NCBI GenBank assembly: GCA_950295325.1
Contig: OX485809.1
Location: 11,034,001-11,098,000, forward strand
Direction of reading: 5' to 3'
DNA length: 64,000 nucleotides
DNA from: Polytrichum commune
Taxonomy: Eukaryota > Streptophyta > Polytrichopsida > Polytrichales > Polytrichaceae
A program made the translations under genes and the position numbers. How positions within the stretch are numbered: the stretch's first letter is position 1; the number at the start of each line of letters is the position of its first letter. Below are positions 1 through 64,000 of the stretch, piece after piece. The notes below the pieces were generated by a model that was not told the origin of the DNA, made no database searches, and saw only the letters and a list, made by a program, of their open reading frames with translations.

Positions 1-1849
<1,849 letters not shown>

Positions 1850-1986
1850 GTTTGGGCATGCAAGTGAGGATTTCCCCCTCCCTCGCACTCTAGTTGGGGA
1901 AGGTGGAGGGAAAATACCCCGAATCCTTTCCCTTTCTCCAATTTCACACCTTTTGATGTGGGAGGGCCAACATTAATTACGGAAGC

Positions 1987-2213
1987 TTTTGACTAGCTTG
2001 ATTTGCAGTCATTAAATGACTATTTTTTATTATCATTTTTTTGGTTTTGTTTTGCGACTTCAATTTTAAGTTTTGGGGGCGTGTAATATACCATTGGAAA
2101 GGTGTTTTCAAGACCTTTGCAACGGTATACTACACGCCCCCCGAATTCAATTGCTAAACCAAAAAAAAACTAATTTGCAATCATTTAGCGACTACAAATC
2201 AGGTTGGTCAAAA
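1987..2213. mobile_element. Foldback (MITE-like) element
   Basis: The first about 100 bases (TTTTGACTAGCTTGATTTG...) return as an imperfect reverse complement at the right end (...CAAATCAGGTTGGTCAAAA), giving a hairpin of about 227 bp. The centre holds two further complementary stretches around GGGGGCGTGTA and TACACGCCCCC. No coding capacity; no clear target duplication was seen, so the exact ends are approximate. Confidence 0.7.
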
Positions 2214-2468
2214 TAATCATAGCCAATTTCGGTTGCATTTCTTTTTGGCATAGTTTTCTATTAGTACTAGGTTGTCACGCTCATGGCCTCTGGATGATTG
2301 TAAAGAGCCCCACGCTAATCTACCAACATCCCACACTATTTTGCTAAGACATTTTTATAATGATAAATTACAAAGATTATGTTTCACTATGGTTGATATA
2401 TGGATGAATAAAATAAGTTTATGAGGTTTTTGTGATATGATTTTTATCCAAGGTAATTTGCATGGGTT

Positions 2469-2575
2469 CAGGGTTGTCTATTGTGTCGTGACGGAGGGTA
2501 ATCCCGGCATAATGTCGTGCCGTCACGACACGTATCCGTCACGACATTATGCCGGATGCTGTCTTTATCCTGACG
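2469..2575. repeat. hAT left terminal and subterminal repeats
   Basis: After the 12-bp terminal repeat come several copies of TGTCGTGAC or its complement GTCACGACA, and a large inverted pair centred on CCGGCATAATGTCGTG and CACGACATTATGCCGG. Clustered short subterminal motifs of this kind are the usual binding sites of hAT transposases; that role is inferred here. Confidence 0.75.
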
Positions 2576-2699
2576 GACTTGAATTTTACCGATTTTTTTG
2601 TGTAATTACATTAACCCAATTCAGACACGTAGGATTTACAATGTCCACGTGTGATGACATGTCAGCAAAGTAAAGATAAAGTGGGGAAAAATTTACTAG

Positions 2700-3670
2700 A
2701 GCCCGTCCGCCCCCCCGTCCGCCCCTGTTCCCGACCCCGTCCGCTCCGTTCCCAACCCCGTACGCCCCGTTCCCCCTCCGTCCGCTCCCGTTCCCCCCCC
2801 CGTCCGCCCCAGTTTTTTTTTTTTTTTTTTTTTCCCCCCCCCCCTTCCCCGTCCGCCCCATTTAAAAAAAAATTTCCCCCCCCCTCCGTCCGCCCCTCCG
2901 TCCGCTCCCCCGTCCGCCCCAGTTTTTTTTGTTTTTTTTTTCCCCCCCCCCCCTTCCCCGTCCGCCCCATTTAAAAAAAAAATTCCCCCCCCCTCCGTCC
3001 GCCCCGTTCCCCCCCGTCCGCGGCCCGTTCCCCCCGTCCGCGCCCCGTTCCCCCCCCGTCCGCGCCCCGTTCCCCCCGTCCGCGGCCCGTTCCCCCCCCC
3101 CGTCCGCGCCCCGTTCCCCCCCCGTCCGCCCCTCCGTCCGCTCCCCCGTCCGCCCCTCCGTCCGCTCCCCCGTCCGCTCCCCCGTCCGCCCCAGTGTTTT
3201 TTTTGTTTTTTTCCCCCCCCCCCCCCTCTTCCCCGTCCGCCCCATTTTTTTTTTTTAAAATTTCCCCCCCCTCCGTCCGCTCCCGTTCCCCCCCGTCCGC
3301 CCCGTTCCCAACCCCGTCCGCCCCGTTCCCCCCCATCCGCGCCCCGTTCCCCCCCGTCCGCGCCCCGTTCCCCCCCCTGTCCGCGCCCCGTTCCCCCCCG
3401 TCCGCCCCTCCGTCCGCTCCCCCGTCCGCCCCAGTTTTTTCCCCCCCCCCCCCCCCCCTTCCCCGTCCACCCCATTTTTTTTTTAAAAAATTTCCCCCCC
3501 CTCCGTCCGCTCCCGTTCCCCCCCGTCCGCCCCGTTCCCAACCCCGTCCGCCCCGTTCCCCCCCGTCCGCGCCCCGTTCCCCCCCCGTCCGCTCCGTTCC
3601 CGCCCCCGTCCGCTCCGTTCCCCCCCCCCCACCCCCGTCCGCCCCACCCTCGTCCCCCGTCCGCCCCACA
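2700..3670. repeat. C-rich array (CCGTCCGCCCC) inside the short hAT
   Basis: Nearly 1 kb consists of CCGTCCGCCCC, CCCGTTCCCC and homopolymer tracts. A larger module of a T-run, C-run, TTCCCCGTCCGCCCCATTT, A-run and C-run is repeated at about 2810, 2925, 3190 and 3435. The long open frames across this stretch on both strands are low-complexity artefacts. The G-rich strand has many runs of four or more G and should form G-quadruplexes. Related shorter arrays sit beside the promoters of the 17-kb element. Confidence 0.9.
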
Positions 3671-3865
3671 CCCTCCTTAGTCGTTTTTTACTACTTTGAT
3701 TTTAACAAAATGGTAAACAAAATGGCAAAATGATTTACCTGGCGCTAGGCATATCCACGACCACGTCGGCATTTTCTGCCACATAGGACGCCACCTTGGC
3801 AAGAAGGTAAGTATTTTACCCACCCTAGTCCGTTCCCCCTATGTTGACCCTACGTGGACCCTATT

Positions 3866-3923
3866 GTGTCGTGACGGAGGGGTCCGTCACGACACCGTCA
3901 TGACGTCGCGATAGACAACCCTG
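3866..3923. repeat. hAT right terminal and subterminal repeats
   Basis: Contains TGTCGTGAC, GTCACGACA and GTCATGACG followed by TAGACAACCCTG. It matches the right end of the large element at 23400-23475. Confidence 0.8.
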
Positions 3924-3959
3924 CATGGGTTAAGAGGCAACTTATTTAAAAAGGCAACG

Positions 3960-4500
3960 TAATTGCATATAGTGATGTAGATTGGCCACTCGACAAAGGG
4001 CCATTGTACACATAGGTCAAGAACCGTGACCATGAATTTTCAAGGGTTCTTTAAAATCATCCAAAGGTCATACCGTGGGTAATAAAAGTCCAATTTTGCA
4101 ATTGATGGGCCCTTGTGCTTAGTCTAAAGTGTAAGTGGACCGTTTTTGTAGAACCGCAAGATTTGCTCATGTTCGGGTACTCAACATGGCAATATACTAT
4201 TTATAAGAGCTAATGGCACTGTGATTGGTTGCCACGGCCCCTAATTTTGTGTTAGACTTGCCTCTTGTTGATGAGCCTAATGCAATATCTGGTAGACTAA
4301 TGAAACACTGCCCATTTGATGCCATGTGGGATGCCAGGTAGATTTTTCATCCACGATAATTTTTTTGGTTCCTTGGGCCTTTAAGGTCTAGTATAAAGTG
4401 AACTTGGACCGTCTCTAGCTTCTTGATTGATCACATAATTTGCATCCCGAGGCAAGAGCCCTCAAGGTCTCATACAAAGTGGCCCTAAAACCATCCCATT
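3960..4500. repeat. Dispersed repeat, copy 1 (second copy near 43620-44140)
   Basis: Phrases such as CCGTGACCATGAA, TTGATGCCATGT and the CAAAGTGGCCC-type tail recur in the same order and orientation at 43620-44140. The copies are strongly diverged. No coding function was seen. Confidence 0.5.
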
Positions 4501-6085
4501 TTGCACATTTTGACACAAAAAATGAATTGTTCTTATGATCAAAAAATTCATGAATTGGTTGATTTTCTTGATTTTTGCATATTCAAATATCATGGAAGCT
4601 TGGTGTGCGCCTCAATCACATCACATGTCCATGCAATTTCAATTGGTATATTGAGTGGTGTGTGGTGTGGATTTAGGATCGAACAACAATTGGATACGTG
4701 TTTAAAGGAGATTGGACTATGTGACTAAAAAATGTTCTCAATTTCAGGTTCAATAATCCACATAATTGGGGACAACATATGTAATCATAAAAGAAGAAAG
4801 AAAATCCTCACTTCAATGTTGAATACACCATTCATATGAATAACAACATTGATCGTAGTCATTGTACAATGCAAATATTATGTGTGGAACTAATATTTTC
4901 AATGCGCCAATTGATGTTGCAAACTACTCCGCATGATAATGCTATGGTAATGGAGCCACCATTCACCTATGTTACCAACCTCCCCCTCCTTTTGCAATGT
5001 AGTCATTTACAAACTTAGTCAAAGATTGGGGTCATACATGTTGCTAAAGGTCAAGCTACACCAAACATAACACATTACTATTCCATTATATTCTCGAGCA
5101 CCCAAATGAACATGGACATATTAAACCTAAACACAATACCATAAATGGGAGATACAAATACCATAAATGGGTTTGCAAGGAGATGGGAATATCAATGTAA
5201 GTTGAGATAGGCTGTGCAAATTTGAAATTCTTCATCCACACAAAGGGTCAACCTCAACAACAAAAAGAAAGATGTAATAAGTAGACACAAAATCTGAATA
5301 GAAATGACAATGATGAGATAAATACTATTGTATTATTATTGCAAGACTAAGTGACTAATTTTTTATAATCTATTTGAGTATATGTTTCATAGACTACATA
5401 TATATCATATTTAAAGTGATTTTTGGTTTAATGTTAATGCATGAGAATCATAAACAATGTTCTCCACATGTATATATTTAAACCAATGTTTTATTATACA
5501 TTGTGACAGTTGCAGTTTTATGCTTTGATAATATTTTTCCTCAAAAGTTTGCAGTTTTAGCAAGAATTCATGAATATACTTAATTTGACTTGGAAATAGT
5601 TATATTCCAAAAACATGTCAATGTTTTATTTATTATATGTTAATATGGTAATAAAATATGCAAGTGCTATTTAACTAGTTTTCTTATGCAAACCATTCTA
5701 GACTCTTCCTTCCCCCTTTTTTGATTTCTTCCCCCCCCCCTCGTTTTCCTTCCCCATCCTCAAGTGGACCCCCCTCCTAGACCCAAGATCTAGGATTTCA
5801 AATTTTCTATAGTTGTAATTAGTTTTTTTTAGATGATTTACAACCATAGTTTGATTGTAATACCCATTTTACTTGTTTGTAAGATTGCATGTTGCAAGCA
5901 TGATAAATTTTACCACTTGTGTACCATACAAAGTTTCAACTATAGAGGATTCAAAACTATATAGAGGATTTAAAATTCAATTATATATATTCAATTATAG
6001 AGGATTTAAAATTTTGAAGCTAAACATGTTGAACCTAAAATTGAAATTGTTATTTTTATACAAAAATTCAAAAGTATTATGTATA
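4501..6085. other. AT-rich intergenic DNA
   Basis: Short open frames here have no protein-like features. The stretch around 5930-6020 repeats the phrase AGAGGATTTAAAAT a few times. No gene recognised. Confidence 0.5.
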
Positions 6086-6233
6086 CATAACATTACTCAA
6101 CGCCTTCATAGTGTTATGTAGGCCATAATTGAGATTCTACAATATTTCGTGAGTTCATATTGAAACTAAAAAAATATTCTAGAATCTCAACCATGGCCCA
6201 CAAAACACCATGAAGGCGCTAAGTGATGTTATG
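6086..6233. mobile_element. Foldback (MITE-like) element, 148 bp
   Basis: The left arm starts CATAACATTACTCAACGCC and the right arm is its imperfect reverse complement ending in GTGATGTTATG; the arms are about 65 bp with a small loop. Non-coding. Confidence 0.75.
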
Positions 6234-6468
6234 GTTTTTGGAGATGACAAAAGTAATTGGAATTGAAAAGGAATTCAAGTTGAGTCAAAAACACTATTAC
6301 CGATTCGGACAAAAATGAGTTTAAGTAAATTTTTATTGCATTTTTTTTCATGGAGCACTCAAGTTCATCATGAATGTGAGGAACATCAAAAAAAGAATTC
6401 CAAGTCAAAAATCATGGAACGCGTGTTTGGAGTTCGTTGTGAACATACTTTTAGTAATATATTTTCAT

Positions 6469-6700
6469 CAGGGTTGTCTATTGTGTCGTGAGGGAGGCTA
6501 ATCCCGACATAATGTCGTGGCGTCACGACACGAATCTGTCATGACATTATGCCGGATGCCGTCTTTATCCTGACGAACTTGAATTTTACCGTGTTTTTTT
6601 GTGTAATTACATTACCCCAATCAGGACACTTAGGATTTACGATGTCCACGTATGGTGCCATGTCAGCAAAGTAGAGGTAAACTGGGAAAAAAATTACTAG
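6469..6700. repeat. Left terminal and subterminal region of the giant hAT
   Basis: Matches 2469-2700 of the short element base for base over long runs, including the TGTCGTG/CACGACA motifs and the ATGTCCACGT...CATGTCAGCAAAGTA stretch. Confidence 0.85.
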
Positions 6701-6705
6701 CGCCC

Positions 6706-6885
6706 GTCCCCCCCCCCCCCCGTTCCCCCCGCTCCCTACGTTCTCCTCCCCCATCCGGCACCCCATCCGGCCCTCATCCGGCCTCCATCCGCCCCCCCCC
6801 TAATCCGAACCCGCCCCCCCCCCCCCCCCCCATCCGACCCCATCCGGCCTTCCATCCGGCACCCCGTCACATCCGACCGACCGTA
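6706..6885 (+). repeat. C-rich promoter array, kinase unit
   Basis: Repeats of CCATCCGGCCC, CATCCGACCC and C-runs end about 35 bp before a TATA box. The same arrangement is found ahead of the transposase and, on the other strand, ahead of the RING gene. Confidence 0.75.
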
Positions 6886-6920
6886 CCTCGTCATGATTGG
6901 CCTATGGGCTCCCCTTGCCC

Positions 6921-6928
6921 TATATAAA
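6921..6928 (+). promoter_or_regulatory. TATA box of the kinase-like unit
   Basis: TATATAAA in a GC-rich setting (CCC before, GCCCGG after), about 230 bp before the chosen ATG and just after the C-rich array. The transcript start is expected near 6950-6960. Confidence 0.65.
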
Positions 6929-7153
6929 GCCCGGGGGGCTTAGTTTCAAATACTTTTCCTCTCCTCCCACCACTTAGGGACCCGAGACCTTGTTGCGTCC
7001 CAAGGGATAGCGGCACCGCGCGGGTCTCAAGGGTTTTGGGAGGGCAAGGCAAATTGTGGGGTAACCCTCGCAATTTTTTTTTTTATAGATTCACGCACTC
7101 GTTTCTACACTCACTCACTCACTCACTCACTCATTCACGTGGTTTTTTGGGGG

Positions 7154-8793
7154 ATGGAGGGGGAGGACATTGCTCCTTACCAAGACGAGGATTCAAGGGT
7201 GCACCGTGCTTGGGTACAAAGCAATGCATCACCAAATACTGGCGAGGGAAGCGAGCCCGGAAGTGGAAGTCCTGCAGCACGTATAGCACGTAGAGATCTT
7301 GTTGAATTTGATCAGGAGTTTTTGGTTGTTGGTCATTCTGGAGGCAACCAATCACGGGGAAGCCGTGGAACACGTGGCAGTCGGGGAAATAGTGGATATA
7401 GAGGGAGATTAGGAAGGGGACCAAGCTCAGGCAGTTCCACTGGTATACATGCACCGACTCGTGTGGAGCACGTGACACCTCGATCTCCGACCCGAGGGAC
7501 ATCAAGCCCAACTAGCCCTGCACGTGATGTACATCGGTCTTCGGAAGGTGATGAACGACGGGGATTGAAACGCGCAGCAGATTCGGAAGGGATGTATGAG
7601 GGGTCCACGGCATCAGGTTTGCAATCAAAGAGAAGGAAAAATAGAGGCAAACATGATAAACCTCGCGATGAGGTTCGAAACCATTGTAGGACATTGGTTT
7701 TGGAATGGTTTAGAAACCACAACATGGTATTTTTGGAAAAACAATACCTCAATAATGGTACAAAGGGTTTAGAGTTGGTGAAGAACGAGTTCATGCTTCT
7801 TCTCACGGAAGGCACAGCTGGATCGGAGTTTGAAGAAGCTAGGGGCACGAACGATTGGGATGTGTGGATTGAACAACAAGCCACAGAAGCAGTCTACAAT
7901 CCAACAATGGCATATGATGCTTTGCATCCTGGCGAGGGAAGTAGTAGTGGCATGAAGTCTGAGCTGTACGAGAAACTAGGGAATTGGAGAAGAGGCGTAA
8001 TAATAGCAAAAGGAACATCCGCCCGCAACCTCCCCGTGTTTATTGACAGACAAATGGCAGACAACATTGCCACTCAGGGCCAACATGGTGTCATATGGTT
8101 GCCTAGAAATGCGGAGATCAAAGCCTTGGATAAGGAAATCTTCCAAGGGACCTTCGGAGTGGTGCGGAGGGTCACAATTCATGGAGCATCATCCATCCCT
8201 AGCTGGATAGAGTGGGCTGGGAAGACCATGAAGGCCAAAAATAGTTTGGAGAATCGGAAGGAGCGTTCAGTTGAAGCATTCGCATGCCCAGTAGATCATT
8301 CTGGGGTAATCAAACTACAATACTTGCACCCGAAAACATACGAATCCTATTCGATGTGGTGGAATGGAGGCTCTTTGAAGCATATGAGGGCCTATGACTA
8401 CCAAGTTCCGGATGTCCACGAGAGCACAATCCTTCAAACGCCAGGGCCAGACTTTGAAGCACGGAAACGGTTGGTTGTATATCGAAGGCTTCGAGCTTAT
8501 TTGGCATGGGCTCTAATGTGCATTGTGGATGTAGTGCACAAGCATGACGTGTTGCACAATGACCTTAATCCCAACAATGTCATGTTGCATTTCCCATAAG
8601 ACCGGGATAACACGGTTTTCATTGGTGTGTGTGATTGGGGCATGGCATCCTGGGGAGATGAAGATGCACCCTCTAACTATGAAAAAGATTCAGTGGATGA
8701 GATGAACAAGCACAAAGCAAAATACAACTGTGCTGGTCCTGAATTATTCCATGTACGAGGACAGCGTAGAACATCCATGTGGGTTAAAAGTTT
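7154..8793 (+). pseudogene. Protein-kinase-like cargo gene, broken
   Basis: The first ATG of the frame is at 7154; the frame is open further upstream only through a GTG. Residues about 60-110 are a low-complexity Arg/Gly/Ser stretch. The C-terminal half shows protein-kinase motifs: a glycine-rich loop QGTFGVV (about residue 331), a Lys-rich AGKTMKAK segment, the catalytic loop HNDLNPNNV (Asp470) and DWG (about 494, in place of DFG). An in-frame TAA at 8597 separates the catalytic loop from DWG; the same frame then continues (DRDNTVFIGVCDWGMA) and stops resembling a kinase near 8793, where minus-strand retrotransposon gag begins. So the gene has one nonsense change and has lost its C-terminal lobe. 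HxDLNPxN with DWG suggests a divergent kinase, possibly active in intact copies. Being cargo of a hAT element, it may have been captured from the host or may be a family accessory gene. Confidence 0.8.
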
Positions 8794-8795
8794 GT

Positions 8796-10530
8796 CTCGC
8801 GTTACCATGGTCGTAATACAAATTTGGTGGTCTAAGTTCATTAGGTGGTCCACCTTGAGGTCTAGCTCCTCTCATATTATCCCTCGCTTGTTGTTGTGGA
8901 TTGGCTACCGGATATGACATGCTAATGACTTTATCCGGTTGACGACATTCATCCGAAGGGTGATTCCCCCCACAATTACTACAACCATAACCTTGTCCCT
9001 CGGACCAATATTGACCTTAGGCGTGCCATTTCCCACAAATCGAGTGAAACTCTTTCTTCTCATTGTCTTAACCACCTTGACCTCTAGGAGGGTAACCTCT
9101 ATTGTTCCCTTGACCATAGTGAGGTGGTGCTTGACCTCGTTGATTTTGTAGAGGTGGACCATTGTGTCGCCATTGGTCACGGTTTTGTCCAACTCTACAA
9201 TATTGACGAATATGGCCCGGTTGGCCACATTGAACACACCATAAACCCGACGAATGTCTACCCGACTCAATAGGTGGTGGGGTCCCGGTTGTTGGCTCTT
9301 GATCATCAATGACATTTGGTCGGTAAGGCTTTGCATTTGTTTGATCATGGCCTCTTGGAATCCTAATTGACTAGCACCTAACCGTCGCTCTACTTCCTCA
9401 AGGTGAGGATCAACTCTAGGGGCCGGTAGTGCTAGTAGAGACACCGGTTCTCTAACCGCCAAAGGACGTGGCCCCCCATCAGCTATAGCATAAGGAGTTT
9501 GACTCTCATACTTGACCGGATCGACCGTGGCCACTCTAGGTTGAATGGGGATGAATTGAGGTATCAATTCATCTTCCCTCCTCCACAAACGCTCATGATC
9601 TTTGTCCAAACTTTCTATCTCCCTAGCCGCTCGTTTGGCATCCGCTAATGTGTGAGGACTTCTCTCAAGGACGCTCCTAATAGTTCCCGACTTAAAAAAT
9701 CCTTGGATAAAAAATTGTTTTAGTGTGTCGTCGTTGAGCATGGTGCCCACGAATCGCGTACACACTAAATCAAATCTTCTAATATATGCAGAGATTTCTT
9801 CCTCCCTACCTTGCTTCAATGAAGCTAACGCTCTCAAGGCCGTGCTTTGACCAACTTCCGGACGAAACTCGTTTAAGAATTCTCTTTGCAATTGATCCCA
9901 ACCTCTAAAATGACCTTCGGCATGGTCCCTATACCAATCATAGGCCTCGCCCTCTAAAGTGGTGGGAAACCAAACTAACCAATAACCCGGGTTAATCACG
10001 AGGGAGCTAGCCAACCTCTCCATATACCTCTCCATATGCCTTGAAGGATTCTCATCCTTAGTTCCATAAAACTTAGGAAGGTGGGACGGTATGTCCAACA
10101 CTTGTAAGTTTTGTGGAACTACAATGGGTAAGCCTCTCAGCCTAACCAATGGATCAATCGGCGGTATAGGAGGTATGGGTGGTGGATCCATTTCTCGACC
10201 CCCATCCATCGTGATCGATGAACTATCTAATAATCCACTAACAACTCCTATCGGAAATTTCTCCCTAGGTGTATAATTTTCCGAAGAAGTTTCACCACTC
10301 AACTTGGAGGGAGTAGTCTCCTCTTCAAGTTGAGCTCCTAATTCTAATGTATCTAAAATTGATCTAGTCCTAGGTTCAACATTTAAGCAACTCTCTATCC
10401 TAACATCATCTTGTTCTACTCTATTATTACTTCTAGAGGATCGCCTCTTTCGCGTAGATTTTTCCAATCCTACTATCAAGCTTGGTTTTTGAGAACAAGT
10501 CTTACCTTGCATTCCATAAGAATCGATCAA
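8796..10530 (-). pseudogene. Ty3/gypsy-type gag, frameshifted
   Basis: Starts at the minus-strand ATG 10530. Residues about 140-290 form a retrotransposon gag domain (typical phrases LPKFYGTKDENP, GEAYDWYRDH, LQREFLNEF, ALRALASLKQG). The main frame runs to 8905, but the first zinc knuckle CVQCGQPGHIRQYC is in another frame, so a frameshift lies near 9290-9310. A stop interrupts the region before a second knuckle, CSNCGGNHPSDEC, whose frame continues to about 8796. The capsid/nucleocapsid protein would package element RNA; this copy cannot make it whole. No pol follows. Confidence 0.82.
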
Positions 10531-11405
10531 CCCTCACTTGACCAACATACAATTCTCACATTTCCCCTCTTAGTATTATCATTTTCTTTGGTATAAATTA
10601 AAACTTATGGAGGTGAGGAAAGAGAACTTGCAAACCCACTTAAGTGAAAAATCCCCAACAAGGGATAGGCATGTTCATGCCAATTCTCAGTCAAGTCGGA
10701 GCATCACCTCCGCACTTTTCTTCGAATAGGCACTTACCACAATACCGATAGTGAGGGGGTAACCGTTGTCATACACTACATTGAAAATCAAGGCATCACC
10801 CTCAAGTTTCCAACATAATGTGATGGCTAAGGAATTACCCTCTACAACGGGTAACGACAATAACGAATACTAAAATCGTTCCTTAATTATTTAGAAGTTT
10901 CAATTGGAAGAAAATGACATACCTCAAACTATCGCTTCCCCCTGCAAGTTAGCACTCCCCTCGGTCGTGGTTCAACGTGATATCACAATCACTAAATCTA
11001 ACTAATAACTCTAACCTATAGATTCCAAGCCCAAGACTTGGAGACTCACCCCGGGGTGAATGTCGAAGTCGAATTCCTAAATTAATTATCCCTCTAAAGA
11101 ATTAATGAGCTACCGATCTTAGGTTCCTTTTGATGTTCTTAGCAAAATCCCAAGAAGGTGGCGAACGTACCTTCGCCGCGCTCCTTCCTTAAAAATGAAA
11201 TTGCATAATTGACAATGCAATTCATTCCAAGGAATTAATTGAAATACAACTACTCTAATAAAGTCAAATATAAAACCCAAGAGAGAAAACTTACCGCACC
11301 TTGAGTGCTCCTTCCTCTCTCTCATGTTCGTGCCTCCATGTCTTCCTAGTTGCCTCCAAGTCTTCTATCTACTACCCGCTTCACTCCCGGCGGACGTACC
11401 ATTTA
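10531..11405 (-). other. Retrotransposon leader region
   Basis: Sequence between the 5' LTR and the gag start of the minus-strand element. It holds the candidate primer-binding site at its upstream end and no convincing coding frame. Confidence 0.6.
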
Positions 11406-11517
11406 TGTGAGGACAAAACCACCCCCCTTAGGCGTCCTAGTCCGGGTGATGGTGTTGAAAATCACATGTATTGTTCGTATCGAAAGAATGATCTCTTTGC
11501 ATCCCGAGGCATACATG

Positions 11518-11772
11518 TCATTTTGAATCACTTTGTTTATTAGTAGTGACCTCTTGGCTTGTGACCGAATTGGCCTTCTCAAGAGTCCAACCGGCGGCCT
11601 TGGCAACACAAGCTCTTAAGGATATCCCCCTTTGGCCTTTGATTATTCTCTTCGTTACTTGACCATTGCTAGAGTCTTCCGCTTTCTCCATCTTTTTATA
11701 AGTGATCGATTTTCTACCAAAAAGGATGTAAGTGTTGAAAAACACTCCCTTAATGGTTAGACACGCCCCCAC
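11518..11772 (-). CDS. Short ORF inside the LTR
   Basis: An 84-codon minus-strand frame near the downstream end of the LTR. Its C-terminal half contains RGISLRACVAKAAGWTLEKAN, also found in the 59-codon frame at the same place in the solo LTR at 27262-27441. Conservation between two diverged copies suggests a translated leader peptide or a remnant of a former gag start. No function is known to me. Confidence 0.4.
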   Translation of the reverse strand: MGACLTIKGVFFNTYILFGRKSITYKKMEKAEDSSNGQVTKRIIKGQRGISLRACVAKAAGWTLEKANSVTSQEVTTNKQSDSK

Positions 11773-11997
11773 ACAATTGCCTTGCGGCCACCCTTAATTC
11801 TAACTATACTAAAAGTCCTAACTACTTTCTCATGGCTAATTAAGGTTTTAAAGAATCTAATGTGATAGATGCTAGAATATGTTTGCGCCTTATTGATTAG
11901 TTCCAACTTCAAGTAGCCTCTTAGCTTAATTAAATGTAAATGGTTTACCCAACCAGGTAACCTTTTAATTTAACTAGCTTACAGCCTCGGCGCTCCA

Positions 11998-12131
11998 GGG
12001 CCTTAGCCCAGACCTTGGTGCTGCAAGGGCTTAGCCCAAACTTCGGTGCTGCAAGGTTTAGCCCGGACTTCGGTGATCCAGGGCTTAGCCCAAACTTCGG
12101 AGCTGCCATGCTTAACCCAGACTTCGGTGCT
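11998..12131. repeat. 28-bp tandem array in the LTR, left part
   Basis: About five units of GGCTTAGCCCAGACTTCGGT-GCTGCAAG type. The array is cut by the solo LTR at 12132 and resumes at 13961-14010. A related 40-bp array (AAGGCTTAGCCAGCCCC...) is in the LTR at 26675-26880. Confidence 0.8.
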
Positions 12132-13960
12132 TGTGAGCCCAAAAGGGTGCCCACATTTAGTCTTAGACCCTTGAAACGTTAGTTGATGCACTTTGAAGTA
12201 GCATGTTACTTCACAAAAATATAAAAAGAGTGAAATGTTAGTCTTAGAAGTACCATGTTGTAAGAGGCTAGGATGTGAGTTGTTATTGTGTTTTTACCTT
12301 CGGAAGGATTTGAGTAATGAGGATAGGTAAGGAGAACTTGGATTGAGTAGTTAGTGAGTAGGCTAGTACAAATGGATGGAGACAACCAAAGTGACTCAAG
12401 AGGCAAGTGCATTCGAATTGGGATGAATGGAGGATCACATGGAGCGCACAAGTGGACCACCTCATCATGGCCACTTAATGGGGAAGGCCCAAGGAAGAAT
12501 GTAAGGTGGAGGATAAGCAAATTCTCAAAGCACCAATCAAATCACGAGTTAAGCATCGTGGTTTGAATTAAGTGGTGAGCGACGATTTGGGAAAGTAAGG
12601 GGAGAAAGTTATGGCGGCGGAAAGCGAAGGAGGCTAAGTTTGGGTTGAAGCATCCCAAGTTTGGTAAAGTGTGGTAGGTAGAAAGCCAAGGCTAGTTAAA
12701 TGTTCGAATTAGGATCCTTGTTGATCATTTGAGGGAGGAAGGCTTAGAAGATAGGATTGGCGCCTACTAAGTAGGAGGAAATCTCAAGGGCTTATCGTGA
12801 GCCTTGAGGGTGCTCACCCCCTCAAGCTTACTATATAATCCCTCATTCTTCCCTCATTCATCCTCTCTTTCCTTTGTGCTCCAAGGCACCCCACAAGTTA
12901 TAAGTGTGGGTGTGGAAAGCCATATTGGAGCACATGTGTGTGCTTAGTTTTTAGTTTGAGAGCCAAGGCTTGTTAGCCTTGAAGAGGGCTTGACCTCTTG
13001 GTAGAATTAGTGTTGACGTGAAGGATTTTAAAGTTAATTCATGATTCCAATTTGTGGTACTTTAAGTTCATGTTTTGAATACACGTGGTTGCAAGTTCCA
13101 TGTTTAAGGGTTGAGCACTTGATGTTGTGATGAGTGCAAAAATATACTTGTGTGGATTAGTTAGTCTTAGTGAAGTTAGGAAATTCTCTCTCCCCCTCTC
13201 CTCTCTAGGATTTTAGGATTTTAGGATTAGAGAAGAATTGTGTGATTAGAAAGGGGTTGTTAGTAGAATTAGGGAAATTAGGTAGGAAGATTAGTTAAGG
13301 GCTTGAATAATTAGTGAGGTAGTTGGGGATTACAACTACAAAGTTGTGGGTTCATGAAGGAGCTGGGTTTATGAAGGAGCTGGGTTTGTTTAGTTAGAAA
13401 GTAAAGAGCTGGGTTTATGAAGGACCTGGGTTTGTTTAGTTAGAAGCTAAGGAGCTGGGTTCATGAAGGACCTGGGTTTATGAAGGAGCTGGGTTTGTTT
13501 AGTTAGAAGCTAAGAAGCTGGGTTTATGAAGGAGCTGGGTTTATGAAGGAGCTAGGTTTATGTAATTAGAAAGTAAAGAGATGGGTTCATGAAGGAGCTT
13601 AGTAGATAGCCTACCTAATTAGCTCATAGACAAGTAGTTAGTTACATTATGCTAGTTAGTGTTATGTGTGGCTTTCACAAGTAAATGTATTTGAGATTGA
13701 CTATAGAGAATAGTGTTTTTTTTAACACTTGCATCCTCTCTTTTAAAATAAACCACGTGCACAACTTAATGGAGAATGTGGAGCACTCTCGCGATGGCAA
13801 GACAAAGGAAGCAAAGACCAAAGTTAAATCCAAGACCACTTGAAGGGTGAACCTTGCACTATGGACTCATCCAAGTCCAAATCCAATACCGCGGAGGAAT
13901 GTGAGCCCAAACCCACTACTCGGACTACGGACGCTTAAGGGTGGGGGGTTTGGCCTCACA
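12132..13960 (+). mobile_element. Nested solo LTR, 1829 bp
   Basis: Starts TGTGAGCCCAAAAGGG and ends TTTGGCCTCACA, with an exact 5-bp duplication GTGCT (12127-12131 and 13961-13965). It is the same LTR family as the one it landed in, but in the opposite orientation. It carries a TATA-like CTATATAATCC near 12831 and a tandem array of GAGCTGGGTTTATGAAG units. No internal region remains, so the element was reduced by LTR-LTR recombination. Confidence 0.92.
13330..13600. repeat. Tandem repeat in the solo LTR (GAGCTGGGTTTATGAAG)
   Basis: About ten short units of AAGGAGCTGGGTTTATG, alternating with a TTTGTTTAGTTAGAAG spacer. Non-coding, and specific to this LTR subfamily within the window. Confidence 0.8.
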
Positions 13961-14010
13961 GTGCTGCAAGGCTTAGCCCAGACTTCGGTGATCCAGGGCT
14001 TAGCCCAGCC
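13961..14010. repeat. 28-bp tandem array, right part
   Basis: Continuation of the array at 11998-12131 after the solo-LTR insertion. Confidence 0.75.
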
Positions 14011-14804
14011 GAACTAAAATCTACCACAATCCACCTAATCACCTAGTTAGTCAAAGGCTCATATGCGAGCCTTTCAACTACACACTAAATGTAATCCTTT
14101 CAAGATGCTTAATCGGACAATGGATAACTCTTTTAGTCTTTGACTAATAAAGTAACTAATTAACTAACAACACTAACTAATCTACACACGTGGTTCCAAG
14201 CTCTAAGAGCTCACCTCCTTGAGAGGACTAGAGAGAGAGCTTAACTCCTTCACTTCACTAAAAACTAATCAACCCACACACGTGGCTCAAGCTCTAAGAG
14301 CTCACCTCCTTGAGAGGACTAGATGGAGAGAGAGAAAAATGAGAGAGAAAACACCTTAAATAGCAAAGAGAGGAAGAGGGAGAGAGGGAGAGAGGTGAGG
14401 ATAGGGTGAGAGGATTAGCACCCCCAATCACAATCCTTTAACCTTCTCCTCCAAAGTAGGGATTAATCCCCATCCACCAAGCTTCTTTCTTCCTAAACTA
14501 CCAAGGTGGATCCAAAAGTGGGCATTTAACCCGTGGAGCTCACCTTGCTTCACCTTACCCCCTACTCACATGATCAAGGCATACTCTTATTGACTTCAAC
14601 CTTGAAATAATCACACCACACATTCTAAAGCCTAAACTTAAATCCAAATCACACTTCACTCTTTTTATGTTTTGTGAATAATCATAACACATCAAAGTCA
14701 AACTAAAATTGGTTTCGAAGAATTAATCACCACATGTGAGCACCATTTTGGGCTCACAACATGATGAACAAACCATGCAAACTCTAATATTCTACTTCAT
14801 TCCG

Positions 14805-15365
14805 TTATGCCAACCTCGTAGATGCTCCTGGCTTCCGGCGAGGGTCCATTTTTGGAAGAGGATTCGGCCGAAGTAAATCAACATAGCTAATCATTCGGTC
14901 TTTTATCCGTTCCTTCAACGGTAGCCGATGAGGCGATAATCCTCTTATCTTCTTACGAAAAGATAAAGTCTTTGAAGATTCTCCCACCACCTTGACTTCT
15001 TCAATGTCGAATGAATTGTCCTCTACATCCACATCCCTAGGCTTCCTCAAAATATCCCCACCCAAATCAACCACATCATTTGGATCTCCATCCACGCATT
15101 TTGTTAGGTCCTTCTCTACCGCATCGATCTCAAATTTGTTCGCATATCGTTGTTGGTCATCCTCCGCCCTCAACTTCCATGCTTGTGTAGATTGTGAGAA
15201 GGAGATCATGACATAATCATCACGAAATCGTTCAATCGCACTTCTCTCATCTCTCTCACGCTTGGGTGTTGGATTGAATGGAATATGTGGATCTCCTAAA
15301 TTATCTATCTCCTCATCCCATCCTAGACCCTCACATATGTCTGTCTCATTTCCCTTCCTATCCAT
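14805..15365 (-). CDS. Hypothetical protein, orphan ORF in the giant hAT
   Basis: An uninterrupted 186-codon frame from an ATG at 15365 to a stop 46 bp before the retrotransposon LTR. The protein is hydrophilic and rich in Asp, Glu, Arg and Lys, with no signal peptide, membrane segment or recognised domain; the tail PRRKPGASTRLA is basic. It lies convergent to the kinase-like gene. It may be the C-terminal or only exon of another accessory gene of the element. I do not recognise the family. Confidence 0.45.
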   Translation of the reverse strand: MDRKGNETDICEGLGWDEEIDNLGDPHIPFNPTPKRERDERSAIERFRDDYVMISFSQSTQAWKLRAEDDQQRYANKFEIDAVEKDLTKCVDGDPNDVVDLGGDILRKPRDVDVEDNSFDIEEVKVVGESSKTLSFRKKIRGLSPHRLPLKERIKDRMISYVDLLRPNPLPKMDPRRKPGASTRLA

Positions 15366-15639
15366 GATTCTCTACCCTCGGTCCCTCGTTATATGTATGA
15401 GTCTAAATGCTGTACTTATGTATTGAGCTCAAATGACTTCATCGTATATACAATAATTGAGATATCCAAGATGTAGAGGATCCAATTCTATTTGGTAAGA
15501 TAAAAACAACTTAATCGGAATAAAAAGAAAGTTGGTTAGGTCAAAAAGATCGATGCACTTTTTGAAAAAGTCTCCCAACATCCGCATTGGAAACCTCTTT
15601 GATACCTCTTCGAAGCTTCTATATTTGATTAGTTATCCA

Positions 15640-16015
15640 TTCATTCAATAAATCATACATTTGTGCTTCAACCTTAGTGGTTCATATGGTTTCATAACCC
15701 ATCTCACGCATCCAAATTCCACTTTCATTCCATAAATCATACATTTGTGCTTCAACCTTAGTGGTTCATATGATTTCACAACCCATCTCACGCATCCAAC
15801 TTCCACTTTCATTCAATAAATCACACATTTGTGCTTCAACCTTAGTGGTTCATATGATTTCACAACCCATCTCACGCATCCAACTTCCACTTTCATTCAA
15901 TAAATCACACATTTGTGCTTTATGTATAGTGGTTCATATGGTTTCACAACCCACACGCATCCAAATTCCACTTTCATTCAATAAATCACACATTTGTGCT
16001 TCATATGGTTTCATA
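15640..16015. repeat. Tandem repeat, about 83-bp unit, five copies
   Basis: Units begin CATTCAATAAATCACACATTTGTGC at about 15643, 15728, 15812, 15894 and 15976 and contain GTGGTTCATATGATTTCACAACCCATC. The later copies are slightly shortened. Non-coding. Confidence 0.92.
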
Positions 16016-16048
16016 TGTTTGTTCAAATGATGAAGATTGTAGCCTAAA

Positions 16049-16380
16049 TTGCCCCCCCCCCCGAACCCTATTCCGAACACCCCCCCAACCTTAATCCGAC
16101 CCCCCCCCCTCCGAACCCCCCCTAATCCGAACACCCCCTCCTAATCCGACCCCCCCCCCTAATCCGAACCCCCCCTTAATCCGACCCTCCATCCGGCCCC
16201 CATCCAACCCCATCCGGCCCTCCATCCGGCCCCTCCATCCGGCCCCATCCGACCCTCCATCCGAACCCCATCCGGCCCCCATCCGACCCTCCATCCGGCC
16301 CTCCATCCGCTACCCGTTCCCCGCGTTCCCGCCGTCCGCTCCCCGCGTTCCCCGATCTCCCGTACCGTTCCCGCCCCCGT
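16049..16380 (+). repeat. C-rich promoter array, transposase unit
   Basis: C-runs with CTAATCCGACCCCC units, then CCATCCGGCCC units, then CCGTTCCCGCGTTCCC. The array stops directly before the TATA box at 16387. Open frames across it are low-complexity artefacts. Confidence 0.8.
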
Positions 16381-16386
16381 GAGTAC

Positions 16387-16393
16387 TATAAAT
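16387..16393 (+). promoter_or_regulatory. TATA box of the hAT transposase
   Basis: TATAAAT immediately after the C-rich array and 235 bp before the chosen transposase ATG. Transcription is expected to start near 16415-16425. Confidence 0.65.
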
Positions 16394-16627
16394 TGAGAGT
16401 TCAAGGTGCCATTTTTGCCTCCACTGTCATAGTGTGTCTCAAGACTTTTGATTCTCTTCTAAGGAGTGAGGATTGAATGCGTGAGACCCGATTGCAGAGG
16501 ATACTTTGTCCACTCTAGTCACTGTGAATTGGGGATCGATGCCCTTGTGGCACTCTTCAACATGTGCTAGTATGCGATCAAAGGAACTTGCTCTACCTTG
16601 TTTGTATTTGCAAGTTTTGTTGAAGTC

Positions 16628-19600
16628 ATGCCACGCCGAAATGATGCATGGGATTATTGGTTCGAGGATAAGGGGATGGTTCCCGGTAAATCACAGAGGC
16701 AGGTTAAATGTAGGTTTTGCTCGTTCGTCATATCTTACCGAGGAAATAGAATGTTGGCCCACCTTGGTTATAGACCTCCTACAGGGGGTGCTTCTGATGT
16801 TTCCTCATGTAGGATGGTACCCCCGCATATTAGGGTCTTGTTTGAACATTGCGGAGGCATTGTGCCCTTACATGTAGGCATTATAAATGAGGACTCTCCG
16901 GTGCGAGATATTGTACCTCTGGAGCCTATTATAGCGGACTCCGTAATTAGTGAAACAAAGCCTTTGCTTATGTCCCAACCCACTCAACAATCTGATGATG
17001 TGATATATGGCACACCTCCTCGTGAACTATGTCAACTCAACATAACGGAGGGGTTCAATGTGTCAACAAAACAACTCCTTGATAGAGCATGGGCAACGGC
17101 TTTTTATGAAGCTAACATTCTTTTCAACATTGTGAGACATCCTGCATTTGTTAATATTGTGCGTGAAACTGCCCGTCATCGAATGCCAGCCTACACACCA
17201 CCATCGTACAATGCCATCTGTACGAAGTTGTTAACTGATCAAAAGGTTGAACTAGATAGGCAAGTGAAGGAGAAGTTGGGGAATTCTGTTGAAAAATACG
17301 GTGTTACAATATGTTGTGATGGATGGGACAACGTGCAAAACCGACCTCTCCTAAACGTTCTCCAATGCGGCACAAAGGGAGACGTTTTCTTGGGTACCAT
17401 TGATACCACGGGAAATCACAAGGATCATGTATATGTTGTTGCTCAAATTCAACCATTTGTGGAAAAGGTTGGTCGACATAATGTAGTCCAGATTTGCACC
17501 GACAATGCCCCAGTTATGGCCTCCGCTGCTCGCGACTTGATTCAAGCAAATCCCGATCTATATTTTCAAGGATGTGCTACGCATTGCCTAGATCTCCTCT
17601 TAGAAGATTGGGGGAAGGAGGAATGGGTGAAAAAGTTGGTAAAAAAGGCGCGCCATATTTGTGTTTTTATCAAAAACCATCATGCTTCTCAAGCTATATT
17701 CCGGAGGTTGTCACCAAATCTCTCACTCCGCCTACCTGTACAGACCCGTTTTGCAACGAACTTCATCATGATAGATCGTCTTCTTCAAGTACGCAATGCT
17801 TTGGAAAGAATGGTGGTTGATGAGGATTGGCCTACTCTACTGCGTGATTTGAGGAGGAAATCTGCCACCGCTTACATGAAGGGCGTTGCAGTGCGACGCT
17901 TTATACGTTCCGATGGATTCTGGAACACGTGCAAAAATTTCCTGTATATGGTGATCCCGGTTGTTAAAGTCCTTCGTGTATTTGATGGCAAGGCGCCTGT
18001 AATGGGATTGGCTTGGAGGGTCATGCATGATTTACAAACCCATATTCGTGGATTCAGTGAACCTCCGTTTCGCTTAAGCCTTAAGCTTGCTGCAAATGCT
18101 ATGCTAACGTTTCAAAATAGATGGAGGTTGATGTTGAATGATCTTCATTGGGCTGGAGCGATGTTAAATCCGCTTCTACGTGGGTGGGCCCCACTTAATA
18201 AGGATGAGAATTCGAGGACAATCCTAAATGGAGTTCTTCGCAGGCTTACTCCAGATGGGGACAGTTATATCCAAATCCTCTACCAGTACCAAGATTTCCT
18301 TGAAAATCGAGGGCATTTTGCTGATTCTACAGACCCGAACGTGCATGCTGCACCTCTCCATGAATGGTGGGATGCAATGGGAGGTGGAGCTAAGGCCCTC
18401 CAAACAATACCAAGACGTATCCTTGCACAAGTATGTTCTGCATCCGCATGTGAGCGCAATTGGAGCATGTATTCATATGTTCACAACAAGAGTCGCAATC
18501 GCTTGAAGCATAGTCGTGCCGAGGACCTCGTCTACATATATACCAATAGTAGGCTCATTCACCATCGGAGGGGCCCAAGACATGCGCAATGGTACGAATT
18601 GAATGAGGTCCATTCCGACGATGACCTTGACGAAGAAGATGACGTGGATCCAAATGATAGGGCCGGAAATGATGACGACAACAATGTTGATGACATTGAC
18701 TTTGATTTAGATGATCTCGATTTTGATAATCGTGATTCTGATGATGATGATGATGGTAATGATAGTGATGAAAACCTTGGGGTGTTTGATTTTGATGAAG
18801 CGGATGTCCCCCATCATAACGACGTAATGCACGACGATCATGAGGGACCTATTGGAGGACCACATTTTGATACCGTCCATACTAGACAAGGTTTTCGCTC
18901 TGACCATAATGTTGCTATGGGAGCACCGGAGAATGTAGGAATTGAAGTAGGTTCCTTGCAACCTCATAGCGATTCTCTTTCTTTTGGTGGAGGTGACAAT
19001 GTACTACCAGCAAACGAGCCAACGCATGTTCAACATGATCCACTTCCAACCATAGTACATTCTGAATCCATGGACGCCCCCCTCATATCCAACCATCGTA
19101 TAGAAGTTTTAACTTCCAATGTTGCTGAAAGGCCCACAACTCGATTTCGTGCTCTTCAAAGAAGTGCATCCACCTCTACGGTGCAAGTGCATGCACAACG
19201 TCAACATCGTCCTCTCACTCGAAGTATTGCCAATACTTCTAGATTGGGTGTTTCACGTGCAGATGTTGTGGGTGCTACTTTGGTTGCACTACACAATGTT
19301 TCAAGAAATGTTGCTATAGAGGCGCCACGCCGTCAATCTCTTCGTCAACATGTTGTTCAGAACATACCATCCGCAAATACATCCGCATCAGTTTTGCTTT
19401 CACAGAGTCAATCCAATGGAAGAGGTGGTCTTGAAGTTGGAGGTGGAAGTACTGTGGGGGATGCAATTATAGATGGAAGTAGAGATGAAGTGCACTCAAG
19501 TCGTGGTAGGAGTGGAGGGCGCCAGAGAACTACGAGAGGTGTCAAACGTATTAGGAAGAGGTATCAAGGAAGATCGCTTCCGTTTACTGCTGAAGACTAC

Positions 19601-19816
19601 AATGAAGATGAGGGTAGACCACATCTAGATGAAAATGGCATACAAGATGCAGAGGGCTCCCGGCCCACCAAGAAGATAATTATCTCACAACGCGACCGAA
19701 AGTTGCATTTTCGGAGCAGGACCCCCCAAACAGATGATGATTTCAGTACAGACGAGTCTGAAAAGGATCCAAGATGTGTCGAAGCAAATGATCCCACAGT
19801 ATGGATTCGAACATAA
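16628..19816 (+). CDS. hAT-superfamily transposase (BED finger, DUF659, hAT C-terminal)
   Basis: A single uninterrupted frame of 1062 codons from the ATG at 16628 (MPRRNDAWDYWF); an in-frame ATG at 16598 is possible but less typical. It would bind the element ends and carry out cut-and-paste transposition in the nucleus. In order: a BED-type zinc finger (C28, C31, H45, C61 followed by the MVPP motif), a DUF659/RNase H-like core with the first catalytic Asp in CCDGW (Asp231) and the second in CTDNAP (Asp292), the CATHCLDLL motif (about 316), and the C-terminal hAT block ASACERNWS (Glu609) with HNKSRNRL. After about residue 660 comes a very acidic Asp-rich stretch, then about 300 residues of low-complexity tail with an Arg-rich segment (GRSGGRQRTTRG). 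This is longer than most plant hAT transposases (600-800 aa). No stop or frameshift was seen, so it may be functional. Confidence 0.93.
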   Translation: MPRRNDAWDYWFEDKGMVPGKSQRQVKCRFCSFVISYRGNRMLAHLGYRPPTGGASDVSSCRMVPPHIRVLFEHCGGIVPLHVGIINEDSPVRDIVPLEPIIADSVISETKPLLMSQPTQQSDDVIYGTPPRELCQLNITEGFNVSTKQLLDRAWATAFYEANILFNIVRHPAFVNIVRETARHRMPAYTPPSYNAICTKLLTDQKVELDRQVKEKLGNSVEKYGVTICCDGWDNVQNRPLLNVLQCGTKGDVFLGTIDTTGNHKDHVYVVAQIQPFVEKVGRHNVVQICTDNAPVMASAARDLIQANPDLYFQGCATHCLDLLLEDWGKEEWVKKLVKKARHICVFIKNHHASQAIFRRLSPNLSLRLPVQTRFATNFIMIDRLLQVRNALERMVVDEDWPTLLRDLRRKSATAYMKGVAVRRFIRSDGFWNTCKNFLYMVIPVVKVLRVFDGKAPVMGLAWRVMHDLQTHIRGFSEPPFRLSLKLAANAMLTFQNRWRLMLNDLHWAGAMLNPLLRGWAPLNKDENSRTILNGVLRRLTPDGDSYIQILYQYQDFLENRGHFADSTDPNVHAAPLHEWWDAMGGGAKALQTIPRRILAQVCSASACERNWSMYSYVHNKSRNRLKHSRAEDLVYIYTNSRLIHHRRGPRHAQWYELNEVHSDDDLDEEDDVDPNDRAGNDDDNNVDDIDFDLDDLDFDNRDSDDDDDGNDSDENLGVFDFDEADVPHHNDVMHDDHEGPIGGPHFDTVHTRQGFRSDHNVAMGAPENVGIEVGSLQPHSDSLSFGGGDNVLPANEPTHVQHDPLPTIVHSESMDAPLISNHRIEVLTSNVAERPTTRFRALQRSASTSTVQVHAQRQHRPLTRSIANTSRLGVSRADVVGATLVALHNVSRNVAIEAPRRQSLRQHVVQNIPSANTSASVLLSQSQSNGRGGLEVGGGSTVGDAIIDGSRDEVHSSRGRSGGRQRTTRGVKRIRKRYQGRSLPFTAEDYNEDEGRPHLDENGIQDAEGSRPTKKIIISQRDRKLHFRSRTPQTDDDFSTDESEKDPRCVEANDPTVWIRT

Positions 19817-20386
19817 TGGTTTTGCACAAATATTGTCTTTAGGTGATCACATTTATTGCCGTAATTTATTACTTACGTCAAAATTGATACAACCTTAGGG
19901 CCTTCAGTAAGACATTCAGACCACAAAGCAAACGCATCCTTCGCAGTTGTATCGTTTATTATAGTAATAAAGTTATTTATTGCATATTTTTAAAAATCTC
20001 TCAAATACCATATGGTTGTCAACTTGTCATTACAATTAACTCCAACACAATGGTATGTCATTATTAGTACAATATGGTGTATTATTCTTACGGTGAATGG
20101 AGTTTTATTACTATTTATTGAGTTTCTTAAAGCAAATGCTTTTATAATACTCTTGGTTATACAATCATATGAATTACTAATATTCAAGTAAGTCTTTAAA
20201 AGTCTCGAAAAACATCAAAATATGTGGCATCCATATGATATCTTTTACACGCTATAATCACTTAGAAATAAAAAATTGCCAATAAATCCTCTTCATATTA
20301 CATATTGTTAGAACATGAAATATGTACATTGTGTCCAAAATTTTCCTACCTTCCTATACAATTTTCTCAACATCATACAAAAATTC
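19817..20386. other. AT-rich spacer between convergent element genes
   Basis: Lies between the ends of the transposase (+) and the RING gene (-). It is AT-rich and probably holds both 3' untranslated regions; no other feature was seen. Confidence 0.5.
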
Positions 20387-22722
20387 CTAATCCGAATCTG
20401 AATCTGAATCAAGGTCTATTGCAATTGATCTAGCTGGATGAAGATGAAATCCTCGTTGTACTCGTGATGATTCCCCGGCTTCCATGCTACGCGTTGCTCC
20501 ACGGGTGAGATATGAGCGACTTCCAGGAGACAATGGAGCGGCATTACGTGGTCTAGGCCCACCATTGAGCCATCTCAAAACCGCATCATCCGTAACTTTG
20601 TGTAAGAGTGCATCAATTGCATTCAACTGCAGCATGTTCTAGTGGTACCCCTCCTCTAACTCCAATTCAAATCTTGCCTCCCGTTCCATATGCATGTCAT
20701 CTGCATCTTGTTTCAAGTCATGCTCCGATACTAATTCGAGACCCGTTGCATTGAACCAAGGAGGATGGTTGCCGCTCTTTAATTGTTTGCTTGTTGTATC
20801 CCAATGCCAATCAAGAGTTTGGTAAAAAAATCTTTTCAAGCTATGCTCGGGGGGCTTGTTGGAATACAACTCGTCTGCAATGTACAAAATTTGACGTGCA
20901 CTCCGTGTCCATGATCCATTCATGTTCTCGTTCCATAGCTCAACTTTGGCACAATTGTATAATCAACTCCACTCAACACACTGCCCATCAAACTCTTGAA
21001 GTTCGAAAAGAAAGTCCTATGGCTTTAACACCCAGTCGTTAGGCATGTAATCCCGAAGGCCAAATTGGAGGTACAAACGAGGGTGGAAGGGTGATCTACA
21101 ATGAGGACATTGTCGGTTCTTAATCATATTCTCTATTAGACATTGTGGGAGGAATTGGGCCCCACATGATCCAACTTGAAAGCATCCCTCTGGGCCAAAC
21201 GGACATTGGCAAATCGCGCACACGGATCCGTCAAAAACCATCGCATGTGAATTTGGCAATAACTTCTCACCAGTCATGTGTAATGGTTATTCATGCACTT
21301 GTTCCACATCCCAATGGTGATCCTCATCGGACACTTAATGCCAATCAATGCTTCCGCTTGGCAATGTCAAGTCCGCATTCTCATCCCACCAACTAGGGTA
21401 CATCTGCTCATCTTCTGGCCATGACGTGAGCATCATGTTCCGCATTCTATGATTGCGGTTTCATTCTTTCTGGATGCTCTCAAATTCAGCTTCAAATTGA
21501 TGAGCCTTGGCCATAGCAAACAATGTGCATGTCCTCATATTCTTGCGCTCCACAATCGCATCCAACAAAAATTTCTTCAACCTTGCATTCTGCTCCTCCA
21601 GTCCGCCAATCTTGTCTAGGTGATTAACAACCACTTCATTGACCACTTGAAGTTGTTGTTGCATGTCTACCACCTCATTTTGCAAAGCCTCCATCTTTTC
21701 TCGCATTACTTCATTCCTCATGTATACTTCCAAAACTTGTGACTTTGCAATCTTGGCCTCCTATAAAGCTGCGTCCCTCTCTGCTTCCAAAGACTGAATT
21801 GTTGGTGCAATTGGTGTACTACTTGAACTGCCTGCCTCCCCCATCGTAAGTGTTGCAACTTGATTTTCCAAATCGAGAATCCTTGATTTGTACTTACGAA
21901 TTTCCTCGGCATGTTGCTTACGCAATTCCTCCATTCTGTTCTTCATCGTGTCCGCTCCAAGTTCACCAAGGTTTACCTCGGTAACCACCTGGTTGATCAA
22001 ATTATTGACCTCAACTTCTGCTATGTTCTCTTGGTCATTCATGTCATCCATGTCGTCATCCATGTTTGTGTCCGCCTCCCCCATTACCGTATCCATGTCA
22101 TTGTCCGTTCGACCAACAGGCGTGTCCTTTTTGGTGTCCGACCCTCTGGAATTGGCGTCCCGGGCTCATCCACTAGTCTGGGATTCCTCCTTAACCATTC
22201 CGGAACGGTAGTATATGGAATATCTGGAACTGTACACTTAGTGAATGCAATTCCTAAACCCCCAAATGGCCTCTCGCTTAGAGCAGCCAGACTTGACCAA
22301 TCCACTGTAACTTGCAACACGTGCTCCGCATACATCATATATGCCACTGACTTCGGAATTGCGCTCTTTGGCCATCTTGTCAAATTGGAGATATTCCTAC
22401 GTATTGTTAAAAATCTCCATTTTACATCCACATCTTCAAGCTGGTAATAATTCGCACTGAGGGCCCTACAATGTCGCTCGTGACAATGTCTTGGCCACAA
22501 CCGATCAACGTGAGGGAAGCCCACGAACTGCAATGCAATCTCCGCAGACCACGGCTGTTGTACCCTCTCCCAACCTATCCGGGCTTTTTGGGTGTGGTCG
22601 TCGTAAATATCCCACTCCAACCCACAATGCTTGCGTGTTGGTTTTTTGGGTTTAGGTGATCCTCCACTTGCCATGTCTCTAGATCCTCCACTTGTCATGT
22701 CGTTGGATCCTCCACTTGCCAT
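20387..22722 (-). pseudogene. Coiled-coil/degenerate-RING accessory gene, decayed
   Basis: Read from the minus-strand ATG 22722. The first 190 residues begin with GGS-(N/R)-DMASGG repeats and a basic segment, then an unrecognised domain (ISNLTRWPKSAIPKSVAY). One frameshift at about 22137-22165 joins it to a long frame with an acidic stretch, two coiled-coil helices (about 22000-21470), a RING-like motif CAIC...SCGAQFLPQC...QCPHC (21220-21110), a Trp-rich segment and a natural-looking DSDSDSD end at 20387. In that frame there are seven premature stops: 21761 TAG, 21461 TGA, 21335 TAA, 21287 TAA, 21017 TAG, 20963 TGA and 20639 TAG. The apparent separate small ORFs are pieces of this one gene. 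The RING lacks its His ligands (CGA...L instead of CGH...H). It is divergent from its own TATA (23052-23059) and convergent with the transposase. The role is unknown; a RING might suggest ubiquitin ligase activity in intact copies. Confidence 0.75.
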
Positions 22723-23028
22723 GTATCCACCCCAATTGTAGTTTCTAAGCCTAATCTATAACTTTAATTATTTAAATACTAATTGCACTTCATAATAGTG
22801 CTACAAAAATATCCAAGCATACACTTCAAAATAGTGTTGCTGTGGAATGAATTCGAATTTTTGTTAAAAAAATAAAGTAAAAAAAAAAGCCACCAAAAAC
22901 ACACCCACAAAACACGTGAGTAAATCCCAAATGTGAAAAAAAGGACCCTAAACTCCCCCGAGTGCCCCGCGTGCCCCACGCTCTCTTTAAGAGGAGGGCC
23001 GTCCGGGCACCCACAAGGAATGGAGTGA

Positions 23029-23060
23029 GGTATATAAGTGGTCCCCTCCACTTATATACC
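23029..23060 (-). promoter_or_regulatory. Palindromic TATA element of the RING unit
   Basis: GGTATATAAGTGG and its exact reverse complement CCACTTATATACC face each other across a 6-bp spacer, placing a TATATAAG box on each strand. The minus-strand box would serve the gene starting at 22722. Confidence 0.6.
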
Positions 23061-23213
23061 CCATCCGGCCCCCCATCCGCTCCCCGTTCCCAAGAACGGT
23101 TCCCCATCCGAACCCCCTCCCCCCCCCCCCCCCCCCCTATGTGACCCGCCCCCCTCCCCCCCCCTATCCGACCCGTCCCCGTCCGCTCCGTTCCCCTCCC
23201 CCCCACACCCTCA
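23061..23213 (-). repeat. C-rich array behind the RING-unit promoter
   Basis: Contains CCATCCGGCCCC, CCATCCGCTCC, long C-runs and CCGTCCGCTCCG. It lies directly upstream, in minus-strand sense, of the TATA palindrome, so all three element genes share the arrangement array-TATA-gene. The G-rich form is therefore on the coding strand here, opposite to the other two units. Confidence 0.7.
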
Positions 23214-23475
23214 TTTGTCATATTTTACTACTTTGATTTTAACAGAATGATAAACACAAAGGCAAAATGATTTACCTGGCAAGGGAAATATGCACATCCA
23301 CGTCGGATTTTTCTGCCACATTGGATGCCACCTTGGCAAGAAGGTAAGTATTTTACCCACCCTACTAGCTTCCCCCTAGTATGACCCTACGTGGACCCTA
23401 TTATGTCGTGACGGAGGGGTCCGCCCCGACACGACACGTCATGACGGTGGCAGGATGTCGCGATAGACAACCCTG
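23214..23475. repeat. Right terminal region of the giant hAT
   Basis: About 260 bp matching the right end of the short element (ACTACTTTGATTTTAACA..., CACCTTGGCAAGAAGGTAAG, ACCCTACGTGGACCCTATT), then TGTCGTGACGGAGGGGTCCG and the terminal TAGACAACCCTG. Confidence 0.85.
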
Positions 23476-23483
23476 ATTTTCAT

Positions 23484-25129
23484 ACTGTAGATTTGTTACA
23501 ACAATAAAGGGTTGCATGAAAAGAATAGCAACTTAGAAGACATTTTGATACGACTATAAAGGCTTTGATAGGGAAATTGCAACTTCAACGTCCCTAACCA
23601 AGTTTTGGTCCAATTCACCACGCTTGCACGAAAGAAGGTTTATCTTCAAAGAATTTTTTTTGAGAGTAGAGATGTGGATAAAGTAGTGGATGATGTTACA
23701 ATCAAATAGGATACTACATGAAAGAATAATGCATTCAAAGCTTCCATAGAATACAAACATGATTAGACCCAACACAATCAATTCTTTGTTGTTGATAGTA
23801 AGGTCCTCTCCAATATACACTGTAAATTATTCTCTCGTTAACAAGTTAATTTTAGCAAAACCATAACCAAATTTGAAAACAAATTTGTTTGGTATATTTT
23901 CAATGGAGATCAATTCAATCATATTTTAACGATACAATTTTGTGAATCTTGTAAAAATAAATCAATTAATTGATTTTGAATGATCAAGTGGACACTTCCA
24001 ACATTTCAACATATGTAGGGTTTGACAGTCCAAGAAAACTTACGTGAACGTATTAGCAGATCCAAATGAAGAACATGAGAAATGGGGTATGTTGTTTTTG
24101 GAATGAAAGTGAATATCTTATGAATTTTTGAAGTGGTGCTCATAGATTTTCTTAAAATGCTTTTCTTTCAAATATATACATTTCATACTTGAACATGTAC
24201 TTATATGCTAGAAACCTTTTAAGATCACCGACCACTTTAGGCCACACACCTTAGGGCCACTTGTCGCCATGGACCATAAAGTCTCATAGGGCATTGTAAG
24301 AGTGTTGATTGGCTGTTGAACTCGTCCTAGGACCACTTCGGTTTACACCAAGGAAAAAATGGCAAAGTGACCATGAAGGTCGAGGTCCCCAAAAGACATA
24401 TTTTAAGGCCTACATAATCCATTGATATGGTCCAACGGGTTTTCTAGTGAGAGAGACAAGAGAGGTGGTTTGGTAGGATAAGGCAACGGCTCATAGCTTG
24501 GAAATGCCGTTTTAATTTTTTTTGTTAATGAATTCTTTTTGGGGGTTGTAGATGAAATGGCGGCTCCCCTTTATTATAGAATAACATTATATTTCAAAAA
24601 TCCAGTATATAAGGCCGTTGTTTTCAACAATCTCTCATTCTTCTCGCATCTTTGTTGTGACATAGCAACGTATGATTATTTTTACAATTATGGAGGATAC
24701 ATTGCTCATGAGGAGTCACGTAGAGAGTTGCAAGGATAGTAGTCACAAAGTTCACAATGGATATAAAAAATGATAGCTCCAATTTTCAAGAGCAACAATC
24801 ATTGATTTCTCAAATGTTGCATGGTCTAATATGCTCCCCTCTCTTTCTAGTGTGTTTTGCCCCTGGGGAGGCATTTACATTTGATTTATGTATACACGTG
24901 CGAGAACCCCCTATTTAATGTGGAGGAGATATTTACAGTGACAAACGAAACTGAGTACTTTGTTGAAGAAGCCAACTTAGACAAGCCATTACAGACAATG
25001 TAGATATTTTTTTTGCAAAGCTAAAAAACGAGTTTAAAAAAATAGAGCTATGTATATATATATATATACAAAGTTATACATCATATTGAGAACTAAATAA
25101 TCTTTTACAATTTACAATCACCAACCATA
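23484..25129. other. Intergenic, no gene recognised
   Basis: AT-rich DNA with short meaningless frames. A short (TA)n run lies at about 25050-25070. A phrase around 24230-24400 (GGTTTACACCAAGG, GACCATGAAGG) resembles 39520-39570 and is probably an old dispersed repeat. Confidence 0.5.
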
Positions 25130-25965
25130 CACAAGTACGCAGTATTGTTCAATCTGGTTCTTTGAACTTCAATAATTTGTCCAATAGCCTTTAATAGCCA
25201 ATGTAGCAACAATCCTTCGCGGCATACTCTCTTACAGTGCTTTACAATCCTCTTTACCAAAATTTAAAAAAAAGAATGCACACATGCTCCCACAATTCTT
25301 CAATTTCTTGTGGAGGTGTAGAAAATTTATTCAAATGTTGTTTGAGAAAAACCCAAAAAATGCTCCATGGGATTCAAATCTGGTGATTGAGTAGGCCGCT
25401 AGAGAAGTTGGAATGGCTACAATTTCAGTCATTTTTACACCCTCTTACTTGTGTGTTTTGGATCATTATCCTATTGAAACACAACATTGCTTGGAACCAA
25501 ATTGTAATGTCTGATTGTAAATCACAAGAAATTTTCCAAAATAGATTTGTACACGTGTTGATCCATTATACCTTCAATTCTATGCCAAGCTCCAGATCCA
25601 AAAGTTGTCATACTTCTCCAAATCATGTTATGTCCACCACCATGTTTCAATGTTTGTTGGACATATTGCGATTGTACATGCTCTCCATCTATTATCCAAC
25701 ATCAAGACCTATCATCTGAATAAAACTTGTTTATCTTTGTCTCATCAATAAAAAATAACGCGTTTCCACTTATGAACAGTTCAATTTGCATACTTGTGAG
25801 CAACCCTCACCCGTGCCTAAACAAGTTTTCTTGTCAACAACGGCTTCTTTTGTTGCACATGTGCAGCAAAACCTTCCCATCGGAAAGCACGCCTCACAGT
25901 TACATCAAACACATTTTTACCAAATTCATTTCAAATATTTGCTGCCACCTTTGATGCAACTCCCA
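25130..25965 (-). pseudogene. Tc1-like (DD34E) transposase remnant
   Basis: Minus-strand translation gives, in order, KKPLLTRKL, WKRVIF, a DETK motif at about 25750 (first catalytic Asp), VQQTLKHGGGHNMIW, RIEGIMDQ, then VFQ-stop-DNDPKHTSKRV (second Asp, about 25460), then TQSPDLNPMEH (catalytic Glu, about 25365). Between the second Asp and the Glu there are 34 residues, the DD34E spacing of Tc1 elements rather than the DD39D of typical plant mariners. The reading is broken by several stops and at least one frameshift, so it is long dead. The C-terminal part fades out near 25130. The terminal inverted repeats were not found; the upstream side is interrupted by the LTR at 26027. Confidence 0.85.
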
Positions 25966-26674
25966 AACACCCTTCTGTAAGCAAGGTGACAAATCTCCAC
26001 CTCTCTCTCATAGTTCAGTGTTTTGGTATGAGCCCAAAATGAGTGCTCATATTTGTTTTATGTTTAGAATTTAATTAGAATTGCAATTGGAGTGTTATTG
26101 AAACAATCAAAAGTATAAAAAAAAGTGAGGTTTGGTGTGGATTTATGTTTAGGCCTTAAGCCATTTTGTGTGGTGAATTAGAAGCTTAGTGACATTAGGG
26201 AGTGTTTTGATTAGAGGAGCAGTGCTTGATGAGGCAAGGGGAAGTGCCTTTGATTTAATTGTTTGAATTAGAACGTGTTCTTGTTGGTTTAGGGGTTGAA
26301 GGGTTAGTGGAGAGGATGAGGTCCTACTAAGGGGGAGAAGGTTAAGGGGTTGTGATTGGATGCCCTATCTCTCTTCTTCCTCCCTTATCCTCTCTTCTCC
26401 TTAAGTTCCCTGTCTTTACCTTTTCTTCTCTCTTCTTCAAAATCTTCCTCTCTCTCTCTCAATGCTCTCTCTCTTTGTCTTTCACTCTCACCCCTTCCCT
26501 CTCTTGTGTGTAGAGGTGTGTGTGTGGGTTGTGGGTGATACCCAAAGGAGCGTTAGTCATTTGATTGTTAGTCCTTAGTTGTTTAGGCTTATAGTTTAAT
26601 CTAGTTTGATTTAGTTTAGTTTGAATGGTGTTTATGGTTTTACGGTGGTTTAGCTAAGTTGAGTATTCACATGC

Positions 26675-26880
26675 AAGGCTTAGCCAGCCCCTGGACTAAA
26701 ATGACAGTTGGGCCGAAGGCTTAGCCAACCCCTGGACGAGACTGCAGCTGGATTGAAGGCTTAGCCAGCCCCTGGACTAAACGGCAGCTAGGCCGAAGGC
26801 TTAGCCAACCCCTGGACGAGACTGCAGCTGGGTTGAAGGCTTAGCCAGCCACCGGACTGGGGTTGAGCAGTCCCAGTCAC
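26675..26880. repeat. 40-bp tandem array in the solo LTR
   Basis: Units starting AAGGCTTAGCCAGCCCCTGG occur at 26675, 26716, 26756, 26796 and 26836 (period 40-41 bp). They are related to the 28-bp array at 11998. Confidence 0.9.
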
Positions 26881-27261
26881 TGCAGCCGGTTGTTGGGTAG
26901 CAACCACAATAAGGAGTGGGAGCCATTTGAACTAGGGTTAGGTAGGAGCTGGGTTATGAGTTAAGGGGGGTAGCTAGGTAGAATTTAGGAAGTTAGCGGG
27001 GTTAGCATTGGAGTTACAATTAGGAACCCCTTAAGTTAGAGGTTGTTGACGTTAGGGAGTGAACTTGTGAGTGAATTTAGAAGTGACTTACAATAGAGGA
27101 ATACTAAGATAGTGATAAGAGAGAGAAGTGTTTTTTAACACTTGTATCCTTATCATGGAATGAATTGATGTAAAGCACCAGGGTGAGTTGTGTGGTTCCC
27201 CACAAAGAGGACGGCCTTGGGTGACGATTGCGGATTAAGGTATTAGAAATTTAATTGTCAC

Positions 27262-27441
27262 ATGGAGTCGACAAGCCATAGCCTCACGGAGGCTAAGATC
27301 ACTAATGAGAAGGTCTTGGCTAATGTCAAGGTCTCAAGAGGGATATCACTAAGGGCATGTGTAGCCAAGGCCGCGGGGTGGACCCTTGAGAAGGCCAATG
27401 CTCTACCTATTCAAGAGGCTAACATCGATAAAACATCATGA
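27262..27441 (+). CDS. Short LTR-encoded ORF, 59 aa
   Basis: A complete ATG-to-TGA frame near the end of the solo LTR. Its residues 26-46 match the frame at 11518-11772 almost exactly while the surrounding DNA is diverged. The peptide is hydrophilic with no known domain. As part of a solo LTR it is probably not expressed from a full element here. Confidence 0.4.
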   Translation: MESTSHSLTEAKITNEKVLANVKVSRGISLRACVAKAAGWTLEKANALPIQEANIDKTS

Positions 27442-27578
27442 TTCTAAGTAAGTTGGGAGTTCATTGAGATGGGAGTTACATTCCATGTTACCGCGAGTTT
27501 TGGTATGACACATGTGATTCTTAAAACCACCACCCGGACTAGGACGCTTAAGGGTGGTGGGTTTGGCCTCACATTTGG

Positions 27579-28399
27579 GTGTCCTCATTTTTGCCTCTCA
27601 AGCTCCCCTGCGTTCTCCTTTCTAAGCCTAACTACCCAAGATTAACATCCCAATTGCATCCTCAACTTTTCATGTTGAAATGCCATTCTAAAGTTGTTCC
27701 AGCGCTTGGAGCTTTTGTGATGCAGCTGAACGAGGCATACAAAAGCAATTGCACGAATGCTCACTTCTACACAATCTCTAATTATAGGGCGTCACAATGC
27801 ACTAATGATCTAACAAAATTGACCACAAATCAATATGCAAATGAAAATTGAAGTTTGGTTGGTGGCTCCAAACAAAACTGAGTCTGTGAACCCTAGCACC
27901 TTTGACATGGCTATTGTCAAAAACCCTAATAATTTTGTTATTTTTCTTTTTACATACATAAAGAAGATTTCTTTGTACACATACTTTATTTAATTACTTC
28001 AATGATATCAAATTTCAATCTCCAAAGATTGCTTGCCAAAATTTAAGTTCTTAGTTGAACACTCAATTTTGTTTGTCACTGTACCTTCCTTTGTTGAATA
28101 TGTCCCACCTTATAATTAGCTAAATTTCTATTGGATGGTATTTTCCAACACCCTATCATTATATATAAGGTTTAGAGTCACATAATTATAATCATCTTAT
28201 CTAATTTATAAGTGATAGAAATTTCGTGTGAACAATCTGCACATACATTACGCATACATTGCACTGCACATCTATTACATTGTACATTACAAATATACAA
28301 CCATCATACTATAAACTTTAGCATCCAACTGACATAGAAACAACATACATAAGCTTCAACTCCAACATACATAACAATCCAACACTAGCATACATAAAT
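27579..28399. other. Intergenic, no gene recognised
   Basis: AT-rich DNA; one 90-codon frame at 27579-27851 starts inside the LTR duplication and has no protein-like character. Confidence 0.5.
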
Positions 28400-29493
28400 T
28401 GTCGCAACCCTTGCTAGCCCCCCTTGACAATCTTGCCAATTTTCAATTCTAGCAAAGGTTACGAGCGCTAACCATTCGCATTCCGCCATGCTAATGGTTA
28501 GCTCCTCCTACCCCGGACCTTATAGTCACGGGGGGTGCACTTCATTGTCAAGTTGAACACCACGTGCGATAAAACAAAATCTACTTTTTACATAAAGCAT
28601 CACCAAAATGGTTCAAAAGTTTATGATTTTTTTTTCATGAATAGATATACATAGTATCTATTACATAGTAAAAATTGGTAACCAAATTTGATGATTTGTT
28701 TTTTTTATAAAACATACCGTTTCTAACTAGAATGACGCAACATTGAACTAAACAAATTACTACAAAAAATGAAGATGACTAAAAATTTCAAAAAAATATA
28801 CAAAAGATATTATCAATGGTTATGTGTATGTAGAAAAAATATCATAATTTTAAAAATTATCTATGGCATGTAATATAGGGTAGCAAACTTTTATCGCACG
28901 TAGTTATGAAATGTAAGGGGGTGTGACCCCCCCGTGCTTATAGTTCGTAGGAGGGAACCAACCCTCCTACTTTGCTTTCAGGACTCACCCTTTTATCGGT
29001 AACCCATTCCTAGATGTGGACTTCCGTTCATGGAAGTCCAATCCCATGTTGATCATCGTGTTGCCGGAGCAACACTACAACAACCCGAACCATACTAGGC
29101 AACTATGGCCTCACATTGGGCCAACGCCCATGGAGGCCGTGCCGTTCGGCCTCGGGTGGGTGAGGCCACACCACCTCACCCATATAAGCCTCTAGGACTT
29201 TACGCGGGGCCCCTACCCCACCGTCAACCAACCTCTTGTCTCTCCACCAAGAGTTGGGGCCAAGTAGACATTTTTCCCTTAGCTGCTGGGCCTAGAAGCC
29301 CCCAGCAGCTTCAGACCATCATAACTTCCTTGTATGATGTCTGATTCCAACAACCAACCACTCCATCCTTATCTACGCTTTACGTAGATGCCGATGGACT
29401 CCTCACTTGCCCCATTCAGGCAAGTCTTGGGGACGTTATGCCTGTTTGAACCTTGGCAGTCCCGGGAATCACTCCCAGGCACTGCTGTACGGA

Positions 29494-29840
29494 TAACATT
29501 ACCCAACCCAATACTCTTAACTCCGGCGCGGAGTTCGATGCGGCTCCGATGCAGCTCCGGGGAGGTTCGGATGCCAGCTCCGGTGGGTTCGGGTGGGTTG
29601 GGGCAAAAATTGCCCCCTATTTTTTGATTGGGTGGGGCCTTACTTGATCTCATAAGGGGCCTCCTAGAGTAATTTGGGGCCGTAGAGCCCAAATTTAGCA
29701 AAAAAAAACCAAAAAAATTTATCAAGGGGCCAAAACGGGGAGGGCCAAAAAAATGGACCCACCGGAGCTGGCATCCGAACCTCCCCGGAGCCGCATCGAA
29801 CTCCGCGCCGGAGTTAAGAGTATTGGGTTGGGTAATGTTA
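29494..29840. mobile_element. GC-rich foldback element in the LTR, 347 bp
   Basis: The arms are about 85 bp and nearly perfect (TAACATTACCCAACCCAATA... with AACTCCGGCGCGGAGTTCG), the left arm having one extra block of about 11 bp. It is absent from the related LTR at 32643. No transposase. The flanks share GCTGT nearby, but I could not fix a target duplication; long-arm non-autonomous Mutator-like elements are one possibility. Confidence 0.8.
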
Positions 29841-29849
29841 GGGCTGTTG

Positions 29850-29873
29850 TACCAGGGCGCTGTCCCGGGACAG
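29850..29873. repeat. 24-bp perfect palindrome
   Basis: GGGCGCTGTCCC followed directly by its reverse complement. It is part of the LTR; the degraded counterpart (GGAGAGTGTC...) is at about 32920-32950. Confidence 0.85.
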
Positions 29874-30150
29874 CGCCCCACTCAAATGGCCATAACTCCT
29901 AGCTCACACCTCCGATTGAGGTGTTCTTGAGCATTCTAAAATCACCACACCATGAGCTACGCATAGCTCCTAGTGCCCTTGTGCCTCCTAGTCTCCGTGG
30001 GTGGGAGGCGTTCCCAACGCCCGGGGCCCTCACCCACACTAGGATCACTTGGGCCCTCTCACTAACGGCGCCACAAGTCCCGGGTGTCACTCCGGGGTCC
30101 CCCTTGTGCCCATGGTGTTTCGGGCACTCCTCATGGAGAGGTGCGCGACA

Positions 30151-32642
30151 TAAACCTTCAACAACAACAAAGAACATTATACCTTCAACTTTAATATAGA
30201 CCTGGAAGTATACATTTAAGAATTGAACTTAAACAACAAACGCTTCTAAACCAAAGCATAACGAACAAACACTCAATCAAAAGAGATTGTGGCGATCGAC
30301 TAGAGGAGAAAGCAAAAACCTGAGCTCAACATTACTGTACTCAACGAACTCCTTCCAAACCCTACAACTGCCTCATATATGCTTGTTTAATGTCCGATAC
30401 AATTCTGATACCTTGCATATGGTTCTTGAAAACCGCCCAAAAAACCCTAAATAATCTAGCCAACCCTTCCATCATTGAATGACGGTACTTTTCATCCCAA
30501 GGCTACCATTTCAACAAATTTATCCACATGTCCACATACATTTTTCCTATTTTTTATCCAATGCCACTAATGGCACATAATTTATGTTAAAACTATCAAT
30601 AAAAAAATCTAAACCTAATTTTATCTACGCTACTTCACCTCTAAATAAAAAATACCACAACTTAGATCACATTGTACATTATATAATTCCCAAATTTACA
30701 TATAGAAGATGCTATTGTATATCTAAAATTATGTAAAAATTATGTGTCTTGAAAAATATCCACCCTACATTTTTTTGTACGTGGTATTCTACATTTTTGC
30801 TAATGTGCGCCCTAGATTTCCTCCTCCAATTATATCCATGTATCATATTTTGCAAAGAGAAAAAATTGAAAATTCTCATAGAGTTGGCATCTTCCAAAGA
30901 ATTAAAAGAATGAGAACAACACCAATAGCAAATAAACAAAGTACCCGAAAAGAAGAGAAACCAACCAAAAAAATGGGAAGTGAAGAAGAGGAAAAAAATG
31001 AAGAAGGATGTCATTGAGGATGGTGAATCCGAAGACGAAGAAAAACAACAAGAAGATATAGCAAAAACAAAGTAAAGAAATTTCAAGGTGCATCACCAAA
31101 TTGCTATATGAGATGAGATGGATAAGGAATTTGAAAAAAAAAAACAAATAAACAAGGTAAATGTTTTTGAGATCAATAAATTTTTTAAAATATGAATGAT
31201 TTTTTAAAAACATGTGTAAATTTTTTTTCACAAAAGTAAAGGTGTATGAGGTAGTATGAGGTTGCATGTGAGCCGTATCATGAGGCCATAGAAAACCTTG
31301 GCCGTAGCCATATAGCCCTTATATCCCCCTTCCCCCAAAAGAACCGATATTTGTTTACTATGTATAGCATCTCTCGCGCGCCACTATTTTTGAACTTGCG
31401 TTGATTTAACTCAATATTATTTCGTCTTATTTGTTTAACCACTATCTCGTCTACCTGTATTTTGCCCTTACCTACTAGCATTACTTTTATGTATCCTAAT
31501 TTTTATTGAGCTGGTTTTTTTACATTGCACTTTTATTTTTACATTTTGTCTTTTGTCTTTTGTAGGTGCTTACACTTGGATCAAATTACATATTCAATTA
31601 GTGGCTGCAATCAAAAGTTTTAATCATTCTTGGATACCCTGCAAAAAAAATCATCCTTAAAAAATGCAAGATTGACAAGAGGGTTAATCTAGTCTCAAGA
31701 TTTGATAGAAACAAGAATGTAAGTGGTTTCAAGAAATAGATGAATGACATAGGAACAAGGCAAACATGTATAATCAAATTCCAACAAGTGCTATAAAATG
31801 ATTTGAAGAAAATAATATTTAATTTACACCTACATCTTGTCAAACGACCACAGTTACAACACCAAAGATTGTTGGATTACAAGAGAAATAAATTTTCTTA
31901 GAGAAGATTAACATTTTGTTAGAACATATTGTTTGTAGTTATTGAATCATTTCAAGAATCTATAAATATTATGAAGAACATAGATTTTTTTTATTGTTTA
32001 TGATAAATTTTAATTATTTATATAGTATATCACTCTCATTGTTGCTATATGTTTCTTATATGCTAGATGTATTTTGTAGTTTGTATTGTCATAAACTTTC
32101 AACCAATAAATTATGCATATTTTCCATTTCACAGAGAAGGTCATTTGTTTTTTTATTATTCTTAGTAAAATGATTTGTTTCTACATCATTTGTTCATATG
32201 CAATTAGAGCATCTTTCCTGCTAGAATCATTATTTTTAGCTGTTCCGGTTTTTTTTAATGTAGTCCATTGCCATTTTGCAAGTCTCCCTCACCAATTCTT
32301 CTAGCTGATTCATTTTTAGCTTCAACAACCCATACATATTCAATAATTTTATTGTTTGCAATGCATAAATTGTGCTATACTATGGAAGTTGCTTCAATAT
32401 TATTTATATTATTCAAAGATATTTTGGATCGTTTAATTTCCATCTACATTTTGAATTCCTAACATCCTTTGTATACACATTTTCGTTGAAGATTAAATAA
32501 AATTTCAATTTGTCTCCCCGGATAATGTAACATTTCCACCTTTAAATGAATAGTACATCCAAGCTCATTGGATAAGCGTCGTCTCCTACAAATCTATATG
32601 ATTGGAATTTCCCTTTTATACATGTACTTCCGATGCTTGTAA
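30151..32642. other. Intergenic between two solo LTRs
   Basis: AT-rich. A Lys/Glu-rich low-complexity frame at about 30742-31017 (+) and its complement are compositional. No gene, RNA or element was recognised. Confidence 0.5.
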
Positions 32643-33604
32643 TGTTGCACACCTCTCCATGAGGAGTGCATGCAACACCATGGGCACAAGAAGGACCCCG
32701 AAATGACATCAGGGATTTGTGGCGCCATGGGTGAGAGGGCTTGAAGTGGTTCTAATGTGGGTGAGAGCCTCGGGTGTTAAGATCGTCTCCCATCCACATA
32801 CACTAGGAATCACACAGATAAGGCCATGAACATTGAGTAGCTTATGGCGTTCAGATTCTTAAATGCTCAAGAACTCCCCAACCAAAGGTGTGAGCTAGGA
32901 GATATGACAATTTGAGTGAGGCGCTCCCTAGGGAGAGTGTCTTGGGACATCAATGACCTAGTAGTGGTGCCCAAGAGTGCCGAGGGTAGAATAGCAATAA
33001 CTACATCAATACTTGCTTGAATGGGGCATGTGATGAGTCTATCAGCATCTACGCAAAAAATAAGTTTTGATGAAGTGGTTACTTGATAGAATCAAAAATC
33101 ACACAACAAAGTTATGAAGGTTTGAAGCTGCTAGGGGACTCTAGCACCAGCGGCTAGGGAAAATGTCTACGTGGCCCAACTCTTAGGAGAGAGGTAAAAT
33201 GTTACTTGATGGTTCTACACAAAGTCCTAGAGGCTAATATGGGTAAGGCGGCTTTGCCGACTGATCTCACCTGCAGCAGAACGGCGTGGCCTCCACATGC
33301 ATTGGCCCGTGGGGGCCAAGTATGCTTTGGGTTGTTGTAATGTTGCTCTGGCAACGCGGTGATCAACTTAAGATTGGACTTCCACAAATGGAAGTCCACA
33401 TCTAATCATTGCCTACTTATTAAAGGGAGAGTTCCGAATGCATGTGTAGAAGGGTTGGTCATCATACTATGAACTTGGAGGTCCGAGATATTGGGAGCTA
33501 ATGATGTGAGTGTGTAGGATGTGCAAGGGTAGCGCTCGTGAGACCTTATAGAGTTGAAAAACAATGAGGATAAATTAAGGGGGAGCTAGAGAGGGTTTCG
33601 GATT
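32643..33604 (-). mobile_element. Solo LTR of the second family, 962 bp
   Basis: Reverse-complement relative of 28400-30150 without the inner insertions. It is flanked by an exact 5-bp duplication TGTAA (32638-32642 and 33605-33609). The terminal TG/CA at its outer end is mutated. Confidence 0.85.
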
Positions 33605-33609
33605 TGTAA

Positions 33610-34300
33610 GATGAAAAACAACCCAATCGTGAAAACTTCATGCACCTTCGAATTTATAATACCATAACATACAATCTAGTCTAACAATTCCCTATAAAAT
33701 TGCTAAATAGAAAGACTTCCTATAGGTAATTGTCTTCTCCACCAACTATTGGAGCTAAAACATGAATATGTGACTCATTTATTACCCTTATAATGTAAGG
33801 TATATCATGTAACTATTCAAACCTTGAAGCTAAAACTCTAGACTACATTTCCCTTAGAATTTGTACAAAAACTGGTTGCAAATGCTTTCTAACAACTCTA
33901 CAAAATTCCCTTACAATTTTTGACAGTTCATTCTTCTAAATTCCATACAAGCTTTATGTGCTTTGCAATCCATCACCACTACCCAACCTATGCAATCACA
34001 TTGTTGTAGTAGTTGACTCTCAATTTGTAGTATTGCAACATGGGGGAGGTACTTTCATCAAAATGTATGGTGTGAGGAGTTGCATTATGATGTGATTGTT
34101 TACAATTATGGGTTATGGAGCGTTGGAGTGTGCTAATACCACACTTTGGGAAGATGTTTCCAATTGTATGGTGAGATCTTCCTCTTCTTTGAGTGGAGTG
34201 GTGTGGTGTGGTGTGGTTGGTGGGTGGGTGGGAGCTCCTAGTTTGGCTTGTTGTTAGTTATGTATTTCACCCCTCAACATCATGCACTATGCTATGAGAG
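33610..34300. other. Intergenic, no gene recognised
   Basis: AT-rich, with a GTGGT-rich stretch at 34195-34235. Nothing else is supportable. Confidence 0.5.
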
Positions 34301-34319
34301 ACTGAGCATGTGAGTGGTG

Positions 34320-34730
34320 AGCTCACACTCCTCCCAAGTTGGAAGGAGAGCCGGAAGGCAAGAGGCCAAGGAGCGCGGGAGACGAAACCAAGGAGCGCGA
34401 GAGAGGAAGCCAGGGCACGAGCAAGAGGAGGCCGGCAATCAAGGAGCGGCCGGCGGTGTGAACAGGGTCCCGGGAACTGAGGGGAACGCCCGGGAACGCA
34501 TGGGAACGGGAACTGAGAGCTGAGGCATGTGGGAACGGGAACCGAGAGCCGAGGCACCTGGGAACACGGGAGCGACTATGGGAGCGGCATCGGGGAACCG
34601 GGAGCGGTGCATGAGAACCAGGGAGGATAAGGGGAACACAACGGCTAAAGGAGGCACAAGAATGGCTAGTGGAAATAGGGCTAGCACTGAGATTAGGAGA
34701 GGCACAAATGCCCCACTTTAGGAGCACGTG
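34320..34730. repeat. G-rich low-complexity region (GGGAACGGGAAC)
   Basis: Degenerate repeats of GGGAACGGGAACTGAGAGC and GAGGCA, including two adjacent copies of a unit of about 31 bp at 34499-34560. Open frames on both strands are compositional. It lies upstream of the TATA-bearing LTR-like segment, much like the C-rich arrays of the hAT element. Confidence 0.6.
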
Positions 34731-34734
34731 CTCA

Positions 34735-35160
34735 ATTAAATAGGCTCGGGATATGGAGAGATATGTACGCATGAATCACATATTAGACTTTTTAGATTTG
34801 AACTCTACGGATTAAAGACATTTGAATTCGGCTATTATTAGATACAGAGCTAAATTTAGCCGAACTAACATTTACAAAAATCCTAGGAAAATATAGATTT
34901 GTAAGACTATATAAGGAGGCCACTTGAGGGCCCTAATACACATCATTTTGCATATCCAAAATCCTACATGAGTGTCCGAGCTCCCGAGTCTTGAGTTCGT
35001 CATTAGATAGACAATCGGCACCCGCGGTGCAATAGGTCGAGTCTAGGGATCGCTATTAGATAGACAATCGGCACCCGCGGTGCATTAAGTTTGTGTCTAG
35101 GGATCGTATTCGACAACCTCGGTGCATTAAGATATCATGCGGCAATCAAGGAGTAATATA
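34735..35160 (+). repeat. LTR-like promoter segment
   Basis: Has a TATATAA box at 34908-34914, about 70 bp of GC-balanced leader, CATATCCAAAATCC, and a tandemly repeated leader block at 35002. This layout is typical of a U3-R-U5 region of a plant LTR retrotransposon. Neither end nor a target duplication could be fixed. Confidence 0.45.
35002..35130. repeat. 53-bp tandem duplication, two and a half copies
   Basis: ATTAGATAGACAATCGGCAC...GGTGCA is at 35002 and again at 35055; a shortened third copy (CGACAACCTCGGTGCATTAAG) follows. Confidence 0.88.
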
Positions 35161-36480
35161 CTCACCTAGGCTTAGGCAATTACCGAATTATAAGACGAGC
35201 AAAGTTTTGGAAAAGAGATGACCCGAGAACTTGCATGCGGCTCATTGGCAAAGCACCATATAAAGGAACTCCGATAAATACTTTGCGAAAGCATATAAGG
35301 AGAAGTAAATCGCGTGCGACAAACTTGAGGTTCTTTCTTAGCAACTTGGATTACGCATACAAGACGGTACAATCACCACACTTGGCAAGAGGTTGAGGCA
35401 AAAGAATCTAAGCTAAGTAAATCAAAGCACCTAGGTAGTGCTCATTGATGGAAAAGGTTATGATACCTCAAGCCGAAGCTTGACATCTTAGCATAAGTTC
35501 ACATCATTACCTTTCACGCCATTGGATTTGAGGCACCTAGATTAGTTTGATTGAGAGGACTTGATAAGACTAATCAAATCATAAAGCAAGCAAAGGATTG
35601 GAACCAAAGGTGGCCAAGATGTGGCCTCGTCATCAAAATCCCCTAATTTAGCACTTAGGGATTTTGGCGGCCTAAGAGAATATTCTGGGAATATTTCCGG
35701 CCTTAGCCAAAGATTTGGAATGTTCTAAGAAGTAGCAATTATGTGCTAAAGCATTAGAGATTTGGCTCTAAAGCATACACTTATAATTAACGGAATGTAA
35801 AGGGATTTAATTATGTCTAAGTACCTTCCACAAGCTAGGTTGTCTTAGTGAGGGAGTATGCTACCTTATGAAAGCATTTAGGCAACGGGTTTGAAACTTG
35901 AACGGAATAAAAGATATTGCATTGGAATTTAAAGGAATGAATAAGGATTCTATATAGGATTATACATCGATAGGATATACATTCAAAACATGAAAGATAT
36001 TGTAGGTAGGGGAATTTAGATGGATTCAAATTACGAGAGTTATGAACTTGAAATGTGTTTTGGGTAAATTCAACCATGAAAGATATTGTATAAGGATGGT
36101 TTCCTCGGAGAAACACTTAACCTTGACATTACACGATTGAAGAAACATTAACTTAAGTTCTAAGGCACTTACTCATTGAGAGTTCATAAAGGAGTTATTG
36201 AGAGATATTGAATATGCTTTTAAGTAATTCTTGTTACGGACACTTTAGGGGGACATAAACTTGTAATCTTAGACCAACTACTCCTAGAGAGTTTAGAGGA
36301 CATTGAAACTATATGTTACGGGATTGAGACACAAAAGATTGTAAACACCTTCGCGAGACTGTGAAAGAGAAGAAGATCTAATTTTGGTGGGAGTAACTTC
36401 CATGTAAACCGGTTCAGCAGCGGGTTACACCGTCTGAGGCTGGAAGGTTGAAGGTGGCCCTCCGGACAGTGAGGTGGCCA
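35161..36480. other. Intergenic, possibly retroelement leader
   Basis: No coding frame of protein-like character. If 34735-35160 is an LTR, this may be the decayed internal region, but no gag or pol motif was found. Confidence 0.4.
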
Positions 36481-38690
36481 TAGTTGTATTTTGTTGCTGT
36501 AGTAGTTGTGAAACCTGGTCAACTTTGTTGGATCTATGTTGTGTTGTGGCTATGTAGGGATTCTTGGAAAAGGTGCATGTGGGGTGGACTTTCAATGTGA
36601 AGGTCTATTGCAGGTGGCTCGGAAGTTGGTGTCATTTGTAGCTGCACTTGATGTCCATTGTTGCTACGCTTGACAAATTGAAGGTGGATGCGGAATGAGT
36701 CTGGTGTCACAAGGTTGGTCTTTGCTTAGGTCTGCTCTTGGTGGCCCTTGTTGGTGGTGCATGTGGAGTGGGTGTGCGAGGGTCTATGGCTCGCCACCTT
36801 ACCCACTATTCACCTTCTTGCATTTCACTTTCTTGTCTCTCTCGGCTATTTCACCTTTTTTTTTGCAAAGTAGTCTTGGTGTTGTTAGAGTCTTTGGTGT
36901 TGGTGTTGTGGTTGACGAATGTTGTTTGTGACACCCCTTGCCAGTGGAATCTTATGATGGTGAGTTTGTTGGAGGTGGGTGGCTACTACTTTGGTAGCTA
37001 TAAGTGAGTAGCATGTGTTGATCTGTTATGTGACATTAGTGAACTACTTATGGGGTGTGTAGGTGTGGTCGTTTGTACTATACAAGTTTGTCTGCCAAGT
37101 CATTGGGAGAGAGCTCGGTGACGGCCATGTGAGTTGTTGTTTTTGTATAGGGGTATGAATGTACATGTGGTTGGATGAAGATAGTTATGGGATTGTCAAT
37201 TGTAGGAACAAGAGGAATGCAAATGTGATAAAATAGAAAGGTTTAGCCTCGCCAAGGGCAATTTTTTGGAGGGTAGTTGTTGTGGGGATGTTGTGCTTCA
37301 TGAGTTGTCTGTTTGTGTAAATATTGTGCAAAATTGCATGTGGCTTGGCCAGGAGCTAATCAAGGTGGTGTTTCTTGTCCAACTAAAGGTCAAAATGTAG
37401 GCGAGGTTGTTGTGTTGTACTCAAGATGTGTTCGTGTGGGCTGGCGTGGCTATTTATTTTAATTTTATTGTTGAACCTTGTTATCTGATTTGTGGTTGCT
37501 CCTTAGGAATGTTGGTGCAGGGCAATGCCTGGGCGTTGAAGGGAGCTTTGTGGGGTGAGGCACCTTTGTGTAGTAATGTGGGATGTTGAGGCCTATGTTG
37601 GTAGCCTTATGGAGGGGTGCACTCTGGAGTTTGGAATTTTGGTGGTGTCATGCATGAGGAGGTTTTATGTGTGGGGACTTTTGTGTGGTGGGTGAGATCT
37701 TTGTGGTGGCAAGCATTAGATCGCTAATGGCTATGTGGAGCGAGCTTTGCAAATGAGGATACTTTTGTGGGGAATCAGGGTATGGGGTTAGGGTGTGTTC
37801 AACTAGTATTGTTGCCAAGGTTGAGTGTTTGGTTGTGTTGGAGTTGGTGATTGGTGGGCGGGGGCATTTGGAATTGATGCAAGTTTCATAGGGATGTAGC
37901 ACATGAGGGTGGCTATGTTGTGGTGGATACATGGTAGGAACACATGGGAGTTTGTGGATGGGACATGTTGTGATCGTGTTGGTTGTGCAACTTTGTGGTT
38001 GTGTGTTGTGAGGAACGATGTTGCGGCAATGGTCGTGAGTTCATTAGTTGAGCCTTGAGTGGTGTAGTGGTTGCATTTGTGGTTGTTGTCCTTAAATGAG
38101 CAATGTGGCGGTTATGGTGAGGAGAGGCATTCCCTAAGGGAGTGGCTTTATGGTGGACAATGTGGGGGTTTCTTTGAGGAGCATTGTGAGTAGAGCAGTT
38201 AGATGTATGACCTGCAGTGGACTTTGTGGGATGTACTTTATAGAGTATGTATGCACACTGTAATGGAAGAATGAATAGGGTTGAGAAGGTGAGGAGGTTG
38301 CGCCATCGATGTCTGTTATGATTGTTGCTCATGCTGCTCCACTTGTGTAGTTGTTGGTTTATTAAAGATTGTGTTGTTGTTTGCTTGTGTTGTGGTAGGT
38401 TGTGGCGATCAAGTCATCGATGTGAGGTAATTTGATCATTAGGTTTATTGTGGCATTGTTGTTGGGGTTGTTCCGGTTGAAATCTGGGTTTGTGCCGCTT
38501 CCGCTTCCATGGTTGATGCAGGAATGTCTCATTGTGTTCAGTTTGTTGTTCCTTGTGTCAGTCGATGGTTGCATGTGTGGTTGTTGTCCTTTGCATACCC
38601 ATTGTTATCATTGAGCTCTGGTGCGTGTGTTTGCTTCATGATGTGATGTTGGGGCGGCATTGCCGTAGGTTCTGCAGGTTGCCGTAGATG
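36481..38690. repeat. T+G-rich low-complexity tract, 2.2 kb
   Basis: The + strand is made overwhelmingly of GTTGTG, GTGGTG, TTGTGG and similar words, with very few A or C, for more than 2 kb, bounded by ordinary DNA on both sides. There is no regular period. Minus-strand frames rich in His, Thr and Pro are compositional. The origin is unclear: decayed minisatellite or a strand-asymmetric repeat. Confidence 0.65.
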
Positions 38691-40104
38691 CAATGATTCC
38701 CCTTGGTTTGCAACTCTACAGCTAATATATAAATACCAACAATTCCCTTTGATAATGAATAAGATTATCTTCAAAAATTACGAGGAAAGTGTCTATGACC
38801 TTGATTTGGATTTGCTAACCATCTCGTCCTAATCTTGTGTTTCATATCCTAGGGGAAATGGGCTAGTGGGAAAAGTAACCATTTAAGACCCATCTACCTT
38901 AGTACTAAAGCGACTGTTCCATTTAGCACCATTTTCCTCGATTGATGTACTCGTAAGTATGTGTACATGATGAGCTCACCCTGCAAAATTTATAAAGCTG
39001 GAGGAATTAGAAAGGCAGACAAGGAAGCGAGCCTGACAGGCTCGAATAAGCAGCTGATCATGCGACTTATAGACCAAAAATCTTATCCAAAGAGGTAAGT
39101 GACATTTACAAACTTAAACATGACAATTGGCCCACCGTGACAGTGTGACTCCTGGCCCAGTGATTTGTAAGGTGCAAGGCTTCATGTCCTTTCTGAACTG
39201 GAAGGGTTAGTCTAAAATCGGCCCTGTAAGACTAGTAGGCAATGACGTTTGAAAGGATCGAATTTGGATTCTAGGCCCATGTGTGGCTTTACCGTATTGC
39301 AGATCTTCGAGTCCAAGATGCTTGGAGAGGGAGGAGAATGGACGCCGCATCGACGCCGCATCTATGATTAGAGTACCCAAACTTTCGTGGAAAGTTGGTG
39401 GTTAGTTAGGATAGTGGACATTACAATGATGACAAAGTGTTGGGGGCGCATGTATAAGGAGTTACTTTTCCTTTTTTTTGTGATTAGCCCACTTCTACTT
39501 GGAGATGAAACATGCAATTAGGGTTGGTTTACACCATGGACCATGAAGGTGGACCATAGAAGGTGGCCTTTTTCCATGGTGTGATTTGATTGTCCAACTT
39601 TCACGGTCCAATTTTTATCAAGTCAATTTACAAAGTCTTTGGGCTCTTCACTAGGTGTAAACCGAATGTGGACCACGAGGAAGGACTATACATCAAAAAG
39701 GGCAGTTTTGAAAATTTCAAGTTTGACCATTCTTTTGTCTTCTCTTGTCTTCATGATATCTTCCCTCCCAAAAATATCTTTAATTTGTTTTATAACAATA
39801 TTTATCTAATGATTCCAACATAGGAACCAAGCTGAGAAATCAAGCAAGTGTGCAAGGACCTTAAACAATTGACATGTCTTTTCTACTAGAGCACCCTCCC
39901 ACCGCAAATTGTGGACATGTCCCATCTACCTTGGATGGACGGCCCAATAGTGGAGGGACCATGCACCGGCCGGGTTGACTGGGGACACGATGGACGGGCC
40001 AGTGTGACCCCCATATCAAACATAGGTGTATGATAAAGAGAAGTAGCTAAATTAGGTATGTCAACCTTCAGAAGAAACTTTTGATTTCCCATCATGCAAA
40101 TGTG
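38691..40104. other. Intergenic, no gene recognised
   Basis: Mixed-composition DNA. A short direct repeat GACGCCGCATC occurs twice near 39342-39362. No convincing gene. Confidence 0.5.
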
Positions 40105-40300
40105 ATGCTATTTTAGGATCCCAATGTGAGACTGGGCAGTGTCTGGGGAGATTTTAAGCACAACTGGTTGAGATCTTCTGAGTGTTTCCAAGTCTAACCG
40201 GTTACATGTTGATGTCTTTTGGATTTCATTAATTAATGCACGGTATATTCTATAGATTCCTCTAAACTGATCTTTGAACTTGACCCAATCTGTTCTCAAT
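40105..40300. repeat. Dispersed repeat (second copy at 58060-58260)
   Basis: GGAGATTTTAA(A/G)CA...TTG...TCAAG and TATTCTATAGATTCCTCTAAA recur in the same order inside the transporter gene intron at 58060-58260. Confidence 0.6.
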
Positions 40301-40429
40301 CTCTATCGGCCCATCTGTAACCTGCGGTCAGGATCTCCCCATTTACATAGACGAGGCTTCTAAAACGGCACGTGCAGAAACGGATCATGTGAATCGTGAC
40401 ATTAGTATACAAGCATGTACGTTCATGGC

Positions 40430-40570
40430 AATTGAAGTGTGTCACTGAAAAATTGTCGTGTGTCACTCAAACATATGCAAATCTATTGATATTGATAAAA
40501 TTTGCACGCTTCTTTCACCAACGGGGGACAATTGCCTAGAACTCATATGCTCATAGTATTGGGAGGACAA
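40430..40570. repeat. Foldback-type repeat, copy outside the gene
   Basis: Shares TTTCACCAACG(G)GGGACAATTGCCTAGAACTCATATG-type sequence with the four copies in introns of the transporter gene (56410, 58896, 59414, 60244). Confidence 0.6.
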
Positions 40571-40818
40571 AACCACTTACATGCAAATAATTATCTACAA
40601 CAAATAAATAAATTTAGCATATTGATTAGAACGTTGTGTGTTTTTCACCCAACAAGGTCACAAAAGGTGATTATACCAAGAAGCCCCCCAAAAAAAACTT
40701 GATTGGTAAATAGACCAACAAATTGACCCCCGGATCAACCAACCCAGTGTGATGAGCCCACCTTCATAAAGGTACCCAAAAGGACTTGGAAACTGATACC
40801 TTTTGTTTCACCAACAAA

Positions 40819-40968
40819 CATAACATGATTCAGATCCACAACAGTGTTCCGTGGGTCTGATAGTGTCCCACGGAATACTCCCCCACATCCAGTCTGAATG
40901 TGAGGGAATATTCCATGGAACACCATAAGTCCCACACAACACTGTTATAGATCTGAATCATGTTATGG
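40819..40968. mobile_element. Foldback (MITE-like) element, 150 bp
   Basis: CATAACATGATTCAGATCCA at the left returns as TAGATCTGAATCATGTTATG at the right; the inner parts (ACAGTGTTCC, GGAATATTCC) are also complementary. A diverged half copy lies at 42255-42335 (ATAACATTATTCAGATCCATAGCGG). Confidence 0.85.
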
Positions 40969-43440
40969 GACAATTCTATTACTATGTTCTTTTTTAAAAT
41001 ATTTTGATGAGGAAATAGAGTCGCTCGTCATCTTTCTAATCAGACGCTCCCTCCCTCCCTCCCTCAAATCTTGTGCCCCAGTTGTACGTGTGATCGTCCT
41101 CAGTCGTGTGTGTGTGTGTCTTGCTCGCTCTCTCGTTCCTTGTGAAGGGAGTCGCACGTAAGTAGGCTTGAATGGATCAACTGTTGCGAAACTTCTAAAT
41201 TTCCATCATCACCTTTGAGAGTCGGGCATCGAGGTCAGTAGGTTAGATATTGGAATGCATGGTTTTCCTATACAAAGTACCTAGCATGGGAGTCCACTTG
41301 GTTTGCAGGAGGCGAACTGCAGCTACCCACCTCCTCATTCACACATTTGATTATTGGATGGTATGTATGGATTTTGGTCTGAAAAGTGTCCCTCCATTGG
41401 GTTTTGTAGCCTTGCATCATTACCTTCTACAGCAAGCCTAGTGCTTGCTTCGTGACGAGGTGTGCAGGTGTTATTCGGATCGGTTTTTCCTTGTTCTCCA
41501 TCTTCTGCAGTTGATCAGATTTACTTACATCTTCACATTTGTGCGGCATTAGCAGGTCAATGATGACGTATCAGTTAAGAACCAGACCCAAAATCAGGCC
41601 TCCCTGATTCGGTTATGGTTATTGAATGTATACGTTTGTTGATTCTTCAACTGGATACATAGGTTTTCTCAATAAACTTTCATTGTTGAGTTTGGAATTG
41701 TTAAGAAAGAGATGAAGGCATGGTCCAATGTCTTCTTTATATGTGTCTTTGTGGTATTTGTTCTTCAATTCTCACCTACTAACCACACACCAAGTAAATA
41801 CATGTGTTCAACTAAGAAAAAACACCAAATAGCACATGTGTATTGTAGTAAATGTGTTATCAAATGTGTTAAGAACAATAATATGGCCACACTAGGGCCA
41901 CTTGTTGCTCCTTGGCAACCACAAATGTCCCTCATAGGAAAAGCTCATCTCTTTCCAAAATTTACTGCTAACAATAAAAAGAAATCATCCTACTCACAAT
42001 AACCTCACGAGATATAATGTACTCCAGTTTCGGCCATTCACTTCACTACATACGAGACGACAACTACAAAGATGAAAAACTCTTCCATTGCTGTGGGCCA
42101 ATCATCGGTCCTAGCGCGTGCATGCTATAAGAGGCTAGATGTGACAATACGATGAGGTTCATGTGGCAATACGATGGCGTTCATCCTCGGTGCACCACGT
42201 CATGGATCACCATGTTGTGGACCTTCAGTTTGTTTCCTCTATAACCGGAATTGTATAACATTATTCAGATCCATAGCGGTGTTTTGTGGGACTCACAGTA
42301 TCTCTGGAATATTCCTCACATTCTTGTGGTATGTTTGAAGTTATCAGTGGTTGTGCCTCCCATACAAAGGTCCACAGGAGTCCACTCCACTTGTATCCGT
42401 ACTTTTGGATCAACTTGCAACTTGATGGTGAACTTTCCAGACTTTACCGTTGAGATTCCAAAGCCATGAGAGAGAGAGTGACAATGCAGGTATTACAGGT
42501 TGACAATTAAGTTACTGCACGGGCATACAAACTTTTCATGGTTGAGCTTTCAGTTTGGTTCAAAAATATTAATGGGGCTCACCTTTGAAGTAAGGTGTGT
42601 GGGTGTTTTTCGGTTACTTCTTATCATCGGACTTTTGTATTTGATTGGTGTATGGTTTGGTGAAGATCAAAGAACAAATACCGTAAAGACATGTTTTGAA
42701 TGAGATTCGACTATATTTTTAAGTTTTATCAATTATTCCACACTTGATAGTGAATACCATTGGGAGAACCTATGTATTTAGTTAGGCAATCAACATTCAC
42801 ACACTTTTAACAACCAAACTAAACCATGAAAGGTTTGATTGTTGTTGATGCTTCATCATAGATTTGTGGTGCAAATTTTTTTTTTCCGTGTAAAACTAAT
42901 TGATAGAAGTTGGAGAACATGGAATACAAATTGAATATCATCCATATACCTTGGAGATGTATTTTGGATGTTGGGAGGGAGGGTGAGATGTATGTGTCTC
43001 TCTAAATTACCTAACAACAACTCATTTCTTTTGTCAGAGCAACCACTTGTCCGTGTACTAATTATGTATCGATAATAATGATGATAACAATAAAATTACA
43101 AGAGAATGTGGCTTTATCTAACATGACATTTTAATAGTGATTACTTTTAATTACTAGCTCTTTTCATAATAAATTGAAAATTTCAGGGAGCTTTCATTGA
43201 GCTTCACCAAACCTTATTCATTAAGTTCCGTCATGCATTACTTGAATCCTATTACCAATCAAAGGCAGTCTCCACAATGCCTCTATACCCAAGATCTGGG
43301 ACAAAGGCAACAAAGTTGAGGCTATTTAAAGCCGGCAACAACTACAGTACTAATTTAACTCTCCAGATTCTACCTTGCCACCTATTTCTACTAGGCAAAT
43401 TTAACGTCAATTTGCAGTGATCAAAAGAGTTTAGATTCTG
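40969..43440. other. Intergenic with short microsatellites
   Basis: Holds (CCCT)n at about 41047-41065 and (TG)n at about 41107-41120. No gene was recognised; frames are short and lack domain character. A diverged MITE half copy lies at 42255-42335. Confidence 0.5.
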
Positions 43441-43530
43441 ACAATCCATATAAAAGCCTTGACATCACACACTCAATTAGAAAAGCTGATCTACCCAGCT
43501 TCTTAGTGCAAGTTACTCTGTTCATCGAGG
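43441..43530 (+). promoter_or_regulatory. Promoter-like TATA with possible noncoding exon
   Basis: ATATAAAAGCC at about 43450 is followed about 30 bp later by a CA-rich probable start region and, at 43529/43530, by a splice-donor-like CGAG|GTAAAT with a T-rich tract after it. No coding exon was found nearby. It could be a distal alternative promoter for the transporter gene 5.5 kb downstream or a relic. Confidence 0.3.
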
Positions 43531-43619
43531 TAAATTTTCTTCCTTCTTTTTTAATTTATTTTTAATTTATTTATCACAAAGAACTTGGGAAATCTCCATC
43601 CAACACCAAAACTAGCCAA

Positions 43620-44140
43620 GCTTATGCAGTGCTCCTTTAGGGCCACTTCATACACGAGCCAAGAGCCGTGACCATGAAATTATGAGAGCCCAAAAGAAAG
43701 TGTCCAAAGGCTGTTCCAACACACCTCCAAAATGTGGTCACGGGCCCTCAAGTGTAGTGTGAAGTCATATGTGACCATGTCCTCAACCAAATAATTTTTG
43801 AATGAATGTCTATTCATATGGGTACTCACACATGATAAAATAGACAAATCAACGGTTATGAACGCTTGGAGTGTCATGACCTCCTGGTTTTGTGTTAGAT
43901 CTACTTCCAAGAGGTGCTTTTGAAAAATAATCCAAGTGACCATGAAATATGATCCACTTGATGCCATGTAGGAATTCATGTAGACTTTACACCCATCTTG
44001 CATTCACATACTCTGTTGGTCCCTCAAGCGTAGTGTGAAGCGAACTTGGACCGGCTCCGCCTTTTCCACCAATGAGAGTCCTTGAAGTGAAATGGTCATG
44101 GGCTCTCAATCTCATGTGTGAAGTGGCCCATACTTCCATC
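43620..44140. repeat. Dispersed repeat, copy 2
   Basis: Partner of 3960-4500, same orientation, with shared words CCGTGACCATGAA, CACTTGATGCCATGTAGG and AAGTGGCCC. Confidence 0.5.
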
Positions 44141-44479
44141 CCAAATACAGCTCCAGTTAACATGCTTGTGAAATTCGCACAACCGGTCTAGATTGGGCAT
44201 GTTGGATTGACAATTTAAATATTTGGAGCATGTTCAATGGGGGCATTTTGGTTTCCTAACCCCCTATGGTTGGTTGCTTATTCTTCCCAATTCAAGCTCA
44301 CTAAATTAATACAAGGCCTCTAACCCCACTTTAGGAGTTAAATGGACTATAGATCATATTCACAAGGTTCTATAATAATAACTATCAGTTTCACACAAGT
44401 AGGTGTCATGAAGATTAACCTAATTGGAAGCATGTATTTATTACACTTAGTTATGAGATATAATGTCATGGGCACATGT

Positions 44480-44681
44480 GCACACTATTTTATCTAATTA
44501 GTGTGGGTTATCATTAGTTACATGTTGCTTTAACGTTTTACCGCGAGTATCATGTCTTACCTAAATAACAAAAGTTGTTAGTATGCATACCAAAGAATAT
44601 GATATTATAACTTAGTTGGTAAAAAGTTATAGCAATAAATAACTCCGAATGGTGATCCACACTAATAAGATAAAATAGTGT
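44480..44681. mobile_element. Foldback (MITE-like) element, about 200 bp
   Basis: ACACTATTTTATCTAATTAGTGTGG at the left is the near-exact reverse complement of CCACACTAATAAGATAAAATAGTGT at the right. Non-coding. Confidence 0.85.
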
Positions 44682-45589
44682 AATCACTTCCACTATAGTG
44701 TGGTCTACAATGTACACCATCACTATTAAAAATTAATGTGCAACCCTGGTTACACTTGTCATTTAAAAATCCGAAGTGCATGCCAAGTACGTGTTCATAA
44801 TGTGCTTGACATATCCAATTCAATGCAATATTTCTTATTGAATGCTTACGAGACATTTAGAATAATCAAGGAATTTTTTTCTTTCCATATCAATCCCTTC
44901 ACATTTGAATTGGATTCCTATGGGTTCAAAGTTTGTCAAATTCGCAATATTTTTAATCAACATGAACCTCTAATGTTAAGTACTAGTTTGTGTCCATGTT
45001 GTCCCATCTGTACTAGTTTGTGTATTAGTTAATAAGCTAGGTCATCCCGACATCGTTTGCCAACATGAGATTGTTGAGCCTCCGTTGTGTGCCCATTGTT
45101 GTAGGTGAACTACTTTAGTGGCCATGTGCCCGCTCGGCAATTCTAGTTCCTTGCTTTTGGCACAACAAAACTATTTTTTTTGAACAAATTTGACAAGCAT
45201 CGATATCTCATTGGTTGAGATCCTATAGAATCCACTGGGCAATTACATTCCGACATTAAATATGCCAAACCAAAGAGCATGATATGGTATTGAATACATA
45301 TGGTTTTATTATTCAATACACTCAATGGTAAAGGTGATGGTTTGAGGGCCCTCGACCGAGCCTCTACACTAAAGATTGTGGGTTGATAAATAATGTGCAC
45401 CCGCAATGCTAATTATTCCCAATATTCAGAGTCATTGTGAAAATAAGTTCATAGTGTTACCTTGATCAATATGGGGCAAGGCATTTAGGGGGAGGGCATT
45501 GTGGTCTTTGGTAGGAACGCTACACAAAATAAGTTTATTCTTTCCTTGTACAATAGGGCATAAATGTCCATATGTCTAAGGATCCGTGC

Positions 45590-45870
45590 TGGCACAATGC
45601 CCTCCCCTCCAATATGAAGATATTGTGCTCTAATGGGGACACATATTTAAAGACAAAGAAAACTAGAAGTGCTTCATGTGTAGTGTACTAGTGTGGCTAC
45701 CAAACTATGCCAATTGGTCTCTTCATGTCTTCTCATCCGTGGTGAGAATGTTCGAATTCCATTACTAGGCATTGGCACTAATTTTGTAGTATTTAGACTT
45801 TGAAGCAAGAGACAATTGGCAATATGCCCACAAGTAGGGCATTCTATAAGATTTTTGTGCATCACATGCA
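45590..45870. repeat. Dispersed repeat pair, copy 1
   Basis: Shares with 46320-46810, in the same order, ATGCCCTCCC, TGCTC, AAGAAAACTA, GGTGAGAATGTT-GAATTCCATT, and TATTTAGAC followed by GCAA-AGA. Confidence 0.65.
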
Positions 45871-46319
45871 GTGAAGGGATATAAATCTAGGGGCTATTTA
45901 TTTCCATGGCATGAATTAAAGGTTTCCTATAATTACTCAAATCTATATAATGAATGTATTGCTAGCGCCTTACCGTTACTTATATTTCCCATGCTAAGTC
46001 TATATTCCTTTTTAAGTAATAAAAAATAACATTTTTCCATATATACCATTACATACATACAAGAACCATGTCCATATACATTATTGCAGACAAAATTATA
46101 TACAAGCCATTGCAATAAAGCTTTTGCTTGAGGATTATATTACAAAAATACAACGATACTATTTGAACACATACTATTATGGTTTAGCGTCGTTTGTAAA
46201 CTGCACTAAGTGCCCCACCCAAGAATACACCACTCGTTACACTGCACAAAGCACGTGAATCTTGTCATTCTACATCGGACATTATACATGAGCTAGATTT
46301 ACATGGGACGGGCAGTCCA

Positions 46320-46810
46320 CACAAGCACAACACCCTCCCTCGAAAGGAAGACATTATGCTCGAGAAGGCACGAACATGATCAAACTAAGAAAACTACATT
46401 GGTATGTATCATGTGCAATCATGTATGTTGCCCCATGATCGTTTATCGACATTCCACACTATTTTGCGTATTTATTTTTTGAGTATTTATTACCACGGTA
46501 ACAGACACACATGACTTATTCATCGACGGGTTCAGTTCGTGAACAAGGAGCTCAACTTTTTCCTAGAACCTGATTTCTTTGACCCCAAAGTAACTTGCAT
46601 GGGTGGTAAAGAGAGGCAACCTATTGGCAAAGGCAACCATGTCAGTGTAGTTAGGAAAAGCGGTTTGATATGTGTAGCGCTCTACAGTAGTGTGACTGCA
46701 AAACTGTGCAGGCTGTCTGTAGTGAGAATGTTGGGAATTCCATTCCTAAACAGTGGCGCCGATGTTGCATTATTTAGACGCCGAGGCAACAGATGATTAT
46801 TGGCACCACA
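46320..46810. repeat. Dispersed repeat pair, copy 2
   Basis: Diverged direct copy of 45590-45870 with extra inserted sequence. The open frame at 46539-46796 lies in it and is not considered a gene. Confidence 0.6.
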
Positions 46811-46959
46811 CCACTCCACTCCTGGACTCATCACCAGCATTACTTTCTCACTTGTTAAGTTAGTAGCAGCACTAATCAATCAGTCTGATTGATGAGAGTG
46901 AGAGAAGAGTCTGTCAATAGGTAGGCGTGTACTAAGTAAGTGGAGCCTGTCCTGCCTAC

Positions 46960-49007
46960 CTACCTATTATAAGAATGAAGCTCTGGAGACACAGCGGGTG
47001 AGGCTAGGCAGTTTCAAGGCTTTTCCCTTCACCACACCACTAAGTTAGAGCTTCCTTCAGGGATTTGGAGGGCTGCTGATGAGTTTGGTGTCTTAACTTG
47101 TTGACCTTATGAACTGTGCAGGAGCTGGTGATCTGCAGGGGCTGAGTGAGGGGTGTGTCTGTGTGTGTGTGTGTCTCCCTGCCTCATGACCAATTAAGTG
47201 TCCACCACGACTATGTAATCAGTTGGTGTCATCATCAGCATCGAATCCTCCATCGACGATGGTGACGACGGAGGAAACCTGATGTTTCAATCGGGGTGCA
47301 GGCGGCGCATGATCACTGCTACTCCTAGTGATTGGGAGTATCCATGCTGTACCCGGATTGCTATTCCAAGCTGCTATGCATTGTCTCATGAAGGTGGTGC
47401 CTGCACGAGAAGGAGGCGGAGGAGGCCAACATGCTGGGCTCCCGGAGTCGCCAGGCTGACTGACAACATCTCGACTACTCTCGCTTTCTAACACCAATCT
47501 ACACCTTTGAACTTTCATCTTCTGTCACCCAACTAATTCTTCTCCACAGACGGTACTAACCACCTTCTTCTTCTTCTGCAACTTTGCCTCTGACTAGATG
47601 GATGGGTTAGGCCTTTTGTACAAGGTGCAAACGCCAGTGTTTCGTGTTTCTCAGTGTCTCAGAAACTTGCAGAATTTTTTTTTCTGTCTGGGGTTGGTTC
47701 TAGGGGACAGGCAGACAGTCGTGGTGGATATGGTGATTCGTAGTTTTTTTTGTTTTGTTTTCCAAGCCTGCGAGGTTGTGCTGGGGATTTGAGGAGAGGT
47801 GAGGTGAGGTTCCGAGGAGAAGATGGGGACAAGAGAAGAAGGGAACATTTTGTTTTGTTTGTATGATCTGCAATGGTGGAATGTCACCGGAGTCGGAGTG
47901 TCTCACTCTCTTTGTCTAGCCCGCTCACTTCTGTTCCGTTATTTTCCCCTTCCTTTGGGGTGTCCGGGTGGAAGAAATCCATAAATCTGCTCATGAGGAG
48001 AGGGTGTTGTGGTGAGGAGCTTCACAGAATTCCCGCTCCCTGGTTTCAGGTGCCGAAATAGCGGGGTTCTTGAATTTCCGCAATCCAAATGGTGGTAGCA
48101 TTAGAAGGTCAGTCCAGGAATTAATTGACTGTTTTCTTTTTTTGGTTTGCTGAGGAATCATTTTGTTCTTACGGTCTCTTTACCTGAAGATTTGCAGCAG
48201 ACTCGGACAGAGAATGCAGCTAGCTATAAACTTCAGTTTAATGCAGCTGTGACGTCCTACTAGTTTTGACAGTTAGCCAGGATTTTAGCAGGGTTTTTGC
48301 AGACACATGTTGCGGAGAGTGATGCAAGCTTCCATCATCAGGCAGTCACCAACTTGATACTAACTGTCAGAAGATTCACAGATTTGTTCTTGAAAGTTAG
48401 AACTGGACTTGTCCCCTTCTGTTTCGATTTTCTCGATGAATCTCGGTCTCATTGAACACCAAGCTCTGAAACCTACGGAATTCAAAGCAATGTTTCAGAG
48501 CTGTAATTACCAGTGACTCCGCCTCACCTCGGTGTTGATGCGATATTTGATTGGTTCCTAGGAATTAATCATGGAGCTTAAAGTCAAAGTGAGCAAAATC
48601 TGTAGAGTGGGGTATTTGATGAGGTAATGTGGGTAGGTAGGTGTTTGGATTCAATATCGGTATTTGCCACGACTGTGAGTTCAGACAGATTAACTAACCA
48701 CCGTGGATCATCACAATTTGTCGCTCTCGCTTTGAGTTGCTCACAAGTGATCATGTTTCTTCCTGGTTGGGTTGGGTTGAGTTGAATTTGGTGTCCTTAG
48801 GAATCTCGGAAGCAATCACATTGCATTTGCTTCTTAGTTTCTCACTTGTACTCTCCTTTTCTCGCTTTCTAGATACGATCAGACTAAGAATTGGTATCCA
48901 TCAACTGTAATTTTGAATTTGAACCAATCTTGCTGATGAATTTTGTTGGTGGTGCTCCTTATCATCTTCTCCAGGACTGAGGGTGCAGCATCATCGCAAG
49001 GGTCAAG
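46960..49007 (+). promoter_or_regulatory. Upstream region and probable 5' leader of the SPX-MFS gene
   Basis: This stretch is free of recognised repeats. A weak TATA (TATTATAAG, about 46965) is followed by transcribed-looking DNA with TTC-rich tracts (47562-47580) and several short upstream ATGs, so the 5' leader may be long and contain an intron. By eye I found no GNATATNC (P1BS, the phosphate-starvation factor site) between 46981 and 49007. Confidence 0.35.
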
Positions 49008-52000
49008 ATGGTGCATTTTGGGAAAGACTTATTGACCAATCAAGTACCCGGCTGGGAAGAGTATGTCGTCTTTTTTTTTCTTTCTTTTTTGTTTCTTTCT
49101 CAGGTGAATCTGGAAATCACTCAACACGTGAATTTTGTAAGGTGCAGAAAGCCATGGAAATCACAGGGATGGATACCTACTGCATTCCCCAATCTTTCAA
49201 AATTATCCCAATTTAGATTAGTTTTTTGTTGTTAATTGTGCAGGTACTACCTTGGATACAAGGCTTTGAAGCAAAGGATCAGGTATTACTGTGAGCGTGT
49301 TCGCTCAGAAACACCGACAGAAGATGAGTGTTATGAGATTGTGAAAACGTTCTCAGACCTGCTGGATTTTCAGGTCCAGACACCAGCCTCTCTCTCTCTC
49401 TCACCCCCTCCAACTTCACACAGATTCTGGCTTCAAAGTTCATAATGCTGGAACAACAACAAATTTCCTTCATTGACTCCCAATCTCAATCTCAATCTCG
49501 CCACCTGCTCCAACTCCTTTTTCAGCAATTCAGGCTCAACTTAACTTTGTCTTCAAATTAAAGGGTTTGCCCTGAAAAGGAGTCAGTCAGGCACACATTT
49601 CAAGTTCACTTTAACTGAACAGTCCAATGCAGTTGCACTTTACCCCTGGATGGCCAGTTTCCAAGCTCTCTTTAGGTTCACATGATCCTCCATGACTACA
49701 GAATTGCTATGCCTTAGTTTGCCAAAAGCAGGAAGCCGGACATCCAACCAAGTTAAGATTTGTTTGTTGTTTGTTTTGTGTCGTATGTGTGCAGGTGGAG
49801 AAGATTGTGTTGTTTTTGATCGAGAAGCAAGGAAAGCTTGCAGTTCGGTTGCAGAGGCTGCGCAAGCAAAGAGAAGATGTGGTTCGCGAAATGCTTGAGG
49901 CCGAAGAGTCGGGGATGGACGAGCCTCCTCCGAGCCCCGGTTATGTGCCATGGCGGATGATGGACGAGTATAGGTAAAACCCATTTTTCTTCTCAATTCC
50001 ACACATCTAACCCTAATTTCTTTTTCATTACCATCATCATCATCACCTTCTACCTTTGTACGAAATGCAATACTTAGATCTCCAATTTTCATACATTTGG
50101 GCACACTAGCCCTGCTGTGAGAATTCCGAGGCTCACCCAACCATTAGCTTTGGGAATCCTTGGTGAAGTCCAAGGATTCCACAAAAATTCTCATGGTGAA
50201 GGACTTCATGAGGTAGACACCTTTAACTCTTTTACTCTATTTGGCTCTGTTTTTTAGGGATTAGAAAGGAAATGCAATACTTAGATCTCCAATTCTCACA
50301 TATTTGGGCACATTAGCCCTGCTTTGAGAATTGTAAGGCTCACACAACCAATATCTTGGGAATCCTTGCACTTAAAACAGCGAAGCAGTTTTTGTTATCG
50401 ATGGACATTTGGTACAGATCCATCAGGTTCTCGGAGCTGGAATCTGCAACCTAGAAACTCCTTCCTCTCTGTTTTCGCATGATCTTTAATTCTCATTCTG
50501 AGGAACTTCGTGAGGTATACACACACCATTTTGCTTCCTTTGACTCTGTTCTTGAGGGGAAAAGGAGGGTTAAGCATTGCAATGCTTCTCTCCAAATCCC
50601 ACGTATTTGGGCACATTACCCTGGCTGTGAGAATTATGAGGCTCACATTACCATTAGCTTGTGAATCCTAGTACTTAAGCTAAGCAGCGGAGAATCTTTT
50701 GTTATGGAGAGATTCCTGCAAGCAGTGGTACAAACAGATTCATCAGGTTCTCGGAGTTCAAACTGCAACTTTCATAGAAATTCCTTCATGTCTGTCTCCA
50801 GATTCTCATGGTGAGGAAGTTCACGAGGTATATACACACCGAATTACTATCTTTGGCTCTTTACTTTCGAGGGATAAGGCGTCCCTTTTAAAAAAAATGC
50901 AATGCCTCACTCCAATTCTCACACATTTAGGCACATTAGCCTTGCTGTGAGAATTGTGAGGCTTACATAACCATCAGTTTCGGAACCTTGCTGAATTCCA
51001 AGGATTCCACAAAAACTCTCATGGTGAAGAACTTCATGAGGGAGACACCAACTTACTCTCTTTGGCTCTGTTTTTGAGGGATAAGGAGGGATAAGGGTTC
51101 CCTTTCTACTGAATGCAATGCTTCACCCCAAATCTCACACCTTTCGCCACCTTAGCCCTGCTGTGAGTGTAGAATTTGAGCCTTGCTATAAACTCGGTAA
51201 CACTTGGGTTAGCTCCATTATTGGGGCAATTTGGTCAAGCCATGACAAGAGCATCAATTACGGTTGATAAAGTGCCTCCTTGTATCCAATCAAGAATAGA
51301 GACGTCAGCCCCCCAAAAAATTACTTCCCTTGACCACTACGATGAGAAACTTCAGATCCAACTAATTCAATTTTTGGAATAGTTTTACATCAACATTCAA
51401 AATTTTGAGCCGTCACTCTTGGGTTGGCTAGACTTTTTCAAATTTAAGGGAACTTTGGGATGCTTAAGGTAAATGTGCCTTAGATGGATGCTTTTCTCTT
51501 TGCACCCAATTCTTGTACGACATGAAACATGCAATTAGTGCAGGATGGTTGGCAAATCCAAATCTTGCCCGCAGCCATTTGGCCATTAAGTTTTGGAGCT
51601 CATCTGGGTATCTTATTTATTATCAAAGTGGAGATTCTCGTAGACATTAAATGGTCATATAGGTCCCCCCCAATCATGTTAACCATTGAGCCTAGAATGG
51701 TTGGCATATTTTGAGCACATGGTCCAATCTCTTTTAGACACATGTGTTTTTGGTGTCCGTTCTTAGATTCACACATAACCATATACCACTCAAATATAGG
51801 TGTCCAGATTATTGTTGTGTTCAATTTAGGCATGTCTATCTAACTGGTGTGACATTGGTGGCTGTAAAATCAAATATTTGCAGGCAAGTTGGACTGGATC
51901 TTCTACAGCTGTTGCAGTTTGTGGAGTTGAATGCAATGGGAATCCGAAAGATATTAAAAAAGTTTGACAAACGTCTCGGCTTTCGCCACATTGGAAACCA

Positions 52001-55000
52001 CTACATTATCTCCCGCTCCAATCATCCTTACTCGCAACTCCAGCAAGTCTTCCGCCAAGTGGTAATTGAATACTTAATAATCCCCATTCTCAATCTCTCT
52101 CTCCTTGCCATTTGCGTACAATGTGGAAATCAGGCCATGGTACTAGCAATAGGATCTACAATTTAAGCCTACTCGGGCTTTAAAAGGGAAATATTTGCTT
52201 GGAATCCAGTGAACCTCATGGCTGACTAATTTAATTTTCTATTAGTCGCATGTGATGAAGCAGTGTATGCCCATAAATGCAACAATTCTAAGGTTTGGCA
52301 CAGAACTGCAGACATATTTCCTGAGAGCTGCATTATTTCATCAGGTTGAAAAACTGGTAGTGTGTACCTTAGAGTCCATAACGACAGTATTAGGTCATGA
52401 ATGTGAAAGTTTTGATGGAAGTTCACATTTGGCGCACTCTCATATGCCTGCAACTTACTCGGAAACTGAATTAGAGTCTGGTACTTTTAATGTAAACCAT
52501 TGGTAGAAACCACTATTGTTTGTACTGTTCTGCTCATGAGACTCTTGACACTATTGTTTTAACAAGCTCATTCCAAAGGATATTCCATTGTCTAGAAACA
52601 CAAATCGTAATATTACTTAGGTTTTGAAGCTTATTGCCTTTCAAAACCTTGTAAAACCTGTCCATCTCATCCATTGACTTCAGATTCAGGCTGAAGTTGA
52701 ATCAAGATTTTACATCCTGCACTTTGATTCTAGAATCAAAGTGCAGCCAACTAAAAATCATTCCCAGGAAAGAGAGTAGACTCTCTCCACTTAATAATGT
52801 TATGACGATTGCTATACATGTGGGATTGAAATTCTAGGGGTTAGGAGCGATGGTGGCGACTATATCGCGGAATCTTGCAGAACTGCGAAGTGACAACTTT
52901 GAGACGAGCTCCACAAACAGCGCTTTATGTGTGTTCCGGCATGCCACCCTCCCAACTCAAGTGCTTGAGGAGGAGCCAGTCATTCAGGTCAGAATTACTA
53001 ATTCTTCGCAACAAAATCTGTTGTAATGCAAGGGAGTCAACAAATTGCCCAAATTTTTTGCATTGTTACATGGAGTCTGGACATGATTTATTCATCTAAG
53101 AACATGTGTGGTGCACTCAATTGGCCAACTTGCATGACAGCACTTTAATTAAGGTGGATGTGCCTAATTCCAATACTTTTCTCTCTGCACCCACTTCCAG
53201 TAAGATATGAAACACACAATTAGTGTGAGATGATTAGCAAGTCCAAATCACGCCCATAGCCATTTGCCTCATAGTTTTCAGAGCTTATATGAATATCTTA
53301 TTTAATATTAAAGAAAATATTCTCACGTTCTTTAAATGGTCATATAGGTCTCCCCAATTATGCTGACTACTGAACCTAGAATAGTTAACACATTCTGAGC
53401 ATGTAGTCCAATATCTTCTAAACGCATGTCTTTTTGGTGTTTGTTCTTAGATCCACACCTAACCACATCGCACTCAAAATATAGTTGTCCATATGATTGG
53501 TATGTTGGAAATAGGCACATTCACCTTAACTTAAATGTTGAGACCATACTCTACTTATTAATGCATACCATACTATTTCTTGGTAGCTGTTGCTGTTGTT
53601 TTTTTTGTTGAGTTTTGGGCCACGCTGGAATTGAAGTCAACATTGAACCAACATATTGATGTGCAGACTATTGTAGATATTATGCATCGTTTAACACATG
53701 AAGTCAGCATACAAAGCTTTGTGGCCAATGAGCTTCTATTGCCAACTCCAAAGGAGGAGATTTCAGGCATGCTTATGAAGCAGGAGGATGCGCATTTTAT
53801 GTCTATTCAGCTCAACCTCTTCAACACTTTTCTTTACATGGTACTTTTTACAAACAACCCTGAAAATGGAAGTACCATAATCTGCACTAAATTTGCGTCA
53901 CATATGTGTCATATAAACCACCTTTAGGTGAAAGGCTTTGGACAAAAATAATGTGAAACTAACTAATCTGTTCATGATGACACTTAGCACAAAAATGTGA
54001 AACTAACCCCCCATGTTCATGATGAGAGAACCAAAAATGGTGTGTTGGAATAACCTGCACTTGACACCTCCTTAGATTTAGCAAACTCTTTGATCCCAAT
54101 CTTAAAACACATGGGGAGATTTTACTATGTCAACAGAGTTATCATTAAATTCAAATGGGGGAGTTGGTTGTTTTGCATACAAAATGTTCCATGTGCAATA
54201 AGTTTCTGGTGCATGCTTGGAGTTGGTGTGGAGGTTTGAATGAACTTTCTATATGTGGGTTCATTGAGGCATACCAAAATGAGTGTTGGGCTATCATAAA
54301 AGTCGGGCCATGGGCCCCTTCCATATACAATATTAACAAATTGTTGCACTAAATATCGTTTTTAATGTCACTTACTATTTGGAATTACACAATGATGTAA
54401 TTATTTATTGTATATCTCATTTTTTTGGCCATCAAAGGTCAAATTGGTCGTTTGAGCATTATAGAACATGACTTGGTAAAAGAATTACATCAATAGTAGA
54501 AAGATATAGCATTGTGTAACTCCAAATAGTAAGTGGCACTAAATACAATGTTTAGTGTAGTTGGGAGGTTGTAGTACCAAGTGCTAACGATTTGTTGACA
54601 TCTTGACGTGAATATGCAAGAATATTAACAGGTACATGCCCTTAGTTTTGTCATCACTGGAAGACAAGAGCTATGAAACAATGTTTATTTTCATTTCACT
54701 TCTAGACTTGTGATGAAATTCTTGAAATCTTGAAATTTAGTCTTATGAAATGGTTTCATCCATATTTATTTATTTATTTATTTAAAATTCTAGTGATGAG
54801 CTAGCCTCATTCTTACATTATGAGGATTGTTGTGCAGGTGAATTACTACATTGTGGTACCATCTTCAGACGATTACGCAAAACTATTACATGCTCCGGCC
54901 ACGTTGTGTGGAGTCATTATAGGCTCCATGCCTTTAGCAGCTCTTGTTTCTGCTCTTGTATATAGCTGGTGGTCTAATTACTCCTACAAAGCCCCTCTTC

Positions 55001-58000
55001 TGTTCAGTACTCTGATCCTGATGGCCGGCAACTTGCTCTACGCGTTGGCCCTCTACTTTAACTCCATTTGGCTCCTATTGATTGGCCGATTTCTTTGCGG
55101 GTATTACTTACATTAACCTCCAACACTTTTCCAACATTTTCATGTAAATGTTGCACTTTGTCGTTTTGTGCCTTTTTGCGATTTAGCACTCTTAAGTGGT
55201 GTAGTGGGTGTTCATTCTCCCTAGATATGCATCTTGGAGAGTAAATTATACACTCAATGAGATTCTTTTTGATAATGTCTTTTCAATTGAATCTTGATAG
55301 ATGGAAGTGGGCTTTGTCCAAAGATAAGTAACTCTGAAATGTCAACTAATAAGAGCTTCACTTGCCTATGCTTGACATCCATGCATGTAATCAAGGGCTT
55401 TAATTCTTGGGTTTATTCTTGAAGCTGGAATAGAAAGAGAACATCTTTAGGTAGTTACACATGCCCTAAGAATGCTATGTACACATAACTTGATTGGAAA
55501 GACTCACAGTGGTCAAGGATTTGGATTTAAGCAAAGGTTAATGCACTTATCATGAACCACGATCTATAACGAATTCTAAAGTATGGGTACTTATCTATCT
55601 ACGTCTGAACTTGTACGCATCCAAAAGAAAGTCATAACAAATCATCTATAACTATCATCTTAAAAACTCAAAAAATACTCACCTTGACTCCAAATGTAGC
55701 GAAGCAAGCTCAACTCTCATGTTCCTTCTTTGAGTTTGCTAAAAAAAGAAATGATACTTTGATTTATAATACTTTGTTATTAAACTTGCAAAAACTCAAA
55801 AAGTGTCTAGCCAAATAAGTTAGGTGTACTCACCTTAGAGACAATCTAAGATACCTAAGTAAGAAGCAATTTTCACATGTCCTATGTTAGAATTGGTTGC
55901 ATGACATCATCAAGAGTCATTTGTGATATCACTTCAAATGTTGGTGGGTTGAAAATATTCATGATTCCCTTGTGCATGAACACCATGTGTAGTGCACACA
56001 AATCTTCTAGTTGTTGACTAAGCCTAGGTGACTCAATTGAACACTCAATTACGTGATAATTTGTAATGCAAGTATTGACGTGTGTTTTTTTGATACCTGT
56101 AGGTTAGGAGGGGCAAGGGCTATCAATAGGAGATACATCTCTGACCATGTTCCAGTTAAGCAGCTCACCAGTGCCTCTGCGGCCTTTGTGAGTGCAAGTG
56201 CTTTGGGGATGGCAGTTGGGCCCGCGCTTGCGGGTCTCCTTGACAAATTCAATTTTGAGGTACTCAAGACCCACATATATTCCCATTGTCACAACTTCTT
56301 AACCTCTAGATTTATATATCAACAATGTTATTCACACGCATTCAACCACATGAAACTACAACGTTGACTCAACGCCTAGGGTTGTGATTCTAATTTCTTG
56401 TGTCTACATTTTGTACTCTATCAACATATGAGTCTTGGGCAATCATCCTACATCGGTGAAAGAACATTGCAAATCTACTAGTGTGAAGGATTTACAAATT
56501 TCTTCAATGACATAGAACAAGTTTCTAGTGACACGAGTCATTTGCCTATGACTCATATGTTTGTAATGATAGGTGCAGTGCTTACAAGGTTGAATGAATC
56601 ATTACTAAGATGTCAAGTCAACACTAAAAATTACTAAATCCTGAAGGGAATGACTCGACATTATTATACATATGGAGAGACAGCTTTCACATGGATCTAA
56701 TATAGGTTGAATCATTGGCTACTGAGAAGATACTAAACCCTAAGCCCCGAAGGGTCTGTGTCAACACTGACGCAAAATTCAATGCTGGTCACTTGCATTT
56801 CGAGATGATGTGCAGGACATTTCCATTTGATGTTCCAAGACCTATGTCAGCTAGTGCTCTCACAACACAATGTTTTAGAACTAGCATTCATTCTATGAAT
56901 GGATGGTTGAAGGAATCTATGGAAAACCTCCACTCTTAACTGATTGTGATTCTCGACTCCGGTTCATAAAACACTTTCAAATTTCTGGTGGTTGGTGTTC
57001 TGATCATACAGATTTATGGAGCCCCTGTAAATTTTGTGACTGCACCGGGATGGTTACTGTGCTTGGGCTGGGGACTTTATTTCATCCTCGTCTTACTCTT
57101 CTTCAAGGAACCCGACCGCAAGACAATGTCCACCGCACCCATCTCGAGGCGAAACTCAGAGAAAAGCCTACGATCTAGCCTTTCAAACACATCGCTTAAT
57201 GCACCATTGCTCCTTGGAAGCCCTAAACGTACATCATCCCTGGATAGCTCTTACAGCAGCAGCAATGGAAACAGAAATAGAAACAGCCATCATATTGATG
57301 AGGAAGGAGGAGAGACGGACTACTCCGATTATGGTGATGATAAGGCAGTCGAAACCTTGGGTGAGCTTGTGCGGGAATTAACACTTCCCGTCAAGATCTT
57401 GTTGTGGATCTACTTCATGCTCAAGTTTGCATCTGAGCTTCTCATCTCCGAGTCGAGTGTCTTGACAGAACATTACTTCAATTGGCAAACCTCACATGTA
57501 AGCCAGATATTTCTTCACCTACACTGTATCTTTATTGAATAAGAGTGCCAATATCACAACAAAACTCTATGAGTTTAGGGTTTAGGGTTTGATTGGCAAA
57601 TAGTGAATTCAAACCCTAAACCCTAAATTCTTAATTTACTTATTAATTTATTTTTTCATGATCTTACTTCATAGCATCCTTAAGTATGTGTAAGGACGTT
57701 TTATTTTTATTTTTATTATAGCTTCAAGAATCAATCCAAGAGCTGAGGTCCTTGATCACATGCATGAATGCCAAGCATAGTCAAGTGGCAAGCTCTCATT
57801 AGTCAACACCCCATTTTCACCTATCTATCTTAGCAAAAGAATCTCACCGAATGCATAAAAACTCGTCAAGATGCTTATCCAAGGAGAGCACCCACTACAC
57901 CACTTAAGAATGCTATGCTAGTAAGATGGAGTCACTACAAGAACCATGGTTCTTTACTAGTGGATTATTAAAATATGATCTATTACAATATTTGATCTAT

Positions 58001-60783
58001 TTCAAATGTATAGATTTCAAACCCATCTTAGTGGAAGAGAACTAGTGGTAAGAGAAAGTGTTTGAGGAGATTTTAAACAAAATTGATCAAGATCCAATTG
58101 TTCCAATTCCGATCACGGTTTAGATGTTCATATCTTTCAGTTCTCTAATAATTCAAGGTTAATTCTATAGATTCCTCTAAAATAATCAGCAATTCGCCTA
58201 AAGTATTGAACTTCAACCGGTGATTTCTCAAACTCAACCGGCTTCTTTGCAACGAGCGGCCAGATCTCGCCGTCGCCACAGTGAGTGTTGCAGCAGACTA
58301 AATAAATTCTTTGAGTTTCCAATATTTGCACACCAATATAATATGTTTCAAGTGTGCAGAGAAACTGTATGATCATTACAATTTCCATGGCCATGGTGAT
58401 CATTACGGATGATGAATTCCTAGCTCATGACATTCTTCTCCTCCTGTACTTTCATCTTTATTCACATGCGACTTCCGGTGCTCACAGTGACACTGCTGGG
58501 CTCTAATCAACTCAATGTTTTGTGGGTGGGCACGCAGGTGGCTGTCTTTCTGTCACTTTTAGGTTTGACAGTGCTTCCAATTAGTGCAGTGGTGGGAAAC
58601 TACATCAGCAATATATACGAAGACAGGTATATTCTAACATCCTCTATCATCAAGCATACGAATAGACCATAATACTATGGGCCGAGTATTTCTTGTTCAT
58701 CACAATTAATTAGATGCCTCTTTGTGCCAATGTCATTTCTTACAGAATGGAAGGTAGGTAGATATGAATTCCTCTTTGATTGGGTGTCCAACTGATAAGC
58801 AAGTCACCTTTCACTTTGTTTGATCTGTTTTTAATGACAATCGCTTGAGTTCCGAATAATTACAATTGTCCCATCTCACTAGGAACTTGTGTTGTGTCAT
58901 TGGAAAATCTGCAAATCCATCACGGTGGTAGATTTGCATTGTTCTTCCACCGACATAAGACAACTACCTAGGACTCGTATGTTGGTAGTGCTTAGACCTT
59001 GCAGGATGCCTAAGCAAACAAAACATTTAGTTGATTATTTATTGAATTTCTCGGCTTAGTTCCTAGGCATTGATCCTAGCCGAAGTGAGGATGAAGAATA
59101 AATATAGATTAAGCACAATGATTCGTTGTCACCTGGAGGGTAATCTAAAATTGAAACAAGTAGAAGTTATGTACATCATGTTTTGTACCCACCAGCTCAG
59201 CTCATCTTACCATTTGATCATGTACCCTCAATGTATTCTCCATATTTAAGAGTGTAAATATCTTGCACAGGCCAAGTACCAATTTATATAGTCTATAACT
59301 AGCTGCCCCTCAAGTCTTTCCTTGCCACATCTCTCGTTTCTGAAAGCTCAAAAATAATGTTGAAAATGCTAATTTGCAAAGTAAAAGTTCGATTACTAAC
59401 GTTCAGCTCACTATCAACATATGTGGCCTAGGCCTAGGCAATCGTCTTGTGTCAGTGAGAGAAATAAGAAAATCTATCCTTGTGGTAGATTTGTGTATTT
59501 TGCAGTGACGTGGGACAATTTTTCGATGACGCGGGTCAATTGCCTAGGCTTTGTACGCTTGTGATGACTAGAGGTTTCCAAATTTTACAATATGATCCAT
59601 AGGTATTGAGGAATGGTAATAATGCATCCATAATCCAAATTTGTTTCTCCGGAGCTATCATTGACACTGTAAGAAATGGAATTTTGGTCCATGAGCATTG
59701 ACACATGAAGGATTTGGGTGTTACTTTTGGTGCAGATTGGTTGTTTTGTGGTCACAAATAATCACAGGGGTGGGCGTGTTGGCCATCATTTGCTATTGCC
59801 CTTACATAAACTACACCACATACCAATACGTGGCAGCCGCTGTCCTCATTTTTGTGTCTACAAACATTCTTGAAGGTAATAATATTCTCACACTTGGGGA
59901 AGGAATTTTGATGTAGATCTCCTTGCAAGTGTATTGAATATGTACACCCAAATGTTGGGAATAAGTGGCCAACCTTTGAAAATGTGCTTGGCAATGAGCA
60001 AAGTGGGGAATCAACTTGACATCTAAAAATATAACTAGCCAGTGTTTAATGTTGAGTCAGTGTCATCAAGGAATATCATTACAATACTAATCCAATATTT
60101 AGTGAATGGCTCATGCAACATAATTTGATTCAACTCATGTCTCACATTTCACCCTTTTGTAGATCTTGGAATTACAAAGTAGACGCAAAATATGAAAACT
60201 ACAACTCTATGAATGTTTGTTTGGCATCGATTCAATGCTCATTGATAGCATATGAATCTTAGACGATCACCCTACATTGGTGACAAAAATATGCAAATCT
60301 ACCATTGTGCTAGATTTGCAACTTTTCTACAGACGTAGGACAATTTCTCAAAGACGCAAGTTAATTACCCATATGTTAACTCATATGGTTGTAGTGGTTG
60401 CAATTTGATGCAATTGAATAACACAAATGTTGATGATATATGAATCTAGAGATTCGTGATGAAGCTGTAGGAGAGTGAGAGACAAAGAGAGAGAGAGAGA
60501 GGTCAATACTAAACACATTTTCCTTGGTGTTGCAATTTGTGCAGGTGTGAATATGTCCTTACTTTCAAAGGTGATGTCACCAAGGTTATCACGAGGGGTA
60601 TTCAATTGCGGGCTTTTGTCCACGGAGGCCGGCACTCTTGCCCGTGCTTTGGCGGATGGATTAATCACGGTGGCGGGAAAAGAGGGAGTCCACAATCTAA
60701 TCAACCTCACCATGATCCCCACTTTCTTCATTGTGGTCTTCACAACGTTATACACATGGATCGGCTATTATTCTCTCTACTGA
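49008..60783 (+). CDS. SPX-MFS vacuolar phosphate transporter (PHT5/VPT family)
   Basis: Twelve coding exons with GT-AG introns join in frame to 745 codons: 49008-49060, 49244-49373, 49795-49973, 51884-52061, 52838-52987, 53667-53840, 54838-55100, 56103-56259, 57012-57497, 58538-58626, 59736-59875, 60545-60783. The protein should move phosphate into the vacuole across the tonoplast, gated by inositol pyrophosphates. The N-terminal SPX domain (1-180) starts MVHFGKDL; its basic surface is seen in GYKALKQR (about 22-29) and [11 protein letters not shown] (141-151). From 289 on come the MFS membrane helices, with the conserved [13 protein letters not shown] (378-390) and [17 protein letters not shown], a Ser-rich and acidic cytosolic loop (about 455-555), and the last helices ending in GYYSLY. 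Length is near that of Arabidopsis PHT5;1 (about 700), with a longer central loop. All exon phases agree and no stop or frameshift was found, so it is probably functional. The exon joins are by eye. Confidence 0.95.
50065..51175. repeat. Intronic tandem repeat, five copies of 205-320 bp
   Basis: Within intron 3. The marker ATGCAATACTTAGATCTCCAATT or a relative occurs at about 50065, 50271, 50574, 50896 and 51111, each followed by ACATTTGGGCACATTAGCCCTGCTGTGAGAATT-type sequence and TTCTCATGGTGA(A)GAACTTCATGAGG. Non-coding duplications. Confidence 0.85.
51490..51860 (+). repeat. 370-bp dispersed repeat, copy A (intron 3)
   Basis: Contains ATGAAACATGCAATTAGTGC, TTATCAAAGTGGAGATTCTCGT, ATGGTCATATAGGTC, CACATAACCATATACCACTCAAA and GGCATGTCTATCTAA. 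It matches 53170-53540 and 63010-63385 in the same orientation. No coding capacity; a SINE- or MITE-like family is possible. Confidence 0.85.
53170..53540 (+). repeat. 370-bp dispersed repeat, copy B (intron 5)
   Basis: Same family as copies at 51490 and 63010. Confidence 0.85.
54354..54555. mobile_element. Foldback (MITE-like) element in intron 6
   Basis: GTCACTTACTATTTGGAATTACACAATG at the left is matched by the reverse complement of CATTGTGTAACTCCAAATAGTAAGTGGCAC at the right, about 200 bp in all. Confidence 0.88.
56410..56580. repeat. Foldback-type repeat in intron 8
   Basis: Shares ATGAGTCTTGGGCAATCATCCTACATCGGTG and GACTCATATG-TTGTAATGAT order with 59414-59575, 60244-60400 and, in part, 58896-59005; each copy has GCAAATCTAC...-type complementary words inside. 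Confidence 0.7.
57570..57625. repeat. Interstitial TTTAGGG telomere-type hairpin
   Basis: GTTTAGGGTTTAGGGTTTG is followed 22 bp later by AAACCCTAAACCCTAAA. These are plant telomere-type repeats in inverted orientation inside intron 9, forming a short hairpin. Confidence 0.85.
58060..58260. repeat. Dispersed repeat in intron 9 (partner at 40105)
   Basis: Shares TTCTATAGATTCCTCTAAA and preceding words with 40105-40300. Confidence 0.6.
58896..59005. repeat. Foldback-type repeat in intron 10, partial copy
   Basis: Contains ATCTGCAAATCCATCACGGTGGTAGATTTGCA and CCTAGGACTCGTATG, matching part of the family at 59414 and 60244. Confidence 0.65.
59414..59575. repeat. Foldback-type repeat in intron 10
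   Basis: Member of the family at 56410 and 60244, with GACGTGGGACAATTTTTCGATGACGCGGGTCAATTGCC. Confidence 0.7.
60244..60400. repeat. Foldback-type repeat in intron 11
   Basis: Member of the same family; GCAAATCTACCATTGTGCTAGATTTGC inside it is a small perfect-armed hairpin. Confidence 0.7.
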
Positions 60784-62749
60784 TGATGTGGAGTAGGTTG
60801 GCCATGACTTTGACGCCTTTTCTTTTTCATCACCCACTCCAGTCTGCAAGGAAAAAGGGCGACGACCAATAACAGCACCTCCTCCACTTTGTAAGGATAT
60901 GACACGTGACAAGAAGTTGAGCGCACACTTTGATTTTCTGTGGGCAAGTTCTTGATGATTCACACGAAGAACTTGGCAACAAACATCATCTCGACTTTCT
61001 GTGACCAAAAGAGCTGCCTTTAAAACTCATGACAAAATTGTTTTACACCTCCAAGGCCCGACACCCCTAGCACGCATCTCATAAATATGGATATTTCACA
61101 TGTGGATCGAGCTTGGTGAGTGTTCAACCTGGCTGGTTGAGTACATAACAAACTTCTTTGATACAGAGTCAAAATACTAACCTAGTAGTGCTCATTGAGC
61201 TCACACACGTACATTGACATTCAGCTTCCCGGACTTACAAAGATCAATTTCATTAGGGAGTATTAATTAATTGTTTCGGATACTAGAACAAATATGATGA
61301 TGCTACGCAGTCTAATGTTTGTCGTCAACACACACTCTTGGCCCAGACCATCAGGTGAGCATTTTGCTGATGTAAATTTTCTCGAAGTACAAAGTTCTAT
61401 CACCTCATTGACGTGTGTTGTCTTTAAGTGATGTGTCCCGGATACATTGGTTTGGAAATTGCTCAAAACCATGGTGGATTAATAATCTGTGAGAGTCACT
61501 TGCCCTCAGAACTTGGTTGTATATACTTGAATACAGTTCACTTCCATAAGAAGAAAGACTGGCTGAGGAAAAGGAAAAGTTCTCTGCACCTATGATGTTC
61601 ATGTTCTCGAATAGATGTGAGATTTGAATGATGTCTCAAGTCGTTGTTGCAGTGAAATGCTTTGTGCGAGTAGACCTTGAAAAATTGGATCCTATATTCC
61701 CTTGTGAAAGTGAGTCTCATATTTTTTACTACACTTCTTACACTCCAAGCTGTTGTATCATAAATACCTAAGCTTAGGATCCGCAGAGCTAATTTCGAGT
61801 GTAGGCCAGCAATCATCATATAAGTGGACCATGCTTTTTTAAATTAAAATTAAAGGTCTCCAAAGAGACATCATGATCATACCATGAATTTGATGTACAA
61901 ATTCTGTGCACACATCAATAATGACAACTGGAAGACCATCAACACAGCCTAACATCTCTGGTAACTTATTACATCTCCAACATGCAGGGAGTGATAATTA
62001 GCTTTTAGGTATATATATGGCCACTCTTCTCGATCAGACCAGGATGCCTGCATTTCTGTCGTGAATGAAAAAACTGACTCCCCTCCAAAGACATGTGTCA
62101 TAATGAGATTCGACTATGTGCTTTGAAGTTCAATAATTAACACAACGGGGTGGGAGGGTCTAGTATGTGGATGGCTTGAATCGAAAGAGAATCTTCACCA
62201 AATGACATGATATGACTTTTGAGTCTCGACTTTGTTTCTGAATCTTGTCATGACATTCTCTAGGGTTTGCAATTGTTAGCCACATGGGTTACTGTGAGTA
62301 AGACAACAAAAATCCTTACTGATAACAGTGAATTTTGAAAAGCGATGAACTTGCTTTACTAAGAGGAACTACCCATACCATTGCTCTTCCTATTGCCAAG
62401 GAGCATCGACCTGCCCTAGTGTGGGCATAGTATAAGTTAGGGTTTTGGAAATTCTCTCCAACTAAGGTAAGGTGATGATGGTCAACTAACTCAGCGGATG
62501 CTGTTAAACCTGCTGTAAGGGCTGGAATAGGTACTAGTTAGGTTTGGTTACGTAACCTTTGAAAGAGAGCATGATAAGTATATACCATGCAGGGTGGAAG
62601 GATCAGCTTAACAACCGTTGCGGTTTTGGGAAGTTGCACCATTGCCTTATCCGATAGAACTAGCTAGGGCTCATCGAAGTTAGACTTGCTTGTACAGACT
62701 AATTCTTGGTGGAGTAAATGAAGGTACGACCAGTTTAAGTTACCAGGCC
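60784..62749. other. Downstream of the transporter gene
   Basis: Probably includes its 3' untranslated region at the start; no canonical AATAAA was spotted in the first few hundred bases. No other gene recognised. Confidence 0.45.
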
Positions 62750-62778
62750 AAGAAGAAGAAGAAGAAGAAGAAGAAGAA
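62750..62778. repeat. (GAA)n microsatellite
   Basis: About nine to ten uninterrupted AGA/GAA units. Confidence 0.95.
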
Positions 62779-63009
62779 TCGTTGCTGCAAGAAGAGATTG
62801 TACGCATAAGTTAACAAGGGGACTGTCCTGCCACAGGCTCCATGACTTAGCCAAAATTTGAAGCCCTGGATGCATGTGTCCGGCCCACCACCTCTCCACG
62901 ACTCCACAGCAGCCACACACTCTAAGTCAAATGGGAGTGAGGTTTGAGATGCTGTGTTTTCTGAGCAACAAAAGGTAGACCGCCGTGTGTTGTTTGGATG
63001 CTTTTTCTC

Positions 63010-63385
63010 TCTGCCCCGGGCGGGGACACTTCTCGCACAATATGAAAAAACACACACAATTAGTGCGAGACAATTGGCAAATGCAAATCATGCCCATAGT
63101 TATTTGCCTCACAATTTTTGGAGTTCGTATGATTATCTTGTTCATTATCAAAGTGAAGATTCTCGTGTTTATTAAGTGGTTATATAGGTTTTCCCAATCA
63201 TGTTGATTGTCAAGTTTAGAATGGTTAGCATTTTATGAGCACACAATCCAATCTCGTTGAATCGCTTGTCTTTTTCGGTGTTTGTTTTGAGATCCACACC
63301 TAACCACATACCACTCAAAATTTACGTGTCTATATTATTGTTGTGTTGGAGTTAGGCACGTCTACCTAATATCATATCACTCCTC
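63010..63385 (+). repeat. 370-bp dispersed repeat, copy C
   Basis: Third copy of the family in introns 3 and 5 of the transporter gene (51490, 53170), same orientation. Confidence 0.85.
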
Positions 63386-63900
63386 CACTGATCTATTGTA
63401 CATTTTGAAACTTTGGAACAATGAGGGTTTCAAGGTTGCAAAGTTCCAAATGGTCGGCCTTCGACAATTACATTATGAGGATAAGATGCTAAGTGGTTCG
63501 GATAATCATTTCATGTGCAAGGGTGTAATGAGTCAAGGCAAAATGGGCCCAAATTGTCGATTACACATTTTGGAACTTTGGATGGTGAAGGTTTTGAGAT
63601 TATAGATGGTCCTCTGTCCACGGAGGCATGTTGAATAGACAATGGTAAACAGGCCAAAATATCAATTCACATGCAGGGTTGCAATGGATCAAGATAGAAT
63701 TGGCCCAAACTAAATTTTTTTCATTTTGGAACAACAAAGGAGCATAATAATTAACCCAATCGCCCTTTCAAAGTCTCAAATTGGTTGGCTGTTGATGGCA
63801 ATAGCCCAAGATATCAATTCATATGCACAAGTGCAACGGGTGGAGACAACTCGGGCTTGTGTTTTGCAAACTGGATCACAACTATATACCTCAAATTGAA
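63386..63900. repeat. Diverged tandem array, about 155-bp unit
   Basis: Marker words ATTTCATGTGCAAGGGTGTAATG, AATTCACATGCAGGGTTGCAATGG and AATTCATATGCACAAGTGCAACGG lie at about 63508, 63664 and 63816; CATTTTGGAACTTTGGA-type words recur with the same spacing. Three diverged copies. Confidence 0.65.
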
Positions 63901-64000
63901 TATAGCAATGATAAGGCGGAAGTGCCTCTGAGGGATGTTTTGAGCACTATAATCCCACATCTAGCCTAGAATATTTGAGCATATAGACATTCAGATCGCA

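What the first reader, a model, noticed from the sequence alone, without database searches (positions are those of the whole stretch)
6469..23475. A 17-kb hAT transposon carrying kinase and RING/coiled-coil genes beside an intact transposase
Seen directly: perfect 12-bp terminal repeats, exact ATTTTCAT duplication, an unbroken DUF659/hAT transposase, a kinase-like gene with HxDLNPxN and DWG, and a coiled-coil/RING gene. Known: plant hAT elements normally carry only a transposase in 2.5-5 kb. Inferred: the extra genes are accessory genes of a large hAT lineage, since three transcription units share the same promoter arrangement.
Basis: partly seen in the sequence, partly recalled or inferred. 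Interest (0 to 1): 0.92.

Follow-up and report, generated by a model that had tools for sequence, protein, structure and literature searches.

The report
Three-gene giant hAT jumping element
A large cut-and-paste jumping gene family in this genome carries, besides its transposase, two further genes that look like a protein kinase and a RING (ubiquitin-ligase-like) protein, and it has recently spread as a unit of roughly 13 to 18 kb, whereas known relatives usually carry only a transposase.

Summary
In detail: a hAT element (6469-23475) with 12-bp terminal repeats, an exact 8-bp target duplication and an open DUF659/hAT transposase. 41 of 43 transposases have a convergent RING gene within 12 kb; 74 of 88 kinases have a RING gene within 20 kb (chance about 1). 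On contig C1, exact ends pair into 24 short gene-less elements (0.7-2.7 kb), 17 long ones (12.6-18.4 kb; 13 with all three genes) and 6 longer pairings. Perfect 8-bp duplications bound 13 of 14 long pairs tested. Two copies read in full have all three genes open. Kinase and RING show dN/dS about 0.5 between subfamilies. Corrections: the window copy is a degraded minority form. Its kinase has a stop codon and is cut by a 6-kb gag-bearing segment, its RING gene is frameshifted, and the commonest order is transposase-RING-kinase. Best reading: an autonomous multi-gene hAT whose kinase- and RING-like proteins serve the element; their biochemical role is inferred. Eight open-access paper searches listed no report of such a hAT.

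The parts
6461..6468 (.). left target-site duplication ATTTTCAT
6469..6480 (+). left terminal inverted repeat CAGGGTTGTCTA
   Evidence: left-end 20-mer occurs 452 times in the genome, reversed control 0
6706..6870 (+). C-rich minisatellite upstream of the kinase-like gene, then TATA-like TATATAAAG at 6921
7154..8777 (+). kinase-like gene, broken: in-frame TAA at 8597-8599, homology ends at 8777; open in other copies (635 aa)
8778..14758 (.). segment foreign to the element family, in place of the kinase 3' end and its downstream spacer
   Evidence: no alignment to the other copies read; 1.2 kb of it matches 38 other places, 1 of them within 20 kb of an element gene hit
8905..10533 (-). Retrotrans_gag ORF inside that segment
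   Evidence: PF03732 E 9.1e-12
14759..16003 (.). spacer block shared by all copies read here, with a 188-aa ORF (14805-15371, -) and 84-bp tandem repeats; ORF without detectable constraint
   Evidence: dN/dS 1.01 in one pair
16054..16360 (+). C-rich minisatellite upstream of the transposase gene, TATA-like CTATAAATT near 16386
16628..19816 (+). hAT transposase gene, DUF659 plus hAT C-terminal dimerisation domain, uninterrupted
20387..22722 (-). coiled-coil/RING gene, pseudogene in this copy (RING Cys cluster about 21080-21225); open over 777 codons in the C1 and C7 copies
23089..23210 (-). C-rich minisatellite upstream of the RING gene, TATA-like site near 23031-23060
23464..23475 (-). right terminal inverted repeat
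   Evidence: right-end 19-mer occurs 309 times in the genome, reversed control 0
23476..23483 (.). right target-site duplication ATTTTCAT
2469..3923 (+). short non-autonomous element of the same family, TSD CATGGGTT (2461-2468, 3924-3931), none of the three genes

Best explanation
The thing is one (degraded) copy of a recently amplified family of large autonomous hAT transposons. Shown: the unit bounded by 12-bp TIRs and 8-bp duplications is mostly about 12.6-18.4 kb and carries three intronless genes: a DUF659-type hAT transposase, a convergent coiled-coil/RING gene, and a kinase-like gene. Inferred from the domain hits: the transposase cuts and pastes the element and its short gene-less derivatives through the shared ends. 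Inferred: the kinase-like and RING proteins, each with one basic nuclear-localisation-like cluster, are accessory proteins kept because they help the element. The likeliest way is by modifying or degrading the transposase or a host repressor, as an anti-silencing or activity-control module. Inferred: the kinase gene changed place and then orientation (left of the transposase; then right of RING and pointing outward; then inverted).
For: Co-occurrence: 41 of 43 transposases with a convergent RING gene within 12 kb, 34 of 43 with a kinase within 30 kb, 74 of 88 kinases with a RING gene within 20 kb against a mean of 0.94 when placed at random. In the DUF659 census (138 of 138 candidates scored, 132 matches), 87 of the first 101 hits (90 bits or more) have the convergent RING gene. 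On C1, 47 of 88 left ends found a facing right end within 60 kb: 24 pairs of 0.74-2.7 kb without any of the three genes; 17 of 12.6-18.4 kb, 13 with all three; 6 longer. Perfect 8-bp TSDs at 13 of 14 long and 2 of 2 short C1 pairs tested and at two full copies on C2 and C7. The C1 (32569099) and C7 copies have all three genes open over their whole length. dN/dS of type a against the other subfamilies: kinase 0.50-0.52, RING 0.50-0.56, wrong-frame readings of the same pairs 0.79-1.24. Kinase core (codons 441-540) 0.23-0.33; RING region 0.29-0.59, both on few changes. HNDLNPNN and CDWG are kept in 17 of 17 kinases compared. Two copies 88 kb apart differ at 9 of 5333 aligned sites, with unrelated flanks on the one side read.
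Against: Kinase and RING matches are below Pfam's curated cut-offs (27.4 against 31.7 bits; 24.7 against 27.3), so enzymatic activity is unproven. Many copies are broken: of copies read in full, 2 of 9 RING genes lack stops; 10 of 17 kinases lack stops and frame-shifting indels; 31 of 43 transposase hits lack stops. Closest pairs give dN/dS 0.85-1.17, and the two type c kinase clades give 0.60-0.62 against each other. For the transposase, 0.61-0.64 in frame is hardly below the lower wrong-frame value (0.70-0.75), so its own constraint is weakly shown. No confidence intervals were computed. 14 of 101 DUF659 hits lack a detected RING gene and 28 of 101 a detected kinase; the kinase search scored only 89 of 224 candidates, so part may be missed hits. 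41 of 88 exact left ends on C1 found no partner. One tested long C1 pair (2520064-2532921) and one C3 copy have no matching TSD. Three C1 copies (21.87, 21.92, 21.95 Mb) look like one local duplication, so copies are not all independent. Other plant genomes could not be searched. No expression data.
Confidence: 0.8

Rival explanations
1. Passenger cargo: an ancestral hAT captured two host genes, which now ride along in a burst of very young copies without helping the element.
For: Type a and b kinases are 96.7-99.7% alike, so linkage could simply be inherited from one recent ancestor; closest pairs give dN/dS near 1; the window copy and the related C4 copy have broken RING genes; 7 of 9 RING genes read in full carry stops.
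Against: Subfamilies 10-16% apart in kinase and RING DNA still share all three genes and show dN/dS about 0.5, with 0.23-0.33 in the kinase core; wrong-frame readings of those pairs gave 0.79-1.24. The 188-aa ORF in the same element gives 1.01, as a passenger should. The kinase gene survived changes of place and orientation.
Confidence: 0.17
2. The kinase and RING genes belong to separate elements nested in or beside a normal hAT, and the 17-kb span is a composite.
For: The window copy does contain a foreign segment with a gag ORF; kinase position varies between copies; 14 of 88 kinases have no RING hit within 20 kb.
Against: Same three genes inside the same ends at many places with perfect TSDs; RING lies 2.3-2.4 kb from the transposase in most copies; the gag piece, by contrast, is at 38 other scored places, 1 of them within 20 kb of an element gene hit.
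Confidence: 0.02
3. Ordinary host kinase and RING genes caught by chance between paired ends.
For: Kinase and RING domains are common in plants (general knowledge).
Against: Many copies on all seven large contigs, in single ORFs, inside matching TSDs.
Confidence: 0.01

Closest known systems
hAT superfamily DNA transposons (DUF659 branch; Ac, Tam3, Tag1, Hatvine families as plant examples)
   Same: Transposase domains, 8-bp TSD, short TIRs; grapevine high-copy hATs have 8-23 bp TIRs and 8-bp TSDs (PMC2528002, passages seen).
   Different: Units of about 12.6-18.4 kb instead of a few kb, and two further genes; a single transposase gene is the usual content (recalled).
VANDAL21 with its VANC21 anti-silencing protein (class II; a Mutator-like element, recalled)
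   Same: A class II plant element that carries an accessory gene; VANC21 promotes hypomethylation of VANDAL21 copies (PMC8616336, passages seen).
   Different: Different superfamily (recalled); the passages do not describe VANC21 as a kinase or RING protein. Function here is untested.
PIF elements with a second ORF (ORF1/PIFp2)
   Same: Two-gene cut-and-paste element in plants (PMC2528002, passage seen).
   Different: Different superfamily, TSD mostly TAA/TTA (same passage); different second protein (recalled).
ToxhAT/ToxTA (fungal 14-kb cargo transposon)
   Same: Large class II element with extra genes, once called a hAT.
   Different: A 2025 paper reports a TA duplication and 74-bp TIRs and argues it is a non-autonomous Tc1/Mariner-type element (PMC12506042, passages seen); so it is not a hAT precedent.
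MuDR with mudrB (maize)
   Same: Autonomous DNA element with a second gene convergent with the transposase gene (recalled).
   Different: Different superfamily and unrelated second protein (recalled).

Membership tests
hAT superfamily | 8-bp target-site duplication | tested here: met
   Window copy and short window copy exact; 15 of 16 C1 pairs tested perfect; C2 and C7 copies perfect, one C3 copy not
hAT superfamily | short TIRs (5-27 bp as quoted in PMC12506042) | tested here: met
   12-13 bp identical ends; no longer local alignment of the subterminal regions
hAT superfamily | hAT transposase with C-terminal dimerisation domain | tested here: met
   Dimer_Tnp_hAT E 6.5e-9 and DUF659 E 3.1e-34, both over Pfam cut-offs
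hAT superfamily | DDE catalytic residues with CxxH and ERNWS-type context (motifs recalled) | tested here: met
   CCDGWD, CTDNAPV, GCATHC, TRFATNF and ACERNWS present in order in the window transposase; role of each residue recalled, not tested
Protein kinase (PF00069) | profile match over the curated cut-off | tested here: inconclusive
   E 2.7e-6 but 27.4 bits against a cut-off of 31.7 in the open C1 copy
Protein kinase (PF00069) | Lys, HxD..N and DxG motifs (recalled) | tested here: met
   HNDLNPNN and CDWG in 17 of 17 copies, Lys of the GKT/EKT motif in 17 of 17; phosphotransfer not testable
RING finger (zf-RING_2) | profile match over the curated cut-off | tested here: inconclusive
   E 2.9e-5, 24.7 bits against a cut-off of 27.3
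RING finger (zf-RING_2) | Cys/His zinc-ligand series (recalled) | tested here: met
   CAIC...CGAQFHPQC...CPHC in the open C1 copy; some other copies, the window's among them, have lost a ligand or carry a stop here
VANDAL/VANC-like anti-silencing element | accessory protein lowers methylation of element copies | not testable with these tools
   no methylation or expression data held
ToxhAT/ToxTA | TA duplication and 74-bp TIR | tested here: not met
   8-bp TSD and 12-bp TIR here; ToxTA features from PMC12506042

The most novel reading that the evidence does not exclude
A hAT lineage that carries its own nuclear signalling and ubiquitin-type module (kinase plus RING protein) to disarm host silencing or license its transposase; the element is evolving as a multi-gene genetic system whose gene order is reshuffled by its C-rich promoter arrays.
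Probability: 0.35. Interest if true: 0.88.

Novelty: new variant of a known kind. Interest (0 to 1): 0.72.

Why it matters
hAT elements are usually described as one-gene transposons (recalled). Here is a young, high-copy hAT family in which, on the one contig where ends could be paired, each 12.6-18.4 kb copy with a detected transposase also carries the RING gene and all but one the kinase gene. That would show that the superfamily can acquire and keep regulatory enzymes. It would also give a tractable system for asking whether transposons use phosphorylation and ubiquitin-type proteins against host silencing. Near-identical copies with open genes and many gene-less derivatives in one genome make that question directly testable.

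Tried and rejected
Separate nested elements and host-gene capture by chance were rejected on co-occurrence and TSDs. The 188-aa ORF was considered a fourth gene; dN/dS 1.01 and two frame-shifting indels between two copies argue against it. Positive selection on the transposase N-terminus (13 nonsynonymous, 0 synonymous shared differences in codons 1-210) was not significant (p 0.095). The foreign segment in the window copy shares no 11-base word between its first and last 900 bases, direct or inverted, so it is not shown to be an intact LTR element. A viral-contig search with the kinase alignment found no relative, but it used only two N-terminal peptide patterns, and an exact end-pattern scan of prokaryote contigs found none; neither tests plants. 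The species was not identified: seven large contigs of 42-78 Mb fit n = 7, but two paper searches did not name it. A check of the right end of the second C2 copy missed the end. ToxhAT was considered as a hAT precedent and dropped after reading passages on its reclassification. Rows dropped before counts: of 133 RING matches 110 were used, the 23 left out being further pieces beside a kept match; of 91 kinase matches 88 were used, leaving out the duplicate contig C56 and two further pieces. All 132 DUF659 matches were used; the strong group was first labelled 108 bits or more in the script, but a recount shows its 101st row has 90 bits. C56 is identical to the window in 1500 of 1500 flank bases and was treated as the same locus.
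Full report
Observation. The ends and the duplication are exact: ATTTTCAT-CAGGGTTGTCTA at 6461-6480 and TAGACAACCCTG-ATTTTCAT at 23464-23483. The best local alignment of the two ends covers 13 bases. The transposase ORF (ATG 16628, stop ending 19816) is open and matches DUF659 (E 3.1e-34) and Dimer_Tnp_hAT (E 6.5e-9) above Pfam cut-offs. Motifs recalled as typical of hAT catalysis occur in order: CCDGWD, CTDNAPV, GCATHC, TRFATNF, ACERNWS. A second, gene-less element with the same ends lies at 2469-3923 with its own TSD CATGGGTT.

State of the window copy. The kinase ORF ends in TAA soon after HNDLNPNN; the DWG motif lies past that stop, and homology to other kinases ends at 8777. The RING gene carries 7 stops and 10 frame-shifting indels against the open C1 copy. 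Between 8778 and 14758 the window does not align to the copies read across this part (C1 types a, b and c; the closest relative, on C4, 96% identical in the kinase). The stretch includes a gag ORF. A 1.2-kb piece of it matches 38 other places (40 of 527 candidates scored), of which 1 lies within 20 kb of an element gene hit. So part of the 17 kb is not the element's own, and this copy's accessory genes are broken while its transposase is open.

The family in the source genome. The window lies at G000:C7:11034001-11098000 of a 407.8-Mb, 64-contig assembly. Exact left-end 20-mers: 452; exact right-end 19-mers: 309; reversed controls 0. Transposase search: 43 scored of 287 candidates, 42 over the whole query and one over 1-1043 of 1063, 87-93% identical apart from the window copy itself, 31 of 43 without stops. 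RING N-terminal search: 133 matches, 135 of 135 candidates scored. Kinase search: 91 matches, 89 of 224 candidates scored. Placing these on the map, 41 of 43 transposases have a convergent RING gene within 12 kb (mostly 2.3-2.4 kb), and 34 of 43 have a kinase within 30 kb. 74 of 88 kinases have a RING gene within 20 kb, against a mean of 0.94 (maximum 5) in 1000 random placements. A census with Pfam DUF659 (138 of 138 candidates scored, 132 matches) gave 101 hits of 90 bits or more; 87 have the convergent RING gene within 15 kb, 73 a kinase within 30 kb, 67 both. Of the 31 weaker hits, 7 have a RING and 6 a kinase hit nearby.

Units that move. The printed lists of exact ends run through all of contig C1 (88 left, 55 right). 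Pairing each left end with the next facing right end within 60 kb gave 47 pairs; 41 left ends had no partner. 24 pairs are 0.74-2.7 kb long and hold none of the three genes. 17 are 12.6-18.4 kb long: 13 hold all three genes, 2 RING and kinase, 1 transposase and RING, and 1 none (possibly mispaired). 6 are longer, and several of those overlap nearer pairs. No pair fell between 2.8 and 12.6 kb, and none of the 17 held a transposase alone. TSDs were read at 14 of the 17 long pairs and 2 of the 24 short ones: 13 of 14 and 2 of 2 are perfect 8-mers. Three of the C1 copies (near 21.87, 21.92 and 21.95 Mb) have the same numbers and kinds of kinase stops and neighbouring short elements at similar spacing, so they are probably one local duplication. 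Full copies on C2 (TSD ATCCGCAG) and C7 (TSD AAACGGGG, 16.3 kb) were also checked; a C3 copy has no matching TSD. The C1 copy at 32569099 (TSD GTAACACC) and the C7 copy have transposase, RING and kinase open. Of copies read in full, 2 of 9 RING genes lack stops, and 10 of 17 kinases lack stops and frame-shifting indels.

Gene orders. Among 74 kinases with a RING neighbour, 43 lie beyond RING on the same strand as RING (type a), 24 lie there inverted (type b), and 7 lie left of the transposase as in the window (type c). In a kinase tree of 17 copies chosen from these types, two separate clades at the base are type c apart from one copy without a RING neighbour; the four type b copies sit next, and the six type a copies form one young group. 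I infer c, then b, then a. The tree was midpoint-rooted and holds only 17 of 88 kinases.

The proteins. In the C1 copy the kinase-like protein is 635 aa and the RING protein 777 aa, both single ORFs. Pfam: Pkinase E 2.7e-6 (27.4 bits, cut-off 31.7); zf-RING_2 E 2.9e-5 (24.7, cut-off 27.3). A profile of four kinase copies found PDB kinases (TTK, SR protein kinase) only weakly, best E 0.0029. Each of the three proteins has one cluster of at least 6 basic residues in 10: around SRKRKNRGKR in the kinase, EPKKPRNRKR in RING, TRGVKRTRKR in the transposase. That these are nuclear localisation signals is inference.

Selection. Nei-Gojobori comparison of the type a copy on C1 with the other subfamilies gave dN/dS 0.50-0.52 for the kinase, 0.50-0.56 for RING and 0.61-0.64 for the transposase. 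Reading the same pairs in the two wrong frames gave 0.87-1.24, 0.79-1.11 and 0.70-1.11, so the transposase contrast is weak. Other pairs: the two type c kinase clades 0.60-0.62; type a against type b 0.47-0.63 (kinase, RING, transposase); a type a pair for RING 0.60; the closest pairs 0.85-1.17; two older RING copies 0.75. By region, kinase codons 441-540 gave 0.23-0.33 and RING codons 491-580 gave 0.29, 0.31 and 0.59, on 6-16 nonsynonymous changes each; transposase codons 1-210 gave 21 nonsynonymous and 0-1 synonymous differences, an irregularity left unexplained. The 188-aa ORF gave 1.01. No confidence intervals were computed.

Age. Twenty-six of the 28 main-type transposases compared differ from their consensus at 9-26 of about 3180 sites, L024 at 58 and L030 at 105. 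Two copies 88 kb apart differ at 9 of 5333 aligned sites but have unrelated flanks on the side read, so they are taken as separate recent insertions.

Interpretation. It is a hAT by every feature tested. What the kinase and RING proteins do is not shown. The closest functional analogy found is VANDAL21, which encodes the silencing suppressor VANC21 (PMC8616336, passages). ToxhAT, a 14-kb element once taken for a large hAT, is argued to be Tc1/Mariner-like (PMC12506042, passages). Eight searches of open-access full texts (listings seen, some capped at 8-12 rows of many) listed no report of a hAT with kinase and RING genes; two more were on the species. Subscription papers, preprints and repeat databases were not searched.

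Noticed in passing
window 2469-3923: A 1455-bp gene-less element with the same TIRs and its own 8-bp TSD (CATGGGTT), its middle made largely of C-rich minisatellite.
   Followed up: yes
window 8778-14758: Foreign segment with a gag ORF and several tandem arrays in place of the end of the kinase gene; no shared 11-base words between its two ends, so its own borders and type are unclear.
   Followed up: partly
window 14759-16003; L039:3139-4303; L097:1563-2825; L098:2363-3548; L100:2840-3913: A spacer block with a 188-aa ORF and 84-bp tandem repeats is present in all five copies read there, near the transposase or between RING and kinase, yet its ORF shows no constraint in the one pair tested; perhaps a non-coding function.
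   Followed up: partly
transposase codons 1-210 (window 16628-17257): Differences shared by the two window-type copies against the main subfamily are 13 nonsynonymous to 0 synonymous here, while later parts have many synonymous ones; not significant in an MK-like test (p 0.095).
   Followed up: partly
G000 C1 near 21.87, 21.92 and 21.95 Mb: Three large copies with matching kinase stop counts and neighbouring short elements at similar spacing suggest a local segmental duplication.
   Followed up: no
G000:C56 (18,563 bases): An unplaced contig identical to the window locus including 1500 of 1500 flank bases: a duplicate or allelic contig, not a separate insertion.
   Followed up: yes
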